Part shown: one piece after another, positions 1 to 64,000 of the stretch
Numbering within the stretch: the stretch's first letter is position 1
How the letters are laid out: each line of letters starts with the position of its first letter
Assembly: GCA_900142905.1 (NCBI GenBank)
Contig: FSRV01000002.1
Span: 4,154,001-4,218,000 of the forward strand
Length of the DNA: 64,000 nt
Direction of reading: 5' to 3'
Source: Burkholderia sp. GAS332
GTDB lineage: Bacteria > Pseudomonadota > Gammaproteobacteria > Burkholderiales > Burkholderiaceae
Position numbers and translations under genes: made by a program
The notes under the pieces: model-generated
Database searches by the model: none
Told to the model about the DNA's origin: nothing
What the model saw: only the letters and a program-made list of their open reading frames with translations

Positions 1-119
1 CACGCGACGTCACAAATACTTCGTCTAGATGCCATGTAATGTCGAACTTGCGACGCGCAGCCTCGACGTGATGCGCGAAGCTCGCGCCAATCAAGTTGTG
101 ATATCGTTTTCAAAATCCC

Positions 120-848
120 ATGAATATCCACGCGCTTCCCGAAAGCTCGCCTCGATCGAGCTGGCTACCGGCCGGCACGCTTCTGCTCGTCGGTGCGTTG
201 ATTGCGTCGAAGGCGGGTTTTGATATTGTCTTCAATGCGATTACCGGCGGTGTGCCGTGGATTCGCGTCGTGCTGTTTCTTGCACTGGCCACCACAGGGG
301 TTTTTTGCGCGCAGCGCACCGGCCTTCGACTGGCTGCCCATGATCTTGGTCATCCTATTGCAGTCGCTTTTGGTATCGGACTGCTCGTCGCGCTTTACGT
401 CGCGACCGTCGACCTCATCGTATTCCGGCATTTGCTGCCGCCAAGTTACGTTGCTTATTTTTCCGGGCATCCCCTTTCAGAACGCATGCTTTACTTCATG
501 CTGCGCGCGTTCAACGAGAACATTCTTTACCGACTTTTTTTCATGTCGGCCGTGCTGTGGGGCATGGGCCTTGTTTGGCGGAATTCACAAGGACATATTC
601 CAAAGGCCGCTTACTGGATCGCCATTATTCTCGCCCAGGCTATTCCAATGCTGCTGAATGAAGCACCGTTTTATCCGCCGCACTTAACGCCAATTTTTCT
701 GCTCTATGTCCTTGTGCGATTTATCCTGGCGGGCATTCTTTGGGGTTTTCTCTACTGGCGATATGGCTTTGTAACGGCAGAAATGGCCCACGTTAGCACG
801 CATATTTTTCTGCAGCCGATCATGGGGTATGTGTTGGGCGCAGGTTAA
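120..848 (+). CDS. CPBP-like intramembrane protease homologue
   Basis: A 242-residue protein that is almost wholly hydrophobic, with about seven predicted membrane segments. Residues near 134-139 read ENILYR, which matches the first CPBP/CAAX-protease motif (E-E/N-x-x-x-R), and near the C-terminus FVTAEMAHVSTH carries the downstream histidines expected of that family. CPBP proteins are membrane metalloproteases or protease-like proteins of prenyl-protein processing, bacteriocin immunity or unknown roles. The second glutamate of the usual EE pair is replaced by asparagine, so activity is uncertain. No clear Shine-Dalgarno sequence precedes the ATG. It stands alone, with a 447-nt gap after it. 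Confidence 0.6.
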   Translation: MNIHALPESSPRSSWLPAGTLLLVGALIASKAGFDIVFNAITGGVPWIRVVLFLALATTGVFCAQRTGLRLAAHDLGHPIAVAFGIGLLVALYVATVDLIVFRHLLPPSYVAYFSGHPLSERMLYFMLRAFNENILYRLFFMSAVLWGMGLVWRNSQGHIPKAAYWIAIILAQAIPMLLNEAPFYPPHLTPIFLLYVLVRFILAGILWGFLYWRYGFVTAEMAHVSTHIFLQPIMGYVLGAG

Positions 849-1295
849 CAAAAGCACCTGCCCTCGATGCGCCACCACTACTGCCTTCGATGATCGAACA
901 AGGTTCGGGCGTGATCGAGCAAGTGGCAGACCTTATCGAGTCCGTGGCCTCGCCGCCAGTGCAGCCGCAACTCACGAGATTCTCGAAAAACTACCCCTAG
1001 GCGTGGTGGACATGACGGATGCTCCCGCGCGGAGCAGAATGCACTTTCGGACTTAACGAAATCGCTGCGACTTTTGTCCGATCGTTGTTGACGACACAGT
1101 TTGCGCGACGTGGTGAGGTTCATCCTGGGCTGTGGCACCCGCACTGCAGCAAACGCAGAAATCGCGTACGGTTCGCCGTAGCGAGATGGCACAGCGGCGG
1201 CGTAGGGCATTTGTCAACCGGGCGCGCCTGGTAGCGTCAAGCGCGGATGCCGGGAAGTGTTGTCCCAGACGCATGCGACCAAAGGACCAGAAACC
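849..1295. other. Intergenic stretch without a convincing gene
   Basis: These 447 nt separate the CPBP-like gene from the fatty acid transporter. Short open frames exist on both strands but none has a ribosome site or recognisable residues. A run on the plus strand (about 890-997) reads as a short amphipathic peptide beginning MIEQGSGVIEQVADLIE and then stops; it could be a tiny gene or a relic. The 3' part should contain the promoter of the next gene, but I see no clear -35/-10 pair. Confidence 0.4.
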
Positions 1296-2690
1296 ATGAA
1301 CAAGAGAGACATCAACTCAGCCGGCACAGATCGCAGCGCACGCCGTGGAAACGTCGTGGCGGGCCTCGTTTATGTGTTTGAGCAGGTCATGCCGGACCCG
1401 TTCGTCCTTGCAATTGGCTTGACCCTGGTGGTGGCTCTGCTGGCAGTGGCCTTCGCGCCGCATGCTTCGCTGGCGGTCATCCTGACCTCCTGGTACGGTG
1501 GTACGTTCAACATTCTCGGCTTTGCGCTGCAGATGATCCTGATTCTCGCGACGGGCTACGCGATCGCCGACGCACCCCTCGTCCAGCGCGGCTTGCGGGC
1601 GATGGCTGCCGGCGTGCGCACGCCGACCCGTGCCGCGCTGCTGGTTTTCCCGATCGTCGCGATGGCCGCGTGGCTCAACTGGGGACTTGGCCTGGTGGTC
1701 GGCGCACTCCTGTCGCGCGAAATCGCCAAGCGCGTGAAGGTGGATTTCGCATGGCTCGTCGCCGGTAGCTACTCGGCGTGGTCGGTCTGCAATAGCGGTT
1801 TGTCCAGCTCGATCGCCTTGTCACAGGCGTCGCATGGCAACGCATTGAACCTTGTTGAGAAAGCCACCGGGCAGGTCATTCCGTTGAGTGAGACCGTGTT
1901 CGCACCTTTCGTCTTTATCCCGACGGTCCTGGTGGTTGTCGTCATGACGGCGATCTTTATCTGGATGCACCCGAGGCAGGAAGATGTGGTCGCTTTCAAT
2001 GAAACGCAGGCGGAGCCTGCAGCGGCTGCAGAGGCCGATCCGCATGCCCGCGACGCGAAAGCATCGTCCTTCGCTGCCCGTGCGGAACGGTCGATGCTCG
2101 GCACGTTGTTCCTGCTGGTGCTGGGCGTCGGCTATCTCGCGATGACGTGGACCAGCAAGGGTTTCGAGTTGGACATCAACACCACGATCCTGATCTTCCT
2201 GCTGGTAGGGCTCGCGCTGCAGCGCACACCGATCGCTTATGCCGATGCGATTCGCCGCGCCGCGCGGCAGACCGGATCGATGCTGCTTCAATATCCGATG
2301 TACGGCGGCATCATGGGCATCATGACCGGGACTGGGTTGGCGTCGACGATCGCCAAGACGTTCGTGGCCATTGCGACGCCGGTCACGCTGCCCGTCTTGA
2401 GTTACTTGAGCTCGCTGATCATCACACTGCTCATTCCCAGCGCAGGCGGACACTGGGCTGTTCAGGGGCCTTTCGTCCTTCCCGCCGCCTTAAGCCTGCA
2501 TGCTTCGGTGCCGCGCACGGCCATGGGGGTCGCCATGGCCGAAAACGTCTCGAACATGCTGCAGCCTTTCTGGGCTGTACCCGTGGTGGCGATCGCCGGC
2601 ATTCGCATCCAGCGTGTCATGGGCTACACGGCGATCACGTTCGTCGTATCGCTCGTCATCTATGCGGTGGCGCTTTGGCTGATTCCATGA
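1296..2690 (+). CDS. atoE: Short-chain fatty acid transporter, AtoE family
   Basis: A 464-residue inner-membrane protein of about 11-12 hydrophobic segments, with the hydrophilic loop rich in Ala, Glu and Asp (about residues 225-260) seen in AtoE proteins. Family features include WLNWGLGLVVGALLSRE in the first half and SAGGHWAVQGPF in the second. AtoE proteins take up short-chain fatty acids such as acetoacetate or butyrate. AAGGA sits about nine bases before ATG 1296, so I use this start rather than the upstream GTG at 1257. No ato catabolic genes are adjacent, so the substrate is inferred from the family. It converges on the chemoreceptor gene, which ends 16 nt away. Confidence 0.85.
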   Translation: MNKRDINSAGTDRSARRGNVVAGLVYVFEQVMPDPFVLAIGLTLVVALLAVAFAPHASLAVILTSWYGGTFNILGFALQMILILATGYAIADAPLVQRGLRAMAAGVRTPTRAALLVFPIVAMAAWLNWGLGLVVGALLSREIAKRVKVDFAWLVAGSYSAWSVCNSGLSSSIALSQASHGNALNLVEKATGQVIPLSETVFAPFVFIPTVLVVVVMTAIFIWMHPRQEDVVAFNETQAEPAAAAEADPHARDAKASSFAARAERSMLGTLFLLVLGVGYLAMTWTSKGFELDINTTILIFLLVGLALQRTPIAYADAIRRAARQTGSMLLQYPMYGGIMGIMTGTGLASTIAKTFVAIATPVTLPVLSYLSSLIITLLIPSAGGHWAVQGPFVLPAALSLHASVPRTAMGVAMAENVSNMLQPFWAVPVVAIAGIRIQRVMGYTAITFVVSLVIYAVALWLIP

Positions 2691-2706
2691 TCCGCTGACC
2701 CAAGGC

Positions 2707-3744
2707 TTAAGCCGGAGGCGACTGCACGATCACGCCGTACCACCCCAAGCCGCGATAGCTCTCGTAGCCTGGGGTGGCGGCGAACGATACGGTGCGGCCA
2801 TCCGTCAGTTGATAAAAACCTGCTGGGCGGCCGTCGGTATTCAGGCGGAACTGCTCGTCGAGCACGCCTTTGTCGTCCGAACTCGCAATCACGCGATGCG
2901 ACGCGTTGACGATCATGCAGCGCGTGCGGCGCCATTCGTCGTCCGTGAGCCGCACGCCTTTGACGACCGCCGACGCTTGCGGCGCCCAATCGAAAAAGAT
3001 CACCAGCGCACCGAGCGGTTTGCCGTCGACCGCGCCGTTCTCGCGGATCGCGGTCGCATAGGTCGCGACGTGCGCGTGCTTCAGAAGCGGCAGCGCTTCA
3101 ATATCGCCCGCAACAAAGTCCGCGCCCGAAGGCGTTTTCATCGCATCGCGAAACCAGCCGGCTTCGGCGACATTGCGGTCATGCACCGCGTAGCTATCGG
3201 GCCGGCCATTCGCGACCACATTGCCGGCCGCGTCGATGATCCATAAATCGCGGTACACGGTATAGCTGTCGAGAATCACCGACAGACGGCGCGACGCATA
3301 CGCCCGCGTTTCAGCGCTCTTATGGGCGAGACAGTCGACCACGGCGGAATCGGTCGCCCACCAGCGCACGTCGCATGAGCGCTCGTACAGATTGCGGTCG
3401 ATCACGTCGATCATGTTCAGCGCGAGATCGGCGCAACGCTGGCCCTCGTGCGAGCGCAGCCGTTCGATCATGCTGTCGCCGAGATCGGTCAGCTTGGTCA
3501 GCGAACCCGCGAGTTCGCGATTGAGTACGGTGGTGATTTCGCCGATCCGCGCGGACACATGCTTGACCTGATTCGCCACGACCGCGAAGCCGCGACCCGC
3601 ATGGCCGGCGCGCGCCGCTTCGATCAAGGCGTTGAGTGCGAGGAAGGTGGTCTCGCGATTGATGTCGTTGATATCGGAGATTTTGCCGGTGGCGAGTTTC
3701 TTGACGTGATGCGTCAATTCGACGATTTCGAGCGGATTCGACAT
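2707..3744 (-). CDS. Short methyl-accepting chemotaxis-like protein with C-terminal Cache domain
   Basis: 345 residues. The N-terminus (about 1-95) is the MCP signalling hairpin tip, with FLALNALIEAARAGHAG followed by RGFAVVANQVK, which is the CheA/CheW contact region. The first arm of the hairpin is nearly absent. Residues about 120-340 form a Cache-type sensor with LWIIDAAGNVVANGRP and GWYGVI near its end. There is no signal peptide or membrane helix, so the protein should be cytosolic, with the sensor after the signalling module, the reverse of a classical MCP. This may be a family of soluble half-MCPs or a truncated receptor. The ATG at 3744 has only a weak ribosome site (GGGACC). Confidence 0.75.
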   Translation of the reverse strand: MSNPLEIVELTHHVKKLATGKISDINDINRETTFLALNALIEAARAGHAGRGFAVVANQVKHVSARIGEITTVLNRELAGSLTKLTDLGDSMIERLRSHEGQRCADLALNMIDVIDRNLYERSCDVRWWATDSAVVDCLAHKSAETRAYASRRLSVILDSYTVYRDLWIIDAAGNVVANGRPDSYAVHDRNVAEAGWFRDAMKTPSGADFVAGDIEALPLLKHAHVATYATAIRENGAVDGKPLGALVIFFDWAPQASAVVKGVRLTDDEWRRTRCMIVNASHRVIASSDDKGVLDEQFRLNTDGRPAGFYQLTDGRTVSFAATPGYESYRGLGWYGVIVQSPPA

Positions 3745-4090
3745 GGCCTGGTCCCGTTGTTTGCAATGTTGTGTCTACATAAAAGCAAGCATTGGGCCGG
3801 GTTGATTCCACGGGCATCGCGGGCGTTGTTGTGCACCCCGCAAACGTTTGGCCATGCATGGGATGGTGCAGGCAGAAGACGCGATGACCGGCGGCGCACC
3901 GGGTACGTGCATCGCCGGGAGTCCTTGATGAGCTAACAGTTGCCCGCTTAAGCAGGTGGGCGAATTGCAAAAGCCGTACAGCGATATTTCTACAAGTGAC
4001 AAACGGCCCCGAAATCCCGAGCTATCTTCCGCACGTCGTCCAATGGCATGATGATGGCCTCGCGTCTTAATTCACCCACCTCTCCCGAAC
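3745..4090. other. Divergent intergenic region, chemoreceptor / MurA-like gene
   Basis: 346 nt between two divergent genes. It should hold both promoters. I see no strong sigma-70 pair, no terminator and no open frame with a ribosome site. The 3' end is pyrimidine-rich (CCACCTCTCCCGAAC) just before the ATG of the MurA-like gene, so that start lacks a good Shine-Dalgarno sequence. Confidence 0.4.
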
Positions 4091-5392
4091 ATGTCGAATC
4101 TGATCGTACATGGCGGTCTCCCGTTACGCGGCGAGATCGTGCCATCCGCCAATAAGAATGCTGTCCTGCCCATCCTGTGTGCCACGCTGCTGACCGATCA
4201 GCCACTCCGTCTTATCGGCGTACCTGAAATCACCGACGTCAAGAAGATCCTTGAGATTTTTCGCACGCTGGGTAGCGATGTGTCGATGGACTTTGCCACC
4301 GGCATCCTCGATCTGCATCACCACGCGACGGCATTCGATCCCGTCACGCACAGGTTGCCTGAGGAGATGCGTTCTTCGATCATGCTGGTCCCACCGTTGC
4401 TGGCGCGTTTCGGCATCGCTCGTCTGGAGAACGATGTAAAGGGCTGCACGCTAGGCGTACGCGAGATCGATCCGCACGTTGAGGTGTTCGAGCGCTTCGG
4501 CGCCTGCGTCGAGCGCACTGCGGACTCGCTCATCGTGCGCGCAACCACCCAAATGGTGGCCAATCATCATTGGCTGGACTACGCATCGGTTACCACCACC
4601 GAGAACTTCGCGCTCTGCGCGGCGTCGGCCAGCGGTACGTCGACGCTCGTCAATGCAGCATCGGAACCGCATGTGCAGGAGTTTTGCCGTTTCCTGGCCA
4701 TGCTGGGTGTCCCCATCGACGGCATTGGCACATCGCGCCTGAGCGTAGAAGGCGGCCACAAACTCGGTGGCGGCGAGTTTCGGTTCAGCGAGGATTTCCA
4801 CGAAATCGCGACTTTTCTCGCGCTGGGCGCAATCACTGGCGGCGACATCGTGGTCAGAAACACCGCGCCCGAGCAGTTCCCGCTGATCGACCGAACCTTC
4901 GCGAAGTTCGGCGTGCAGGTGGTGCATCGCGATGGCTGGTCGCATGCCGTTCGGGAAGGCCCATTGCGCGTGCGCCGGCCTTTCACCCAGAATATTCTCA
5001 GCAAGGTGGAAGCGGCGCCCTGGCCGTATCTGCCCGTCGATCTGCTCCCCATCTTCATTGCGCTTGGCGTGAAGGCTGAAGGCAGCGCGATGTTCTGGAA
5101 CAAGGTCTATGACGGCGCGATGGGCTGGTCCGTTGAACTCTCCAAGTTCGGTGCGCACGTGTTCTTGTCGGACCCTCATCGTCTGATCACGTTCGGCGGG
5201 CTTCCGTTGAGTCCCGCGAAAGTCGAGAGTCCGTACATCATTCGCGTGGCAATCGCGCTTCTCATGGTTGCCGCGAGTATCGAGGGGCGTTCGGAAATCA
5301 TGAACGCGCTGCCAATCCGCCGTGCACACCCCAACTTTGTGGAAAATTTGCGTTCGGTGGGCGCGAACGTGGAATGGACCAGCAGCGAATGA
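4091..5392 (+). CDS. MurA-like enolpyruvyl transferase (paralogue)
   Basis: 433 residues of the EPSP synthase/MurA fold. MurA joins enolpyruvate from PEP to UDP-N-acetylglucosamine in the first committed step of peptidoglycan synthesis. The key residues align with the E. coli enzyme: Lys22-Asn23 in SANKNAV, the PEP-binding Cys (Cys119 in GCTLGVREIDPH), Asp317 in LPVD as the general base, and Arg385 in the final helix region. The RP of the usual GxRPxD motif is RE here. The gene is isolated and divergent from the canonical family, whereas primary murA usually lies near hisG in these bacteria, so I take it as a second copy. It could give redundancy, fosfomycin tolerance or act on another sugar nucleotide. 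Confidence 0.75.
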   Translation: MSNLIVHGGLPLRGEIVPSANKNAVLPILCATLLTDQPLRLIGVPEITDVKKILEIFRTLGSDVSMDFATGILDLHHHATAFDPVTHRLPEEMRSSIMLVPPLLARFGIARLENDVKGCTLGVREIDPHVEVFERFGACVERTADSLIVRATTQMVANHHWLDYASVTTTENFALCAASASGTSTLVNAASEPHVQEFCRFLAMLGVPIDGIGTSRLSVEGGHKLGGGEFRFSEDFHEIATFLALGAITGGDIVVRNTAPEQFPLIDRTFAKFGVQVVHRDGWSHAVREGPLRVRRPFTQNILSKVEAAPWPYLPVDLLPIFIALGVKAEGSAMFWNKVYDGAMGWSVELSKFGAHVFLSDPHRLITFGGLPLSPAKVESPYIIRVAIALLMVAASIEGRSEIMNALPIRRAHPNFVENLRSVGANVEWTSSE

Positions 5393-5422
5393 CCGTTCCG
5401 TCAGATCACCCGAGCGGCTGGT

Positions 5423-6073
5423 TCAGCTTTCAGCTTCTACACTGACCCGGCCGTCCGGATGATGAGCGCCCTCTCGGGCAGGAGAGGCTGTACGTCCCCG
5501 GACAAACTGAAGCGTCGCTTCAGCGACACGCCAGCCAAGATAGCGTGCGGTGGCAAGATCTGATTCGGGCGGCGCGGCCTCGGGGCCTTGATCCGTATTC
5601 GATTGCGCGCCAGCCCCCAGCCAGAAACCAAGGCGATTCAGATCGGCTGCCGAGCCCATGGTTGAATTATTCGCGGGGGGCAAGCCAAGACTGACCCAAT
5701 GCATACCATGCTGGGCGGCAAACAAGGCAAGCTGGACAAGCGTGGCCAGCTTGTCTCCGGCGTGCGCGCCAGAGTTTGTGAATCCCGCTGCAATCTTGTC
5801 CTTCCACAGAAACCCCTTGGCCATGACCGCATTGGACGTCGCTTCCTCGAAGGCTTTGAATTCGGCTGACACCCCGGCCATATAAGTCGGCGAGCCGAAA
5901 ATGATCGCATCGGCCGCCGCCAGTTCATCCCAGCGCGTCTGCGCATCTTCGCAGGCTAGAAGAATTCCCGTTGCGCCTGCAGCACGGTCGATACCTTCTT
6001 TCACGGCGGCGGCTTGCCGTGCCGTATGACCATATCGACTGTGAAAAACAATGGCTACGCTTGCACTCGACAT
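5423..6073 (-). CDS. Flavodoxin-family NAD(P)H-quinone reductase-like protein
   Basis: 216 residues with a flavodoxin fold. The N-terminal strand and phosphate loop read VAIVFHSRYGHTARQA, followed by GSPTYMAGVSAEFKAFEE and later TNSGAHAGDK, which is the WrbA/flavodoxin-reductase FMN-site pattern. It probably binds FMN and reduces quinones or other electron acceptors in the cytoplasm. The open frame continues upstream, but AGGAGA lies just before ATG 6073, which fixes the start and discards about 84 upstream codons. The C-terminal 25 residues are polar and variable. It converges on the MurA-like gene and lies 158 nt downstream of the MDR oxidoreductase on the same strand. Confidence 0.75.
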   Translation of the reverse strand: MSSASVAIVFHSRYGHTARQAAAVKEGIDRAAGATGILLACEDAQTRWDELAAADAIIFGSPTYMAGVSAEFKAFEEATSNAVMAKGFLWKDKIAAGFTNSGAHAGDKLATLVQLALFAAQHGMHWVSLGLPPANNSTMGSAADLNRLGFWLGAGAQSNTDQGPEAAPPESDLATARYLGWRVAEATLQFVRGRTASPAREGAHHPDGRVSVEAES

Positions 6074-6231
6074 GCATTTCTCCTGGAAATTGACTTGAAT
6101 CTCTCGTTTCGTTTGGTCTCGCTCGGCCCATGGCAGATCGATGGGACGTCCGTTCCTTTTGATGGTCATATGTCCGGCCGTCCATCTGGTCCGAACGGAT
6201 GTCCTCGCAGCCCGCAGTGACGGGCCTGGGG

Positions 6232-7266
6232 CTACAGTTCGACTAGCACCACGCCTTTGAGCCTTCCCGCACAAGCCTCTTGCAATGCCTTTGGGGCATT
6301 GTCGAGACCGTTGAAGGTCGTGCATGGAAGGTGAATCGCGCCTTCATGCCGCCATTCCTTCAGGCGTTGCATCCATTCGTCAAACGCGCTGGGGTCGTCT
6401 TCGCATGCGCTATAGCCGCGCAGGGTGATTCCCTTGATCGGGAGTTGAAACGAATCGATCTCGGTCGGCGCAATGGAGGTGGAGCCTTCGGCATTCAATT
6501 CTGCGATGAGGGCGCCCAGGATCACGAAGCGCGCACCTTCTCGCGCCAGCGCGACCGCGGTTGTCAATTGCTCGCCGCCAACCATATCGACGAAGACATC
6601 GATGCCGCGCGGTGCCGCTTCGGCCAGTTGCGCGACGATGGGCCTGCCGTCGCGAACGATCACTGCGTCATAGCCGAGCTCCGTCTTCATCCACTCAGCC
6701 TTGCCCGGGGTGCCCGTGCTGCCGATGACGCGTCCGGCGCCGAGCCTGCGCGCAATCTGTCCCGCCATGGATCCGATCGCACCCGCACCGCTGGAAACGA
6801 AGACGGTGTCGCCGCGATTGATGTGCGTGCCCCGGGTCAATGCGGCATAGGCGGTCCAGCCGTGACCCAGGTAAGCGGCCGGCTCAAGGCGGTCGCGCAG
6901 CAACAGCGTGCATTGACGCGCGTCGGCCACCGCATAGTCGCGCCAACCCAGCGAATGCAAGACCGTGTCGCCCGCCTGCAGCCCGGATTCGGGCGTCGCG
7001 GCAATCACATCGCCGATTGCCGCATCGGCAAGGGCATCGCCCGGCTTGAGCGCCGGAAATGGAATGCCTTTGATTTCTTTAGCTTCGCGGCTGGCCATCA
7101 ATCGCGTCGACACGGAGATGCGGAACCACCTGTTGCGTAGCAGTACCTGGTGGGGGCGCAATAGCGGCAATGGCGTCTCGACAAGCGTGAAATGCGCCGA
7201 CTGCAGTTGGCCTTCCGGGTGGGCAGCGAGTGTGACTTGACGTGAAACACGGGGCAGCGACTCCAT
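6232..7266 (-). CDS. MDR-family NADP-dependent oxidoreductase (zinc-independent)
   Basis: 344 residues, the normal length for the leukotriene B4 dehydrogenase / CurA type of medium-chain reductases. The Rossmann region reads VSSGAGAIGSMAGQIARRLG (about 147-166), and no zinc-binding cysteines are present. These enzymes reduce the carbon-carbon double bond of enones with NADPH. The gene is divergent from a TetR gene 92 nt away, so the TetR protein probably controls it, perhaps in response to a reactive carbonyl compound. A flavodoxin-fold reductase follows on the same strand and may share the response. Confidence 0.8.
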   Translation of the reverse strand: MESLPRVSRQVTLAAHPEGQLQSAHFTLVETPLPLLRPHQVLLRNRWFRISVSTRLMASREAKEIKGIPFPALKPGDALADAAIGDVIAATPESGLQAGDTVLHSLGWRDYAVADARQCTLLLRDRLEPAAYLGHGWTAYAALTRGTHINRGDTVFVSSGAGAIGSMAGQIARRLGAGRVIGSTGTPGKAEWMKTELGYDAVIVRDGRPIVAQLAEAAPRGIDVFVDMVGGEQLTTAVALAREGARFVILGALIAELNAEGSTSIAPTEIDSFQLPIKGITLRGYSACEDDPSAFDEWMQRLKEWRHEGAIHLPCTTFNGLDNAPKALQEACAGRLKGVVLVEL

Positions 7267-7320
7267 GCTGGGTTCCTTCTACTAGGGGAGGGCAGTGGCA
7301 CCGCGCACCACATTTTGCTT

Positions 7321-7346
7321 ACGCAGGTATATTTGAATTTTTGCGT
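7321..7346. promoter_or_regulatory. Candidate TetR operator
   Basis: In the 92-nt gap between the divergent MDR oxidoreductase and TetR genes, ACGCA (7321-7325) and TGCGT (7342-7346) form an inverted repeat whose half-sites are 21 bases apart, around an A/T-rich centre (GTATATTTGAATTTT). Spacing of two helical turns and the position over the promoters suit a TetR site. The arms are short, so this is a guess from location and symmetry. Confidence 0.35.
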
Positions 7347-7358
7347 GGATCCACGGCC

Positions 7359-8003
7359 ATGGCTACTCGCTTTTCCGCACCCCCTCAATCGGCCCGCAGA
7401 GCACCCAGACAGCAGCGCTCGCGAGCCACCGTCGACGCAATCGTCGAGGCGGCCGCTCACGTTCTCGCCGCGCGTGGCTGGACGAAGTTCACGACAAACG
7501 AAGTCGCCCGCGTCGCCGGTGCGAGCATCGGATCGTTGTATCAATACTTTCCCGACAAGCTGGCGCTGGCCGAAGCGATCCGCGAGCGCCATCTCGATGC
7601 GGTACTCGCGGTGTTGCCCGATCCCGATGAGCGTGGCAACGCAATCCGGCTCGAGACGCAGGTCGCCCAGGTGATCGACGGCATCATCACGATTCATTCG
7701 ACCAATCAGAGACTGCATCGGGTGCTACTGGACGAAGTACCGCTCGCGGCGCGGTCGAGTCTTGATGCGTTCGAGGCGGAGTATCTGCGTCGTTATGAGG
7801 CATTGATCCTGCAAGATACGGAGAGACCCGGCGCCCCGTGCGACGCAATCGCAGCCCAGGTACTCGCTTCGGCCGTCGAAGGGGTCGTCCATGCGGCCGC
7901 GTTACGGGGCGAACTCGACGTACCTGAGGTGCGGCGGGAGCTCAATGGATTTGTTTGCACCTACCTGCGTGAGCGTCTTGTCCATTTCCCGGACAACACC
8001 TGA
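7359..8003 (+). CDS. TetR family transcriptional regulator
   Basis: 214 residues. The N-terminal domain shows the TetR helix-turn-helix (about 20-65): AIVEAAAHVLAARGWTKFTT, then EVARVAGASIGSLYQYFPDK. The C-terminal ligand domain has no close relative I recognise. The frame is open further upstream but overlaps the divergent gene; ATG 7359 gives the usual short N-terminal arm. It is divergent from the MDR oxidoreductase and probably represses that gene and itself. Confidence 0.8.
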   Translation: MATRFSAPPQSARRAPRQQRSRATVDAIVEAAAHVLAARGWTKFTTNEVARVAGASIGSLYQYFPDKLALAEAIRERHLDAVLAVLPDPDERGNAIRLETQVAQVIDGIITIHSTNQRLHRVLLDEVPLAARSSLDAFEAEYLRRYEALILQDTERPGAPCDAIAAQVLASAVEGVVHAAALRGELDVPEVRRELNGFVCTYLRERLVHFPDNT

Positions 8004-8244
8004 TGCCGATTCTTCTCGGCACGTCCTTGGCTAAAACTGGCGTTCGCGCTGTTATCACGATCAGTCTGCGCGCCGGAGAAGGGAACGAGGGCTAACTGAG
8101 ACGGACGGTCAAGTGCGTCCGGGCGTGGCTGAAACAATAGAGACGGAACGGCGCTGACATTCGAGCGTGCCTGCACAGGACAACGCTTCCTGGATGCGGT
8201 ATGCGCCGTTCCGTTCGAAAAATATAAAAAAGGCCTGAGAGAAT

Positions 8245-8544
8245 ATGAGAATTAAAAGCAAATGGGGAAGGGGCATTCACGAAGGAAAAGTCGTTTCCGT
8301 CGTGGACGGCAAGCGGATTTTCATCCATCTACGTTCCGCGATGGAGACGCACTCGTTGAGCAATATGGCCGCCCGTCGAGGCCAGAAGGTGCTTACTGCT
8401 GCGATCGACAATGTGCACAAAATAGTGGATCACATGAGTGAGCCATTTGCCCACGCGAAACGAGACGACGTTGTCGTTCTGCTTTATGCGAGCGACGAAA
8501 CCCGTGTAGCGGCCCTCGCGGTGCTCGGCCTGAGTGAGGCATAA
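8245..8544 (+). CDS. Hypothetical protein, 99 residues
   Basis: I do not recognise this protein. It is a mixed, charged 99-residue sequence with a basic N-terminus (MRIKSKWGRG), a predicted strand-rich middle (KVVSVVDGKRIFIHLRS) and a helical C-terminus. There is no signal peptide or membrane helix, so it should be cytosolic. The upstream region is A/T-rich (TATAAAAAAGG), plausible for a promoter, and GAGAG lies close before the ATG. It converges on the LysR gene 28 nt away. Confidence 0.5.
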   Translation: MRIKSKWGRGIHEGKVVSVVDGKRIFIHLRSAMETHSLSNMAARRGQKVLTAAIDNVHKIVDHMSEPFAHAKRDDVVVLLYASDETRVAALAVLGLSEA

Positions 8545-8572
8545 GTCGTACTTCACCGTCATTCCGGTCGAA

Positions 8573-9499
8573 TCAAACGAGTGGCTTCGCCTCGCTCTGC
8601 AGCTCGTCGAACAGCCAATCCCGAAACAGCTTCACCGTCGATGTCCGGCTCTTCTTTTCCTCGGCGCATACAAAGTGAAAGAAAAGCCCGGTCGGGATCT
8701 CCGGTCCGAACGGAATCATCAGCCGCCCGGCCCGCACGTCCTGCGCGGCCAGCACGCGCCGGCCCAGTACGACACCCGTGCCTTCGACCGCCGCCTGGAG
8801 TGCGTGGTCCGCGTGATTGAAAAACACGCCGCGCGTCGCATCGATTTTCATGCCCGCGTGCTTGAGCCACTCCGACCAGCCCGTGGCCGCCGGATCGACC
8901 ATCCGCAGGGACTCGTCGTGAATCAAAGGTACGTGGGCGAGATCGTCGGGCGTGAGCGGCTGACCTAGCGGGTTGCGCAACGTCGGGCTGCACATCGGCA
9001 CCACGGATTCCTCGACCAGGCGCTCCACATGTAAGCCCGCTGTATCGATGCGGCCAAAGCGAATCGCCACGTCCACCCCTTCCTTGACGAAATCGCACAG
9101 TGCTAGAGAAGCGGACACGCGCGTTTTGATCTCGGGATGCAAATCGGTGAATTTCGAAAGACGCGGCACGAGCCATTTGGTCGTGAAGGCAGGACCCGCC
9201 GTGATGACCAGCCGCTGGGCGTCCCGCGTTGTATCGACCCAGGTCATCGCGCGCGTCAGATGGGTGAACCCGAGGCTGACCTCCTGGAAACAGCGCTTGC
9301 CGTGCTCAGTCAACTCGATCGCGCGGTTCGAGCGGCAAAACAGTTCGACGCCGAGGTACTCCTCGATGGTGCGGATCTGGTGGCTGACGGCAGCCGGTGT
9401 GACGCACAACTCTTCCGCGGCCTTCTTGAAGCTCATATGACGTGCGGCAGCTTCAAACGCGCGCAACGCATTCAACGGCGGCAATCGATATTTCATCAC
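8573..9499 (-). CDS. LysR family regulator, GcvA-like
   Basis: 308 residues. The N-terminal winged helix starts with LPPLNALRAFEAAARHMSF and continues with AAEELCVTPAAVSHQI, the pattern of the GcvA branch of LysR regulators. The effector domain (about 95-300) binds an unknown ligand. It is divergent from the CidA/CidB-like pair, with 323 nt between. LysR genes next to cid/lrg operons are known in Gram-positive bacteria (CidR), so control of the pair is possible. The large gap, with a gene relic in it, weakens that inference. Confidence 0.8.
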   Translation of the reverse strand: MMKYRLPPLNALRAFEAAARHMSFKKAAEELCVTPAAVSHQIRTIEEYLGVELFCRSNRAIELTEHGKRCFQEVSLGFTHLTRAMTWVDTTRDAQRLVITAGPAFTTKWLVPRLSKFTDLHPEIKTRVSASLALCDFVKEGVDVAIRFGRIDTAGLHVERLVEESVVPMCSPTLRNPLGQPLTPDDLAHVPLIHDESLRMVDPAATGWSEWLKHAGMKIDATRGVFFNHADHALQAAVEGTGVVLGRRVLAAQDVRAGRLMIPFGPEIPTGLFFHFVCAEEKKSRTSTVKLFRDWLFDELQSEAKPLV

Positions 9500-9563
9500 A
9501 TCCGGACTTTAGCCAAAGTAACGCAAGCGCAGGGATTATTGACGCTTTTCTAACTATTAGAAA

Positions 9564-9683
9564 GTGATATTCAAGTCGCATAACGCCTGGATCTGGCGCG
9601 ACGTCGTCATGCGGATGGCCGATCAGTTGACCGCGAACCTTGAGGCTTTCGTTGCGGGTGCGCCGGGCAACTGCGTCGCCTAA
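9564..9683 (+). pseudogene. Possible C-terminal relic of a 2-hydroxyacid dehydrogenase
   Basis: An open stretch of 39 codons ending at TAA 9681-9683 reads DVVMRMADQLTANLEAFVAG near its middle. This resembles the last helix of D-isomer-specific 2-hydroxyacid dehydrogenases (helix, then NLEAFxAG). A stop lies just upstream in frame at 9558, so only the end of a gene could be left. The match is short and by eye. Confidence 0.2.
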
Positions 9684-9778
9684 CGGCCGCGCGTGGTCGG
9701 CGTGTAGTGAGCAAAACTAACCCGAGGCTGCGAATTACTCGCTTTTCCCGCTAACCGGCTGATGCCATAGTCGTACCG

Positions 9779-9808
9779 ATCCGGCGCCACTGTGGTGCCG
9801 CTTCGGAT
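9779..9808 (+). promoter_or_regulatory. Leader hairpin in front of the cidA-like gene
   Basis: The outer arms ATCC (9779-9782) and GGAT (9805-9808) enclose a second near-perfect stem, GGCGCCAC (9783-9790) with GTGGTGCC (9792-9799). The structure ends just before AGAGAG, the likely ribosome site for ATG 9823. It may act in transcript stability or in access to the ribosome site, or it may simply be a dyad operator. Confidence 0.35.
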
Positions 9809-9822
9809 AGAGAGTCCTGATC

Positions 9823-10185
9823 ATGTTCGGCTTCGCCTTTTATATCGCCATGTATCTGATCGGCAGCTACCTGTCGGCGCGATTTGCGCTGCCGGTACCG
9901 GGGGCGATCATCGGACTCGGCCTGGTGTTCGCCGTCCTGACCGTGCGAGGCAAAGTGGACGCACCACTCAAGGTCTCGTCCGATGGACTGCTGCGCTACC
10001 TGGCGTTGATGCTGGTGCCGACCTGTGTTGGCGTCGTCAACCTGATTCACAGCGTGCCGGCGGGCATCTTGAGTCTGATCCTGGTGCTGGTTCTCGCTTT
10101 GGTGGCCGGCTGTCTCGCCACCGCATGGATCGCCAACACGCTGCTCGCTCGCCGTCACGCCGCGACCGGCCCGGTTGCATCATAA
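9823..10185 (+). CDS. CidA/LrgA family holin-like protein
   Basis: 120 residues with four predicted membrane helices. It begins with GFAFYIAMYLIGSYL and LPVPGAIIGLGLVFA, the conserved P-x-P-G-x-[IV]-x-G loop of CidA/LrgA proteins. These small membrane proteins pair with CidB/LrgB and are linked to murein hydrolase control, programmed lysis or pyruvate/acetate transport. The partner gene follows 14 nt downstream, so the two form an operon. AGAGAG precedes the ATG. Confidence 0.85.
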   Translation: MFGFAFYIAMYLIGSYLSARFALPVPGAIIGLGLVFAVLTVRGKVDAPLKVSSDGLLRYLALMLVPTCVGVVNLIHSVPAGILSLILVLVLALVAGCLATAWIANTLLARRHAATGPVAS

Positions 10186-10199
10186 ATTACAACCTACAG

Positions 10200-10898
10200 A
10201 TGCTTGCTATGTCGATTTTCAGCAGTCCCCTAGGTCTCGTTGCGCTGACAATCGCGGCCTACTCGGCCGGCAACTGGTTGTATCTGCGCTCGGGGAAACT
10301 GCCCGTGCTGCAACCGGTCATGATCGCGACGATTGCGCTGGTGGCCCTGTTGCTGAGTACCGGCTTACCGTACAGCCAGTACTTCAACGCCACCAGCGTG
10401 TTGCATAGCCTGCTGGGTCCGGCGGTGGTCGCGCTCGCCGTGCCGCTCTATGAGAACGTGCACAAAGCGCGCGCGGTGCTGCTGCCCATCGTGCTTGCAA
10501 CGCTGCTCGGCGGCCTCGCGGTCACCGGCAGTGCGCTGCTGCTGGGCCATGTGTTTGGGTTGAGTCCGCTGATGGAGCGGGCGCTCAGCACCAAATCCGT
10601 GACGACACCGATTGCCCTGTCGGTGGCTGACAAGATCGGCGGGTCGGTACCGCTGACGATCCTCGGCGTATTCGTTACCGGGCTGGCCGGTGTCACATTG
10701 ACGCCGTTCCTCCTGAAAGCCATTGGCGTGGACAGTCCGGCCGTGAAAGGCTTTACGCTCGGCGTGACGTCCCACACCTTCGGCATTACGCGCGCTGTCG
10801 AGTTCGGCTCGGAGGCCGTGGCCTTCGCCACGCTCGGCATGGCGCTCATGGGCTGCGCTTCGGCAGTCCTCGTTCCGGCGATTTACCGTTTGTTCTGA
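10200..10898 (+). CDS. CidB/LrgB family membrane protein
   Basis: 232 residues with seven or so hydrophobic helices. Family marks include LLGPAVVALAVPLYE, then LSTKSVTTPIA, and near the end GVTSHTFGITRA, all typical of the LrgB family. It is the partner of the upstream CidA-like protein; together they form a membrane system tied to cell lysis control or to pyruvate uptake. ATG 10200 and ATG 10209 are both possible starts, and neither has a good ribosome site, so translational coupling to the upstream gene is likely. The gene converges on the MFS gene. Confidence 0.85.
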   Translation: MLAMSIFSSPLGLVALTIAAYSAGNWLYLRSGKLPVLQPVMIATIALVALLLSTGLPYSQYFNATSVLHSLLGPAVVALAVPLYENVHKARAVLLPIVLATLLGGLAVTGSALLLGHVFGLSPLMERALSTKSVTTPIALSVADKIGGSVPLTILGVFVTGLAGVTLTPFLLKAIGVDSPAVKGFTLGVTSHTFGITRAVEFGSEAVAFATLGMALMGCASAVLVPAIYRLF

Positions 10899-10955
10899 CC
10901 GACCAATCGGGCTTTGCTTGCGCGGTAGGCCACCAGGCTGTCCCGCGCGTCTCGT

Positions 10956-12206
10956 CTATGAAGCCACGGGGGTATGTCCCGCAGCGTGCGAACGATCGTA
11001 GGCGAGCATCGTCAGGAAGCTAAGCAGGAAGCCGACTCCGCCGAGCAGCAGCAGACCAACCTCTCCTAGCATCGGTAGCAGATTGGTGAGTAAACCTGTT
11101 ACGACCCATGCGACAGCCATCACCGAACCCGCGACGCCAAGCGCCCAACCTTGCCGGTCCTCGCTGACCGCATCTGAAAAGGCCGTATACATCGCCGTGT
11201 ACGCCACCATGTCGAAACAGCCGACCAAGGTAGCGAGGCACCACAACGCGATTTCGTGCGGAAAAAGCGCGGACAGAATTTGGCACACGCCGGCGATCAG
11301 CAAACCGGTCTTCGCGATGTCAATGACATTCCATACGCGCAGCATAAGTCGTACGACAAACAGCAGACCCAGCACGAAGCAGATGCCGATCACACCACTG
11401 AAAAGACCGAGTTGCGAACTCGTGTAGTGAAAACGCGTCTGCAACAGCAACATGATGGTTTGAAGATACAGACCATAGCCGACCTGCATCAGGAAGAAGA
11501 CCACGGAAAGAAGCGCAATTTTCCTGTGCGTCGCCGCCTGAGCGATGATGCGCAACGGCAGCATCAGGTCGATCCTGGCCGCGCCCAAGGGCGCCGAGGT
11601 ATCGCGGTAGGATGTCCATGTCCAGATTCCGCACGCCAACGACAGGGCTGCGACCAGCATGAACGGCGTACCGTAGTTGAAAAGCGGCAAGATAGTCCGA
11701 TCGGAGGTCACGCCGCCGAGTATCGGCCCGATGATCACGCCGGCGCTGAAGGCGAGCGACATGATGCTCATGTTGTAGGCCTTGTTTTCAGGCGTGCTCA
11801 TATCAGTGATAGCCGCCTGCGCGATGCCCTGACAGCCAGCCATCAGGCCGCTCAGACCGCGGCCGAGCAGTAACAGCCACACGCTTGGCCACAGCGCACC
11901 GCATGCCATCAGCAGGTAACTGACCGATAAGCCCAGCACGCAAACCAGGATGATCTTCCGTCGTCCGTACCGGTCGGATAGCTCGCCCATCAGTGAGGAA
12001 CCGAAGAACATGCAGAACGGATAGATTCCGTAACCGAGGCCTAGATAGAAGTTACGCTGGTGAGCGCCGATACTGGACGACAGGATGCCCGCTTGCGGAT
12101 CGTTGAAGATGGCGGACATCATGGGATAGACGAGGCCGAAGCCCATTGCATCGATCGCAATGGCAAGCAGGCAGGGGCCGAGTAGTTTCAGATTAAGTTT
12201 CGACAT
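10956..12206 (-). CDS. MFS transporter
   Basis: 416 residues with twelve predicted membrane helices. The loop between helices 2 and 3 reads GELSDRYGRRKI, the major-facilitator signature (G-x-x-x-D-R-x-G-R-R), and LLLLGRGLSGLMAGCQG lies in helix 4. The layout resembles tetracycline/multidrug proton antiporters of the DHA1 group. It is probably an exporter of a small hydrophobic compound. It is divergent from a LysR gene, the likely regulator. The frame is open to 12257, but ATG 12206 puts the start just before the first helix and clear of the regulator's promoter. Confidence 0.8.
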   Translation of the reverse strand: MSKLNLKLLGPCLLAIAIDAMGFGLVYPMMSAIFNDPQAGILSSSIGAHQRNFYLGLGYGIYPFCMFFGSSLMGELSDRYGRRKIILVCVLGLSVSYLLMACGALWPSVWLLLLGRGLSGLMAGCQGIAQAAITDMSTPENKAYNMSIMSLAFSAGVIIGPILGGVTSDRTILPLFNYGTPFMLVAALSLACGIWTWTSYRDTSAPLGAARIDLMLPLRIIAQAATHRKIALLSVVFFLMQVGYGLYLQTIMLLLQTRFHYTSSQLGLFSGVIGICFVLGLLFVVRLMLRVWNVIDIAKTGLLIAGVCQILSALFPHEIALWCLATLVGCFDMVAYTAMYTAFSDAVSEDRQGWALGVAGSVMAVAWVVTGLLTNLLPMLGEVGLLLLGGVGFLLSFLTMLAYDRSHAAGHTPVAS

Positions 12207-12317
12207 GTGTGACGCTGAATGCGGAATGAGGACGCTCAGCGTAGCGTCGGAGACCATGGCGTCGGTAGGTCTCCCGGTCCAATTACACCTATCGGAAAAG
12301 CTGATACGATCCAGGCC

Positions 12318-13247
12318 ATGGATCTATTAGCCGCTATGCGTATCTACGTTCGGGTAGTCGAGCGAGGCAGCATGTCAGCTGCGGCGCGAGACCTGGGCAT
12401 TGGTCAGCCGGCCGTTAGTGAGCGCATCGAGCGGCTGGAGCGAGATCTGGGTGTGCGTCTACTGCGGCGGAATACGCGCGTCCTCGCTTGCACTGACGAA
12501 GGCACCGTTTTCTACACGCGTAGCAAAGCAGTGCTTGAGGCGGCCGAGGATGCACGCGCTTCCGTAGCGCTTGGCGAGCCGGTTGTGCGTGGTGTGCTTC
12601 GCATCGCTGCTCCGCAAAGCCTGGGTGAAGTGGTATTGCCTGCGATGCTGTTGCGCATGCGTGAACAACATCCGCAATTGCGCATCGATCTGATCTTGAA
12701 TGACAGGGTCGTCGACCCCGTGACCGAAGGCGTGGATATTTCGCTACGACTCGGACATCCGGGCGAGGGTAGTTTCGTTGTGCGACCCTTGGGTCATGTG
12801 CGTCGTGTTCTGGTGGCCGCACCGAACTATCTTGCCCGGCACGCGCCCGTTGCCGAACCACACATGTTGGCCGCGCATCCGTTCATTCGCGTGATGGGCC
12901 TTTTCTCGGATGATCAATTGGCGCTGGTTGACCCGCAGAAGTTGATCGTGCATACGCCTATTAGCGCCGTAGTGAGCACGAGCCACTGGCGGCCGATGTA
13001 CGACATGCTGCTGGCAGGCGCGGGAATCGGCGTGATGCAGCAACACGCTTGTGCAGAGGCGCTGAGTGACGGCAGGCTGATACAGATCCTGCCTGACTAT
13101 ACCGTGCCAGGTTTCGATCTCAATGCGCTCTTTCCGGCCGTGCGGCCGGTTCCGTCAAAGACGCGCGCGATGATGGCTATGCTCGAGCAATATTTGCCGG
13201 AGGCGCTACAGGAAGTAGGGCGCAGCGCGAAGCGGGCCACGGGCTAA
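12318..13247 (+). CDS. LysR family transcriptional regulator
   Basis: 309 residues. The N-terminus reads MDLLAAMRIYVRVVERGSMS, then ARDLGIGQPAVSERIERLE, a standard LysR winged helix of the group that acts on neighbouring exporters or dehydrogenases. The effector domain starts near residue 90. ATG 12318 begins the conserved domain at once, so the longer frame from 12219 is rejected. The gene is divergent from the MFS exporter. Its last codons (SAKRATG) and the following 54 nt belong to a 75-bp repeat that is also found at the end of the Sui1-like gene. Confidence 0.8.
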   Translation: MDLLAAMRIYVRVVERGSMSAAARDLGIGQPAVSERIERLERDLGVRLLRRNTRVLACTDEGTVFYTRSKAVLEAAEDARASVALGEPVVRGVLRIAAPQSLGEVVLPAMLLRMREQHPQLRIDLILNDRVVDPVTEGVDISLRLGHPGEGSFVVRPLGHVRRVLVAAPNYLARHAPVAEPHMLAAHPFIRVMGLFSDDQLALVDPQKLIVHTPISAVVSTSHWRPMYDMLLAGAGIGVMQQHACAEALSDGRLIQILPDYTVPGFDLNALFPAVRPVPSKTRAMMAMLEQYLPEALQEVGRSAKRATG

Positions 13248-13297
13248 TCGCTTCAATGACCGACGGCGCGATGAGTTCAATGGACCGTGTGCGGTCA
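13223..13297 (+). repeat. Dispersed 75-bp repeat, copy 1
   Basis: This segment covers the last codons of the LysR gene, its TAA stop and 54 nt of downstream sequence. It aligns without gaps to 28392-28466 at the end of the Sui1-like gene, with about 59 of 75 positions equal by eye, including CAGCGCGAAGCGGGC and GGGCTAATCGCTTCA. Both copies have the stop codon at the same place. See the findings. Confidence 0.6.
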
Positions 13298-13399
13298 GGA
13301 GCCGACACTCGAACGACAACGCCAGATCGTTGACAACGCATCGTTTGAATTGCTGTAATGCGTCTCGGTGCTCTGGTCAGCCTTTCCTTCGGAGTCGTT

Positions 13400-13951
13400 G
13401 TGCGAGAAAAAACATTTGCTCTTGCTCTAATTCCGTTCGTGCTGGCCTTACTGACCGCGTGCACGGCCGAGGTCCCGGTAAATAGCAACAGACCTCCGAT
13501 ACCGTCGGCTGACGACGTAGCGAAACGTTGCCTCGCTCATGCAGCAGGCAGCGGCGAGCCACTTCTGACGGTGGGCGAAATGAACGCGTTGCAATGGCGT
13601 CGCTACGTCAGTTGTGCGTTGACCAGCAACTTGTTTGTAGATGCAAACGGCGATCTCGGCAATCCGGAAGCGATCGTATCTCTCCGGCTTGATTCTGACG
13701 GTTCGGTAAGCTCTGTCACGCTGCTACACACGAGCGGCAACGACGCGTGGGACGCCGCGGTACAACGTGCGATTGTCGCTGCTTCGCCGTTACCGCCAGC
13801 ACCGCCCAATCAAAACGTGTCGAGGGTTGACTTCCATTTCCGGCCTCGGCCTCGCCCGGTCGGAATTGGAGGCAGCACAGGAATCTCGGGCGAAAGCCAT
13901 TGGTCAGTCGTGCATTGCATAACTGTGGGACGTGCCGGAACGTGCGAATAG
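13400..13951 (+). CDS. TonB-C-like lipoprotein
   Basis: 183 residues. It opens with a lipoprotein signal, REKTFALALIPFVLALLTAC, with the lipobox LTAC placing the acylated cysteine at residue 21. The region LRLDSDGSVSSVTLLHTSGN, followed by DAWDAAVQRAI, matches the C-terminal domain shared by TonB and TolA proteins. It is probably an outer-membrane-anchored protein with a TonB/TolA-like domain and unknown partner. GGAG lies five bases before GTG 13400, so I prefer this start to ATG 13358, which would put 14 residues before the signal. The next gene follows after 14 nt. Confidence 0.6.
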   Translation: MREKTFALALIPFVLALLTACTAEVPVNSNRPPIPSADDVAKRCLAHAAGSGEPLLTVGEMNALQWRRYVSCALTSNLFVDANGDLGNPEAIVSLRLDSDGSVSSVTLLHTSGNDAWDAAVQRAIVAASPLPPAPPNQNVSRVDFHFRPRPRPVGIGGSTGISGESHWSVVHCITVGRAGTCE

Positions 13952-13965
13952 CGCTTCCGCGGCTT

Positions 13966-14394
13966 ATGAAACCTACCCGTCTGGCCTTTACTCTCGCTTT
14001 GTTCTGCATGATGGTTGCTGGCAAGGCAGCCGAACCCTCACCCTCGATCACGCTCGAAGGAACCCTGGAGGTCGGGGAGTTTTATGGACCGCCCAATTAC
14101 GGTGAGAACCCAAGCGGCGACCGCATCGAGCATTCGCTGTTTCTGCAGTTGCCCGCCACGCCAACGACGCAGCTTGGCAATTCCGAGGCATTAGCCAAGC
14201 TTGGCCCCGACGCTCGGGGGACGTATTTTGTTCAGGTCGTTGTTCACGACCAGGAGTTGTCAGCAGCCGAAAAAGCAGTCGGTCACAGAGTGCAAATCGT
14301 AGGCGTTCCGTTTGTACCGCTGACGGGTCACCACAGAACGCCGTTACTCATAGACGTGAGAGCGCTCAAGCCGATTGGCTCGTGGAGTTGGTAG
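13966..14394 (+). CDS. Secreted hypothetical protein, DUF4431-like
   Basis: 142 residues with a signal peptide (MKPTRLAFTLALFCMMVAGKA, cleavage near residue 22). The mature part starts with ITLEGTLEVGEFYGPPNYGE, a pattern that I associate with DUF4431 proteins (G-T-L ... G-P-P-N-Y). The function of that family is not known. It lies 14 nt after the TonB-C-like lipoprotein gene, so the two may be co-transcribed and both act in the periplasm. I chose ATG 13966 because it starts the signal peptide. Confidence 0.55.
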   Translation: MKPTRLAFTLALFCMMVAGKAAEPSPSITLEGTLEVGEFYGPPNYGENPSGDRIEHSLFLQLPATPTTQLGNSEALAKLGPDARGTYFVQVVVHDQELSAAEKAVGHRVQIVGVPFVPLTGHHRTPLLIDVRALKPIGSWSW

Positions 14395-14604
14395 ATCTGG
14401 CGCATCCATCTGGTGATTGGCCGCTTTGGGAATCGGTCAGCATGACGTTCGTCACGTCATGCAGGGGCGTTCGCAACGTCCGCTCGAGCGTGCCACGAGT
14501 CTGCAACGGCTCGGTTTCTGGCAGCTGCGTCTGGCGGCAGTCGGCCACGAACGGCCATTAGGTATCGCCTCATAGATTGTTAGCAATCACCTGACGGAAG
14601 CGGA

Positions 14605-15375
14605 CTAGACCGCGCATATTGTCCCCTTGTTTGGACCTTGAGCGGGGACTTCAAGGGCATTCAGTACTGCAAGAAGATTACGCTGGCGGTGTGTCGGCAA
14701 ATTTAATCGCCAGCGCAGTGCTCCATAAGTGATAGTCAGTAAATAGCTCGCGTACACAATTCCGAAGATCGAATTAAACACCACGGTCGCTGACAATCCG
14801 TTTTCGCTCGGCTCACCGTGTCCTAGATATGCGAACAGAGGGAAGGCCAATAGGGCGAACGCGCCGAACACAGAGGCCTGCTTCCATCTGCTTCTTCCCC
14901 AAAAACGAGGGAGTCGCGGTAGGTAGTAAATCTGACTGTCCGGCATGGTCCCCTCGAGGGACCCGGCCGCGAACGCCACGAAAACACGCTGGTCGGCACG
15001 ATTGCGAAGACCATAAACAAGATGTTGGCCAGACAATGCTTCTGATGCAATTGCGAGGCGTATGCTATCGCCCTCCGCAAGCGGTAACTCCACCTTACTG
15101 TAATAGGGGATGAGATTTTCTGGCGTATATAGGACGACAGAGACGCCATTCACCTGAAATCGAAACGAACGCATTGTTCCGTGGTTAGAACTAGTTCCGT
15201 TCCAATCGGTTGTCACCGTAAACTTTGTGCACTCTAACTCGGCTACTTCGCCTTCTAGCTGGACGATCTGCGCGTGCCGCAACCGATCCTTGACGTCGTC
15301 TGAGAGATTCTCCTGGACATCGCTCGGCGTACCGGTTGAGGAAGGATGATCTCGTGTTTTGAGTCGGTGTGCCAT
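14605..15375 (-). CDS. Hypothetical membrane protein, probable 5' frameshift
   Basis: From ATG 15375 the product is 256 residues: a soluble part (about 1-150) with strand-rich sequence (VAELECTKFTVTTDW, FQVNGVSVVLYTPEN) and two C-terminal membrane helices (ASVFGAFALLAFPLFAYLG and FNSIFGIVYASYLLTITYG). I do not recognise it. No ribosome site precedes this ATG. Another frame from ATG 15518 codes for a plausible N-terminal membrane helix (TTMLVIASALSVVAFFFN) and then runs out at about 15255. The two parts look like one gene split by a frameshift near 15340-15380, or by programmed slippage. Function unknown. Confidence 0.5.
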   Translation of the reverse strand: MAHRLKTRDHPSSTGTPSDVQENLSDDVKDRLRHAQIVQLEGEVAELECTKFTVTTDWNGTSSNHGTMRSFRFQVNGVSVVLYTPENLIPYYSKVELPLAEGDSIRLAIASEALSGQHLVYGLRNRADQRVFVAFAAGSLEGTMPDSQIYYLPRLPRFWGRSRWKQASVFGAFALLAFPLFAYLGHGEPSENGLSATVVFNSIFGIVYASYLLTITYGALRWRLNLPTHRQRNLLAVLNALEVPAQGPNKGTICAV

Positions 15376-15630
15376 TCGCTGAGGGGAAAAGTACAATTGA
15401 AGAAGAATGCCACGACCGAAAGGGCCGACGCAATCACCAACATCGTGGTCGGTTTCGCCCAATGAGAATGACCGACACCGACCGATTTATGCTTGTCAAA
15501 TAGCCTTCGATCGCCCATTAGCGGTCCGTGGCGCATCCCGCGAATTTGATGGTGTTATTGCAATTTGCGTGGCAACTTACTCAACATTCGACAGGTGGGT
15601 ACATTTGGTCGAACTACTACAGGAGGGAAT

Positions 15631-16056
15631 ATGTCTGAGCGCGACACAAAGCTCCACGGTTGCTGGCGGTTGGTTTCTTTTGATACTGAGCTTCAGGATT
15701 CAAAGGAGCGCACTCAACCGTGGGGCGCCGACCCCAATGGGTACCTTATTTTCGACTCTGGTGGGCGAATGATGGTACTGGTTACCGCAAAGGCGCGGGA
15801 GCCAGGGAATACAGATGAGAAACTGGTGGCACTTTTCCGTACGGTGATGGCCTATACAGGACGGTATCGGATAGATGGGGATAGGTTCATCACAAAGATC
15901 GACTCATCTTGGAATGAAGCCTGGAACGGCACTGAGCAGGAACGCTTCTACAAGCTTGATGGAGACACGCTCGACGTCAGTACGGCCTGGATGCCGAATC
16001 CGTTAGTATCAGAAAATCCAATAGGAAGGGCTATTCTCAGTTTTAGACGCGAGTAA
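15631..16056 (+). CDS. Lipocalin-like domain protein
   Basis: 141 residues matching the lipocalin-like fold of the PF13924 type: LHGCWRLVSFDTEL at the start, GYLIFDSGGRMMVLV, and TGRYRIDGDRFITKIDSSWN. Such small proteins are often found in fungal and bacterial secondary metabolism but have no defined activity. A strong AGGAGG lies at 15621-15626, so ATG 15631 is well supported. No signal peptide is seen. The neighbours give no clue to a role. Confidence 0.7.
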   Translation: MSERDTKLHGCWRLVSFDTELQDSKERTQPWGADPNGYLIFDSGGRMMVLVTAKAREPGNTDEKLVALFRTVMAYTGRYRIDGDRFITKIDSSWNEAWNGTEQERFYKLDGDTLDVSTAWMPNPLVSENPIGRAILSFRRE

Positions 16057-16360
16057 TTTTCCCTACGCTGAGTTCGCAACGAGTCGCTAGTTTGCAGGCC
16101 ATCAACTCGACGGTGAGTCTGGCAGCCAGGCAGCCACCTTTGAATGACCGCATTGTGGCGGCCTCTCGGTCGGCTTTGGACCGACCTGCGAAGGTTGCAA
16201 TCGGTCTCAGTGCGGCCAATTTCGCCCATTCGCCTCAATCGTCTACATCGTCGACAATCACAGAGGTCGCGTTTTCTCAAGCTCCGTGGCCAAGAGTCCC
16301 GTTGTAGACTTCACGTGCATCAAGCGCACGAAAACGATACAAATCACACAGGGGTTAGCT
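16057..16360. other. Intergenic region without gene
   Basis: 304 nt. One plus-strand frame (about 16092-16304) stays open but has no ribosome site and a biased Ser/Ala composition. The dyad CGGTCGGC-TTTG-GACCGACC around 16168-16187 is a plausible stem-loop. I see nothing else to annotate. Confidence 0.35.
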
Positions 16361-16867
16361 ATGCGTAGCTTCGCAAATTACATGCTTGGTGCCAGCGCCA
16401 TACTTGCCATGGCGCTGTATAGCGCCAGCTCTCACGCTGAGGACGCCGACCGCGCACAACTAATCAGTCAACTCATCCAGAGCCAGCAGGGCGACAAGGT
16501 CGAGCCCGTAGAAACGCAGCTCGCCCGGATGATGATGATGCAGGCGAAGCAAGCTAATCCCACCGTCGGGCCGGATAAGTGGCTCGCAGTACAAGGCGAT
16601 GTGAATGCGGCGGTAACCAATATGGTGGCCACAGGTGGCGGGGCAATCGAAACAATGACTCGCGCGGGTGTCGCCAATCTGTCGGATGCGGATCTTATCC
16701 ATCTGATTTCTATTTATCGCGATCCGGTCCTCGTCAAATACATGAGCGCTGTGTCGAATCCTGTCGTTCAGGCGCAAGTTCGGCAAGCGTCTATGGCTAC
16801 TGGGCTCCGGGTGAGCGCGTTGATCAATTCGGTTCTGGAGAAGAATGGACTACAAGGCATTCACTAG
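16361..16867 (+). CDS. Secreted hypothetical protein
   Basis: 168 residues with a clear signal peptide (SFANYMLGASAILAMALYSA, then SSHA-E, cleavage near residue 26). The mature part is helical and polar, with a Met run (ARMMMMQAK) and repeated short helices; it resembles small periplasmic proteins of the DUF2059 type, but I cannot confirm that. GGGG at 16351-16354 may serve as ribosome site. The 3' end overlaps the converging truncated TetR gene by 18 nt. Confidence 0.55.
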   Translation: MRSFANYMLGASAILAMALYSASSHAEDADRAQLISQLIQSQQGDKVEPVETQLARMMMMQAKQANPTVGPDKWLAVQGDVNAAVTNMVATGGGAIETMTRAGVANLSDADLIHLISIYRDPVLVKYMSAVSNPVVQAQVRQASMATGLRVSALINSVLEKNGLQGIH

Positions 16868-17209
16868 TCCAATGTCTGAGTGTGCGTCACTAGGCATGTC
16901 CACGTGATCGATTTCCGGGTTGCGTATCCACGGCGGTGAAGAGTTTTCGATGATGGACGCATAAGTCTCTCCACCATCTTCCATCGCCTTTTCCATCACT
17001 GCGGCGACCAGTGCGTCTTTTGATTTGAAGTGGTTGTAGAAACCGCCCTGCGTAAAGCCTGCCGCCTTCATCAGCTCGGCGAGCCCGACCGCATCGACGC
17101 CGCGCTCGCGAAACAGCTTCTCGGCGGCGGCCACGATCGCGTGCCGGTTTTCAACCGCCTGTTGCCTGGAAACACCCACACCCCCTCCCTTCGGCCGACA
17201 ACGGTCCAA
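16850..17209 (-). pseudogene. Truncated TetR family regulator
   Basis: 119 residues, where TetR proteins have about 190. The DNA-binding domain is complete: AIVAAAEKLFRERGVDAVGL, then MKAAGFTQGGFYNHFKSKDAL. After residue about 80 the sequence loses the family pattern and ends at a stop that overlaps the converging gene. The ligand domain is missing, so it is probably a broken gene, although the DNA-binding part could still be made. Two palindromes upstream (17229-17304) look like its operators. Confidence 0.6.
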
Positions 17210-17228
17210 TCAGACCCATCGAAAAATA

Positions 17229-17304
17229 CAATGTCGATCACCATTGACATTGGCGGGGCGGACGTCCACACTCTGCCTCAATGACAATGTCATTTGCCAT
17301 TGTC
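17229..17304. promoter_or_regulatory. Two palindromic candidate TetR operators
   Basis: Site 1: CAATGTC (17229-17235) and GACATTG (17246-17252) form a perfect inverted repeat with a 10-nt spacer. Site 2: GACAATG (17283-17289) and CATTGTC (17298-17304) form another with an 8-nt spacer. Both use the same ACAATG/CATTGT core and lie between the truncated TetR gene and the SDR remnant. They match the expected place for autoregulation and control of a divergent oxidoreductase gene. Confidence 0.5.
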
Positions 17305-17393
17305 TTAATGTGTAGCCTTCTTTACCTGAACGTCCAGGCAGCAGAGGGCACAACGGTTATTTGACGCTTGGGCAAGCAAGCATCAAACACTGA

Positions 17394-17630
17394 ATTCGCG
17401 TACTCGAGATCGCCCCGCCCTGGGTGCGCACGGACCTCATGAACAGCCGCGAAGCCGAACAGGCGATGCCGCTTGACGCGTTCATCGACGAAACGATCGC
17501 TGTCCTCGGAAGCAACGCAGACGAGATTCTGGTTGAAGGTGCGAAGCTGTTCCGCGGCAACCCGGGGCCCGGCGAACACGACCTGGTCAACGGCTTCAAT
17601 GCACAGATGGCGGAAGTGTTTGGCGGATGA
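17394..17630 (+). pseudogene. C-terminal remnant of an SDR oxidoreductase
   Basis: The frame gives IRVLEIAPPWVRTDLMNS and later AMPLDAFIDETIAVLGS and PGPGEHDLVNGFN, the last third of DltE-like short-chain dehydrogenases. The Rossmann motif and the catalytic Tyr-x-x-x-Lys are missing. The TGA at 17391 interrupts the frame just where IRVLEI begins, and one missing G there would restore the usual TG-IRV sequence, so a frameshift followed by a 5' deletion is likely. It stands divergent from the truncated TetR gene. Confidence 0.6.
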
Positions 17631-17704
17631 ATGGTGGCCTGCCGGATACGTGATACAGGCGATAGGCCACCGGAGCAGACCAACACTAGAGGAAAGGAAG
17701 CGAC

Positions 17705-18427
17705 ATGACGATTGATCTTTTGAAGCGGGCTATTGAGGCCCATGGAGGCCTTGAGCGCTGGAATACGTTCAGAACGCTTGAAGCCGAAATGTCGATCACA
17801 GGCGGCATCTGGCATGTCAAGCAGAAGCCGGATATTTTCAGGCACGTCGTCGCCGCAATCGATATGCACGCCCAGCGTGTCGAAATGCGGCCTTTCACTG
17901 CACCCGATCGACACGCCATTTTTACCCCGGGCCGCGTCGCCGTCGAATCGACCGACGGGCGCGTACTCGAGAGTCGCGACAATCCGCGTTCATCCTTCGC
18001 CGGCCATAGCCAGCAGACGCCCTGGGACGATCTTCATGCGGCCTATTTCTGCAGTTATGCACTGTGGACTTATTTGAGCACGCCGTTTCTCTATACGTAT
18101 CCTGGCGTCGTGACCGAGGAGTTGTCGCCGTGGCATGAAGACGGTGAGCAATGGCGGCGCTTGAAAGTGAAGTTTCCAAGTTCCATCGAAACGCATTCAC
18201 GCGAGCAGATGTCGTACTTCGGCCCGGATGGTCTGCTGCGGCGCCATGATTACACGGTGGACGTCATGGGCGGCGCTACCGGCGCAAACTATGCGTCGAA
18301 CTATCAGGACTTTGACGGCATCATGGTGCCGACGACCCGGCGCGTGTTCGCTCATGACGCTGATGGCCAGAAGATTGACGAGCCGCTGCTGGTTGCCATC
18401 GACATTGCCTCGGTCTCCTTTCGCTAG
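17705..18427 (+). CDS. Hypothetical protein, 240 residues
   Basis: I do not know the function. The protein starts with MTIDLLKRAIEAHGGLERWN, a pattern seen at the N-terminus of LolA-like or outer-membrane lipoprotein-sorting folds (helix, then EAHGG), and continues as antiparallel strands with many aromatic residues (YALWTYLSTPFLYTYPGV). There is no signal peptide, so it should be cytosolic. AGGAAAGGAAG precedes the ATG by five bases, a strong ribosome site. It is not part of an obvious operon. Confidence 0.65.
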   Translation: MTIDLLKRAIEAHGGLERWNTFRTLEAEMSITGGIWHVKQKPDIFRHVVAAIDMHAQRVEMRPFTAPDRHAIFTPGRVAVESTDGRVLESRDNPRSSFAGHSQQTPWDDLHAAYFCSYALWTYLSTPFLYTYPGVVTEELSPWHEDGEQWRRLKVKFPSSIETHSREQMSYFGPDGLLRRHDYTVDVMGGATGANYASNYQDFDGIMVPTTRRVFAHDADGQKIDEPLLVAIDIASVSFR

Positions 18428-18546
18428 GACTACGTAGCGGGAGACGGTTTCCCGGGAGGGCGTGCAGTTCTCTCTTGCTGAAGGTCTCTCGTCCTCGCAC
18501 AAACGGACATTCCCGCGACGATGCTGGGTGTCTGTAACGGGCCGGC

Positions 18547-19371
18547 CTATCCCCCGCGGCCAGCGCAGCGGTTGACGAATTCCGCGACCAGGTCCGTGAT
18601 TTCCGCTGGTCGCTCCAGGCTCGGCAGATGGGCGGCGCCGGTCAACTCATGGTACGACCCGTTCAACACCGTAGTTGCAACATGACGGCTTCGTTCTTGC
18701 GTGCTCGGAAGGTCGAGGTCACCACAAATAACAAGTGATGGCACCGATACCTCACCCAAACGACGATAGGCGGCCACGGCATCAAGATTCGCCCCGGTCG
18801 GCGGCGACCTGAGCGCAACGGAGTTCATGTCGAGGAACAGTTGGCGAGCCTCACCCACAACGCGACCTTCTGGCTCCAATGGGCCGTCTAGAGAAAGGCG
18901 AGTTCTAATCGCGATCGCCTGATCTACGTCACCGATCTTTTCGGCTTCCTTCAGTTGCATCCGCAGGCCCTCGATTTCGGGCGAGCAGATTGCCGTGGGC
19001 GCGCCGGTCACGTTGGGCGCAATGAGAACAAGGCCACGGATACACGATGGATGCTGAAGGGCTGCATCGAGTACGATTTCACCGCCCTGTGAGCATCCAA
19101 CAAGGATCGCGGGCTTGCCGTCCGTCGTGGCTTCAATCACCGCCATCAAGTCCGCGACTGCAGAAAAATCCTCCGCGTCGGCGCGGGTCTCGCCAAAGCC
19201 ACGCCGATCGTAGGCGATAGCCTTATTGCTCTCGCCGATGCCATCCAGTTGTGCGCGCCACATGCGGCGATCTGCGACGCGGGCGTGCAGAAAGATGATC
19301 GGGTCGCCACTGCCGACGACTTCCGCAGCCAGCGAGGCTCTGCCGGACGCAATCCGATATTGGGTGCTCAT
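18547..19371 (-). CDS. Alpha/beta hydrolase
   Basis: 274 residues. It has the alpha/beta hydrolase core: the oxyanion strand PIIFLHARVADRRMW, the nucleophile elbow GCSQGG (Ser about 94), an acid in VICGDLDLP, and the histidine in GAAHLPSLE. It probably hydrolyses an ester, lactone or similar small molecule in the cytoplasm. The substrate is unknown. It lies alone on the minus strand, divergent from another alpha/beta hydrolase gene. Confidence 0.8.
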   Translation of the reverse strand: MSTQYRIASGRASLAAEVVGSGDPIIFLHARVADRRMWRAQLDGIGESNKAIAYDRRGFGETRADAEDFSAVADLMAVIEATTDGKPAILVGCSQGGEIVLDAALQHPSCIRGLVLIAPNVTGAPTAICSPEIEGLRMQLKEAEKIGDVDQAIAIRTRLSLDGPLEPEGRVVGEARQLFLDMNSVALRSPPTGANLDAVAAYRRLGEVSVPSLVICGDLDLPSTQERSRHVATTVLNGSYHELTGAAHLPSLERPAEITDLVAEFVNRCAGRGG

Positions 19372-19407
19372 GGCTCATCCTAAGTGTTGGTGAAAACTGG
19401 ATTTGAA

Positions 19408-19548
19408 ATGATTGACGAGATCACACGCGATCTTAGGATACCGTTTGTTGAGCTTGTCGGCTGCGAACCGCCGAGTCCAGTGATAATGAAGGTGGAACGC
19501 TTCGGTCTGCGTGACTTTATGATGGTCTTACTTGCGCATTGGAGGTGA
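19408..19548 (+). CDS. Possible small open reading frame
   Basis: A 46-codon frame from ATG 19408 (or 52 codons from GTG 19390) runs to TGA 19546-19548, ending just before the next gene. The peptide MIDEITRDLRIPFVELVGCE has a normal composition but no known match. There is no clear ribosome site. It could be a leader peptide, a gene fragment or chance. Confidence 0.2.
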   Translation: MIDEITRDLRIPFVELVGCEPPSPVIMKVERFGLRDFMMVLLAHWR

Positions 19549-19553
19549 CGTGA

Positions 19554-20525
19554 ATGGGTACTCTTGCGACTATCGCAATGGCAGCGGCTATTAGCACTGG
19601 AGCCCCGCCGCAGATGGTGCGGGCGGACATTGATGCGCCAGGTCCCGCAGGGCCCTTGCGAGGCACGCTGCTGTCGCCTGCCGCTCATGACGTTCCGATG
19701 GTCCTGATCGTACCGGGTTCGGGCCCAACTGACCGGAACGGCAATAGCCCAAACGGTCTTCAGGCATCGACGTACCAGTTGATCGCTGAGGGCCTGCTAA
19801 GCCGCGGTATCGCGTCGGTTCGAATTGACAAGCGAGGCATGTTCGGTAGTGCGTCGGCCATACCTGATGCGAATGACGTCACAATCGAAGACTACGCAAC
19901 AGACGTGCACGCGTGGGTGACGACCATCCGAAAGCGGACGGGTGTCTCCTGCGTCTGGGTGTTGGGGCACAGTGAAGGCGGATTGGTGGCACTGGTGGCC
20001 GCACAGCACACGGCTGACATTTGCGGTCTGATCCTGGTATCCACACCAGGACGCCCGCTCGGAAAGGTATTGAGGGAGCAACTGCAATCAAACCCTGCAA
20101 ACGCCCCTATCTTGGGTAATGCAATATCGATACTCGACGCCCTTGACGCCGGGCAAGCGGTCGACGCGACAAAGATCGATCCCGCACTGATGCCGTTGTT
20201 CGCGCCGCAAGTCCAGCGCTTTCTCATGAGCGAATGGCGGCTTGATCCAGCGACCCTTCTGGCGGGTTATACAAAGCCGGTGCTTATCGTGCAGGGATTG
20301 CGAGATCTTCAGGTCGGCCTCCAGGATGCGCAACGGCTGAAGCATGCAAATCCCCGAGCCGAACTCGCGCTCGTCGCCAACGCAAATCATGTCCTGAAGA
20401 CGGTCCGCACGCAGGACCGGAGCGAAAACTTCGCAGCCTACTCGAACCCGGATCTTCCGCTGGCAGACAATGTCGTCGACGTGATTTCGACCTTCATACA
20501 GAACTCAACGACGGGTCAACGTTAG
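19554..20525 (+). CDS. Alpha/beta hydrolase, probably exported
   Basis: 323 residues. The core reads VLIVPGSGPTDRNGNSPNG, a glycine-rich oxyanion loop seen in peptidase S9/S15-like hydrolases, then the nucleophile GHSEGG (Ser about 143), and a C-terminal histidine in NANHVLK. The short hydrophobic N-terminus (MGTLATIAMAAAISTGAPPQ) may be a signal peptide without a strong basic start. GGAGGTGA precedes the ATG. The substrate is unknown; the family contains peptidases and esterases. Confidence 0.75.
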   Translation: MGTLATIAMAAAISTGAPPQMVRADIDAPGPAGPLRGTLLSPAAHDVPMVLIVPGSGPTDRNGNSPNGLQASTYQLIAEGLLSRGIASVRIDKRGMFGSASAIPDANDVTIEDYATDVHAWVTTIRKRTGVSCVWVLGHSEGGLVALVAAQHTADICGLILVSTPGRPLGKVLREQLQSNPANAPILGNAISILDALDAGQAVDATKIDPALMPLFAPQVQRFLMSEWRLDPATLLAGYTKPVLIVQGLRDLQVGLQDAQRLKHANPRAELALVANANHVLKTVRTQDRSENFAAYSNPDLPLADNVVDVISTFIQNSTTGQR

Positions 20526-20634
20526 GCTCGATCGAATCAAGTCGTTTGCGGCTGTCCGCTCACACTGGATTGGTGAGCGACCAGGCAACGGTATGCGTCA
20601 ACGATCCGCGCAAGGCGGCACGGGGAACGGGACA

Positions 20635-21774
20635 ATGGAAAAAAACATCATCAGGTTGTTGACAGGCGTAGCCACCGGATTCGCATTGATGCTGGGCGCA
20701 TGTGCGCCGGTTCAAACCTCGCCATCCCAGCTCGGCGAGTACAGCCCGCAGTCGCCGTTTCCTGGTGCCGGCTGGACGGAGGTTCCACCGGCTACGCAGG
20801 GTTTTTCGGCAGAGGGGATCGACCGGGCCGTTGCCTACGCGAAACAGGAGGGTTCGACGTCCGGCATGATTGTTCATGACGGGCTGGTCGTGGCCAAGTG
20901 GGGCGATGTATCGAGGAAATCGAATCTCCACTCTGCGCGCAAGAGTTTCATGAGCGCGCTGATCGGCATTGCGGTCGCACGCGGCCAGATGCACCTCGAC
21001 GATACGCTGGCGCAACTCGGCATCGATGACAATGAGCCGTCTCTGTCGCCGACCGAGAAACAGGCTAGCGTGCGCATGCTGCTGGAAGCACGCTCGGGTG
21101 TCTATCACCCAGCCGTATACGAGACGGCGGAGATGGAAGCGTCCAAGCCCCCGCGCTACAGCCACCCGCCGGGTACATTCTGGTACTACAACAACTGGGA
21201 CTTCAACACGCTCGGCACGATCTACGAGAAGGCGACAGGCGAGGGTACCTTCGAGGCGCTAAAGACGGAGATCGCCGATCCCATTGGCATGCAGGACTAT
21301 CGGTCATCGGACGGTCACTATGTATCGGGCGGCTTAGCCACGCGGTACCCGGCCTATCCGTTCAATATGAGTGCCCGCGATCTTGCCCGTTTCGCGCTGC
21401 TGTATCTGCACAATGGCCGTTGGCGCGACCAGCAGATCGTTCCGGCGGAATGGGTAGCGGAATCAACCCGTTCGTATTCCGACACGCCGACCGGCGGGTA
21501 CGGGTATATGTGGTGGACCAGCGTACCGGCGAGCGGACCTCGTGGGCCGAAAGTGACACTGCTACGGCCTACTTACTGGGCCGACGGTCACCTAGGGCAG
21601 TACGCAGTGGTCGTGCCGTCGCTTGATCTCGTGGTTGTTAATCTGGTCGATTCACGGCTGACCTCGAAGCGCATGGGGCAATCGAAAATGGAGAGACTGG
21701 TGTGGCTGGCCGAGTCCGCCGGAAACGCGACCGGCATCGGCTCTGAACCCGGCCAGATGTCTTCGACGCAATAG
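20635..21774 (+). CDS. Beta-lactamase-related serine hydrolase lipoprotein
   Basis: 379 residues. A lipoprotein signal precedes Cys23 (LMLGAC). The class C beta-lactamase/esterase fold is shown by Ser100-Ala-Arg-Lys103 (S-x-x-K), Tyr-x-Asn in WYYNNWDFN (about 183-191), and a C-terminal ADGHLGQY, which takes the place of the K-T-G box. It is probably an envelope esterase or peptidase rather than a resistance enzyme. A longer frame starts at 20593, but ATG 20635 gives a normal lipoprotein signal. It converges on dgdA. Confidence 0.75.
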   Translation: MEKNIIRLLTGVATGFALMLGACAPVQTSPSQLGEYSPQSPFPGAGWTEVPPATQGFSAEGIDRAVAYAKQEGSTSGMIVHDGLVVAKWGDVSRKSNLHSARKSFMSALIGIAVARGQMHLDDTLAQLGIDDNEPSLSPTEKQASVRMLLEARSGVYHPAVYETAEMEASKPPRYSHPPGTFWYYNNWDFNTLGTIYEKATGEGTFEALKTEIADPIGMQDYRSSDGHYVSGGLATRYPAYPFNMSARDLARFALLYLHNGRWRDQQIVPAEWVAESTRSYSDTPTGGYGYMWWTSVPASGPRGPKVTLLRPTYWADGHLGQYAVVVPSLDLVVVNLVDSRLTSKRMGQSKMERLVWLAESAGNATGIGSEPGQMSSTQ

Positions 21775-21808
21775 TCCGACGCCGCCGGTGCCGGGTGATC
21801 TGGGCTAA

Positions 21809-23188
<1,380 letters not shown>

Positions 23189-24073
23189 ATGGAAGCTAGA
23201 AGCGGGGCTAATATCTTGAGTCGTTCACTCGAAATCGATCTGCTGCGTTCGTTTACCGTCATTGCCGAGGTCCGGGCGCTCAGTCGTGCGGCCAACCGGA
23301 TCGGCCGGACCCAGTCTGCGCTGAGTCAGCAGATGAAGCGCCTCGAAGAAATCGTCGATCAGCCGCTATTCCAGCGCACGGGTCGTGGGGTGGTGCTGAC
23401 GAATCCCGGCGAACGTCTTTTGATCCACGCCCAACGCATTCTGCGACTGCACGACGAGGCGATGGCTGATCTTTCCGGTAAAGGGCTGTCGGGGACGATC
23501 CGCTTTGGCTGCCCGGACGACTATGCAGCCGTTTTCCTCCCACATTTACTGCGTCAGTTCTCGAGTCAACACCCGCAAGCGTTGGTGGAGGTCATTTGCG
23601 CGCCCACCCCACGATTGCTCGAACAACTGGAGATGCATGCGCTGGACCTTGCCATGATCTCGTTGCCTGAGGACGCTCCGAATGAGGACTTCATTCGCCG
23701 CGAACCGTTGGTCTGGGTCGGCTATCCGGGACTGGATTGCGCGCACTTCGACCCATTGCCGCTGGCGCTTTCCGATCCGGACACGCTTGACCACGTGGCG
23801 GCCTGCGAGGCACTGCAACGCGCCGGCAGGGCCTACCGCATCGCCTATGCGAGCAGCAGTCTTGCCGGGCTCACGGCCCTGGTCCGCTCGGGGCAAGCTG
23901 TGGCCGTCATCACGCAGACGGCGGTCGCCCCGGATCTCTCCATACTCAATGGCGATCCTGCGCTTCCGCCGTTGCCCACCGTCGGCATTACCCTGAAGTT
24001 CGAGCGGGAGCGTCCCGCTCATCTGACCACGGTATTCGCCGAGCACATCAGACTGACGCTGCCCTTGCTGTGA
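23189..24073 (+). CDS. dgdR: LysR family regulator DgdR
   Basis: 294 residues. The LysR winged helix reads EIDLLRSFTVIAEVRALSRA, then NRIGRTQSALSQQMKRLE. The effector domain carries FGCPDDYAAVFLPHLLRQF. It is divergent from dgdA and probably represses it in the absence of 2-aminoisobutyrate-like substrates, as DgdR does in B. cepacia. ATG 23189 has no strong ribosome site; TTG 23216 is an alternative. Confidence 0.85.
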   Translation: MEARSGANILSRSLEIDLLRSFTVIAEVRALSRAANRIGRTQSALSQQMKRLEEIVDQPLFQRTGRGVVLTNPGERLLIHAQRILRLHDEAMADLSGKGLSGTIRFGCPDDYAAVFLPHLLRQFSSQHPQALVEVICAPTPRLLEQLEMHALDLAMISLPEDAPNEDFIRREPLVWVGYPGLDCAHFDPLPLALSDPDTLDHVAACEALQRAGRAYRIAYASSSLAGLTALVRSGQAVAVITQTAVAPDLSILNGDPALPPLPTVGITLKFERERPAHLTTVFAEHIRLTLPLL

Positions 24074-24210
24074 TCGAACAGGCTCAGCCGAGGTTGGCGA
24101 TCTGTCGTCGCCTCAGCGCGCCAAGCGATCATTCGACATTGATGAAAAGATCACTGACAATCCAAGCGGACTTTCACCCAAAGCAGTACCCGTTAGAGAC
24201 GAGGCGAATA

Positions 24211-24681
24211 GTGTCGAATCAAGCACGCGAGCTGTTGAAGGCAACCGAAATCGACGCAATGGAGCCGCAGCGCTCCGTGCATCCATTGAATGAACGAGCG
24301 GTTCGTCTTAAGAGGTCGTTGAGCGACATGACCGGGCTCACGCAGTTCGGCTTTCACCTCATCACGATCCAGCCGGGGCACGAGTCCACCGAATATCATC
24401 GCCACCTTTACGAAGAGGAGTGTGTCTACATCCTCTCAGGCACGGGCGAGGCGATGATCGACAATCAGGTGCACGAAGTTGGACCCGGAGACTTCATGGG
24501 TTTTGCACGCGGAGGCGCCGCACATACGTTGTCGAATACTGGCCGCATCCCTCTTGTGCTTATCGTCGCCGGTCAGAGGCTGGAGCAAGATGTTTGCGAC
24601 TACCCACACAAAGGCAAGCGCCTGTATGCGGCGGGCACGAATAAGGTTTTCGTGGACCTTCCCAACGAGAGCAAAGACTAA
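24211..24681 (+). CDS. Cupin domain protein
   Basis: 156 residues with one cupin barrel. Motif 1 reads HESTEYHRHLYEEECVYILSG (metal ligands His-x-His ... Glu), and motif 2 GPGDFMGFARGGAAHTLSN supplies the last histidine. Such single-domain cupins bind a metal and often a sugar or small acid; the activity here is unknown. I chose GTG 24211 because GAGGCG precedes it; the frame is open to 24070, but the extra residues have no cupin pattern. It follows dgdR on the same strand but 137 nt away. Confidence 0.7.
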   Translation: MSNQARELLKATEIDAMEPQRSVHPLNERAVRLKRSLSDMTGLTQFGFHLITIQPGHESTEYHRHLYEEECVYILSGTGEAMIDNQVHEVGPGDFMGFARGGAAHTLSNTGRIPLVLIVAGQRLEQDVCDYPHKGKRLYAAGTNKVFVDLPNESKD

Positions 24682-24785
24682 GGGGCTGTTCAACCCCAAA
24701 GGGTGCGTTTTCGTTTGAGCGGGGTAACAGCGAATTTCGACTTAGAAGTCCGAGTTGTGACCACATTGAGATTTCGCGCATATCG

Positions 24786-26633
24786 ATGAAACCCTCAAAC
24801 AGAGCCCCCTCCCTGAAAAGACGGCGTATTTTGCAATTCGCTGTTGGACTCACATTTTTGCCTGGCGCATGGAAACGGATGCTCGCATCGGCGCAAGCCG
24901 CGACATCCGGAGCGCTTGCTCGTGTGCGTCCGGGCGATCAGGGCTGGCCGTCCGAGGCGCAGTGGAACGAACTCGGCCAGCAAGTCGGCAATGCGCTGGT
25001 CAAAGTGCATTCTCCCTTGATGACTTGCCTGAACTCGCCCGATAGCGACGACTGCAAGCAGCTATTCAAAGAACTCAAGAATCCTTATTTTCTCGGCGAC
25101 GAGGCGGGTCTGACGCAATCCCTCGGCTGGGTAGATGCGTGGACATCGATGCCCAGCGTCTATGCGGTGGCCGCCCGCAATACGAACGACGTCGTCGCCG
25201 CGGTCAACTTTGCACGCCGGAACAATGTGCGCCTCGTGGTGAAAGGCGGCGGCCACAGCTATCAAGGCACTTCGAATGCGCCGGACTCTCTGCTGGTCTG
25301 GACGCGAAAAATGAACGACATCAGCCTGCACGACGCGTTTGTCGGTGAGGGATGCGAGGGTCGCGCCTCGCCCGTGCGAGCGGTCACGGTGGGTGCCGGC
25401 GCGCTCTGGGCGCACGTCTATGACGCGGTCACTACGCAGGCCGGGGGTTATGTGCAAGGTGGTGGCTGTATGACGGTTGGTGTGGCCGGCCTCATCCAGA
25501 GCGGTGGATTCGGGAACTATTCCAAGGCATACGGACTGGCGGCGGGAAGCCTGCTCGAAGCCGAAGTCGTCACGGCGGACGGTGCTGTTCGGATCGCCAA
25601 TGCCTGCACCCATCCGGATCTGTTCTGGGGGCTGAAAGGCGGCGGAGGCGGCAGCCTGGGTGTGGTCACACGACTGACGCTGCGGGTCTACGAATTGCCC
25701 GAAACCTTCGGCGGGGTGAACATGACGATCAGGGCCGCATCGGCGCCCGCGTTTCGCCGGCTGATCGGCCTGATCGTGGACTTCTATCAACAGAAACTGC
25801 TTAACCCGCACTGGGGCGGACAGATCATCCTGCGCCGCATCAACGTCCTTCAGATCGCCATGGTTTTCCAGGGGCTCAGCCGCAGCGAAGCGCAAGCAGT
25901 CTGGCAACCGTTCATGGATACGATCGCTCGCGCACCGGATGATTTCAAGCTCGAGTTCTCGCTACTCAAGATCGTGGCGAGCTCGGCTCGCAGTTTCTGG
26001 GCGCCGACAATGATCAAGAAACTCCTCGGTTTCATCAGTACCGACGACAGGCCGGGCGCGCCCAAAAGCAATGTCTTCTGGACGGACGACCAATGGGATG
26101 CAGGTCACGTCTTGCACGGCTACGATTCCGCGTGGCTTCCCGCGACCTTATTGCAAGACGGCCAGCGTCAAACCCTAGCCGATGCGCTGTTTGCTGCGAC
26201 CCGCCACTGGGCGGTATCACTTCACATCAACAAGGGTCTGGCAGGGGCGCCGGCCGAGGCCATCGCTGCCGCCAGAGACACGGCAATGAACCCGGCCGTG
26301 CTCGATGCCTTCGCCCTGCTCATCTGCCAGGCCGCGGAGCCGCCAGCCTATCCCGGCATTCCCGGCCACGAGCCCGACACCGCGCTGTCGCACCGCGACG
26401 CGCAGGCCATCGGACACGCAATGGACGAAGTGCGCAAGCGGGTTCCGAGCGCCGGTTCTTATGTAGCCGAAAGTAATTTCTTCGATGCGGACTGGCAGCA
26501 GTCCTTCTGGGGCTCGAATTACAGCAGGCTGCTCGCCGTTAAGGATCGGTATGACCCCGATGGCTTGTTTTTCGTTCATCATGGCGTAGGGAGCGAACGC
26601 TGGAGCGCCGACGGTTTCACCCGGGTCGCTTGA
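24786..26633 (+). CDS. BBE-type FAD-linked oxidase, probably exported by Tat
   Basis: 615 residues. The N-terminus (SLKRRRILQFAVGLTFLPGA) looks like a Tat-type signal. The PCMH-type FAD domain contains VVKGGGHSYQGTSN with His157 and VQGGGCMTVGVAG with Cys228; these are the positions of 6-S-cysteinyl, 8-alpha-histidyl bicovalent FAD in berberine bridge and carbohydrate oxidases. The C-terminal SNFFDADWQQSFWGSNY is the BBE segment. It should oxidise a sugar, alkaloid or other bulky alcohol in the periplasm. It stands alone. Confidence 0.8.
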   Translation: MKPSNRAPSLKRRRILQFAVGLTFLPGAWKRMLASAQAATSGALARVRPGDQGWPSEAQWNELGQQVGNALVKVHSPLMTCLNSPDSDDCKQLFKELKNPYFLGDEAGLTQSLGWVDAWTSMPSVYAVAARNTNDVVAAVNFARRNNVRLVVKGGGHSYQGTSNAPDSLLVWTRKMNDISLHDAFVGEGCEGRASPVRAVTVGAGALWAHVYDAVTTQAGGYVQGGGCMTVGVAGLIQSGGFGNYSKAYGLAAGSLLEAEVVTADGAVRIANACTHPDLFWGLKGGGGGSLGVVTRLTLRVYELPETFGGVNMTIRAASAPAFRRLIGLIVDFYQQKLLNPHWGGQIILRRINVLQIAMVFQGLSRSEAQAVWQPFMDTIARAPDDFKLEFSLLKIVASSARSFWAPTMIKKLLGFISTDDRPGAPKSNVFWTDDQWDAGHVLHGYDSAWLPATLLQDGQRQTLADALFAATRHWAVSLHINKGLAGAPAEAIAAARDTAMNPAVLDAFALLICQAAEPPAYPGIPGHEPDTALSHRDAQAIGHAMDEVRKRVPSAGSYVAESNFFDADWQQSFWGSNYSRLLAVKDRYDPDGLFFVHHGVGSERWSADGFTRVA

Positions 26634-26709
26634 GGCGCCGCAGCGCGCTAACCAACCAGCCAGACCAGACATGCTCGGCAAAGTGGGTTCGCCGACAATG
26701 GAGGGATCT

Positions 26710-27921
26710 ATGTTCGACGAGGCGCTGCGTTTCGAGGGCGGCCCAGACTGGCATCACTTCCACGTCTATACCGATAGTAGTTTTGTCGCGGTACTGTTGG
26801 TTGCTGCTCTCCTGCTCGCCATTCTGCTGGCGAGCGCGATCTGCTACTACGTGACGCGCGCGATCATATTGATGATCGTTGGCCGCCTCGCACGCCAGGA
26901 GCAGCACAAGTGGCTGCGAGCCGCCGAGCGCCACAAGGTCTTCCATCGGCTCGCGCCGCTCGTGCCCGCGGCGATCGTCTACGCGGCCGGCCCTCTGCTT
27001 TCCGGACTCACGTTCCCGCTGATCGCGGCGCTTGGACATCCACTGGCGCTGCTCGCGGCCTGCTACATGGTGTGCACGCTGCTTCGCGCCGCGCTCGCGT
27101 TCCTCGGCAGCGTTAGCGAGCGCTACAGCCACGTCCCATCCGCGAGCGAGCGGCCGATCAAAAGCTTTTTGCAGATCGCCACCATCGTGCTGTACGTGAT
27201 CGCGCTGATCGCCGTGATTTCGGTGTTGCTGGAGCGTTCGCCCGCATACTTCCTCACCGGCCTCAGCGCGATGACGGCGCTTCTTATCATTATCTTCCGC
27301 GATTCGCTGCTCGGCTTCGTTGCCAGCATCCAGCTTGCCGCCTACGACATGCTCCGGGTGGGCGACTGGATCGAGGTGCCCGGTTTCGTCGCCGACGGCA
27401 CGGTGATCGACATCGCGCTGAACACGATCAAGGTGCAGAACTTCGACAACTCGATCGTCATGCTGCCGAGCTACGTTCTGCTGACGAACAGCGTGAAGAA
27501 CTGGCGTGGCATGACAGAGTCGGGCGGCAGGCGCGTCAAGCATGCGATTCATTTTGACGCCGACACCGTCCGCTTTCCCGACGAGGCGCTGCTTGCCCGG
27601 CTGCATAGCGATGTCGACCGGCCGCTCGCCGCACTTGCACCCGGTGACGCACAGCGGCGCACAAACCTCGGCCTGTACCGTCTTTATCTGACCGCGTATT
27701 TCCGCGACCACCCGGCGGTCCGTCACGACATGCCCCTCGTGATCCGCCAACTGCAGTCCAGCGAACCTGTCGTCGCGCTGGAGATCTATCTCTACGTCGA
27801 CGAGACTCGCTGGGAACCGTACGAAAACCTGCAGTCCGATATGCTTGACCATGCTTATGGGCTCGTGCCGCTGTTCGGCTTACGCTGCTGGCAGCAACGC
27901 TCGTCATCCCGGCAGCCGTAG
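26710..27921 (+). CDS. Mechanosensitive ion channel, YbdG/MscS family
   Basis: 403 residues with five predicted membrane helices. The pore helix and MscS domain begin at about LTALSAMTALLIIIFRDSLLG in family terms (here GLSAMTALLIIIFRDSLLGF) and continue with DWIEVPGFVADGTVIDIALN and VKVQNFDNSIVMLPSY-like sequence. The length and the arrangement match YbdG (MscM) rather than short MscS. It should release solutes on hypo-osmotic shock. GGAGGG precedes ATG 26710 by five bases, so I prefer it over ATG 26671. Confidence 0.8.
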   Translation: MFDEALRFEGGPDWHHFHVYTDSSFVAVLLVAALLLAILLASAICYYVTRAIILMIVGRLARQEQHKWLRAAERHKVFHRLAPLVPAAIVYAAGPLLSGLTFPLIAALGHPLALLAACYMVCTLLRAALAFLGSVSERYSHVPSASERPIKSFLQIATIVLYVIALIAVISVLLERSPAYFLTGLSAMTALLIIIFRDSLLGFVASIQLAAYDMLRVGDWIEVPGFVADGTVIDIALNTIKVQNFDNSIVMLPSYVLLTNSVKNWRGMTESGGRRVKHAIHFDADTVRFPDEALLARLHSDVDRPLAALAPGDAQRRTNLGLYRLYLTAYFRDHPAVRHDMPLVIRQLQSSEPVVALEIYLYVDETRWEPYENLQSDMLDHAYGLVPLFGLRCWQQRSSSRQP

Positions 27922-27990
27922 CGGAACTCGGGGAGTGGAATCTGCCCGGCGCAGAAGCGGCGGCTAACGCGCGCCTGCTAAACTCATCCC

Positions 27991-28030
27991 GATTTCCGAT
28001 TTCCGATTTCCGATTTCCGATTTCCGATTT
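27991..28030 (+). repeat. Heptanucleotide tandem repeat (GATTTCC)n
   Basis: The unit GATTTCC is repeated perfectly five times and followed by a partial copy (GATTT). The array begins 69 nt after the channel gene and ends 23 nt before the Sui1-like start codon. A repeat of seven bases in such a place can change in copy number by slipped-strand mispairing and would change promoter or leader spacing rather than the reading frame. Confidence 0.9.
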
Positions 28031-28053
28031 CACTGTCTTTGAGTAAAGCAATC

Positions 28054-28416
28054 ATGAAGGGTAGTTCAAAAGGCGGCCTTGTCTATTCCACCGATGGCGG
28101 GCGGATGTGCCCCGAATGCAGACGGGTGCTAGCGGAATGTGTCTGCAAGACCGCTGCCAAGACACTGCCGGTAGGTGATGGCGTGGTGCGAGTGACGCGC
28201 GAGACCAAGGGGCGAGGCGGGAAGAGCGTGACGATCGTTAAAGGGTTGGCGCTCGATCCTCTTGCCTTGGCCTTGTTAGGCAAGCAGTTGCGCACGGCCT
28301 GCGGTTCTGGTGGAACGGTCAAGGATGGCGTCATTGAAGTTCAGGGTGACCATTGCGAGCGGATCATTGAAACGCTCAAGAAGTACGGCCACAGCGCGAA
28401 GCGGGCGGGGGGCTAA
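28054..28416 (+). CDS. Sui1/YciH family translation factor
   Basis: 120 residues. The C-terminal half (about 45-115) is the eIF1/Sui1 fold: VVRVTRETKGRGGKSVTIVKG, then LGKQLRTACGSGGTVKDG and IEVQGDH. The N-terminus has CPECRRVLAECVCK, four cysteines that may bind zinc. YciH-type proteins act on the small ribosomal subunit and inhibit or proof-read initiation under stress. I use ATG 28054; TTG 28039 is possible, and neither has a strong ribosome site. The tandem GATTTCC repeat just upstream might vary its expression. Confidence 0.85.
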   Translation: MKGSSKGGLVYSTDGGRMCPECRRVLAECVCKTAAKTLPVGDGVVRVTRETKGRGGKSVTIVKGLALDPLALALLGKQLRTACGSGGTVKDGVIEVQGDHCERIIETLKKYGHSAKRAGG

Positions 28417-28466
28417 TCGCTTCACTGAGCCGCGGCGCGATAAGCGTTATTGACCGCGCGCGGCCA
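28392..28466 (+). repeat. Dispersed 75-bp repeat, copy 2
   Basis: This segment covers the last codons (SAKRAGG), the TAA stop and the 3' flank of the Sui1-like gene. It aligns to 13223-13297 at the end of a LysR gene without gaps. The Sui1 gene may be the source, because its last residues are in keeping with its family, but this is not proven. Confidence 0.6.
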
Positions 28467-28513
28467 GTTTCGATCGTTCGAGGCCGGGGCGGGAAAGAGC
28501 GGGACGATGTTAC

Positions 28514-28843
28514 CTAGTCAACGATGAACAGTTTGGCGCCCGTTGTAGTCGACGAACGATGTGCCTCGGCATCGTCGGCAACCTGGTAACTCATGCCGGG
28601 CAGGAGCGTGAACTGGCGTCCATCTTGAAGTTCGGTTTGAAGGTCTCCTTCGATACAGAAAAGGATGTGGCCTTTGACGCACCAATGGTCGGCAACGTAC
28701 CCCGCCGTATACTCGACGCGCCGTACGCGAATCGGTCCAAAGTATTGAGTTCGCCAGTAAGCAACGCCGCTCTCACCTTTATGTTCGGTTTTTTGCAGCG
28801 TCTCCCAGTCGGTGACGCCGAATGGAATGTCTTTCATTTGCAT
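28514..28843 (-). CDS. DHWC-motif cupin protein
   Basis: 109 residues. The barrel contains YVADHWCVKGHILFCIEGD, the DHWC-K-G-H motif of a small cupin family in proteobacteria, and MSYQVADDAEAHRSST with the later histidine. It probably binds a metal, but no reaction is known. ATG 28843 follows AAGAGAA; the frame extends further upstream without family sequence. It lies downstream of the TetR gene on the same strand, with 213 nt between. Confidence 0.75.
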   Translation of the reverse strand: MQMKDIPFGVTDWETLQKTEHKGESGVAYWRTQYFGPIRVRRVEYTAGYVADHWCVKGHILFCIEGDLQTELQDGRQFTLLPGMSYQVADDAEAHRSSTTTGAKLFIVD

Positions 28844-29056
28844 CGTTGAGTTCTCTTGATCATCACATTGGGAATGCGCGGTGATTGCGCGTGGCCGAAG
28901 AAAGTCTTTGCATCGGATCACTCTAAAGACTTGGGGCCTCGATAGTCAGATACAGATCGCTGGACATTTGACCGCTACAGCCGATGTGTTAATGCGGAAG
29001 CGAGATACCGTCACGTGGGCCTCCACTATTCCGCTTATCGTCCACTACATCGCAGA

Positions 29057-29683
29057 TCAGCGCGCAGGCGCCGCCGCGGCTAACAAGCTGCGCAGGAACA
29101 CCATGATCATGTGTCCAATGGGCACCTCGGACAGCATCGACCGCTGCAAGGCGAGGCCTTGTGAAAGCCCCATGAAGGACGCGGCCAATACGGTTGGCGA
29201 TTCGGGCGGCACTCTGTCCAGTCTGGCGAAAATCTGCCCGATGCAATAGGCAAGGCCATCACGGTGGGCGTCCAGCAACGCCTGCGAGGCGGTTGCAAAA
29301 ACGGGGTTGCGACGCCCCTGAAGCTTGAATTCAACACCCAGCACAGACCACTCAGGCTCGGCATCAAGTGTCTGCGCCCAGATCTCCAACGCGTTCAGTA
29401 TGTCGTCCGCAGACGCAGATGGGTCACTCAGCGTCCGGGCAATGTCGGTCATTTGCGTCTTTGACCGCTCTCGCATCAGTTCCACAAACAGATCTTCTTT
29501 GCTCGCGAAGTTCGAATAGAAAGCACCCTGCGTATAACCTGCCTCGGCCGCAATATCCCTGAGAGAGGTGGCGCCGAAACCTCTCTCGACAAATAGCCGC
29601 TTCGCCGCAGCAAGCAAATGTGCCCGGGTCTGCAGTCGACTTTCTTCGCGGCTCAGCCGCGGGAGTTTGGTCACGGTGTTCAT
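29057..29683 (-). CDS. TetR family transcriptional regulator
   Basis: 208 residues. The DNA-binding domain reads HLLAAAKRLFVERGFGATSL and IAAEAGYTQGAFYSNFASKEDL, typical of TetR proteins that control efflux or aromatic metabolism. The ligand domain is full length. The gene's upstream region has an inverted repeat (29697-29722), which suggests autoregulation. No divergent enzyme gene is adjacent, so its target lies elsewhere or has been lost; the next plus-strand gene is an H-NS-like gene. Confidence 0.8.
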   Translation of the reverse strand: MNTVTKLPRLSREESRLQTRAHLLAAAKRLFVERGFGATSLRDIAAEAGYTQGAFYSNFASKEDLFVELMRERSKTQMTDIARTLSDPSASADDILNALEIWAQTLDAEPEWSVLGVEFKLQGRRNPVFATASQALLDAHRDGLAYCIGQIFARLDRVPPESPTVLAASFMGLSQGLALQRSMLSEVPIGHMIMVFLRSLLAAAAPAR

Positions 29684-29696
29684 AGCCGGAAGAATA

Positions 29697-29722
29697 TCAG
29701 TTGATATTTGAAATTCAACTGA
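29697..29722. promoter_or_regulatory. Candidate TetR operator
   Basis: TCAGTTGA (29697-29704) and TCAACTGA (29715-29722) form a perfect inverted repeat with a 10-nt spacer, 14 nt upstream of the TetR start codon. The sequence TTGATATTTGAAA is also repeated directly at 29701-29713 and 29753-29765, so two binding events 52 nt apart are possible. Confidence 0.55.
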
Positions 29723-29899
29723 CTATTATTACGATTGCATTTCATATCTCACTTGATATTTGAAAGTGCAGGGCGTGGGCTGTGCCTCCGAGCGTTCTTA
29801 CGGAACAGGATGAGGGCGTGCCTGCGAAGTCAGCGCGGGAGCCAACCGCTAAGACCGGGAGCGATGTAACAACCTGGTCATGTACTACGGAAAGCGAAC

Positions 29900-30211
29900 A
29901 TGAGCAGCAGGGTAAAGATGTTGAAGCAGCAACTCGCGCAACTCGATGAGCGGCTATTAGTCGCGTGGCAGCAGGAGCAGAAAGCGGCTATCGAACACGT
30001 CCGCCAGGTGATGAACTTCTTCAACCTTGTGCCTAACCAGTTACGCGTCGACCGGCGAGGCACATACAACACCAGACCGATCTCGATGAAGTATCAGGAC
30101 CCCGTCACCGGTGCAACCTGGAGCGGCCGTGGACGCGCGCCGTCCTGGATCCGGAACCGAAGCTACAACGATTTTCTGGTTAAGCAGTCCGATGACGACG
30201 GATTGGACTAG
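29900..30211 (+). CDS. H-NS family DNA-binding protein
   Basis: 103 residues. The N-terminal half is a coiled-coil-like helix (LKQQLAQLDERLLVAWQQEQ), and the C-terminus KYQDPVTGATWSGRGRAPSW is the H-NS DNA-binding motif (T-W-S-G-R-G-R-x-P-x-W). Such small H-NS-like proteins bind A/T-rich DNA and silence acquired genes; several copies occur in Burkholderiaceae. GGAAAG precedes the ATG. Its presence in an accessory region fits a role in silencing. Confidence 0.9.
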   Translation: MSSRVKMLKQQLAQLDERLLVAWQQEQKAAIEHVRQVMNFFNLVPNQLRVDRRGTYNTRPISMKYQDPVTGATWSGRGRAPSWIRNRSYNDFLVKQSDDDGLD

Positions 30212-30255
30212 GGTCTGTTGACAATCGCCCTGAATGAGAAGATGCCGGTCCGGTA

Positions 30256-30570
30256 TCACTTGCACCAGGTCTCCGCCCAATCGGTTAGCGGCCGTAGCGC
30301 TATCCGTAACGCCACCCCTGCCTCGGTCAGACAGTATCCCTGCCCCGCGTGATCGATGAGCCCCGCCTCCCGCAATTCCTTGAGCCGGGTATTGAGCAAG
30401 CTGGGATTGGTGTCGGCCGCTTCCAGCAGAGCGCGAAACGTCAGCGGCTCGCCCCGCAATTCCCAGAGGATGCGCAACGCCGCCCGTCGCCCCAACAAGT
30501 CGAGGGCGACCATGATCGGGCGGCCCGTCGTCGACCCGCGCACCGGCTTTCCAACTTTCGGAATCTTCAT
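30256..30570 (-). CDS. HxlR-like winged-helix regulator
   Basis: 104 residues with a winged helix: ALDLLGRRAALRILWELRGE, then FRALLEAADTNPSLLNTRLK, then LREAGLIDHAGQGYCLTEAG. This is the HxlR pattern, although the usual N-terminal cysteine is lacking. It is divergent from the carboxymuconolactone decarboxylase-like gene, with 63 nt between, and probably controls it. Confidence 0.75.
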   Translation of the reverse strand: MKIPKVGKPVRGSTTGRPIMVALDLLGRRAALRILWELRGEPLTFRALLEAADTNPSLLNTRLKELREAGLIDHAGQGYCLTEAGVALRIALRPLTDWAETWCK

Positions 30571-30602
30571 GCTTTACTTTTCATAGCGTTGTGACTAGGA
30601 TT

Positions 30603-30621
30603 TGCTATTGAAAATATAGCA
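30603..30621. promoter_or_regulatory. Candidate HxlR operator
   Basis: TGCTAT (30603-30608) and ATAGCA (30616-30621) form a perfect inverted repeat with a 7-nt A/T-rich spacer in the promoter between the HxlR-like gene and the CMD-like gene. It ends 12 nt before the CMD start, a good place for repression. Confidence 0.45.
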
Positions 30622-30633
30622 CGAGGATGTGAC

Positions 30634-31203
30634 ATGCCCACCCGTATTGCACCCGCTCTGCCGCCGTTCCCGCCAGCCATCCAGGAGACCCTGGAGAAGA
30701 TCATGCCGCCAGGCGTGCCGCCGCTTAGCCTCTTCACGACGATGGCTCGCGACGAGCGCTTGTTTGGCAAATTCTTTGCCGCTAGCTTGCTGGACCGTGG
30801 CCACCTGACACTGCGGCAACGCGAGTTGATCATCAATCGAACCACCGCGCTGTGTAGATCCGAGTACGAGTGGGGTGTACACATAGCCTTCTTTGGCGCA
30901 CGCGCCGGTTTCTCGGCTGAGCAGATCGAGGCGCTGGTACACGGCATGCCTCAAGACGCATGTTGGTCGGTCGAAGACTCAGCCGTCTTGCAAATGTGTG
31001 ACGCACTGCATCGCGACTGCAATGTCGACGACGACTCATGGCAGGCGCTGCGCGTCCATGTCGGTGAGGAGGCGATGATTGAAATGCTGATGCTGGCCGG
31101 CTTCTATCGAACCGTGAGCTATCTCACCAATGCTCTGCAATTGCCGCTCGAGTCTTACGCGATGCGCTTTCCTGTCCGTACAGCAACCCGAGAGCCGCAA
31201 TGA
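30634..31203 (+). CDS. Carboxymuconolactone decarboxylase family protein
   Basis: 189 residues of the AhpD/CMD fold. The core reads LTLRQRELIINRTTALCRSEYEWGVHIAF, with E, C and H at the positions of the AhpD-like proton relay; only one cysteine of the C-x-x-C pair is present. Members include decarboxylases and peroxidase-linked proteins. The divergent HxlR-like gene probably regulates it. ACGAGGAT precedes the ATG. Confidence 0.8.
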   Translation: MPTRIAPALPPFPPAIQETLEKIMPPGVPPLSLFTTMARDERLFGKFFAASLLDRGHLTLRQRELIINRTTALCRSEYEWGVHIAFFGARAGFSAEQIEALVHGMPQDACWSVEDSAVLQMCDALHRDCNVDDDSWQALRVHVGEEAMIEMLMLAGFYRTVSYLTNALQLPLESYAMRFPVRTATREPQ

Positions 31204-31308
31204 TCTGTGCGCCGAGCGGCAAGAGCACGCGGTACCTCAGGCGCGCTCGCAGGTTTTGAAAGCAGGGGCGAGGTCTTTAACAGCATCCATAACGGAAGGA
31301 GCGTTTCG

Positions 31309-31623
31309 ATGATTACCGTCATCACGTCGTTTAAGTTGTCAAAGCCGATTACACGCGAAGCGGCACGGAGCCTTTTTCTGAGCAAGGCCCCGAGATATAG
31401 GGGCGTAGCCGGGCTTCTCCGTAAGTGTTATGTCCTGTCGCAAGACGGGAGCACAGCCGGCGGAGTCTATCTCTGGAACTCCCGCGCCGAAGCTGAGGCG
31501 ATGTACACCGAGAGCTGGAGGGCAATTGCGCGGGAGACGTATGGAGCAGATCCCTCGGTCACGTACTTTGAGAGTCCCGTCGTGGTCGATAACGTTACCA
31601 ACGAAATCCTCTCTGATGAGTAG
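31309..31623 (+). CDS. YdhR-like putative monooxygenase
   Basis: 104 residues with a ferredoxin-like fold of the ABM/YdhR type: MITVITSFKLSKPITREAAR at the start, then YRGVAGLLRKCYVLSQDG and AGGVYLWNSRAEAEAMYTE, which match YdhR-like proteins. The role is unknown, perhaps quinone or aromatic oxidation. GGAAGGA lies eight bases before ATG 31309. It is 105 nt after the CMD-like gene and may be read with it. Confidence 0.7.
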   Translation: MITVITSFKLSKPITREAARSLFLSKAPRYRGVAGLLRKCYVLSQDGSTAGGVYLWNSRAEAEAMYTESWRAIARETYGADPSVTYFESPVVVDNVTNEILSDE

Positions 31624-31747
31624 TTTGGATCTTTACGTTCTGATGCTCTCAACAGCAACGCAAACGCATGCCTTCGCGTGAATAAATTTTTGTCCGCTAT
31701 GCTGCGGAAACCCTTCGTTATCTGAACCAAAAGCCGGGAGCCTTTTA

Positions 31748-32404
31748 ATGGCAGGTGGACACGTCAAAGCCATCATGTTCGACTTCGATCTGACGTTGGC
31801 TGACTCGTCTAACGGAATCGTGGAATGTACACGGTACGCATTGCGAGCGATGGGACTTGCGGAGGTCGAGAGCGGGCGGATCCACTCCGTTATTGGCCTG
31901 CCGCTACAGGGAATGTTTCAAACGTTGACCGGAAACGGAGAGACAGAACGCGCTGACGAATTCGCACGTCTGTTTGTCGAGCGGGCCGATGATGTCATGG
32001 TGCCATCGACTCAGATATATCCGGAGGTTCCTGATCTATTTGCACGGCTGCGGGGCCAGGGCATCAATGTGGCGATTGTGTCGAGTAAGTTCCGCTACCG
32101 CATCGAGTCGATCCTGGACGTCGCCCGGTTGCGCCCGTTGGTGGATGTGATCGTCGGTGGCGAGGACGTGCAGCGCCACAAACCACACCCTGACGCGATT
32201 GTGCTGGCGTTGACGCATCTGCGCGTGCCAGCCGCTTCAGCGATGTATGTCGGTGATCATCCTGTTGATGCCGACGCGGCGCGGGCTGCTGGTGTGAGTT
32301 TTGTTGGCGTATTGAGTGGCACGATGTCGGGCGAACAGTGGTCCGCCCGGGGCGAGCGTTGCGTCAAGGAGCATATCGGAGAGCTGGCCCAGTTGGTACG
32401 CTGA
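31748..32404 (+). CDS. HAD family phosphatase
   Basis: 218 residues. HAD motifs in order: MFDFDLTLADS (motif I, nucleophile Asp and acid Asp), VAIVSSK (II), the Lys in RHKPHPDA (III) and YVGDHPVDADAA (IV). The cap is helical (about 17-85), so it belongs to the phosphoglycolate phosphatase / beta-phosphoglucomutase subgroup. The substrate is not shown by context. GGGAGC precedes the ATG. Confidence 0.85.
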   Translation: MAGGHVKAIMFDFDLTLADSSNGIVECTRYALRAMGLAEVESGRIHSVIGLPLQGMFQTLTGNGETERADEFARLFVERADDVMVPSTQIYPEVPDLFARLRGQGINVAIVSSKFRYRIESILDVARLRPLVDVIVGGEDVQRHKPHPDAIVLALTHLRVPAASAMYVGDHPVDADAARAAGVSFVGVLSGTMSGEQWSARGERCVKEHIGELAQLVR

Positions 32405-32499
32405 TCAGAAGGCGCAGGGGTTTCAATCGCTGATGGCCGTTGGCCGTGACGCAGTCCTGAAGATCTGGCCTAGCCTCCCGAATCCGCTCGATGGAAGGG

Positions 32500-32874
32500 T
32501 TAGGCCTCGGGTTGGTGGCAAACCACTTCGATGTTGTGCCCGTCCGGACCAATGACAAAAGCTGCATAGTAGTTCGCGTGGTAGTGCGGGCGCGCACCAG
32601 GCGCACCATTGTCTTTGCCACCGGCCTCAAGAGCCGCGCGATAGAAAGCGTCGACTTGCTCGCGATTCTCGGCCGTGAACGCCAAGTGAAGATGCGCCGG
32701 TTTCTCCTCGGTTTGGTACAGGCACAATGAAGCCTTACCCTGTGGGCTAAGCTCGACACCGTACGTCGGCGTCCCCTCCGAGACAACGGCTACGCCGAGC
32801 GGTTCGAGTGCCTTGACGAAGAACGCTTTGCTCGCTGCATAGTCGCTGACTCCGAATTTAACGTGGTCGAACAT
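32500..32874 (-). CDS. VOC family protein (glyoxalase-like)
   Basis: 124 residues with the two beta-alpha-beta-beta-beta modules of the vicinal oxygen chelate fold: FDHVKFGVSDYAASKAFF at the start, HLHLAFTAENREQVDAFYRA in the middle and AFVIGPDGHNIEVVCH at the end. His, Glu and His are in the usual places for metal binding. The specific activity is unknown. It converges on the HAD phosphatase gene. Confidence 0.8.
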   Translation of the reverse strand: MFDHVKFGVSDYAASKAFFVKALEPLGVAVVSEGTPTYGVELSPQGKASLCLYQTEEKPAHLHLAFTAENREQVDAFYRAALEAGGKDNGAPGARPHYHANYYAAFVIGPDGHNIEVVCHQPEA

Positions 32875-32969
32875 GCGTTCTCCTGTCTGTGGGCTTGCGC
32901 GAGGCCTAACGTGGTTTAGAGATCACCGCGATGTTGCCACACGCAGCCACAAGTCGTCACCGGTGGTAG

Positions 32970-33029
32970 TCGGGGTATGACATCCGCACGGTGCGGGCGT
33001 TGCTCGGGCATGCAGGTCCGAGGAAATGC
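32970..33029 (+). pseudogene. Tyrosine recombinase (integrase) relic
   Basis: These codons read SGYDIRTVRALLGHAG, the box-II region of integron- and phage-type tyrosine recombinases (usual form GYDIRTVQELLGH). A TAG stop lies just upstream in frame and a TGA just after, so only a short fragment remains. The C-terminal tyrosine is absent. It marks an old integration event next to the accessory genes at 32-34 kb. Confidence 0.45.
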
Positions 33030-33073
33030 TGAAAGGGCGTCAAGACTAAAACCGCAACCCGAGTTGCATGTTC

Positions 33074-33298
33074 TCACCCCGACTCGCAAAGATTGTAGGC
33101 CCCGACGATGATTGCGCTGACCGCACTCAGGGCTTGCGCTTCGGCGAGAGCCGAGGGGGTACCGAAACGGTTCGAATAGTACCTCGCCAGCTCATCGGTG
33201 CTGTTACGAATTAACACAGGATGCCGTGCCACGAAGCGCGGTTCGTCCACATCCTTTGCAGGGTCGTCGTTGTTTTCGTCCTGGCCTCCCGGACTCAC
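33074..33298 (-). CDS. Hypothetical protein, 5' end uncertain
   Basis: From GTG 33298 the product is 74 residues (start SPGGQDENNDDPAKDVDEPR, end SAVSAIIVGAYNLCESG). I do not recognise it. In the same frame the open sequence continues upstream to 33400 and reads sensibly (SLPDIGWANLAVQWLWKAKE), overlapping the end of the membrane protein gene, but no ATG, GTG or TTG occurs there. Either a CTG start near 33385 is used, or the gene has lost its 5' end by a mutation. It lies downstream of the membrane gene on the same strand. Confidence 0.4.
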   Translation of the reverse strand: MSPGGQDENNDDPAKDVDEPRFVARHPVLIRNSTDELARYYSNRFGTPSALAEAQALSAVSAIIVGAYNLCESG

Positions 33299-33353
33299 GT
33301 CGAGTTCCTTGGCCTTCCATAACCATTGGACAGCGAGATTCGCCCAGCCAATG

Positions 33354-33866
33354 TCAGGGAGACTTCCGGCGGAAATGGCGACCAGCTGCGAACCAGTACG
33401 TCAGGCCTGCGACGGCACCCGCCACTGCGAATACGTTTGCGATCGAATGGAATTTCTGCCAAAACGTCGGGGTCGCTGGAGGGTTCGGGGGATCTGTGTA
33501 CCACGTCCAACCAGATGTAGCCGAGATTACGGGAGCGACAGCGAGAAGCGCTAAACCACATCCCATAAAGACATAAAAGAAAGGGTTTCGAATGCGGTAT
33601 CGGGAAGCCAGGAGGTTAAGCAGAACGCACGGCAGAGCGGAAAAGAACGCAGCGGGTAACCAAATGACGACGATGAGGCCGCAGTCTGAAAGAAGAACTA
33701 AAAGTGTTTGCCAGAGCGGGTATAGCAGTCCACCCGAAGTTCGCTGCTCGATTACATGCGGAAACCGTGAGGCGATGATATAGGTAGTCGCGGCCGTCAC
33801 ACTGAGCAAAAAGGCCACCGTGGCGCGCACGGCCGATGGATGCGGAGGTGCGCTGTCTTGGTTCAT
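33354..33866 (-). CDS. Hypothetical membrane protein
   Basis: 170 residues from ATG 33866, with four predicted helices (ATVAFLLSVTAATTYIIA, TLLVLLSDCGLIVVIWL, FFYVFMGCGLALLAVAPV, and FAVAGAVAGLTYWFAAG). I do not know the family. ATG 33887 is another possible start, and neither has a good ribosome site. It may be translated with the following hypothetical gene, whose reading frame overlaps its end. Confidence 0.55.
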   Translation of the reverse strand: MNQDSAPPHPSAVRATVAFLLSVTAATTYIIASRFPHVIEQRTSGGLLYPLWQTLLVLLSDCGLIVVIWLPAAFFSALPCVLLNLLASRYRIRNPFFYVFMGCGLALLAVAPVISATSGWTWYTDPPNPPATPTFWQKFHSIANVFAVAGAVAGLTYWFAAGRHFRRKSP

Positions 33867-34056
33867 CGCGGCTGATAGGTCGATCATGGCTAAGATGATA
33901 AATCGAATAACGGCCTCAGTGCGGCCGCGATCGGTCGTTCGACTCCTCCCGTCAAATCCGCGACAATTGCGATACATGCCCGGTTCGCCGGGTGCGATCA
34001 ACAGGCGTTTTCAGAAGATCGGTCTCCGCTAACTCCTAACGAAGAGTGAGTGAAAA

Positions 34057-34776
34057 ATGGCGTGTTCGACGACGTCAAGCCATGCTGACCAGTTCATCGC
34101 CCCGCGACTCGTGATTGTCGAAGGCATCATGGGCTCCGGTAAGTCGACCACGATGCGCTTCATTGCGAAACGCTTACAAGAGACCGGAACCGAAGCGCAA
34201 CCTGTACATGAACGGACAGACCCACATCCGGTCCGAGCAACAGACGAACTCGAGCATTGGTTTGAACCTTGGCGGGACGCGACTGCCGCCCAACTGGCAC
34301 AGCGTGCTCTTGCGCGATGGACCGCGTTCGTCGAGTCTATGCGGACGGGTGTCGCAGTCGTCGTGATGGACGGTCAACTCTTTCATGGCGATCTGACGCA
34401 TCTGCTTCTTATGGAGGCGGAACCTGCACTGATCTCCAACTATGTGCAGGCGGTGGCCGCAGCCATTGCGCCACTCGATCCTTTTGTCCTGTACTTTTGG
34501 CAGGAAGACGTCGACAAAGCCATCCGCACCGTATGCGCAGAACGCGGCGACGAGTGGGTGGCTTACCAGGTCAACTGGAAGCTTGCGGCACCGTACTGCG
34601 TTCGCAGGGGTTTCGCGGGTCTGGATGGTCTGATTGCCCTCTATCGCGACTACCGCCGCATGACCGATCATTTGTTCGAGCAACTTCCCATCGCCAAGCT
34701 GGCGATCGAAAACTCGGAAAGGGACTGGCCTGCGTATGAGAAGCGCATCCTGCGAGCCCTGCGGCTGCCCGGATAA
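34057..34776 (+). CDS. P-loop kinase-like protein
   Basis: 239 residues. A Walker A motif reads IVEGIMGSGKSTTMRF (about 20-35), as in thymidylate kinase and deoxynucleoside kinases, followed by VVVMDGQLFHGDL, which is the D-x-x-x-F region of such enzymes. The C-terminus is helical and ends with YEKRILRALRLPG. A nucleoside or small-molecule kinase is likely, but no specific function can be given. GAAGAGTGAG precedes the ATG. Confidence 0.65.
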   Translation: MACSTTSSHADQFIAPRLVIVEGIMGSGKSTTMRFIAKRLQETGTEAQPVHERTDPHPVRATDELEHWFEPWRDATAAQLAQRALARWTAFVESMRTGVAVVVMDGQLFHGDLTHLLLMEAEPALISNYVQAVAAAIAPLDPFVLYFWQEDVDKAIRTVCAERGDEWVAYQVNWKLAAPYCVRRGFAGLDGLIALYRDYRRMTDHLFEQLPIAKLAIENSERDWPAYEKRILRALRLPG

Positions 34777-34884
34777 TGCCAAAAGTCGACTGATCGAGTC
34801 TTTGCAAGCGGTTTGGTGGAGGCGGAGCGACCGCCTACTTTGAGCAAAGTGACGAAAGAATAACTGGGGAAAGGGAGCCTTCGT

Positions 34885-36417
34885 ATGGATTGGAAGCTAG
34901 CGCAATCGGTTGCTGACAATTTCGTTGCGCAATGGACATTGAACGACGGGCCTGGCGGCGGCGTGATGTTGTTCGATGAAAAATCGATATTCGTCCAAGC
35001 TTTTGGCGGCCTTGCGAACCTCGAATTCCGCATCCCATTCACTGCTCAAAGCGTCGTGAGACTGGCGTCGGTCACAAAACACATTACTTCGGGCCTCGCG
35101 CTGAAATGTGTCGATCAGGGCCTCCTGAATCTGGATGAAGGTCTGAGCGTCTACCTTCCACAACTCCGCGGAAAACAGCGGAATGTGTCCATACGCGGGG
35201 CGTTGGATATGACCGGCGGTCTGCCAGATATGATCGACTCCGCCTGGATGCTTGGTGTCCCGCGCACGGCATTGCTCGATAGCAAGCGTGTACTTGCATT
35301 TCTTGCGGCGATCGAAGAGTTGAACTTCAACCCACGCGATGAATTCTCGTACTCGAATGCAGGCTATCGGCTGGTTGAGGCCGCTATTGAGGCGCGAGGC
35401 ATCTCACTCGAAACGGGGATTAACGAGCGCTTCTTCAACGAGCTTGGCGTGCACGCAGCGCTGCCCCGCGATCAGACCGATGTCGTGTCTGGTCTAGCAC
35501 CGGGCTACTGGCAGAGTCCAAATGGCTGGCGTCACGGCGTATCGGGTATGCCGTACTGCGGGGCCGACGGACTTGCAGCAAGCACAGAACAGTTTGTGGG
35601 CTGGTTGCAGGCGCTACTTGCCGGTCGTGGTCCTGCTCGCGGTCTACTGAATCGGTTGGCAGTCTCTGCGACACTGTCCAATGGTCGTGAGACAGGCGTC
35701 GGGTTGGGTCTCGCGAATAGCCACATAGCCGGACATACTTTCCACGGGTTTGTGGGCGGCCTACCGGGTTATCGATCGGCATTCCTGCTGGCGCCGTCAA
35801 TCAAGCTGGGTATGCTGGCGGTCGCGAATCGGGAAGATGCCGACGTTGGAGGTGCGATCGCTTCAGTATTCTCAGCGTTGTTGGGCGGGCAACCGGTCAA
35901 ACCGACGCCAGGCGACGCGTTGCCGGACGGCATGTTCACAACCGCGGACGGACCTGACTGGCTGGAGATCAATCGGGGATACGCGACGTTCCTCGGAGCC
36001 CAGAGTTTTCTGCATCCGATCGGCGATGGACTATTCGATAGCAAGGCGTTCTATTTGCCGATGACGCTGCGGCAAAGCGGCGACGATATCGTCGGCGAGG
36101 TGGGACATCGATTCAGGCGCTTCCGGCGGATTTTGTCCGGCGTGACGCCTAATCCGAACTGGGCGGGTGAGTGGCGTCTTCGAGCGCTGGGCGGGCTCAT
36201 CAGAATCGACGTCGACGGCAACCAGGCGCGAATTGCGATCGGCGCGGGTCCGGCAACCGACGTGGTGACGCTCACACCACTTGATGAGCGCCGAGCGCTT
36301 TTCGAACGAACTGAAGGTCCTCGACGACAGCGCGTATGTCTGAATTTCAGCAGCGATGGACGGTCAGTATTGCTCGCTACGCAACGTAGTCGAGTGCTGT
36401 TGTTCCAGCGTTGCTAG
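34885..36417 (+). CDS. D-aminopeptidase-like serine hydrolase
   Basis: 510 residues, near the 520 of Ochrobactrum D-aminopeptidase (DAP). The penicillin-recognising domain has Ser62-Val-Thr-Lys65 (SVTK) and Tyr156-Ser-Asn158, at almost the same numbers as in DAP, and HGFVGG in the third-box position. The C-terminal about 170 residues are beta-rich, like the two barrel domains that give DAP its exopeptidase specificity. It probably removes N-terminal D-amino acids from peptides. There is no signal peptide, so it is cytosolic. GGGAGCC precedes the ATG. Confidence 0.8.
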   Translation: MDWKLAQSVADNFVAQWTLNDGPGGGVMLFDEKSIFVQAFGGLANLEFRIPFTAQSVVRLASVTKHITSGLALKCVDQGLLNLDEGLSVYLPQLRGKQRNVSIRGALDMTGGLPDMIDSAWMLGVPRTALLDSKRVLAFLAAIEELNFNPRDEFSYSNAGYRLVEAAIEARGISLETGINERFFNELGVHAALPRDQTDVVSGLAPGYWQSPNGWRHGVSGMPYCGADGLAASTEQFVGWLQALLAGRGPARGLLNRLAVSATLSNGRETGVGLGLANSHIAGHTFHGFVGGLPGYRSAFLLAPSIKLGMLAVANREDADVGGAIASVFSALLGGQPVKPTPGDALPDGMFTTADGPDWLEINRGYATFLGAQSFLHPIGDGLFDSKAFYLPMTLRQSGDDIVGEVGHRFRRFRRILSGVTPNPNWAGEWRLRALGGLIRIDVDGNQARIAIGAGPATDVVTLTPLDERRALFERTEGPRRQRVCLNFSSDGRSVLLATQRSRVLLFQRC

Positions 36418-36708
36418 CTTCGACCTGTTTTCCCACATCGGCGATTGAGCCGGTCGACGGCCTTCGCGCGACGAACGGCAACATCAAGTAGCGTACGCGC
36501 AAGCGCAAGTTGCCGTTGCGCCCGGCCGCCGCACAGATTGCGGCGATTTAGATAAACTGAGGGGCGTCGCTTGGCTCGATCGACACCGTCCAGCGAGAGG
36601 GTCACGGGGTGCCAAAGCGGCCGCCCCGTTGTCGGGCGAGCGCACCCGCACCCGCATCCGACCCACCGAATCGTGGCCACAAGCAACGATTAAGAAACGG
36701 AGACACTC

Positions 36709-37602
36709 GTGAAAGTAGGATTCATCGGCCTCGGCGTGATGGGGCAGCCCATGGCGCTTAACCTTGCGCGTGCGGGCACCCCACTGGTGGTGTGGAATCG
36801 CACGCCGGAACGTTGCGCACCGTTGCGCGACGCAGGCGCGCAGGTCGCAGACAACGTCGGCGACGTCTTCCGGCAGGCCCGCATCGTCATCCTGATGATG
36901 GCAACTGACACAGCGCTCGACGCGGTGCTCGGCCGCAACACCGCGGAATTCGCGGCGAACGTCGCACAGCATACGATCGTGCACATGGGGACGACGTCGG
37001 CCGACTATTCACGTGGACTGGAAGCTGACATCCGCGGGGCGGGAGGACGGTACGTCGAGGCGCCCGTCTCGGGCTCACGCAAGCCGGCCGAAGCGGGGCA
37101 ACTGGTGGCGATGTTGGCGGGCGAGCCGAGCGCCGTCGAAGAAGTGCGTCCACTTCTCAAGCCGATGTGCCATGAAACGGTGATCTGCGGAGCAGTGCCC
37201 ACGGGGCTGCTGATGAAGCTGTCGGTCAACACATTCCTGATTCCGATGGTGACTGCGCTCGCCGAGGCGTCGCATCTCGCGCGGCGCTACGGGCTCGACA
37301 TGAAACAATTCCAGGCCGTGCTCGACGCGGGCCCGATGGCGAGCAACGTATCGCGCGTGAAGGTCGACAAGCTCGTGAACGAGGATTTCACGGTGCAGGC
37401 CTCGATTCTCGACGTGCTGAAGAACAACCGGCTCGCGGCCGAAGCGGCGCGCAATGCGAATCTCGCGTCGCCGCTGCTGGATGTGTGCTTTGACCTGTAT
37501 ACCGAGACCGTCGGGTTGGGTCACGGTCAAGCCGATATGGCCGCCGTCGTGCACGCGATCGAAGCGCGTACTGATGCGAGGGGAAATGGGCCGCGCAATT
37601 GA
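36709..37602 (+). CDS. NAD(P)-dependent beta-hydroxyacid dehydrogenase
   Basis: 297 residues of the 3-hydroxyisobutyrate/tartronate semialdehyde reductase family. The Rossmann motif is [20 protein letters not shown], the substrate loop [16 protein letters not shown] contains the S-G-x-x-x-A-x-x-G pattern, and the catalytic lysine is in GLLMKLSVN. It oxidises or reduces a small beta-hydroxy acid. GTG 36709 follows ACGGAGACACTC (GGAG). The gene is not in a clear operon; the 290 nt before it hold no gene that I can support. Confidence 0.8.
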
Positions 37603-37701
37603 CCTACGGCCGGGGTCGAACTGAACCATCGGTAACCCACGCGTTTAAATCAGCCTGATGCATGCGATGACGAGTGATCGACATGTTGGATGGAACCAGC
37701 G

Positions 37702-38385
37702 ATGAATATCGAACCTCTTAGTGACGGCAAGATCATCGATTCATGGAAGCACAACGCTTTGCCTTGGATGTATGCGGTACGCAGTGGGGACATCGAGAGC
37801 AGGCGGTTGGTCACCGACCGAGCCGTGCTGGATGCGGTGCTGGCTTGCGAGCCAACCACCGTCCTCGATCTGGGCTGTGGGGAAGGTTGGCTTGCTCTCG
37901 CGCTTCAGCACAATGGCGTCGGCGTGACCGCGGTAGATGTGGTGCCGGCATTGGTGCTCGCCGCGACGCAAGCCGGTGTGGTCGACGGCAGGGTTCTGTC
38001 TTATGAGGAGATCGCAGCCGGACAGCTCAAACTGAGCACCGACGTCGTGGTCTGCAATTTCTCCTTGCTCGGCAAGGAATCGGTAGAAGGTCTGCTGCGC
38101 GCGATTCCAGCGTTGCTCAAGCTGAATGGGTCCTTGATCGTGCAAACGCTACATCCCGTGGTTGCATGCGGTGATCTGCCGTACGTCGACGGCTGGCGAA
38201 CGGGTTCGTGGGCGGGGTTTGGTGAGGCGTTTAGTGATGCCCCGCCTTGGTACTTCCGGACCTTGCATGCATGGCTCGAGTTGATGTGGACTAGCGGGCT
38301 CACGCTTCAGGAGATGCGAGAGCCGTTAGACCCGCGAACCGGCAAGCCCGCATCAGTGATCTTTCGCGCGCATGTGCGAGGTTAG
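37702..38385 (+). CDS. Class I SAM-dependent methyltransferase
   Basis: 227 residues. Motif I is TVLDLGCGEGWLALALQ, followed by GVGVTAVDVVPAL (motif II with the acidic ribose contact) and DVVVCNFSLLG. The fold is that of class I methyltransferases; the substrate is unknown. ATG 37702 has GGAACC before it, and ATG 37690 is an alternative. It converges on the SDR operon. Confidence 0.75.
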   Translation: MNIEPLSDGKIIDSWKHNALPWMYAVRSGDIESRRLVTDRAVLDAVLACEPTTVLDLGCGEGWLALALQHNGVGVTAVDVVPALVLAATQAGVVDGRVLSYEEIAAGQLKLSTDVVVCNFSLLGKESVEGLLRAIPALLKLNGSLIVQTLHPVVACGDLPYVDGWRTGSWAGFGEAFSDAPPWYFRTLHAWLELMWTSGLTLQEMREPLDPRTGKPASVIFRAHVRG

Positions 38386-38449
38386 TTCAGGGGCGCGATA
38401 GCTGCTTACCACTCTGTCACCAGAGGCCAAGTGGACGACCGAACCGCCG

Positions 38450-39226
38450 CTATCCCATGAAAACCGGACTTTCCGGTAGTGTCGACCCTCCATCCACGAC
38501 GATCGTCTGTCCGGTGACGTAGGCGGCCTCGTCGCTGGCGAGGAACAGCATCGCGTGCGCGATGTCTTCGGGTCGGCCAAGACGCTTCAATGGGATATAC
38601 CGCGTGAGTTCCTCCTCGCCGAAGCGCGCTTTTAGCGCGCTCATCGCCGGCGTGTCGATATAGCCGGGTTCAACGCCATTGACCGTGATCCCGTATGCGG
38701 CCAGTTCGAGCGCGGCCGTGCGGATAAACCCATTCGCCCCCGCCTTGCTCGCTGCATAGTGAGCGGTCCCCGGCATCGCCACACGCGGCCCGGTAATCGA
38801 CGACGTCACGAGAATCCGGCCACCACCACGCTTTTTCATATGAGGCAACGCGGCCTGCGAGAGATAGAAACACGCTTTCAGATTGACCGACAGGAGATGG
38901 TCGAGCGTGGTCATGTCCATCGTTTCGATCGGGTCGCGAGAGAAGGCCGCAGCGTTGTGCACGACGATGTCGAGTCCGCCATACTGCGCCGCAACCGCAT
39001 CGACGGTTCGACGAACGGCCTCGGCATCGGCCACATCAAGTGCAACAAATGAGGCTTGGCCACCGCGCGAGCGCACTTGCGCGGCAACCTCCTCTCCCTG
39101 CGCCACGGTCCGCGCGGCGATCACAACCGTCGCACCTTGCGCGGCGAACACTTCGGCGATTGCGCGGCCAATACCTTGGCCGCCTCCCGTGACAAACGCA
39201 ATCTTGTTGTCGAGTCGTTTGGTCAT
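38450..39226 (-). CDS. SDR family oxidoreductase
   Basis: 258 residues of the classical SDR type: TGGGQGIG (NAD-binding), NAAAF, the catalytic Ser in VTSSITG, and YAASKAG (Tyr-x-x-x-Lys), ending in the usual VDGGST. It probably oxidises a hydroxy or reduces a keto intermediate of the pathway encoded by this operon. GAGGAC precedes ATG 39226. It is the last gene of the eight-gene operon and starts 10 nt after the other SDR gene. Confidence 0.85.
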   Translation of the reverse strand: MTKRLDNKIAFVTGGGQGIGRAIAEVFAAQGATVVIAARTVAQGEEVAAQVRSRGGQASFVALDVADAEAVRRTVDAVAAQYGGLDIVVHNAAAFSRDPIETMDMTTLDHLLSVNLKACFYLSQAALPHMKKRGGGRILVTSSITGPRVAMPGTAHYAASKAGANGFIRTAALELAAYGITVNGVEPGYIDTPAMSALKARFGEEELTRYIPLKRLGRPEDIAHAMLFLASDEAAYVTGQTIVVDGGSTLPESPVFMG

Positions 39227-39236
39227 CACATTGTCC

Positions 39237-40046
39237 TCACACTGCAAGGCGGCCTCCGTCGACTGGATACTCGGCAGCCGTTGTAAACGAACTCTCGTCG
39301 GACGCAGCGAAGAGCACCGTATAGGCGATTTCCTCAGGCGTCGCGATGCGCTTGAGCGGCACGCGCGCGCTGAATGCGGCGCGCGTGGCCGCGACATCGC
39401 GGGTGCCGAACGTGCCCTGTTCGGCCCATTCCTCGATCTCGCGGCTCACCATCGGGGTCTCGGTCACGGCCGGCAGTACCGCGTTGACACGAATGCGATA
39501 GCCGCGCTCGGCGAATTCGATTGCCGCGCATTTGGTCAATTGCCGCACGGCGGCTTTCGACGTGCCGTACGCGATATTGTCTGGAATGCCCTGCACGCCG
39601 AGCACCGACGACAGGTTGACGATCGACGCGCTGCCGGAGCGCGAGGGGTCACGCGCGGTCATGGCGGGTACCGCATACCGGATGCCGAGGAACACGCCTT
39701 CCACGTTGACGCGCATGACGTCGCGAAACTGCTCCAGCGTCGTATCCTCAATTGATTTGACCAGCGCGACGCCTGCATTGTTGACAAGAATATCGAGGCC
39801 GCCGTACTCGCCTTGGAGCCACGACATCGTGCGCTGCCAGGCGGCCTCGTCGGTCACGTCGAGTGCGCAGAACACCGCACGGCCACCGTTTGCCGCAATC
39901 TCGTCGGCGACCCGCGTGCCTAGCGCCTCATCACGGTCAGAGACAATGACCGTTGCGCCCTCAAGAGCGAAAAGTCTGGCAATCGCCGCGCCGATGCCCT
40001 GGCCGGCACCAGTAACGAGAGCGATCTTCCTATCGAGTCGACCCAT
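39237..40046 (-). CDS. SDR family oxidoreductase
   Basis: 269 residues. TGAGQGIG, NNAGV, the Ser in NLSSVLG and YGTSKAA form a complete SDR active site. An insertion around residues 195-225 (EIEEWAEQGTFGTRDVAAT) enlarges the substrate lid. It starts 3 nt after the aminotransferase gene, so the two are translationally linked, and the enzyme probably acts on the product of the transaminase. Confidence 0.85.
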   Translation of the reverse strand: MGRLDRKIALVTGAGQGIGAAIARLFALEGATVIVSDRDEALGTRVADEIAANGGRAVFCALDVTDEAAWQRTMSWLQGEYGGLDILVNNAGVALVKSIEDTTLEQFRDVMRVNVEGVFLGIRYAVPAMTARDPSRSGSASIVNLSSVLGVQGIPDNIAYGTSKAAVRQLTKCAAIEFAERGYRIRVNAVLPAVTETPMVSREIEEWAEQGTFGTRDVAATRAAFSARVPLKRIATPEEIAYTVLFAASDESSFTTAAEYPVDGGRLAV

Positions 40047-40049
40047 CGC

Positions 40050-41444
40050 TCACGCTCCAGCCAGTTCGGTCAGGCATTCGGAGAACGCGAGATTGTGCTG
40101 ATCGACGTCTTCCGGGGTCAACTGCGGACACGCGAGCATCATGTTGTGGAACGGCGTGATCAGCACGCCGCGATTGAGCAGATACAGATGAATGAACGCT
40201 TCAAGCGGTCCGTTGCGTCCCGTCTTCGCCTGCGTGCCGTTGACGGGCGGTTGCGGCATGAACATGTACTCGGCGCGTGCACCGATCTGCGTGACGTGCC
40301 ATGGCAACGCGAACCTGGCAATATCCGCTTCGACGCTACGTGCGATGCGCGTTGCCATGTCGATCATGTGCGCATAGTTCTCGTCGGTCATCACATGTTC
40401 GAGCGTGGCGCGCAACCCGGCAATCGTCAGTTGGTTGCCTGCAAGTGTGCCGCCGAAGCCCGAGTGATTATTGCGCTTCTCGCCCCCGGCCCAAACTGGC
40501 GGCTTCGCTTGCCACACGCGTTGCGCGACTTCTTCGCTCACGCCGTACACGGCAGAAGGAATGCCACCTGCAATCGCCTTGCCGAGTACGAAGATATCCG
40601 GCTCGAGTCCCCACGCCTGTGTGCAGCCGCCCGGCCCGGTCGAGATCGTGTGGGTCTCGTCGATTAGCAGCAGCGCGCCGTATTTTCGCGTGAGCCGCCG
40701 AAGCGCATCGTGGTAACCCGGCGCGACCGGTACCATGCCGATGTTGGTCATCATCGGTTCGGTAATCACACACGCGACATCCCCGTGAGACAACTCACGC
40801 TCCAGTGCGTCCACATCGTTGAACTCCACGAGGCGTACCAGCCGGTCGTGGTCCATCCCGTTCGCATGCACATTCGTGCGCGAGCGCATGTGCCCTGACG
40901 CATCGAGTTCGACCTGGGTTTCGTCGACCGAGCCGTGGTAGTTGCCGTTGAACACGAGCACTTTGTCGCGCTTCGTGATCATCCGCGCAAGGCGCAGCGC
41001 AAAGCGGTTCGCATCCGACGCGGAAGTGGCGAGCTGCCAGTAGGGCAGGCCGAAGCGCCGGCGCAATTCCTCACCGACCCACACACCGTCTTCGGATGGC
41101 AGCATGGCGGTGACGCCGCGTTGCGCCTGCCGCGCGATCGCATCGGCAATCGCCGGGTGCGAGTGGCCGAACATCGAACCTGTATCACCGAGGCACAGGT
41201 CCACGAATTCGTTACCGTCGACGTCGCGCAGCCGCGCGCCCTTCGCCTCACTCATGTAGACAGGATAGGACCCCGCCCACAACTGCATCCAGTGGAGTGG
41301 CGTGCCGTACAGGTAGACCTGTTTGCCTCGCTCGTACAACGCGGCCGAACGTGGGTGACGCGCTTCGAATCGCTGCTGTTCGCGTTCGATCAGGTGTTGC
41401 ATGCGTTGTGTATCGATATCCATCATGTGTCCCATTTCTGTCAT
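40050..41444 (-). CDS. Class III aminotransferase, glutamate-1-semialdehyde/beta-amino acid type
   Basis: 464 residues. PLP-binding marks are LIDETHTISTGPGG (Asp about 262) and VLGKAIAGG with Lys289 as Schiff base. The ETHTISTGPGG loop is the form found in enzymes acting on beta-amino acids and related amines. It probably transfers the amino group of the substrate taken up by the ABC transporter just upstream. ATG 41444 is weakly supported by GAATCAAGAG; TTG 41456 and ATG 41435 are alternatives. Confidence 0.8.
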   Translation of the reverse strand: MTEMGHMMDIDTQRMQHLIEREQQRFEARHPRSAALYERGKQVYLYGTPLHWMQLWAGSYPVYMSEAKGARLRDVDGNEFVDLCLGDTGSMFGHSHPAIADAIARQAQRGVTAMLPSEDGVWVGEELRRRFGLPYWQLATSASDANRFALRLARMITKRDKVLVFNGNYHGSVDETQVELDASGHMRSRTNVHANGMDHDRLVRLVEFNDVDALERELSHGDVACVITEPMMTNIGMVPVAPGYHDALRRLTRKYGALLLIDETHTISTGPGGCTQAWGLEPDIFVLGKAIAGGIPSAVYGVSEEVAQRVWQAKPPVWAGGEKRNNHSGFGGTLAGNQLTIAGLRATLEHVMTDENYAHMIDMATRIARSVEADIARFALPWHVTQIGARAEYMFMPQPPVNGTQAKTGRNGPLEAFIHLYLLNRGVLITPFHNMMLACPQLTPEDVDQHNLAFSECLTELAGA

Positions 41445-41488
41445 CTCTTGATTCAATCTTCACTTGCTGACTGCGGCGGTACAGGTCG

Positions 41489-42256
41489 TCACCGCCCGGC
41501 GCTCGCGCGTTCGTGGTGCCACGCGAGCAGGTTGCGTTCAATGCGGAAAAACAGTGTTTCGATGCACAGCGCAGCGATGGCGATCACGAGGATCGTCGCG
41601 AGACCGGCAGCGATCTCGAACTGCTGCTGTGCCGTGACAATAAAATTGCCGATACCATTGGTGGACAGCAGCATCTCGGCGCTCACGCTGATCAGCAACG
41701 ACAGCGCCACGCTGATGCGAATACCGCTGACGATCTGCGGCAGCGCCGCCGGCAGGTCGATGCGCCACATGATCTCGCTGCGCGACAGGCCAATCGAGCG
41801 GCCGACGTTGATCAGCAACGGATGAGTCGCACGTGTCGCATCGATTGCGTTGATGAGGATCGGGAACGCCGCGCCGTAGAACACGACAAGGATCTTTGCC
41901 ATGCTGCCGGTGCCCGCGAACAACATCACCACGGGCACGATCGCGAGCGGCGGAAGCGGGCGCACCAAGTCGAGCAGCGGTTCGACGAACGAGGCGAGCG
42001 AGCGCATCCGGCCAAGGCAGATGCCAAGCGGCAGCATGGTCACGAGCGACAGCGCGAAGCCCGCGCTCGCGCGCACCAGCGTGATGCCAAGCGCTGGCGC
42101 CAGTTCGCCGGCATGGCGAACCAATGCTGCCACGACATCGATGAATCCCGGATAGTTCTGTGAATTGACCAGCCGTGCCGACACTTCCCACGCAGCCGCC
42201 AGCAACACCAGGAAAACGATGCCGGGAACATTTGTGCGTTTTGCGAGCGCTCTCAT
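41489..42256 (-). CDS. ABC transporter permease, SsuC/TauC-type
   Basis: 255 residues with about six helices. The EAA loop reads NVGRSIGLSRSEIMWRIDLP, which contacts the ATPase, as in the NitT/TauT group. It overlaps the upstream permease by 4 nt (ATGA), so the two are made together and form the membrane pore as a heterodimer. GISxSVALSLLISVSAEML-like sequence in the fifth helix is typical. Confidence 0.85.
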   Translation of the reverse strand: MRALAKRTNVPGIVFLVLLAAAWEVSARLVNSQNYPGFIDVVAALVRHAGELAPALGITLVRASAGFALSLVTMLPLGICLGRMRSLASFVEPLLDLVRPLPPLAIVPVVMLFAGTGSMAKILVVFYGAAFPILINAIDATRATHPLLINVGRSIGLSRSEIMWRIDLPAALPQIVSGIRISVALSLLISVSAEMLLSTNGIGNFIVTAQQQFEIAAGLATILVIAIAALCIETLFFRIERNLLAWHHERASAGR

Positions 42257-43020
42257 AGTTGCACCATCCTTGTGAGACTCTCATGCCATGGCACCGTGAG
42301 GGCGCGCAAACGCAGCACGGCCTGGTTGAAGAGCAGACCGTTGAACCCGGCGACGACCAGCAACGCGAACGTGTCCGCGGTGCGCATCGAGAACGCGCTG
42401 TCGTACAGCATGTAGCCGATGCCGTCGCTGCCGGCGAGCATTTCTGCTGCGATCGTCGCGATCAAACAGTCGGCGACGGCGAGACGCACGCCTGTCAGCA
42501 TCGCCGGCATCGCAGCGGGAACCCGTACTTGCCACAGGATTTCCCACGCGGAGTAGCCCAGCGTCCGTGCGCTTCTCAGTTGCACGGGCTCGTTGTCCGC
42601 CAGCGCGGTTGCCGCACTGACGTACACGGTCCACACGCCGGAGAAACAGACGATGAAGAGGAACAGCTTCATACCGAGCCCGAGCGCGAAGATCGACAGC
42701 GGCACGAGCGCCGCAGGCGGCAACGATCGCATGATGTTGACGACGGGCCGAAGCGCGTCTTCCACCAGACGGTGACGCGCGGCAAGCACGGCCGCCGCGA
42801 AGCCGATCGCGACTGCCGCGATGAGGCCAATCAGTGTGCGCATCAGCGTGAGGGGTTCGTTCTGCCAGAATTCGCTCGAACGTAGTTGGCCCACGAGTGC
42901 CTCGAACACGGTGCCCACGCCCGGCATGTACTCTCTCGGCACGTGGCCGCTCCACACCGCGAGCTGCCAGACGGCGCAGCCGGCGAGAAATCCGATGCAC
43001 GGTTTCATCCATTGTTTCAT
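42253..43020 (-). CDS. ABC transporter permease, SsuC/TauC-type
   Basis: 255 residues with six helices and the EAA loop RSARTLGYSAWEILWQVRVP. It is the partner of the downstream permease (4-nt overlap). The first helix is preceded by a short basic N-terminus (MKQWMKPC). Such pairs import small organic acids, sulfonates or amines. Confidence 0.85.
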   Translation of the reverse strand: MKQWMKPCIGFLAGCAVWQLAVWSGHVPREYMPGVGTVFEALVGQLRSSEFWQNEPLTLMRTLIGLIAAVAIGFAAAVLAARHRLVEDALRPVVNIMRSLPPAALVPLSIFALGLGMKLFLFIVCFSGVWTVYVSAATALADNEPVQLRSARTLGYSAWEILWQVRVPAAMPAMLTGVRLAVADCLIATIAAEMLAGSDGIGYMLYDSAFSMRTADTFALLVVAGFNGLLFNQAVLRLRALTVPWHESLTRMVQL

Positions 43021-43086
43021 CGCATCACCTTCGTTTGATGCATTGGTCGGATCCGCGACGAAGCATGACGGCCTCGTCGCGTCGCA

Positions 43087-44067
43087 TCATTTCGCGTTCA
43101 CGTCCGCCACGAGACTGTTGGCGTCGAGCGGCTCATGCAGCAGCCCGTTGCGCGTCATCGAGTTGATCAGCGGGCGCAGCGAGGCGGCATCGGGTGTCAA
43201 GTCGCCCCAATCGAAGTAATGCGTCACCTGGTGCGCCAGTTCCGGCGTCAACTTGAATTCGCTGACCAGCCACTGCTGATAGAGATCGGGATTCGCGCGA
43301 AAATCGGCGCTCGCACGGGCCAGCACGCGGTTAAAGCGCTGCAATACGTCCTTGTGCTGTTGCACCCAGTCTGCGCGCGCAAACAGCACGTCGAGCGCGA
43401 TTCTCTGGTCGGCCGGGAGATCCGCCACAACGCCGGATGCAAGGGTGACCGCCTGGATAGCCGGTGACATCTTTGCGGCGGCATAGAACGGTTCCGAGAT
43501 GCACGCCGCGTCAGCGTTGCCAACTTGCAGCATGCTGCCCATCTGCGGCATCGGCACGATGATCTTCTTGACGGCGTCGTAGGGCACGCCCGCCTTGGCG
43601 AGATGGTCCTTCACCAGCAATTCGCAGATCGCGCCCGTGGCATTGATTGCGATTGTCTTGCCGCGCAAGTCTGCCAGCGTATGGATGTTGGATGACTTGC
43701 TCGCGACGATCCACACGTCCTGCTTGCCGGCCGCGCCATACTCATAGTCGAGGGTGTCGACGATCACGAACGGCTGGTTGCGCGCCCGCGCGAAGATGAC
43801 GGGGATGATGCCCGCGTAGCCGATGTCGACCGACCCGCTCGCCACCGCGCTTGCTACCGCCGGGCCGGACCCGAGCGTCACGAGTTCAGGCTTGAGACCT
43901 TCCGCGGCGAAATAGCCCTTCTTGTCCGCGTAGTAGAGCCGAATCATCGAGTCGGCGCGTAAATCGCCGATCTTGATCGTCGTTTGCGCGCTGGCTATCG
44001 ATGGGGTCACCGCTGCGGCAGCGACGCCGGCAAAAAATAAAGCGCAACTGATCAAGCGCTTCCACAT
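43087..44067 (-). CDS. ABC transporter substrate-binding protein, NMT1/SsuA-like
   Basis: 326 residues. A signal peptide ends at about ASA-Q28. The mature protein starts with IKIGDLRADSMIRLYYADKK and has GSGPAVASAVASGSVDIGYAG, the usual pattern of SsuA/NMT1 proteins that bind sulfonates, nitrate-like ions or pyrimidine precursors. Its ligand here is unknown, but the neighbouring transaminases suggest an amino compound. AGGAGACA precedes the ATG. It is transcribed from the same operon as the permeases. Confidence 0.85.
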   Translation of the reverse strand: MWKRLISCALFFAGVAAAAVTPSIASAQTTIKIGDLRADSMIRLYYADKKGYFAAEGLKPELVTLGSGPAVASAVASGSVDIGYAGIIPVIFARARNQPFVIVDTLDYEYGAAGKQDVWIVASKSSNIHTLADLRGKTIAINATGAICELLVKDHLAKAGVPYDAVKKIIVPMPQMGSMLQVGNADAACISEPFYAAAKMSPAIQAVTLASGVVADLPADQRIALDVLFARADWVQQHKDVLQRFNRVLARASADFRANPDLYQQWLVSEFKLTPELAHQVTHYFDWGDLTPDAASLRPLINSMTRNGLLHEPLDANSLVADVNAK

Positions 44068-44088
44068 GATTGTCTCCTGAAGTTTTCG

Positions 44089-44101
44089 TTGATTGAATCA
44101 A
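44089..44101. promoter_or_regulatory. Palindrome upstream of the binding-protein gene
   Basis: TTGATTGAATCAA is a perfect 13-bp palindrome, 21 nt upstream of the binding-protein start codon inside the 103-nt gap after the ATPase gene. It shares the TTGA...TCAA ends of the IclR-type sites at 46468 and 48950 but has a shorter core. It could be an internal operator of the operon. Confidence 0.3.
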
Positions 44102-44170
44102 TTCGGGGCTGGCATCGCGATGCGACCAGAACAGGCCGGCGCTACGTCGATAGCCGACCGCGCGCGCGGG

Positions 44171-45055
44171 TCAGGCTTGCGTGCGCATCTGGTGGATCAT
44201 CGCGAGGATCTTGTGCCGCAGGTCGAGAAAGCCACGGTCTTCGCGGGTCTCGAGTTGCGTGCGCGGTTTCGCGAGCGTTACCGCGAACTCCGCCGCAACC
44301 ACGGTCGGTCGCCGCGACAGCACGACGACGCGATCGGCCATGTAGATGGCCTCGTCGACGTCGTGCGTGACCAGCACGCAGGTTTGCTGGTAGCGCTTCG
44401 CGAGGTCGAGCAGCAGGTCCTGCATCTCGGCGCGTGTCTGCGCGTCGACCGCCGCGAGCGGTTCGTCGAGCAAGAGGAGCCGCGAACGGGCCGCGAGCCC
44501 GCGCGCAATCGCCACGCGCTGCTGCATGCCGCCGGACACCTGCCACGGATAGTGACGCTCGAAACCCGTGAGGCCAACGCTGGCCAGCAGTTCTTGCGCG
44601 TACTCAAGCTTTTGGGCCCGGTTGAGATCCTGGGCCCGCTTCATACCGAAGACGACGTTGTCGAGATTGCTCTTCCACGGCAGCAGCGAACGGCTGTAAT
44701 CCTGGAAGACGACCGACACACCGGGGGGCGGCGCGCCGACGGGCTTGTCGTCGAACATGACGGAGCCGCTGTCCACTGCGTAGAGGCCGGCAAGACACAT
44801 CAGCAACGTGGTCTTGCCGCAGCCGGACGGGCCGACGATCGAGAGGAACTCGCCTTCGCGGGCGTCGAACGACAGATCGCCGATGATCTGATTGCGCTTG
44901 TCTCCCTCGCCCAGGGTTTTGGCAATGCGCTGTACCTTCAATAGCGTTCGCATCGTGCTAGTGGCCCGGTTGAGCGTCGCGAAGTCGGACACCCGGCTTG
45001 GTTCGATCGGTTGCGACGCTGACGCGTCGCGCTGCAGTTTCAAATGCGCTTGCAC
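44171..45055 (-). CDS. ABC transporter ATP-binding protein
   Basis: 294 residues. Walker A is GPSGCGKTT, the signature is VSGGMQQRVAIARGLA, Walker B is LLLLDEPLAAVD, and the H-loop is VLVTHDVDEA. It drives the two permeases encoded downstream. GTG 45055 has a very good ribosome site (AGGAGGAG), so the protein carries about 34 residues before the conserved start MRTLLKVQRIAK, and I prefer this to ATG 44953. Confidence 0.85.
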   Translation of the reverse strand: MQAHLKLQRDASASQPIEPSRVSDFATLNRATSTMRTLLKVQRIAKTLGEGDKRNQIIGDLSFDAREGEFLSIVGPSGCGKTTLLMCLAGLYAVDSGSVMFDDKPVGAPPPGVSVVFQDYSRSLLPWKSNLDNVVFGMKRAQDLNRAQKLEYAQELLASVGLTGFERHYPWQVSGGMQQRVAIARGLAARSRLLLLDEPLAAVDAQTRAEMQDLLLDLAKRYQQTCVLVTHDVDEAIYMADRVVVLSRRPTVVAAEFAVTLAKPRTQLETREDRGFLDLRHKILAMIHQMRTQA

Positions 45056-45083
45056 TTTTCTCCTCCTGCGTGGCTGTCCGTGC

Positions 45084-46454
45084 TCAGTCCGCCGCGATCG
45101 CGGCGAGACCGGCGTGCAACCCGTCCATGCTCTGGTCGACGTGCTCTTTGTTAAAGACGAGGGGAGGAGACAGGATGATCTTGTTGCCCGCGATGCGCAC
45201 CAGCAAACCATGCGCGCAGATCGTCTCGTAGAGTTTCTTCGAAGCGGGGTGGGTCGGCGGCAGTGGCGCCCGGGTTGTCTTGTCGAGCACCAGTTCGATG
45301 CCGAGCATCAGCCCTTTGCCGCGCACGTCGCCGACTTGCCTGTATTGCAGCAATTCCTGCAGGCGTTCGAGGAAATAATCGCCCTGGCGTCCGGCATTGC
45401 CCGGCAGGTCCTCACCCTCGACGATATCGAGGTTGGCGAGCGCGGCGGCGCAGGCGAGGGGATGCCCGGAATAGGTATAGCCATGCATGATTGCCGCCAG
45501 CGGATGGTCGTTTTCCCACGCCTGGGCGACGCGCTCGTTGACGACCGTCGCGCCGAGCGGGACGTAAGCGGAATTGATGCCTTTCGCGAAGTTCATGATG
45601 TCGGGGGCCACGCCCCAGGCGCGTACACCGAACATGTGGCCGGTACGCCCGAAACCGGTCACCACCTCGTCGGCGATCAGCAGGATGCCGTGGCGATCGC
45701 AGATTTCGCGTACGCGCGGCCAATAGGTCGCGGGTGGCACAATCAGACCACCCGCACCTTGCACCGGCTCGGCGACGAAAGCCGCGATCGTGTCCGCGCC
45801 CTGATACAGGATTTCCTGTTCCAGCAGGTCGGCGCAGATCCCGGCCAGCTTGTCGGGATCATCGGTCCAGCGGTTGCGATACAGATAGGGCGCCTCGACC
45901 TGGAAGAAGCCGGGCACGAGCGGCTCGTACGCGCGGCGCCACATGACGTTGCCGCTTGCTGACATGCCGCCGAAATGCAGGCCGTGATAACCGTGCTTGA
46001 GCGAGAAAATCTTGGTCTTCTCGGGTTTGCCTGAGAGCTTCCAATATTGGCGCGCGAGCTTGAACGCGGTTTCGTTCGCGTCCGATCCACCGGAGCCGTA
46101 CATCACGCGCGCCATCTTCTCCGGCGCGAGCATCTTGATGAGCCGGGCCGACAGCGCAATTGAAGGCGGATTCGACAGGTTGGAGAACGTGCCGTAGTAC
46201 GCGAGCTGGTCCAGTTGCTCGACCATCGCGCGTTTGATCTCGGGGCGGTTGTGGCCGACGTTGACGCACCACAGGCCGGCCGTGCAGTCCAGGTAGGTCT
46301 TGCCTTCGATATCGCGAACCAGCACACCGTCGCCTTGCGCGATGATGGTCGGAGGCGTGGCTTGGGTGGCTGCGGGAGCCGTCATCGGATGCCAGATGTA
46401 GCGCGCGTTGTCGGCTACAGTGGAGGCCCGATCGGATACGGGATTGCTGAACAC
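45084..46454 (-). CDS. Class III omega-aminotransferase
   Basis: 456 residues. The PLP site has YGSGGSDANETAFK, ADEVVTGFGRTG and NFAKGINSAY with Lys291. LWCVNVGHNRPEI near residue 61 is typical of omega-amino acid:pyruvate and polyamine transaminases. It is the first gene of the minus-strand operon, 28 nt before the ATPase, and it probably starts breakdown of the imported amine by making an aldehyde, which the aldehyde dehydrogenase on the other side of the IclR gene could oxidise. It is divergent from that IclR gene. Confidence 0.85.
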   Translation of the reverse strand: MFSNPVSDRASTVADNARYIWHPMTAPAATQATPPTIIAQGDGVLVRDIEGKTYLDCTAGLWCVNVGHNRPEIKRAMVEQLDQLAYYGTFSNLSNPPSIALSARLIKMLAPEKMARVMYGSGGSDANETAFKLARQYWKLSGKPEKTKIFSLKHGYHGLHFGGMSASGNVMWRRAYEPLVPGFFQVEAPYLYRNRWTDDPDKLAGICADLLEQEILYQGADTIAAFVAEPVQGAGGLIVPPATYWPRVREICDRHGILLIADEVVTGFGRTGHMFGVRAWGVAPDIMNFAKGINSAYVPLGATVVNERVAQAWENDHPLAAIMHGYTYSGHPLACAAALANLDIVEGEDLPGNAGRQGDYFLERLQELLQYRQVGDVRGKGLMLGIELVLDKTTRAPLPPTHPASKKLYETICAHGLLVRIAGNKIILSPPLVFNKEHVDQSMDGLHAGLAAIAAD

Positions 46455-46467
46455 TTCGCTTGTCTCC

Positions 46468-46504
46468 GTTAATAATATATAAACAGCGTTGACATATAGT
46501 TAAA
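46468..46504. promoter_or_regulatory. Paired candidate IclR operators in the divergent promoter
   Basis: GTTAATAATATATAAAC (46468-46484) is an imperfect 17-bp palindrome that agrees with the perfect palindrome before the porin gene at 14 of 17 positions. A weaker second copy (GTTGACATATAGTTAAA, 46488-46504) starts exactly 20 bp later. TTGACA at 46489-46494 could be a -35 element for the IclR gene. The block AAACAGCGTTGA (46481-46492) is also shared with the porin promoter. Confidence 0.6.
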
Positions 46505-46549
46505 GCAGTATGGTAAACTGCCCTCTGTGTGTCAAGTCGGATTCCATCC

Positions 46550-47308
46550 ATGAAAACCCTTGCGAAGTCTCTTGACGTGCTGGCGCAGTTCGCGAGCGCC
46601 AGTACAGATCTCGGTGTCACCGAGATCAGCCACCTCACCGGCATCGACAAAGTGATCGTCCACCGCATCCTGAAGACGTATGCGGAGTACGACTACCTGG
46701 TGCAGCACCCCACAACGCGCCGCTATCGTCTGGGCAATGCGATCCTCGCGCTCGCCGCGGCCCAGCAGCACAGCTTTCCGCCTCTTGAGGCGGCGCGGCC
46801 GCATCTGCTGCAGTTGTGGAAGGGCACCTCCGAAACGATCCATTTCACGGTTGGGCGTAAGGACGAAATGGTCGTGCTGCAGGTCTACGAGAGTCCGCTG
46901 CCCAATCGGGTGGCGGCCGATCTCGGGGAGCACGTTCCGATGTACTGCACGGCCGCCGGCAAGCAGTGGCTCGCGCACTTGCCGGAGAGCGCCATACGCG
47001 ACTATCTGAAACGCGTGCCGCTCGTGTCGCGCACGCCGCAGACGATTACCGACCCCGAGTTGCTCCTCGCGGAACTCGAGCGGACGCGGGAACGTGGCTA
47101 CGCACAAGACCACGCCGAATATGAAGATCACCTGCACGCGCTTGCCGCGCCAATCGTCAATAGCCGCGGCGAACTGCTCGCATGCGTTGCGCTGGCCGGT
47201 CCGGCGGCGCGGCTCACCAAACGGAGCATGACGAAACTCGCGCCGCTTCTGACCGAGCGGGCGCAGGCGATCTCTGCAGAACTCGCCCATGTATCGTCGA
47301 TTGACTGA
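46550..47308 (+). CDS. IclR family transcriptional regulator
   Basis: 252 residues. The N-terminal winged helix reads LAKSLDVLAQFASASTDLGV, TEISHLTGIDKVIVHRILKT and YRLGNAIL. The C-terminal effector domain (about 80-245) has the usual MYCTAAGKQWLAHLPE and LAAPIVNSRGELLACVALAGP. It should control the divergent aminotransferase/ABC operon and the downstream aldehyde dehydrogenase and porin through the 17-bp palindromes nearby. No ribosome site is clear; GTG 46529 is an alternative start. Confidence 0.85.
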   Translation: MKTLAKSLDVLAQFASASTDLGVTEISHLTGIDKVIVHRILKTYAEYDYLVQHPTTRRYRLGNAILALAAAQQHSFPPLEAARPHLLQLWKGTSETIHFTVGRKDEMVVLQVYESPLPNRVAADLGEHVPMYCTAAGKQWLAHLPESAIRDYLKRVPLVSRTPQTITDPELLLAELERTRERGYAQDHAEYEDHLHALAAPIVNSRGELLACVALAGPAARLTKRSMTKLAPLLTERAQAISAELAHVSSID

Positions 47309-47397
47309 TCACCCCGAATCCGGCGGGCCCGGGTAAGGAACGCGGCGAACGTTTCACCCCACGGCCTCACGGATCAACTTTCCTAAAGGAGACACCG

Positions 47398-48843
47398 TTG
47401 AAAACGTTCGACTATCCTCAGCCGCGCCAATACATCGCAGGGCAGTGGCGTGACGGCACGGGCGCAAGCTCGCTCACCGTGACGAATCCCGCGACCGAAG
47501 CGGTGCTGGCGACCTTCCACGCTGCGTCTGCCGACGACATCGCGCAGGCGGTCGACGCGGCCAGCAGCGCCTTCCGCGTGTGGGCGGCCGAAACGCCGCT
47601 CGCTCGCAGCAAGATCATGCGGGCGGCCGCGGAGCGATTGCGCTCGCAAACCGAGCAGGCTGCCGCGTTGCTGACGCGCGAGCAGGGCAAGCCGCTTGCC
47701 GAAGCGAAGCGCGAGATCGGGCAGGCTGCTGAAATCATCGAGTGGTTTGCGGAAGAGGGGCGACGCGCATACGGACGCGTCATTCCGAGTCGCTGGCCGG
47801 GTGTCCAGCAGACGGTGGTGCAGAAGCCGATCGGGCCGGTTGCAGCGTTCACGCCGTGGAACTTTCCGGTGATGTTGTCGGCGTGCAAACTCGCGGCGGC
47901 ACTGGCGGCCGGCTGCTCGGTTGTGTTGAAGCCGGCGGAGGAAACGCCGGCCGCGGTCATGGTCCTCGTCGACGCTTTCATTGAAAGTGGCGTGCCGCGA
48001 GGCACCGTGCAGATGCTGTTAGGCAATCCGGCCGAGATATCGAGCACCTTGATTGCGTCGCCCGCGATTCGGAAGATCAGTTTCACCGGCTCCATCAACG
48101 TCGGACGGCTGCTGGGCGAGCAGGCCGGGCGGCACCTCACGCGCGTCACGCTGGAGTTGGGCGGACACGCGCCCGTGGTCATCTGCGAAGACGCCGACTT
48201 CGACAAAACGCTCGACGCGCTGGCCGGATTCAAGTTCCGCAACGCCGGACAGATCTGTGCGAATCCGTCGCGCTTCTACGTCCACCGCTCTCTGTACGCC
48301 AGGTTTGTGGAGGCATTCGCCGCGCGCGCAAGCAGTTTGCGTCTTGGCGACGGGATGGACCCGCAGACGGAAATGGGCCCGCTCGCCAGTCGTCGCCGCG
48401 TCGATCACATGACGTCGCTCGTCGACGATTCGCGTAGCGCCGGCGCACGCGTGGTCTGCGGCGGTGATCGCGTCGCACGTGCCGGCTTCTTCTTCCAGCC
48501 GACGATTCTTGCGGATGTGCCGGACACGGCACGCGTGATGACCGATGAGCCGTTTGGACCGGTCGTGCCGTTCGTTCCGTTCGATAAGCTCGACGAAGTA
48601 ATCGCACGCGCCAACCACCTGCCGGTGGGCCTCGCCGCCTACGCGTTTACGACTTCGCTGCGCAATGCCGATCGCCTTGCGGACGAACTCGAGGCCGGAG
48701 CGATTGGCATTAACAGCGTGTCGCTGCTGCAACCGGAAACGCCGTTCGGCGGGATCAAAGACAGTGGCTTTGGCCGGGAGAACGGTATCGAGGGATTGCA
48801 GGACTATCTGTGCGCGAAGTTCGTCAGCCGTAGCGGGACGTAA
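47398..48843 (+). CDS. NAD(P)-dependent aldehyde dehydrogenase, succinate-semialdehyde type
   Basis: 481 residues. The catalytic residues are Glu254 (LELGGHAP) and Cys287 (NAGQICANPSRF), and the cofactor site shows FTPWNFPVML and SFTGSINVGR. The length and CANPSRF segment place it with succinate or related semialdehyde dehydrogenases. It probably oxidises the semialdehyde made by the neighbouring transaminases. The start codon is TTG 47398, six bases after AAAGGAGA. It follows the IclR gene after 89 nt. Confidence 0.85.
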   Translation: MKTFDYPQPRQYIAGQWRDGTGASSLTVTNPATEAVLATFHAASADDIAQAVDAASSAFRVWAAETPLARSKIMRAAAERLRSQTEQAAALLTREQGKPLAEAKREIGQAAEIIEWFAEEGRRAYGRVIPSRWPGVQQTVVQKPIGPVAAFTPWNFPVMLSACKLAAALAAGCSVVLKPAEETPAAVMVLVDAFIESGVPRGTVQMLLGNPAEISSTLIASPAIRKISFTGSINVGRLLGEQAGRHLTRVTLELGGHAPVVICEDADFDKTLDALAGFKFRNAGQICANPSRFYVHRSLYARFVEAFAARASSLRLGDGMDPQTEMGPLASRRRVDHMTSLVDDSRSAGARVVCGGDRVARAGFFFQPTILADVPDTARVMTDEPFGPVVPFVPFDKLDEVIARANHLPVGLAAYAFTTSLRNADRLADELEAGAIGINSVSLLQPETPFGGIKDSGFGRENGIEGLQDYLCAKFVSRSGT

Positions 48844-48949
48844 GCGTCACAGTCGCTCACCAGCGTCACTGTCGTTAACCATTAAGGCGCGCCGATTTGC
48901 TTGACACCAAAAAGACGACATCCAATACTCGATCTATATTAGAAACAGC

Positions 48950-48966
48950 GTTGATATTATATCAAC
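48950..48966. promoter_or_regulatory. Perfect 17-bp palindrome, candidate IclR operator
   Basis: GTTGATATTATATCAAC is a perfect palindrome, 18 nt before the porin start codon. It matches the site in the divergent aminotransferase/IclR promoter at 14 of 17 positions, and both are next to AAACAGCGTTGA (here 48943-48954). A degraded second site lies 20 bp upstream (right half TATTAGAAAC). This should be the same regulator's operator. Confidence 0.65.
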
Positions 48967-48984
48967 GTCTCTAGGAGAGTGAAG

Positions 48985-50181
48985 ATGAGGCGTGTGTCTT
49001 GTGGGCTGGTGTGTCTTGCGGCTTCGATCGGTGTCGCTCATGCGCAGAGCAGCGTGACGCTGGCGGGCGACATTACGACGGGGATTGCCTATGTCAGCAA
49101 CATGGGATCGGCTTTCAGCTGGAATCCCTATGCAAGCAACCCGGGACAAGGTCACGCCTATCGATTTCTCGATAACAATTCGACCGGCAGCCGCTTCGTC
49201 CTGAAAGGGACGGAGGACCTCGGTGGCGGCGTCGCGGCGATCTTCAATCTGGCAGACGGCTTCAAGCCATCGAACGGCGCGTTCGCGCCGGGTGCCGGTG
49301 GCCGGCTGTTCGGCTCGCAGGCCACGGTCGGTCTGCGCAGCGCCAATGTGGGTACCGTCACGTTCGGCCGCCAGTACGATCCGACCCAGGATCTCGTCGC
49401 CATGTACGCATCGGATAACGACTGGGCCGGGACCATCGGCGGTCACGTGGGCGACTCGGACAATTTCGATGGTTCGTTCCGGGTCAACAACTCGGTCAAG
49501 TACATGAGCCCCGAATGGGCAGGCTTGAGCGTGGGCGCGTTGTACGGCTTCAGTAATCAGGCCGGCGGCTTCAGCAACAACAGCGTGTGGTCCGCCGCCG
49601 CGGGCTATCACAATGGCCCGCTCGGGTTGGGTGTCGGCTATATGCGTCTGAACAATCCGGACAGTGCGACCAACCAGGCCGGCGCGGTCGGCGCGTTGAA
49701 CGGGGTTGGCTCAACCGACGACTATTCGAATCCGTTCACGACAAATCCGTTCGGCGCGCTGGTCGCGAAGCAACAGATCGTCAGCGCGGGCGGCGCCTAT
49801 ACGATCAAGAACGCAACGATCGGTGCGACTTTTTCGGATGTTCAGTATAACTATCTAGATCAGACGAGCCTGCATCTGCAGAATTACGAGCTGAACTTCA
49901 AATACTCGCTGACGCCTTCGCTCGTGCTCGGTGCGGCCTATCTGCTGACAGACGGCAAGTTTTCAGCGACACCGGGTATGGAGAACAAGAAACCGAGGTG
50001 GAACCAGATCAATCTTGGTGCCGATTACAACCTCTCCAAACGCACCATGGTGTATCTCGTGGGTGCGCTGCAGAAGGCCAACGGGGACGCCCGCTACGCC
50101 GCGCTGCAACCGTCACTGTTTCCCTTCTCGTCCTCGAGCAAACAGTTTGTGATCACGGCGGGGATAGATCACAGGTTCTGA
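48985..50181 (+). CDS. Gram-negative porin, OmpC-like
   Basis: 398 residues. A signal peptide (GLVCLAASIGVAHA) ends before QSSVTLAGDITTGIAY. The rest is a 16-strand barrel with the typical SRFVLKGTEDLGGGVAAIF, VGLRSANVGTVTFGRQYDP and a terminal Phe (AGIDHRF). It lets the pathway's substrate through the outer membrane. AGGAGAG precedes ATG 48985. The palindrome in its promoter links it to the IclR regulator. Confidence 0.9.
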   Translation: MRRVSCGLVCLAASIGVAHAQSSVTLAGDITTGIAYVSNMGSAFSWNPYASNPGQGHAYRFLDNNSTGSRFVLKGTEDLGGGVAAIFNLADGFKPSNGAFAPGAGGRLFGSQATVGLRSANVGTVTFGRQYDPTQDLVAMYASDNDWAGTIGGHVGDSDNFDGSFRVNNSVKYMSPEWAGLSVGALYGFSNQAGGFSNNSVWSAAAGYHNGPLGLGVGYMRLNNPDSATNQAGAVGALNGVGSTDDYSNPFTTNPFGALVAKQQIVSAGGAYTIKNATIGATFSDVQYNYLDQTSLHLQNYELNFKYSLTPSLVLGAAYLLTDGKFSATPGMENKKPRWNQINLGADYNLSKRTMVYLVGALQKANGDARYAALQPSLFPFSSSSKQFVITAGIDHRF

Positions 50182-50193
50182 GGCAGTGCGCTT

Positions 50194-50283
50194 CGACGGC
50201 GCCTCGTCGCCGTCGTCCGCTACCTGGTTTAGTCGAAGCTGGCCGTCCGGTGAAAAGCGAACGCCTTAGCGCGTTGGACGGCC
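50194..50283. terminator. Hairpin pair between convergent porin and ModA-like genes
   Basis: CGACGGCG (50194-50201) pairs perfectly with CGCCGTCG (50208-50215) around a 6-nt loop, 12 nt after the porin stop. A second, larger stem-loop has GGCCGTCC (50241-50248) with GGACGGCC (50276-50283) and an inner AACGC/GCGTT stem, just after the ModA-like stop on the other strand. Neither has a long T run. They probably end transcription from both sides. Confidence 0.45.
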
Positions 50284-50289
50284 GCGATG

Positions 50290-51114
50290 CTACTGGCGTG
50301 CGACCGGCGTGAACCCGTAACGTGTCAGGACGTCCTGCGCCTCCGGGCTCATCAGGTACAAGGCAAGCCGGTAAGCGGCGTTTTGCGTGGTAGCGTTTTG
50401 CGGCAACTCCAGCACGGTCATGCCATAGTCTGCGGAGATGCTGAGGTTGGCCGGCAGTTCGACCTGCACCAGAGTCGAATCGGGCTTTGTCTCGTGAGAG
50501 CTGCAATAGCCGATGAAGACATCGACACGGTGGGTCGCCATAAAGTATTTCACGGGATTCTGACCCGCCGGAACCTGAGGCGCTGCTGCGCCACCCACTA
50601 GCTGCTGCGCTTTCGCTTCGAGAATCTGCTTCGCTCCGGGGCGAACTGAGTCGGCTTTCGCGAACAATTCCCATGCATAGTCACCGCCCGGGTCTGCCTT
50701 CGGTGTTGAAGTGCCGATCTTTACATTCGGATCAAGCAGTTTGTCGAGCAGATTGTCCGTTGTGAGGCCGACGTCCGGGCGGGCCTGAACACACACCCGA
50801 TTCCTCGCAAAGACAATAGTGGGCGCAGCCTTTCCTTCGGCCGTCAGGCGCTGCGGGTGCGCCATATTTGCGGAAACGAAAATATCCGCCTTGGCGGAAT
50901 TCTCGATCTTGTTCAGGAGAAGACCTGCTGGCCCTGTAACGAGATCAATCTTCTGGCCAGACTCCGCGGTGTATTGATGCGTGATCGTGGCGAGTGCGCC
51001 GCCCATGCTTCCAGCAGCATAGATCGTGACAACCGCTGAGGCGGGCGCTTGCTGCGCCGACGCGATGCCCATGGTGCTGCCGAGCGCGACGGCAAGGAGG
51101 GTGCGAAAAACCAT
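50290..51114 (-). CDS. ModA-like periplasmic binding protein
   Basis: 274 residues. A signal peptide (FRTLLAVALGSTMGIASA) is followed by VVTIYAAGSMGGALATITHQ and GPAGLLLNKIENSAKADIFVSAN, which match ModA, the molybdate-binding protein (Ser/Asn/Ala contacts near the start, ADxFxSA loop). The C-terminus is longer than in E. coli ModA. It follows a TonB-dependent receptor gene after 13 nt, with no permease or ATPase gene nearby. The pair probably delivers a molybdate-like oxyanion from the outer membrane to a transporter coded elsewhere. Confidence 0.8.
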   Translation of the reverse strand: MVFRTLLAVALGSTMGIASAQQAPASAVVTIYAAGSMGGALATITHQYTAESGQKIDLVTGPAGLLLNKIENSAKADIFVSANMAHPQRLTAEGKAAPTIVFARNRVCVQARPDVGLTTDNLLDKLLDPNVKIGTSTPKADPGGDYAWELFAKADSVRPGAKQILEAKAQQLVGGAAAPQVPAGQNPVKYFMATHRVDVFIGYCSSHETKPDSTLVQVELPANLSISADYGMTVLELPQNATTQNAAYRLALYLMSPEAQDVLTRYGFTPVARQ

Positions 51115-51127
51115 ATGTCAGCCTTGT

Positions 51128-53254
51128 TCAGAGATTGATTTGTAGCGAAGCGCGGACGGTACGAGGCGCGCCAAGCGTGCCTGTACCGTAGTCAGAACCG
51201 GTGTAGCCATTTTGTCCACTCGGCGTGATGTTGGCCCAGTACTGGCGGTTGGTAATATTGTCGATGGCAAGGCGCAGCGTCACTGATTTGCCGGCAATTT
51301 TCGTTCTGTAGCGCGCACCGAGATCGAAGACGGTATAGCCGTCGACATAGTCGGTGTTCGTATAGTTGCCTGGCCGATGGCTTGCGTAGTTCATGTTGAC
51401 GTTGAACCCGAGACCGGCGACGGCCGGCACGGAGTAGTCAAGCAGAGCATTGAATACGACGCGCGACAGCCCGAGGATCTGTTTATCGCTGGTAGACGCC
51501 GAGCCCGTGTCGAACAGGCGGGGATCGAGTAGCGAGATCCCCGTGAAGATGTTGAGATCTCGTGTCACCGCGCCTGTCGCGGTCAGTTCAAGTCCACGAT
51601 TAACTTGTTGACCTTGTTCAGCAAAAACGTTGTTCGGACCTACATAGGCGTACGGTCGCTCGATGCGGTAAAGGGCGGCGCCGAGCGTAACCTGGCTCAC
51701 ATCGACCTTGTAGCCCAGTTCCCATTCTTCGCTTCGGTACGGAGCGAGGCTATCTCCCGCATTGGCTGATCCCGCTGGAGCAATGTCCCCCTGTTGAAGA
51801 CTGTCAGCGTACGTCAGATACGCCGTCATATTATCTTGCGGCTTAAACATCAGACTGGCCGTCGGGCTGATGCCGTCCGCGTTGTACTTGCTGGTCGTCG
51901 CGCCTTGCTTGCTGTAGTTCTCAGTGTGTATCCAGCTCTGGCTTGCGGCCAGTAGCGTTGACCAGTATCGGCCGAATCCAATCGTGTCCCCGACGCTAAT
52001 CGACTGCTGGACCGTGTTGGAGGACAGATATCGATTTGAGAAATCGGGCAGCGGAGGTTTCGCAAAAGACAGCGGGTCGTTGATGCTTGCACTACCGAGC
52101 GTAATCGCGCCCGTTTGATACGGCGTATACCGATTCCAGTAGAAACCCGTGGTTGACACGAAGACGTCGTGTGACAGGCCTGCGAGCTCGGTGTGGCCAT
52201 TCAGCGCGATGGTGTTGCTGACGATCGTGTCCAGGCTGTACGTGGTCGTCGCGGTGGTCGTCGTATAGGCGCCGGTCTTGCTGGTGATGGTGTTGGTCGG
52301 CACGGTCGACGCACGGTCGTTCGTCTCTCTCAGCACGCCGGCGCTCAAGTGCCAGTCCTTGTTGAAGTCGTGCTTCAAGGTGGCACTGAACATGTTGGTG
52401 ACGTTGTCATCACCCGCCCACGATTGGCCGTAGCCCGGACGTGTAGGATCGGGCGCACTGGGAAAGGGCACATTGCGCGCCAAAGCAAACGTTCCTGGGA
52501 AGCCAGTCGACAGGTAGTGGTACGTGCTGAAATTGGTCTCAAGCGTCGTGTCCGGGGTGAAACGAACGTCGAACGCGAGGCTTGCCAATTCTCTGCGCAG
52601 GCGACTGCCCTCTACGTATCCCTCGCCGTTCTGGTTGAGCAAATTCAGCCGATACCCGAAGCGGTCGTCGTTGCCGAAGTGTCCTCCGAGGTCCAGATGT
52701 TCAGTCAAGGACTGGCGTGACTCGTAGCCGACCGTGAACTCGCGTAACGGCTCGGCGGTAGGCCGTTTGAGCACGTAGTTGAACGTGCCGGCAGGACTGG
52801 CGGGCCCGTACAGGGCACCGGCCAGGCCATTTAGAACCTCGATCTGCTCGAATTGCTCGATCGGATAGTCCGTAGTCGCGGCGATATTCAGGCCATCAAT
52901 CCGCGTGTTCTGGACAACCCCGGCTTGCATCCCTCGAGTCTGCGGGCGGATATTTTCGCCCTGAACCGTCGGGACGAAGCGAAACGCTTCCCGCACGCTC
53001 TGGAGTTGCTGATTCTCCGCGAGCGATGAGGGGACGACGGTAATTGAGTACGGCGTGTCAAGGAGATCCTTCTCGCCTAATGGTCCAACTTTCGTTCGGA
53101 CGATCTGATACGACGGGTATTGAGTGGGCGATATCCCAGTGATGACCACGGGTGTGAGTTGGATTCCGTCGTCCTGAGCATGGACTGAGAATGTCGCGCC
53201 CATCCCCGCTGATACGAGGGTGAGCGCCTGAAAGGCGTTGATTGAGCGAGTCAT
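51128..53254 (-). CDS. TonB-dependent outer-membrane receptor
   Basis: 708 residues. A signal peptide is followed by the plug domain (TPVVITGISPTQYPSYQIVR, then DTPYSITVVPSSLAENQQ) and a 22-strand barrel that ends in RTVRASLQINL, with the usual final aromatic-like strand (here Leu). By sequence it is of the siderophore receptor type. The downstream ModA-like gene and the ModE-type palindrome in its promoter suggest that the ligand contains molybdenum rather than only iron. No Fur-like box is visible. Confidence 0.85.
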   Translation of the reverse strand: MTRSINAFQALTLVSAGMGATFSVHAQDDGIQLTPVVITGISPTQYPSYQIVRTKVGPLGEKDLLDTPYSITVVPSSLAENQQLQSVREAFRFVPTVQGENIRPQTRGMQAGVVQNTRIDGLNIAATTDYPIEQFEQIEVLNGLAGALYGPASPAGTFNYVLKRPTAEPLREFTVGYESRQSLTEHLDLGGHFGNDDRFGYRLNLLNQNGEGYVEGSRLRRELASLAFDVRFTPDTTLETNFSTYHYLSTGFPGTFALARNVPFPSAPDPTRPGYGQSWAGDDNVTNMFSATLKHDFNKDWHLSAGVLRETNDRASTVPTNTITSKTGAYTTTTATTTYSLDTIVSNTIALNGHTELAGLSHDVFVSTTGFYWNRYTPYQTGAITLGSASINDPLSFAKPPLPDFSNRYLSSNTVQQSISVGDTIGFGRYWSTLLAASQSWIHTENYSKQGATTSKYNADGISPTASLMFKPQDNMTAYLTYADSLQQGDIAPAGSANAGDSLAPYRSEEWELGYKVDVSQVTLGAALYRIERPYAYVGPNNVFAEQGQQVNRGLELTATGAVTRDLNIFTGISLLDPRLFDTGSASTSDKQILGLSRVVFNALLDYSVPAVAGLGFNVNMNYASHRPGNYTNTDYVDGYTVFDLGARYRTKIAGKSVTLRLAIDNITNRQYWANITPSGQNGYTGSDYGTGTLGAPRTVRASLQINL

Positions 53255-53280
53255 GGAACTTGAGGTTTCTACTTTTGTGT

Positions 53281-53304
53281 CGTTGTATCCGCCTATATAT
53301 AACG
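53281..53304. promoter_or_regulatory. ModE-box-like palindrome upstream of the TonB receptor
   Basis: CGTTGTAT (53281-53288), 8 nt, and ATATAACG (53297-53304) make a 24-bp inverted repeat with one mismatch. The E. coli modA operator, as I recall it, has the same layout (CGTTATAT, 8 nt, ACATAACG). It lies 26 nt upstream of the receptor start, where bound ModE would block transcription when molybdate is plentiful. The assignment rests on this similarity and on the ModA-like gene in the operon. Confidence 0.6.
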
Positions 53305-53387
53305 CAATGCATGGGGCATTAACAAGCAGCGGCCAGCAATAGATGGAATTTGGCCAAAACTCCGCCTGGGAAGCCTGGCGACTGAAA

Positions 53388-54221
53388 TCAAGCCTTCAAC
53401 GGCAGCCAGATTTCGAGCCCACCCATACCGCTGACCGGATCGAACTTCTCGTCATAGCGCTCGAAGTTCGGCGCATCGGCAGGCACATGTCCCGACGCCG
53501 GCAGCCATTGATTCCAGATCGTGTTAACGGTGCGCCGGATCGTCGAGATATGCTCGCGATGGCTGAAAACCGCATACCGCTGCGCGGGAATACGTACGCG
53601 GCTCAACTCGGCGGGCAGCGCCGAAAAGTCGCTGACTTCGACGCCGCACAGGTAGTCGAAATTGCCCGCATCATCCGCGTTGTAGCAAACGCCGTAAGCT
53701 ACGCCGCCTACTTGCCCCGGCACCTTGCCGTAGTAGGCGCCAAAGCGCTGCCATTGCGAGGGAATGGCGGTGCTGGTGTCGCAGGTATAGCGCTCGCTCA
53801 AACCCGCAATGAGAAACGGTTTGCCGTCTTCGAAACGCGGCGGTTCGAGATGCGTGAGAAGGGTTTCGTCCATTTTGATCGGCTCCACGAGGGTAAGGTT
53901 GTCGAGGTGACCACGCGCACGCAGCGTTTCGGGTGTGAGTCCGAACTGCTCGCGAAACGCGCGCGTGAATGCTTCGTGAGAACCGTAACCGGCGTCGATG
54001 GCGACCGTCAGGATGTCGGGTGCGCCGCCGGCGAGGCGACGTGCCGCTTCGCTCAGGCGGCGCGCGCGAACGTAGCGCATCACCGATAGCCCGGTGGCCG
54101 CTTCGAAAGCACGCGCCAGGTGAAAACGCGACACGCATCCACAATTGGCGATGTCGTCGAGCGTTAGCTCGCGGGCAAAATGGCTTTCGATAAACCAGAG
54201 TGCTTTTCCAACGGGGTTCAT
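53388..54221 (-). CDS. AraC family regulator with GyrI-like effector domain
   Basis: 277 residues. The AraC helix-turn-helix pair is N-terminal (IESHFARELTLDDIANCGCV and IAIDAGYGSHEAFTRAFREQ in family terms), and the C-terminal half (about 125-277) is a GyrI/BmrR-like ligand domain (IWNQWLPASGHVPADAPNFE, ending GLEIWLPLKA). Such proteins respond to drugs or antibiotics (Rob/SbmC type). The DHA2 exporter gene follows upstream on the same strand, a possible target. AGAG precedes ATG 54221. Confidence 0.8.
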   Translation of the reverse strand: MNPVGKALWFIESHFARELTLDDIANCGCVSRFHLARAFEAATGLSVMRYVRARRLSEAARRLAGGAPDILTVAIDAGYGSHEAFTRAFREQFGLTPETLRARGHLDNLTLVEPIKMDETLLTHLEPPRFEDGKPFLIAGLSERYTCDTSTAIPSQWQRFGAYYGKVPGQVGGVAYGVCYNADDAGNFDYLCGVEVSDFSALPAELSRVRIPAQRYAVFSHREHISTIRRTVNTIWNQWLPASGHVPADAPNFERYDEKFDPVSGMGGLEIWLPLKA

Positions 54222-54327
54222 ATCGGCTCTCATGTCTGCATGAAGCCAGCATAGCCAGGTGCGGTGAGGCGCATTTGATCGCGCTTGCGGTTTTGCGATT
54301 GTTTTTCCGATTAACCCTGATCGGTCG

Positions 54328-54414
54328 TCATGGCCGCACGCTCAGGTGGGCGAAACGTCTTCGGCCGGCGAAGTCGTGGCGAATCAGTTCGGAAACGTCG
54401 GTGCTGGTGGTCAT
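54328..54414 (-). CDS. Possible small protein of 28 residues
   Basis: From ATG 54414 the frame encodes 28 residues (start MTTSTDVSELIRHDFAGRRR) and stops at 54328-54330. AAGGAG lies eight bases before the ATG, a proper ribosome site. It begins 45 nt after the DHA2 exporter stop on the same strand, so it could be the last gene of that transcript. No similar protein is known to me. Confidence 0.35.
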   Translation of the reverse strand: MTTSTDVSELIRHDFAGRRRFAHLSVRP

Positions 54415-54459
54415 GATCTAGCTCCTTCGTATGCTTGCTTCGTATTCGCCCCGCGCAGG

Positions 54460-55968
54460 TCAATAGTTTTCCGTCGCTGCCTTGTTGCCAGTGGCGCGAG
54501 GATGTTCCGATGCCGGTGTGTCGTAACCGTGTGCGTGTGCGTCCGCGTCCGCGCGAGCGCCGCCAGGCTGCCCCGGACGCAGCAGCAAACCGCCCAGCAC
54601 ACCCGCCGCCGCGGCGAAGATCGCACCGAACAGAAACGCCAGGTGATAACCGCTGTTGAGCGCCGCCGTGGCGCTCCCGGATGCCTGCATCGCGTCGCTG
54701 CGCGCGGCAGCGAGGCTCGCGAGCACGGCGAGACCGAGTGCGCCACCCATCATGAACGACGTATTGACGATGCCGGACGCGAGGCCCGAATCGCTCGGAT
54801 CGGCGTCGCTCATGGCGGCCAGCAGCATCGGATTGAACGCGATGCCCGCGCCGAAGCCGAGCAGGATCATGCCGGGCAGCACGTCGAGCACGAAGCTGCC
54901 ATTGACTGGCGCGCGCGCAAACAGCGCGAGGCCACATGCCGCGACCAGCAGCCCGGCGGCAAGCGGAAGGCGCAGACCGAAGCGCATTACCACGCGCGCC
55001 GACAGGCCCAGCGAAAAGAACGCCATGATCAGATTGGCCGGCAGGAACGCGAGCCCGACCTGCAACGGCCGGTAGCCGAGCACGCGTTGCAGATACAACG
55101 CGGAGATGAAGAACCACGCGAACATCGCTGCCGCCCATAGCACGCCGACCACGTTGGCGATCGCGACATTGCGCAAGCGGAACAGATCGAGCGGCATCAA
55201 CGGATGCTGTACGCGCGCTTCGATAACGAGAAACGCGGCCAGCAGTGCGAGCGCGGCGAACAGCAGACCCAGCGTCTGCGCCGAGGTCCAGCCGGCTTCG
55301 TTGCCGTTCACGACCGCGTACACGGCGAGCATCAGCGAAGCAGTCACCGTCACCGCGCCGGCCACGTCGAGCCGTTCGCCATGAGCATGACCGCGTGCCG
55401 ACGGCAGGAGCGCGACGCACAGCGCGTAGACGGCGATGCCAATCGGCAAGTTGACGAGAAAGATCCAGTGCCAGCTCAGCAGGTTGGTCAGCAGGCCGCC
55501 AAGCAATACACCGATGCTGCCGCCACCCGCGCAGACAAAACCATAGACGCCCATCGCTTTCGCCCGTTCGCCGGTCTCGGTGAACAGATTCATGATCAGC
55601 GACAGCGAAACAGCGGAGACGACGGCGCCGCCCAAACCCTGCACGGCACGTGCGCACACTAGCAGAACTTGCGAGTTCGCCATGCCGCATGCAAGCGACG
55701 CCAGCGTGAACAGCGTGATGCCGCCGAGGAACAGCTTGCGGTGGCCGTAGAGATCGCCGAGCCGCCCGCCCAGCAGCAGGCAGCCGCCGAAGGTGAGCAT
55801 GTACGCATTGACCACCCACACCAGCGAGGTCTCGGTAAAGCCGAGATCCGCGGCGATCGACGGCAAGGCAACGTTCACGATCGTCGTATCGAGCACGATC
55901 ATGAGCACGCCGAGGCACAGAACGATCAGCGCCAGCCAGCGTTTGTTGCCGTGGATGGAATGGGTCAT
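54460..55968 (-). CDS. DHA2 family multidrug exporter (EmrB/QacA type)
   Basis: 502 residues with 14 predicted helices. The helix-1 motif LDTTIVNVALPSIAADLG (motif D of DHA2) and GRLGDLYGHRKLF (motif A) are present, with motif C in helix 5 (GGSIGVLLGGLLTNLLSWHW). It should pump drugs or biocides out with protons. The His-rich C-terminus (ARADADAHAHGYDT) is unusual but short. The AraC/GyrI-like regulator downstream may control it. Confidence 0.85.
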   Translation of the reverse strand: MTHSIHGNKRWLALIVLCLGVLMIVLDTTIVNVALPSIAADLGFTETSLVWVVNAYMLTFGGCLLLGGRLGDLYGHRKLFLGGITLFTLASLACGMANSQVLLVCARAVQGLGGAVVSAVSLSLIMNLFTETGERAKAMGVYGFVCAGGGSIGVLLGGLLTNLLSWHWIFLVNLPIGIAVYALCVALLPSARGHAHGERLDVAGAVTVTASLMLAVYAVVNGNEAGWTSAQTLGLLFAALALLAAFLVIEARVQHPLMPLDLFRLRNVAIANVVGVLWAAAMFAWFFISALYLQRVLGYRPLQVGLAFLPANLIMAFFSLGLSARVVMRFGLRLPLAAGLLVAACGLALFARAPVNGSFVLDVLPGMILLGFGAGIAFNPMLLAAMSDADPSDSGLASGIVNTSFMMGGALGLAVLASLAAARSDAMQASGSATAALNSGYHLAFLFGAIFAAAAGVLGGLLLRPGQPGGARADADAHAHGYDTPASEHPRATGNKAATENY

Positions 55969-56138
55969 GCAGGGGCTCCTTTGCCGTGGTCAGTCGGGCG
56001 CAAGCGGATGCCGGACGTGCCGCCGCTCGGCACGAAGTCGAAAACCCGGTCGGCAACCCGTTGATGGCAATGGGGAATTTTAGTCTAGCACCCGCGACTT
56101 TTGACCCACAACTACGAATTCCTGGGCGGCGTTGGCCG

Positions 56139-56816
56139 TCAATCGCCGCCCAGTAGTTCGTACTTACCGCCGCGCTCCAACGCCCGCTGATAAGCCGGCC
56201 GCGCGTGAATGCGCTTCAGGAAATCGACTACGGCGGGAATCTGCCGCTCCATGCCACCGCGTGCGGTGGCGGCTTCAAGTGGAAAGCTCATCTGAACATC
56301 GGCCGCCGTGAAATCGTTGCCGACGAACCAGCCGGTCGCGCCCAATTCCTGATTGATGTAGCCGAGGTGCAACTTCAACTGCGGATCGATAAAGCTCGAT
56401 TGCAGCGTCGAAGCGATCTTGCGAGCGATCGGCTTGGCAAAGAACGGCATGGGCGCGCTGGCAATGCGCAGGGCGACCAGTTTGAGCAGCAGCGGCGGCA
56501 TTGCCGAGCCTTCCGCGTAGTGCATCCAGTAGGTGTAACGCTGCCGCTCGGGCGTGCCCGCTGCGGGTGCAAAGCGGCCCTGACCGTACTTGTCGACCAG
56601 ATACTCGATGATCGCGCCGGATTCGGCGAGGGTCTGGCCGTCGTCGGTAATGACGGGCGACTTGCCGAGCGGATGGACCGCGCGCAACTCGGGCGGCGCC
56701 AGCATCGTTTTCGGATCGCGCTCGTAGCGCTTGATTTCGTACGGCACGCCGAGTTCTTCGAGCAGCCACAACACGCGTTGCGAGCGGGAGTTGTTCAGAT
56801 GATGGACGGTCAGCAT
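56139..56816 (-). CDS. Glutathione S-transferase
   Basis: 225 residues. The thioredoxin-like domain has NSRSQRVLWLLEELGVPYEI with Ser/Asn near residue 9 as the likely thiol-activating site, cis-Pro in GKSPVI and AESGAIIEYLVDKYG. The C-terminal helical domain ends at about residue 220. It conjugates glutathione to electrophiles or reduces peroxides. The gene lies between the exporter and the CoA ligase on the same strand, but with separate gaps. Confidence 0.85.
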   Translation of the reverse strand: MLTVHHLNNSRSQRVLWLLEELGVPYEIKRYERDPKTMLAPPELRAVHPLGKSPVITDDGQTLAESGAIIEYLVDKYGQGRFAPAAGTPERQRYTYWMHYAEGSAMPPLLLKLVALRIASAPMPFFAKPIARKIASTLQSSFIDPQLKLHLGYINQELGATGWFVGNDFTAADVQMSFPLEAATARGGMERQIPAVVDFLKRIHARPAYQRALERGGKYELLGGD

Positions 56817-56892
56817 GGGTCGAGGGACGTTGGCCTGTGGAGTGTCACATCATAGGGATGTTGTGCCGAGGTGGGGCTCTAGGAAAAAGGGA

Positions 56893-58536
56893 CTACGTGA
56901 GCGTACGCAATTCAAAGCGTTTGAGCTTGCCCGTTTCGGTGCGCGGCAGCGCTTTGATGAAAGCGATGACGCGAGGGTATTTATACGGCGCCACGCTATT
57001 TTTCACGAAATCCTGCAGTTGCGCGACCAGTTTGTCATCCGGCGTATAACCTGGGTTCAGTACCACGAAGGCCTTGACGATCTGCCCGCGCGTCTCGTCT
57101 GGTACCCCGATCACGCCGCATTCGGCCACCGCGTCGTGTTGCATCAGCACGCTTTCCACTTCCGGGCCGGAGATGTTGTAGCCGGCGGAGACGATCATGT
57201 CGTCGGCGCGAGCCTGATAAAACACGTAGCCGTCTTCGTCGAGATAGACCGAGTCGCCGGGAAGGTTCCAGCCGTCGCGCACGAACCGGGTTTGCCGGTC
57301 GTCGGCCAGATAGCGGCAGCCGGTTGGGCCGCGTACCGCCAGTTTGCCGATGGTGCCGGACGGGACCGGTTGCATGGCATCGTCGACAGCTTGCACGACG
57401 TAGCCCGGCACCGCGCGGCCGATGGCATGCGGGCGAATCGCGTCGCCTTGCGACGAGATGAAAATGTGGATCAGTTCCGTGCCGCCAATGCCGTCGATCA
57501 TGTCGATGCCGCTTGCGTCGCGCCATAGGCGGCGCGTCGAATCCGGTAACGCTTCTCCCGCCGAGACCGTTTTCTTCAGGCTTGAAACGTCGTGATGCGC
57601 AATGAGCGGCGCCATTTGCCGATAGAACGTCGGCGCGGTGAACATGATCGTCGCGTTAAAGCGTTCGACGGTTTGCAGCAAGGTCTCGGGCGTGAGCCGC
57701 TCGATCAGTACTGTCGACGCACCCACGCGCAGCGGAAAGCACAGCAAACCACCGAGCCCGAATGTGAAGGCAAGTGGCGGCGTGCCACAAAACACATCGT
57801 CCGCTGAGGGTTTCAGAACATGACGCGGAAACAGATCGCACATCGCGAGGACGTCGCGATGAAAGTGCATGCAGCCCTTCGGTGCACCCGTCGTGCCGCT
57901 GGTGAAGGCGATCAGGCAGACGTCGTCAGCGGCGGTGTCGCAGGCCGTGAAGTGGTCCGGTTTGTTGATCGCGAGGGTGTCGAGCGAATCGGCGGAATCA
58001 TCATGAAACAGGCGTGTTTGTTTCAGGCCCGCGCAGTAGAACTCATCCTGAGGATTGTTGCAGCGTGCGAGTTCATCGGTGAGTCGTGCGTCGCATAGCG
58101 CGGCGCTGACCTGTGCCTTCTCGATGATCTGCTTGAGTTCTTTCGCACGCAGCAGCGGCATGGTGGGCACAACGACGAGGCCGGCCTTCAGCGCGGCGAG
58201 CGCCGTGACTGCCATGTGCAACGTGTTCGGTCCGCGCAGCAGGACGCGGTTGCCCGGCTGCAAACCCATTTCATCGACCAGCACGTGCGCGCTGCGGTTG
58301 ACCAGGGCAAGCAGCTCGCCGTAAGTGGTCGCTTGCGGCTTCCCCTCCACGTCTGACCAGATCGCCGGACGGTCGCGATGGCCTGTTTCGATGTTCGTGT
58401 CGAGCAATTCCGTCGCGCAATTGAAGCGCGCCGGGTAGGCAACGTCCGGGTTGTCTAGCAGAAAGACAGGCCATTGATCCTGCGGCGGAAGATTGTCCCG
58501 CGCGAAGGTATCGACGTGTGCTGACGGTTCCATCAT
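56893..58536 (-). CDS. abmG: 2-aminobenzoate-CoA ligase-like protein
   Basis: 547 residues of the acyl-adenylate family. The phosphate loop is FTSGTTGAPKGC (about 211-222), the adenine motif lies in GIGGTELIH, and the C-terminal lysine is in PRTETGKLKRFELR. Length and sequence fit benzoate/2-aminobenzoate-CoA ligases, which convert anthranilate with ATP and CoA to 2-aminobenzoyl-CoA. It starts 73 nt after the RidA gene in the same direction. All the neighbours upstream are enzymes of the aminobenzoyl-CoA route, so anthranilate is the best guess for the substrate; benzoate or salicylate cannot be excluded. Confidence 0.8.
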   Translation of the reverse strand: MMEPSAHVDTFARDNLPPQDQWPVFLLDNPDVAYPARFNCATELLDTNIETGHRDRPAIWSDVEGKPQATTYGELLALVNRSAHVLVDEMGLQPGNRVLLRGPNTLHMAVTALAALKAGLVVVPTMPLLRAKELKQIIEKAQVSAALCDARLTDELARCNNPQDEFYCAGLKQTRLFHDDSADSLDTLAINKPDHFTACDTAADDVCLIAFTSGTTGAPKGCMHFHRDVLAMCDLFPRHVLKPSADDVFCGTPPLAFTFGLGGLLCFPLRVGASTVLIERLTPETLLQTVERFNATIMFTAPTFYRQMAPLIAHHDVSSLKKTVSAGEALPDSTRRLWRDASGIDMIDGIGGTELIHIFISSQGDAIRPHAIGRAVPGYVVQAVDDAMQPVPSGTIGKLAVRGPTGCRYLADDRQTRFVRDGWNLPGDSVYLDEDGYVFYQARADDMIVSAGYNISGPEVESVLMQHDAVAECGVIGVPDETRGQIVKAFVVLNPGYTPDDKLVAQLQDFVKNSVAPYKYPRVIAFIKALPRTETGKLKRFELRTLT

Positions 58537-58609
58537 TGTCTCCCGGTCGTTGAGCCGGCTGAATGCGCTTCGGTTGGCTTGGTGGTTAGGTGTTTCGTAT
58601 TTCGCGCGC

Positions 58610-59005
58610 TTACTGGGGGATCACGGCCGTGGCTTCGATCTCGACCTTGGCTTCGTCTTCGATCAATGCGACGACCTGTACCGCGCTCATCGCGATGTCG
58701 TAGTCGCCGATCAGTTCGCGAAACGCACGGCCAATGTCTTTCAGCGCGGCAAGGTACTCGCGCTTGTCCGTGACGTACCACGTCATGCGGACCAGATGCT
58801 CGGGTGTGCCACCCGCTTCATGCAGCACAGCCAGTACGTTCTTGAGCGCCTGAACGGCCTGTTGTGCGAAGTCGGTGGTCTGAAAGCGCGCCTGTTCGTC
58901 CCAACCGATCTGGCCGGCGATGAACACTTGCGTGCCGGTTGCCGCGACGCCGTTCGCGTAACCGCGCGGCTTGAGCCAACCTGCGGGAAGGAGAGCTTTT
59001 TTCAT
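58610..59005 (-). CDS. RidA/YjgF family enamine/imine deaminase
   Basis: 131 residues with the RidA fold: GYANGVAATGTQVFIAGQIG, then AQQAVQALKNVLAVLHEAGG, and LVRMTWYVTDKREY with the conserved Arg. RidA proteins hydrolyse reactive enamines and imines. In the aminobenzoyl-CoA route such intermediates arise after ring reduction, so the enzyme fits as a pathway step rather than only for housekeeping. It overlaps the thioesterase gene by 4 nt (ATGA). Confidence 0.85.
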   Translation of the reverse strand: MKKALLPAGWLKPRGYANGVAATGTQVFIAGQIGWDEQARFQTTDFAQQAVQALKNVLAVLHEAGGTPEHLVRMTWYVTDKREYLAALKDIGRAFRELIGDYDIAMSAVQVVALIEDEAKVEIEATAVIPQ

Positions 59006-59445
59006 GAGCGATGCGCCTCGATGGATTCGGACTGAGGGGTGAACGTCGCGAGCGCGCTCGCGATGTCGGCGGGAATGTCGATGGATGTGCCGCGTTCGAG
59101 CGATGTCGTCACGAGCACCTGTTTCGCGCGAAAGCGGGTTTCGTCGCCGCAATAGCCGAGGATGTCGATGCTAATCGAGCGTCGTCCAATCGCCACAACG
59201 CTGAGTGCCAGCGTGATCGTTTCACCCATCTGGCTAGGCCGCGAGAACTCGCAATCGAGTTTGACGATCGGCAAGCCGATACGGCGTTGCGCGATCATTT
59301 GCGCATAGTCGATCTGCAGGCCGTCGTTGAACCAGTCTTCGACCAACGCGTTGGTCATCACCAGATATTGCGGAAAGAACACGATGCCGGCAGGATCGCA
59401 GTGCTGGAAGCGGATGCGGACCGGTCTTTCGAAGGTCGTGTTCAT
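59002..59445 (-). CDS. Acyl-CoA thioesterase, 4HBT family
   Basis: 147 residues of the hot-dog fold. [13 protein letters not shown] (about 15-27) is the 4-hydroxybenzoyl-CoA thioesterase motif with Asp17 as catalytic residue. It probably frees CoA from aromatic or ring-derived CoA esters and so protects the CoA pool. It overlaps both neighbours by 4 nt, so it is tightly coupled to the acyl-CoA dehydrogenase and RidA genes. Confidence 0.85.
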
Positions 59446-60650
59446 TTCGCTGCGTCCTGGCTGACTTCCGCTGCGTGGGCTTTCAAGAGGTCGCGGCCGA
59501 TGATCAACTGCTGCACTTCAGTCGCGCCTTCATAAATCCGCAACGCTCGAATCTCGCGGTACAGCATCTCGACCGCAGTGCCGCTTTGCACGCCCATGCC
59601 GCCAAAGAGCTGCACGGCGGCGTCGATCACCTGCTGTGCGCCTTCGCTTGCGTGCCACTTGGCCATCGCGGCTTCACGCGTGACGTTTTCGCTTTGATCG
59701 CGCAGCCAGGCCGCGCGATAGACGAGCAACGCGCTGCTGTCGATCGTCAATGCCATTTGTGCGAGTTTGGCTTGCGTCAGCTGAAAATCGCCGAGGGTCT
59801 GTCCGAACATCTTGCGCGACGACGCACGCGAGAGGCCTTCAGCCATGGCGTGACGCGCGAAACCCAACGATGCCGCCGCGACCGACGTGCGGAAAATATC
59901 CAGCGTGCGCATCGCGAGTTTGAAGCCTTCGCCGGGTGCGCCGAGCATCTGGCTGCGCGGCACGCGTGCGCCGGCAAAGTGCAAACGCGCTAGCGGATGC
60001 GGCGCGATCACGTCGATGCGTTCAGCGATTTCCAGACCCGGGGTGTCGGCATCGACGATGAATGCGGTAATGCCGCGTGCGCCCGGCGCTTCGCCGGTTC
60101 TGGCGAACACCACGTAGAAATCGGCGATGCCGCCGTTCGAGATCCACGTCTTGTCGCCGTCGAGTACATAGAAGTCACCGTCTTCTCGCGCTGAGAGGGA
60201 CATCGCGGCAACGTCCGAGCCGGCTTCCGGCTCCGACAAAGCGAAGGCGGCGATGGCCGTGCCGTTCGCCACGCGCGGCAGGTAGCGCGTCTTTTGCTCA
60301 TGTGTGCCGCCAAGCGAGATCGCGCCGGAGCCCAGGCCTTGCATTGCCAACGCGAAATCCGCCAGACCGGAATGCTTGGCGAGGGTTTCGCGCAGGAGGC
60401 ACACGGCACGTGTGTCGATCGTGTCGCCATTCCCGCCATAGGCAACGCCGCCGACACCGTATTTCAGCCAGCCTGCCGAACCGAGTTCACGGACCAGACG
60501 GCGGCAGGTCGCATCGACGTCATCGTGCGCCGCATGCGAGAGATTTGCGCGGCACCATGCTTCGATGCCCTTAGCCAGTTCGCGATGCCGTGGTTCGAAA
60601 AACGGCCAGGCCAATGCGCTGTGCAGATCCATATCGCTGTTCGTGCTCAA
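59442..60650 (-). CDS. Acyl-CoA dehydrogenase
   Basis: 402 residues. The FAD and substrate marks are [17 protein letters not shown] (about 160-176) and [20 protein letters not shown]; the catalytic glutamate is in [10 protein letters not shown] near the C-terminus. It should oxidise an alicyclic acyl-CoA in beta-oxidation of the reduced ring. TTG 60650 has a good ribosome site (GGGAGA), and the stop of the preceding gene overlaps closely; ATG 60632 is the alternative. Confidence 0.85.
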
Positions 60651-60651
60651 T

Positions 60652-61503
60652 TCAATCTCCCTCGAACACTGGGCGCGACTTCGCGGCAAACGCGCTATAC
60701 GCACGTTCGAAATCGCGCGTGCTCATGCAGATGGCCTGTGCTTGCGCTTCCGATTCGATCGCTTCGTCGATGCTCATGCTCCATTCCTGGTGCAGCATCT
60801 TCTTCGTGATGCCGTGCGCGAAAGTCGGACCGGCGACGAGATCGGCGGCGAGCTTTTGCGCGTCCTCGAGGAGCGCCGCCGGTTCGCACAGGCGGTTATA
60901 GAAACCCCATGCATGGCCTTCGTCGCCACTCGCCGAGCGGCCGGTGAACAGCAATTCGGCGGCGCGTCCCTGACCGATGATGCGCGGCAGGATCGCGCAT
61001 GCACCCATATCGCAGCCAGCGAGGCCGACGCGCGAGAACAGGAACGCGAGCTTGCTGCGCGCGGTGCCGAGGCGCATGTCGGACGACATCGCCAGAATTG
61101 CACCGGCGCCGGCGCATACGCCGTCGACCGCCGCAATGATGGGTTGCGGGCAATGGCGCATCGCTTTGACCAGGTCGCCGGTCATGCGCGTGAACAGCAG
61201 CAGTTCCGGCATCGGCAGATCGATCAGCGGCGCGATGATGTCGTGTACGTCGCCGCCGGAGCAGAAGTTCTCGCCTGCGCCGTGAATGACGACGGCCTTG
61301 ACGTCGGTTGCATAGGCGAGTTGCCGGAACAGATCGCGCAACTCCGCATACGATTCGAACGTCAGCGGGTTTTTGCGTTCGGGGCGGTTCAGCGTGATCG
61401 TCGCGACTTTGTCGGCGACCGACCAGCCGAAGTGCCGCGCTTCGTAACCGGCGAGCGTCAGGCGGTTGCCAGCCAGTAGGGCGTCGGCGTTGGATCGTGT
61501 CAT
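60652..61503 (-). CDS. Enoyl-CoA hydratase/isomerase family protein
   Basis: 283 residues of the crotonase fold. The oxyanion hole strands are [15 protein letters not shown] and [15 protein letters not shown]. At the two places where classical hydratases have glutamates (GGxEL and QPE) this protein has Ile and Arg, while [13 protein letters not shown] offers an aspartate, as in DpgD- or ring-hydrolase-like relatives. So it may open or hydrate the ring of the aminobenzoyl-CoA-derived intermediate. It lies in the operon, before the acyl-CoA dehydrogenase. Confidence 0.8.
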
Positions 61504-61518
61504 GAGTGTCTCCTGTCG

Positions 61519-61550
61519 ACCGCAGTTAGCGCTTTAGCGCTTACTGCGGT
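61519..61550. promoter_or_regulatory. Strong intra-operon hairpin
   Basis: ACCGCAGTTAGCGC (61519-61532) pairs with GCGCTTACTGCGGT (61537-61550) around TTTA, with one mismatch in 14 pairs. It lies in the 67-nt gap between the MarR gene and the hydratase gene. There is no T run, so it may be an mRNA-processing or attenuation element, or the MarR operator of an internal promoter. Confidence 0.55.
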
Positions 61551-61570
61551 CCCATGCAATTCGGTGCCGA

Positions 61571-62128
61571 TCAGTCTTTCAGACTGTCGAGCAGATGCTT
61601 CTTAAGTTTGCCGAGGTGCTGATGGGTCCGCGATTTTTCGTCGAGGCTCAAACCACCGAACAGTTCGACGACCCATTGCTCATGCGCGACGGCCATCTTG
61701 TCAAACGCCTTGCGGCCTGTGGGCGTGAGGCACACGCTGATCGAACGGCGGTCGTTCGGATCGGTGTCGCGTGAAACCAGACCGTCTTTCTCGAGCTGGT
61801 CCGTGATGCCGGTCACGTTGCCCCCCGTCACCATCAAACGGCGCGACAGTTCGGTCATCTTCAGGCCTTCCGGATGACGTTCGAGTTGCGCCATCAAGTC
61901 GAATCGTGGCAGCGTGGTGTCGAATTCGTTACGCAGGCGCTTGCGCAGTTCGGCCTGCACGAGATTGGTCGTGGTCAGCATACGCAGCCACAAACGCAGG
62001 CCCATATGACTATCGGCGCCGGTGCTCATTTCCAGATCCACGACGTTCTCCGCAGGTTTGGCGACGCCTTTGCGCGGCGGCTTTGCGTCAGCCGGCGAGG
62101 GCTTTTTGATGTTCAATGACTTGGTCAC
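61571..62128 (-). CDS. MarR family transcriptional regulator
   Basis: 185 residues. The winged helix reads LPRFDLMAQLERHPEGLKMTE, then LSRRLMVTGGNVTGITDQLEKDGLV and DRRSISVCLTPTGRKAF (wing). The N-terminal 45 residues are basic and variable. MarR proteins of this kind respond to aromatic CoA esters and repress the genes that encode the pathway, here probably this operon. GTG 62128 overlaps the SDR stop by 4 nt and follows GGAGAAG; the longer frame from 62437 has no MarR sequence. Confidence 0.85.
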   Translation of the reverse strand: MTKSLNIKKPSPADAKPPRKGVAKPAENVVDLEMSTGADSHMGLRLWLRMLTTTNLVQAELRKRLRNEFDTTLPRFDLMAQLERHPEGLKMTELSRRLMVTGGNVTGITDQLEKDGLVSRDTDPNDRRSISVCLTPTGRKAFDKMAVAHEQWVVELFGGLSLDEKSRTHQHLGKLKKHLLDSLKD

Positions 62129-62898
62129 ATTACTTCTCCACCGGAGATGGAAATGGATTGACCCGTGATCGCGTCCGAGCCGGGTTGGCAGAGCCATAGC
62201 ACTGCGTTGGCGACCTGCTCCGGGCTCACGAAGCGATGTTGCGGATTCGAGCGAAGCAAGGTTTCGCGCGCCTGCTGCTCGGTGCGGGAGGTCTTGCTGG
62301 TGATCTGTTCGAGCGATGCGTGCAGCAGCTCGGTCTCCGTGTAGCCCGGACACACAGCATTGACGGTGACGCCTTTCGTCGCGACTTCCAGTGCGAGTGA
62401 ACGCGTCAGGCCGACTACACCGTGTTTCGCGGCGCAATACGCGGCGACGTACGCGTAGCCGATTTGCCCGGCCGTGCTCGCGACATTAACAATGCGGCCG
62501 TGACCGCGTTCGAGCATGCCGGGTAACACGGCGCGCGTGCCAAGGAATACGCCGGTGAGGTTCACGTCGAGCATGCGCTGCCAGAGCGCCATGTCGGTGT
62601 GGGTGAACGGCGCGGCTTGCGCCTGGCCGGCGTTGTTGACGAGGATGTCGATTGCGTTGGCTTGGGCGAATGCCTTCTCGACCGATTCTTCGCTGGTGAC
62701 GTCGACGCTGATGCAGGTGACCTCGCCCAGCCCGTTCAAATTTGCCCGCTGTGCATCAAGACGTTGGGCGTTGCGTCCCATCAAGGTGACGCGCGCACCG
62801 GCGCGCAGCAGCGTTTCGGCTACTGCTGCGCCGATACCGCTTCCCCCGCCTGTGACGACAGCGTGCTGTCCGGCGAGCGTTGTGGTGGGCGTATTCAC
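62125..62898 (-). CDS. SDR family dehydrogenase, 3-hydroxyacyl-CoA type
   Basis: 257 residues. VVTGGGSGIGAAVAETLLRA is the NAD-binding start, NNAGQAQA follows, Ser is in VNVASTAG and Tyr-x-x-x-Lys in YCAAKHG. The end SISGGEVM is near the family's usual closing. It should oxidise the 3-hydroxyacyl-CoA formed after hydration in the reduced-ring pathway. It overlaps the genes on both sides by 4 nt. Confidence 0.85.
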   Translation of the reverse strand: MNTPTTTLAGQHAVVTGGGSGIGAAVAETLLRAGARVTLMGRNAQRLDAQRANLNGLGEVTCISVDVTSEESVEKAFAQANAIDILVNNAGQAQAAPFTHTDMALWQRMLDVNLTGVFLGTRAVLPGMLERGHGRIVNVASTAGQIGYAYVAAYCAAKHGVVGLTRSLALEVATKGVTVNAVCPGYTETELLHASLEQITSKTSRTEQQARETLLRSNPQHRFVSPEQVANAVLWLCQPGSDAITGQSISISGGEVM

Positions 62899-64000
62899 GT
62901 GGTTCCTTCAGCGCGTTGTGCGCGTTCTTGCGGTGACAGTCCGGCATTTGCAGCGGCCTGTGCGCGCTCACGTTCTAGATTGCGTTCCAACTGCGACTTC
63001 GCTGCCGTGTAAGGCTTCGGCCACATCACATCGAAATAGCCGATTTTTGCGGCCTCATTCAAGGTCCACGACGGATTCGCCAGATGCGGCCGCGCAATCG
63101 CGCAGAGATCCGCGCGGCCCGCCGCGATGATGCTGTTCACGTGATCCGCTTCCGAGATTGCGCCAACCGCGATCGTTGCGATGCCGGCTTCGTTGCGCAC
63201 GCGATCGGCGAATGGCGTCTGGAACATGCGGCCAAACACGGGCTTTTCCTGCTTGCTAACCTGGCCCGACGAGACGTCGATCATGTCGGCGCCTGCGGCT
63301 TTGAAGGCGCGGGCGATTTGCACGGCGTCGTCGGGTGTGGTGCCGCCTTCGACCCAGTCGTTAGCGGAAATACGCACGGAGATGGGCTTGTCCTGCGGCC
63401 AGACTGCGCGGATCGCTTTGAAGACCTGCAATGGGTAGCACAGACGGTTTTCGAGCGAGCCGCCGTATTCGTCAGTGCGATGATTGGTCAACGGCGACAG
63501 GAAGCTCGACAGAAAGTAGCCGTGTGCGCAGTGCAGTTCGAGCCAATCGAAGCCCGCCTCCGCGGACATTTGCGTGGCGCGTACGAATTGCGCTTCGATT
63601 TCCTGAAGTTCGTCTCGGGTGGCCTCATGCGAGATCTGACTGACGCCGTTTAAATACTGTTGTGGCGAAGCGGACACGACCGGCCAATTGCCTTCGTCAA
63701 GCGGTTGATCGATGCCTTCCCACGCGACGCGCGTTGAACCTTTGGCGCCGGAGTGCCCCAGCTGAATGCCAATCTTCGCGTCCGACTGACGGTGTACGAG
63801 GTCGACGATGCGCTTCCAGGCTGTGAGATGCGCCGGCGCGTACATGCCTGGACAGGCGGGCGTGATGCGCGCTTCGGGCGACACGCAAGTCATTTCCGTC
63901 ATGACGAGCGCGGCGCCGCCCATGGCGCGGGCACCGAGATGCATCAGGTGATAGTCACCGGCAATGCCGTCGACGGCGGAGTATTGCGCCATCGGCGAGA
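62895..64000 (-). CDS. 2-aminobenzoyl-CoA monooxygenase/reductase, C-terminal part (partial)
   Basis: At least 368 residues; the gene runs off the right edge, where its 5' end lies. The visible part is an old-yellow-enzyme domain: SPMAQYSAVDG at the edge, HCAHGYFLSSFLSP with the two substrate-binding histidines, and NHRTDEYGGSLENR. In 2-aminobenzoyl-CoA monooxygenase/reductases (often annotated as salicylyl-CoA 5-hydroxylase) this domain follows an FAD monooxygenase domain in one chain. The first cysteine of other OYE proteins (SPMCQYS) is an alanine here. It would hydroxylate and then reduce the ring of 2-aminobenzoyl-CoA. Confidence 0.75.
   Translation of the reverse strand, partial: SPMAQYSAVDGIAGDYHLMHLGARAMGGAALVMTEMTCVSPEARITPACPGMYAPAHLTAWKRIVDLVHRQSDAKIGIQLGHSGAKGSTRVAWEGIDQPLDEGNWPVVSASPQQYLNGVSQISHEATRDELQEIEAQFVRATQMSAEAGFDWLELHCAHGYFLSSFLSPLTNHRTDEYGGSLENRLCYPLQVFKAIRAVWPQDKPISVRISANDWVEGGTTPDDAVQIARAFKAAGADMIDVSSGQVSKQEKPVFGRMFQTPFADRVRNEAGIATIAVGAISEADHVNSIIAAGRADLCAIARPHLANPSWTLNEAAKIGYFDVMWPKPYTAAKSQLERNLERERAQAAANAGLSPQERAQRAEGTT

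Follow-up and report, generated by a model that had tools for sequence, protein, structure and literature searches.

A putative ModE-controlled operon of a TonB-dependent receptor and a ModA-like protein in Burkholderia sp. GAS332

The described systems closest to the locus reported here are the ModABC transporter of the E. coli type under ModE, the TonB siderophore receptors such as FemA, BauA and FhuA, and the MolABC system of H. influenzae, of which the HI_1472 protein (PDB entry 3psh) is MolA, a binder of molybdate and tungstate. ModE sites were reportedly the subject of a study by Studholme and Pau in 2003. According to an excerpt of a review, molybdate is thought to reach the periplasm via porins (PMC8264917). 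Sections of another paper describe the H2-T6SS/ModA/IcmP system of P. aeruginosa, in which a secreted ModA and the metalloproteinase IcmP serve for molybdate, as well as the TonB-dependent transporters (TBDTs) OprC and MnoT, which take up copper and manganese, respectively, and are induced when their own metal is low, OprC through CueR (PMC8602904). The control of TBDTs by their own metal is already known. Among the titles and abstract starts listed in literature searches, none was recognised as describing a ModE-controlled TBDT; an earlier prediction, for example in RegPrecise, is possible.

The window, that is, the whole 64-kb stretch of Burkholderia sp. GAS332 DNA that was analysed, contains a TBDT gene followed after 13 nt by a gene for a ModA-like periplasmic protein, and a 24-bp palindrome is located 26 nt upstream of the receptor start codon (Table 1). 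The arrangement had been reported in a first-pass annotation, which read it as a possible molybdenum-regulated TonB uptake system, and the positions, the spacing and the minus strand were all found to be exact.

Table 1. Positions of the features in the window and, with the prefix C2, elsewhere in the same genome.
Feature	Position	Strand	Content or basis
TonB-dependent outer-membrane receptor (TBDT), 708 aa	51128..53254	-	PF07715 + PF00593; TIGR01783 above cut-off
ModA-like periplasmic binding protein, 274 aa	50290..51114	-	PF13531; TIGR01256
Predicted ModE-type operator (palindrome)	53281..53304	-	coding strand CGTTATATATAGGCGGATACAACG; 2 mismatches to the inner 24 bp of the E. coli ModE consensus
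ABC unit	41489-45211		ATPase PF00005 (Pfam scan); two permeases and a binding protein by eye
Porin gene	48979-50181		
AraC/GyrI-like gene	53388-54233		
modABC	C2:3528408-3530577		
Full-length ModE	C2:3530687-3531523		HTH and two TOBE/Mop domains
Second molybdenum cluster	C2:1430-1438 kb		PF13531 binding protein, fused ABC permease-ATPase, molybdopterin-oxidoreductase domain, NifQ domain, HTH-only ModE-like protein
ModE-HTH of the second cluster	C2:1435550		80 bits

The first-pass annotation had also noted that no ABC permease gene was present. This held for the surroundings of the pair, where none was seen by eye, but not for the window as a whole, which contains an ABC unit. Other genes and a distance of about 5 kb or more separate that unit from the ModA-like gene, and it was judged by eye to be of the nitrate/taurine/sulfonate kind. 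ModB and ModC were not encoded with the pair, and the canonical modABC genes were located elsewhere in the genome. Two neighbours were considered and rejected: the AraC/GyrI-like gene as a regulator, which was placed outside the unit because it was present in one of the 14 loci examined, and the porin as a member of the unit, distant homologues of which were present in two of 14.

Based on all the data, we regard it as quite probable that the pair is a ModE-controlled two-gene operon for high-affinity molybdenum acquisition via a TonB receptor. The two genes would be transcribed together, and the receptor, powered by TonB, would import a scarce molybdenum species across the outer membrane, most likely a complex of molybdate with a small chelator. 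The ModA-like protein would capture molybdate in the periplasm and pass it to an inner-membrane permease of the ABC type, probably ModBC, whose genes lie outside the operon. We infer that molybdate-loaded ModE would bind the palindrome near the start codon and thus turn the operon off when molybdenum is plentiful. The proposal builds on what the sequences show: the gene pair with its predicted operator, the conservation of that operator, a ModE encoded in the genome, a ModA-type fold in the second protein and a further branch of the receptor family that also bears the ModE mark.

The palindrome has the form CGTTGTAT-N8-ATATAACG, and its arms differ at one position. An excerpt of PMC545781 gives the E. 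coli ModE consensus as ATCGNTATATA-N6-TATATANCGAT; the palindrome has two mismatches to its inner 24 bp and was the sole match with three or fewer in the 64 kb. Shuffled windows held 0.07 such matches on average, and 7 of 100 shuffles held one. Taken alone, the match in the window is suggestive only. The layout of a ModE operator, which had been proposed from the letters of the window, was kept in the genus and beyond, as described below. The claim that no Fur-type site is present was upheld as well: within about 445 bp upstream, the best match to the Fur consensus, which is also given in the same excerpt of PMC545781, was 10/19, which was the commonest score among 300 base-shuffled sequences. 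Fur control, a mark of iron-siderophore uptake systems, was thus not found at the window locus. A promoter scan gave no sigma-70 promoter across the palindrome. By eye, TTGTTA-N18-TATATA overlaps it with 8/12 consensus matches; it is not claimed as a promoter.

Conservation was analysed in 144 genomes of the genus. Relatives of the receptor were found in 23 of them, and in 15 the receptor adjoined a ModA-like gene (type A pair), hence the distribution of the family is patchy. The palindrome was kept upstream of 14 of the 15 pairs with 0-3 mismatches to CGTTATAT-N8-ATATAACG; the spacer was always 8 and its letters varied. In the exception (genome G124, locus L058) the receptor gene is truncated and its front is missing. 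In one of the 14 genomes with the palindrome (G087), the receptor gene is in two pieces, split by a stop. The remaining eight genomes had a receptor of about 50% identity and no ModA-like gene (type B). No site was found in the 400 bp before these eight receptors. In each case, however, a FecCD-type permease and an ATPase were detected by tblastn before the receptor and a PF01497-type protein after it, and a site with 3-4 mismatches to the E. coli consensus was present before the permease in all eight when longer stretches were searched.

The genome of Burkholderia sp. GAS332 was searched for ModE and for further copies of the palindrome. A full-length ModE homologue is encoded directly after modABC. 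Its two Mop/TOBE domains scored 146.5 bits with TIGR00638 (cut-off 55), its HTH scored 94.7 bits with TIGR00637, slightly below the cut-off of 98.5, and the best full-length model was PRK10676 (177.9 bits, cut-off 369). In the same genome, CGCTATAACCTTTCATATATTACG, which has the same layout as the window operator, begins 74 bp before modA. This ModA had a match at E 1e-60 in 102 of the 144 genomes, and an operator starting 72-74 bp before modA was present in 30 of 30 loci, these being the best 30 of the 102 matching genomes and close relatives of one another (at least 91% identity). With at most one mismatch, CGTTATAT-N8-ATATAACG occurred at three places in the 10.4-Mb genome: in the window and twice at the edge of the second molybdenum cluster. 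At up to three mismatches, 22 places were found, and the reversed control pattern gave 10; many of the weaker matches will therefore be due to chance. Among 22 plug-domain receptors of the genome, that of the window was the only one with a listed site of up to three mismatches within 10 kb. Of the findings that, by the first-pass annotation, would speak against its reading, those that were looked for did not turn up: ModE is present and the palindrome is kept at 14 of 15 pairs. An operator with this layout also stands before modA, and the reading of the locus as a molybdenum-regulated TonB uptake system was supported.

The sequence evidence points strongly to control of the pair by a ModE-type protein. 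It is rather unlikely, though compatible with the main transport reading, that the direct regulator is an HTH-only ModE-like protein, as in the second molybdenum cluster, and not full-length ModE. Such a protein, at which no TOBE domain was found, is encoded between the palindromes of that cluster, and in a Herminiimonas locus (L083) a 159-aa ModE-HTH protein (TIGR00637 81.3 bits, cut-off 98.5) adjoins the pair in divergent orientation, with a full-length modE about 4.6 kb away. Moreover, only the short ModE type was seen in one genome (G127) whose type B operon has a site: full-length ModE was not found at E 1e-40, the best ModE-HTH match was in a 222-aa frame, and the regulator of this operon may differ from full-length ModE. 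However, the modA gene beside full-length modE has an operator of the same layout, and full-length ModE was present in 15 of 15 type A genomes, as well as in 7 of 8 of type B, although the association with the pair is uninformative because 131 of the 144 genomes have it anyway.

Beyond the genus, a genome scan yielded 97 receptor relatives, of which 80 loci were kept. They came from Burkholderiaceae, Oxalobacteraceae, Nitrobacter, Beijerinckia, Caulobacter, Sphingomonas, Acetobacter, Luteibacter, Rhodanobacter, Nitrotoga, Pseudomonas, many Enterobacterales and a few Acidobacteriota. The loci were classed by tblastn into those with a ModA-type partner (32), with an upstream permease (12), with a PF01497-type protein without upstream permease (21) and with no partner found (15). 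Sites with up to 4 mismatches to the E. coli ModE consensus were sought within 400 bp before the first gene of the operon and were found at 64 of the 80 loci, that is, 29/32, 12/12, 18/21 and 5/15 in the four classes, respectively. As controls, windows of 430 bp were taken from other parts of the same loci, and 13 of 1696 had a site; of 4000 dinucleotide shuffles, 60 had one. The 64 loci are not independent events because they are related, but their sites differ in the letters of the spacer and in how far they lie from the gene. In the stretches searched, no site was found at the ModA-type loci L078, L080 and L084, at the PF01497-type loci L093 (where the contig ends ahead of the permease), L116 and L130, or at 10 of the 15 loci with no partner found, including L125, where the gene is partial, and every one of the six Acidobacteriaceae loci. 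A search across the class at E 1e-180, with up to three candidates scored per genome, found the receptor in 1 of 369 genomes, the window's own; this search was too strict and thin, so its prevalence in the class can be given as no more than rare.

A tree was built of 79 receptors, with L066, L075 and L125 left out as too short. The window receptor belonged to clade A (32 rows, SH-aLRT 100), in which a ModA-type partner was present in 32 of 32 rows. In clade B (35 rows, SH-aLRT 99) a PF01497-type partner was found in 31, and some of its operons encode a FecCD permease, an ATPase and a PF01497 protein. The site was present in 29/32 rows of clade A, 34/35 of clade B and 1/12 outside both. By these predicted sites, ModE-type control tracks two receptor clades despite different families of periplasmic partner, and nothing else argues as strongly for molybdenum as what the two clades have in common. 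The receptors are best read as a probable family of ModE-controlled, TonB-dependent importers of molybdenum or tungsten. When a clade B PF01497 protein was compared with the PDB, 4ovk, a generic periplasmic binding protein, and 4hn9, an iron-complex binding protein, were the best two matches and H. influenzae HI_1472 (3psa/3psh) was the third (E 2.3e-13). The PF01497 family is not specific to molybdenum and has members for siderophores, heme and B12 as well.

The gene neighbourhoods of single loci were also inspected. In Rhodanobacter (L080) the pair has modABC upstream, and DUF2478 and another FecCD gene lie downstream of it; in a Sterolibacterium MAG (L116) an MFS_MOT1 molybdate transporter is one gene away; in a Geobacter MAG (L130) the TonB, ExbB and ExbD genes are in the same gene run; and in Rhodocyclales (L078) the ModA-like gene is followed by a FecCD permease. 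None of the four has a clear site, so the link to molybdenum there rests on the neighbours. A ModE-type site was also present at a more distant receptor that, in a single species, lies beside a type I polyketide synthase gene.

Judged by its PF07715 plug and PF00593 barrel domains, both above cut-off, the window receptor is a predicted TonB-dependent outer-membrane receptor. It also passed the TonB-siderophore model TIGR01783 (251.2 bits, cut-off 223.5), and its AlphaFold model (mean pLDDT 81.8) had FemA, BauA and FhuA as the closest solved folds, with a TM of 0.81 to FemA. Among the best 120 of 1034 protein records, those named were siderophore, iron-complex or plain TonB-dependent receptors, with one ferrichrome receptor. 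The model score, the folds and the PF01497 partners of clade B, a family that also serves siderophores, would suit a receptor carrying an iron-siderophore, with ModE control coupling iron supply to the demand of molybdenum enzymes or nitrogenase and with the ModA-like gene separate and co-regulated. We consider this improbable: the ModA-type partner accompanied every row of clade A, no Fur-like site was found, and modABC, modE or MOT1 lay nearby in single loci.

The ModA-like protein passed TIGR01256 (modA) with 69.6 bits (cut-off 62.5), and molybdate models of the PRK03537 type gave at most 255.9 bits, all under their own cut-offs; by fold and family score it is a predicted ModA. The oxyanion ligands of E. 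coli ModA are Ser12, Ser39 and Tyr170. In the alignment, Ser36 and Tyr203 were kept and the position of Ser39 was Ala63, an alanine being found there in 18 of 18 aligned members of the ModA-like family. Structures of ModA and WtpA with tungstate were among the top matches of the model. Sulfate-binding proteins were just 1-3 Z units under the best ModA. That the system imports tungstate or another oxyanion instead of molybdate is very improbable, since these tungstate-bound structures and the invariant alanine are consistent with it but the operator layout marks modA and the NifQ/molybdopterin-oxidoreductase cluster in the same genome.

Several observations were counted against molybdenum acquisition as the main reading. 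They were the TIGR01783 score and nearest folds of iron-siderophore receptors; the alanine at the Ser39 position and the closeness of sulfate-binding proteins to ModA in Z; the PF01497 partners that are not molybdenum-specific, with 4ovk and 4hn9 ahead of HI_1472; the site-less loci L078, L080, L084, L116 and L130; the short ModE type of G127; the patchy family; and the porin route for molybdate.

As a tentative extension, to which we give slightly less than even confidence, the receptors may form an unnamed family of TonB-dependent transporters for molybdenum complexes in Alpha-, Beta- and Gammaproteobacteria, the missing uptake half of molybdophore use, under ModE-type control and with two periplasmic modules, either ModA-type or PF01497/MolA-type with a FecCD permease. 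The polyketide synthase beside one distant receptor could make the chelator. The occurrence of ModE operators at these receptors in many genera suggests that, in some bacteria, energy is spent on active molybdenum uptake at the outer membrane, beyond mere leakage through pores. If so, receptors now named siderophore receptors would be re-assigned, a handle on the entry of molybdenum chelates into cells would be gained, and the system would be relevant to nitrate use and nitrogen fixation where molybdenum is scarce. The question of molybdenum-siderophore receptors becomes directly testable by single gene deletions.

Compared with the known systems, the H2-T6SS/ModA/IcmP system of P. aeruginosa, as given in sections of PMC8602904, is alike in that ModA works with an outer-membrane molybdate partner, but IcmP is not a TBDT. 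The OprC and MnoT described in the same sections (PMC8602904) differ from the window receptor in their metals and regulators. The TonB siderophore receptors share the plug and barrel, the fold and a score above the family cut-off, whereas the window has a ModE-type operator, a ModA-type partner and no Fur-like site. Some clade B operons share an HI_1472-related PF01497 protein, a FecCD permease and an ATPase with H. influenzae MolABC, while the window operon has a ModA-type protein instead and a TBDT in the unit. With the E. coli-type ModABC under ModE the locus shares the ModA-type binding protein, the 24-bp operator layout and the presence of ModE; unlike it, the predicted operon has no ModB or ModC and is headed by an outer-membrane receptor.

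A more distant relative of the window's receptor (38% identity) was encoded at locus L180, where a predicted ModE operator with two mismatches against the E. coli consensus lay immediately 5' of the receptor gene. Near this gene, and separated from it by a single small ORF, a type I polyketide synthase of 2116 aa was encoded, comprising KS, AT, DH, KR and ACP domains. It was proposed that L180 was possibly a molybdophore locus.

The window's genome also carried a second molybdenum gene cluster, L013, whose products included NifQ, a DUF2325 protein, a ModE-like protein with an HTH only and a protein with a molybdopterin-oxidoreductase domain. Within or adjoining this cluster lay four palindromes, three of them with at most two mismatches. 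In four Citrobacter loci (L119, L120, L121 and L126), a second palindrome with three mismatches adjoined the receptor unit, and at L120 it preceded another PF01497-FecCD-ATPase run.

A clear ModE-type site was not found at L130 of a Geobacter MAG, where the receptor, a PF01497 protein, FecCD, an ATPase, TonB, ExbB and ExbD were encoded in one gene run. Such a site was also not found at L116 of a Sterolibacterium MAG, where an MFS_MOT1 molybdate transporter and a regulator combining HTH and PBP_like domains were encoded divergently to the receptor operon.

Coordinates of the features analyzed
Feature	Position	Remarks
L130 gene run	5842-13109	Geobacter MAG
L116 divergent genes	3357-5607	
L180 receptor/polyketide synthase stretch	9936-19505	G012 C49
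L013 molybdenum gene cluster	4211-11341	window's genome (G000), C2:1430.2-1437.3 kb
L120 stretch with second palindrome	9198-11325	
ABC unit	window 41489-45211	ATPase, PF00005; permeases and binding protein assigned by eye
ModA-like gene	window 50290-51114	

The receptor gene had decayed in two relatives, being split with a stop in one (L049/L059) and missing its front in the other (L058), while the adjoining ModA-like gene was still a full-length match. The contig of L066, binned as a Rudaea MAG, contained a receptor piece whose best segment was 100% identical to the window's receptor; this contig was probably mis-binned.

The permeases and binding protein of the window's ABC unit, which was surrounded by aminotransferase and dehydrogenase genes, resembled by eye the nitrate/taurine/sulfonate kind. 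As for the window's ModA-like protein, its Cys 108 and Cys 204, which the genome's canonical ModA lacked, were kept across the 18 ModA-like proteins aligned.
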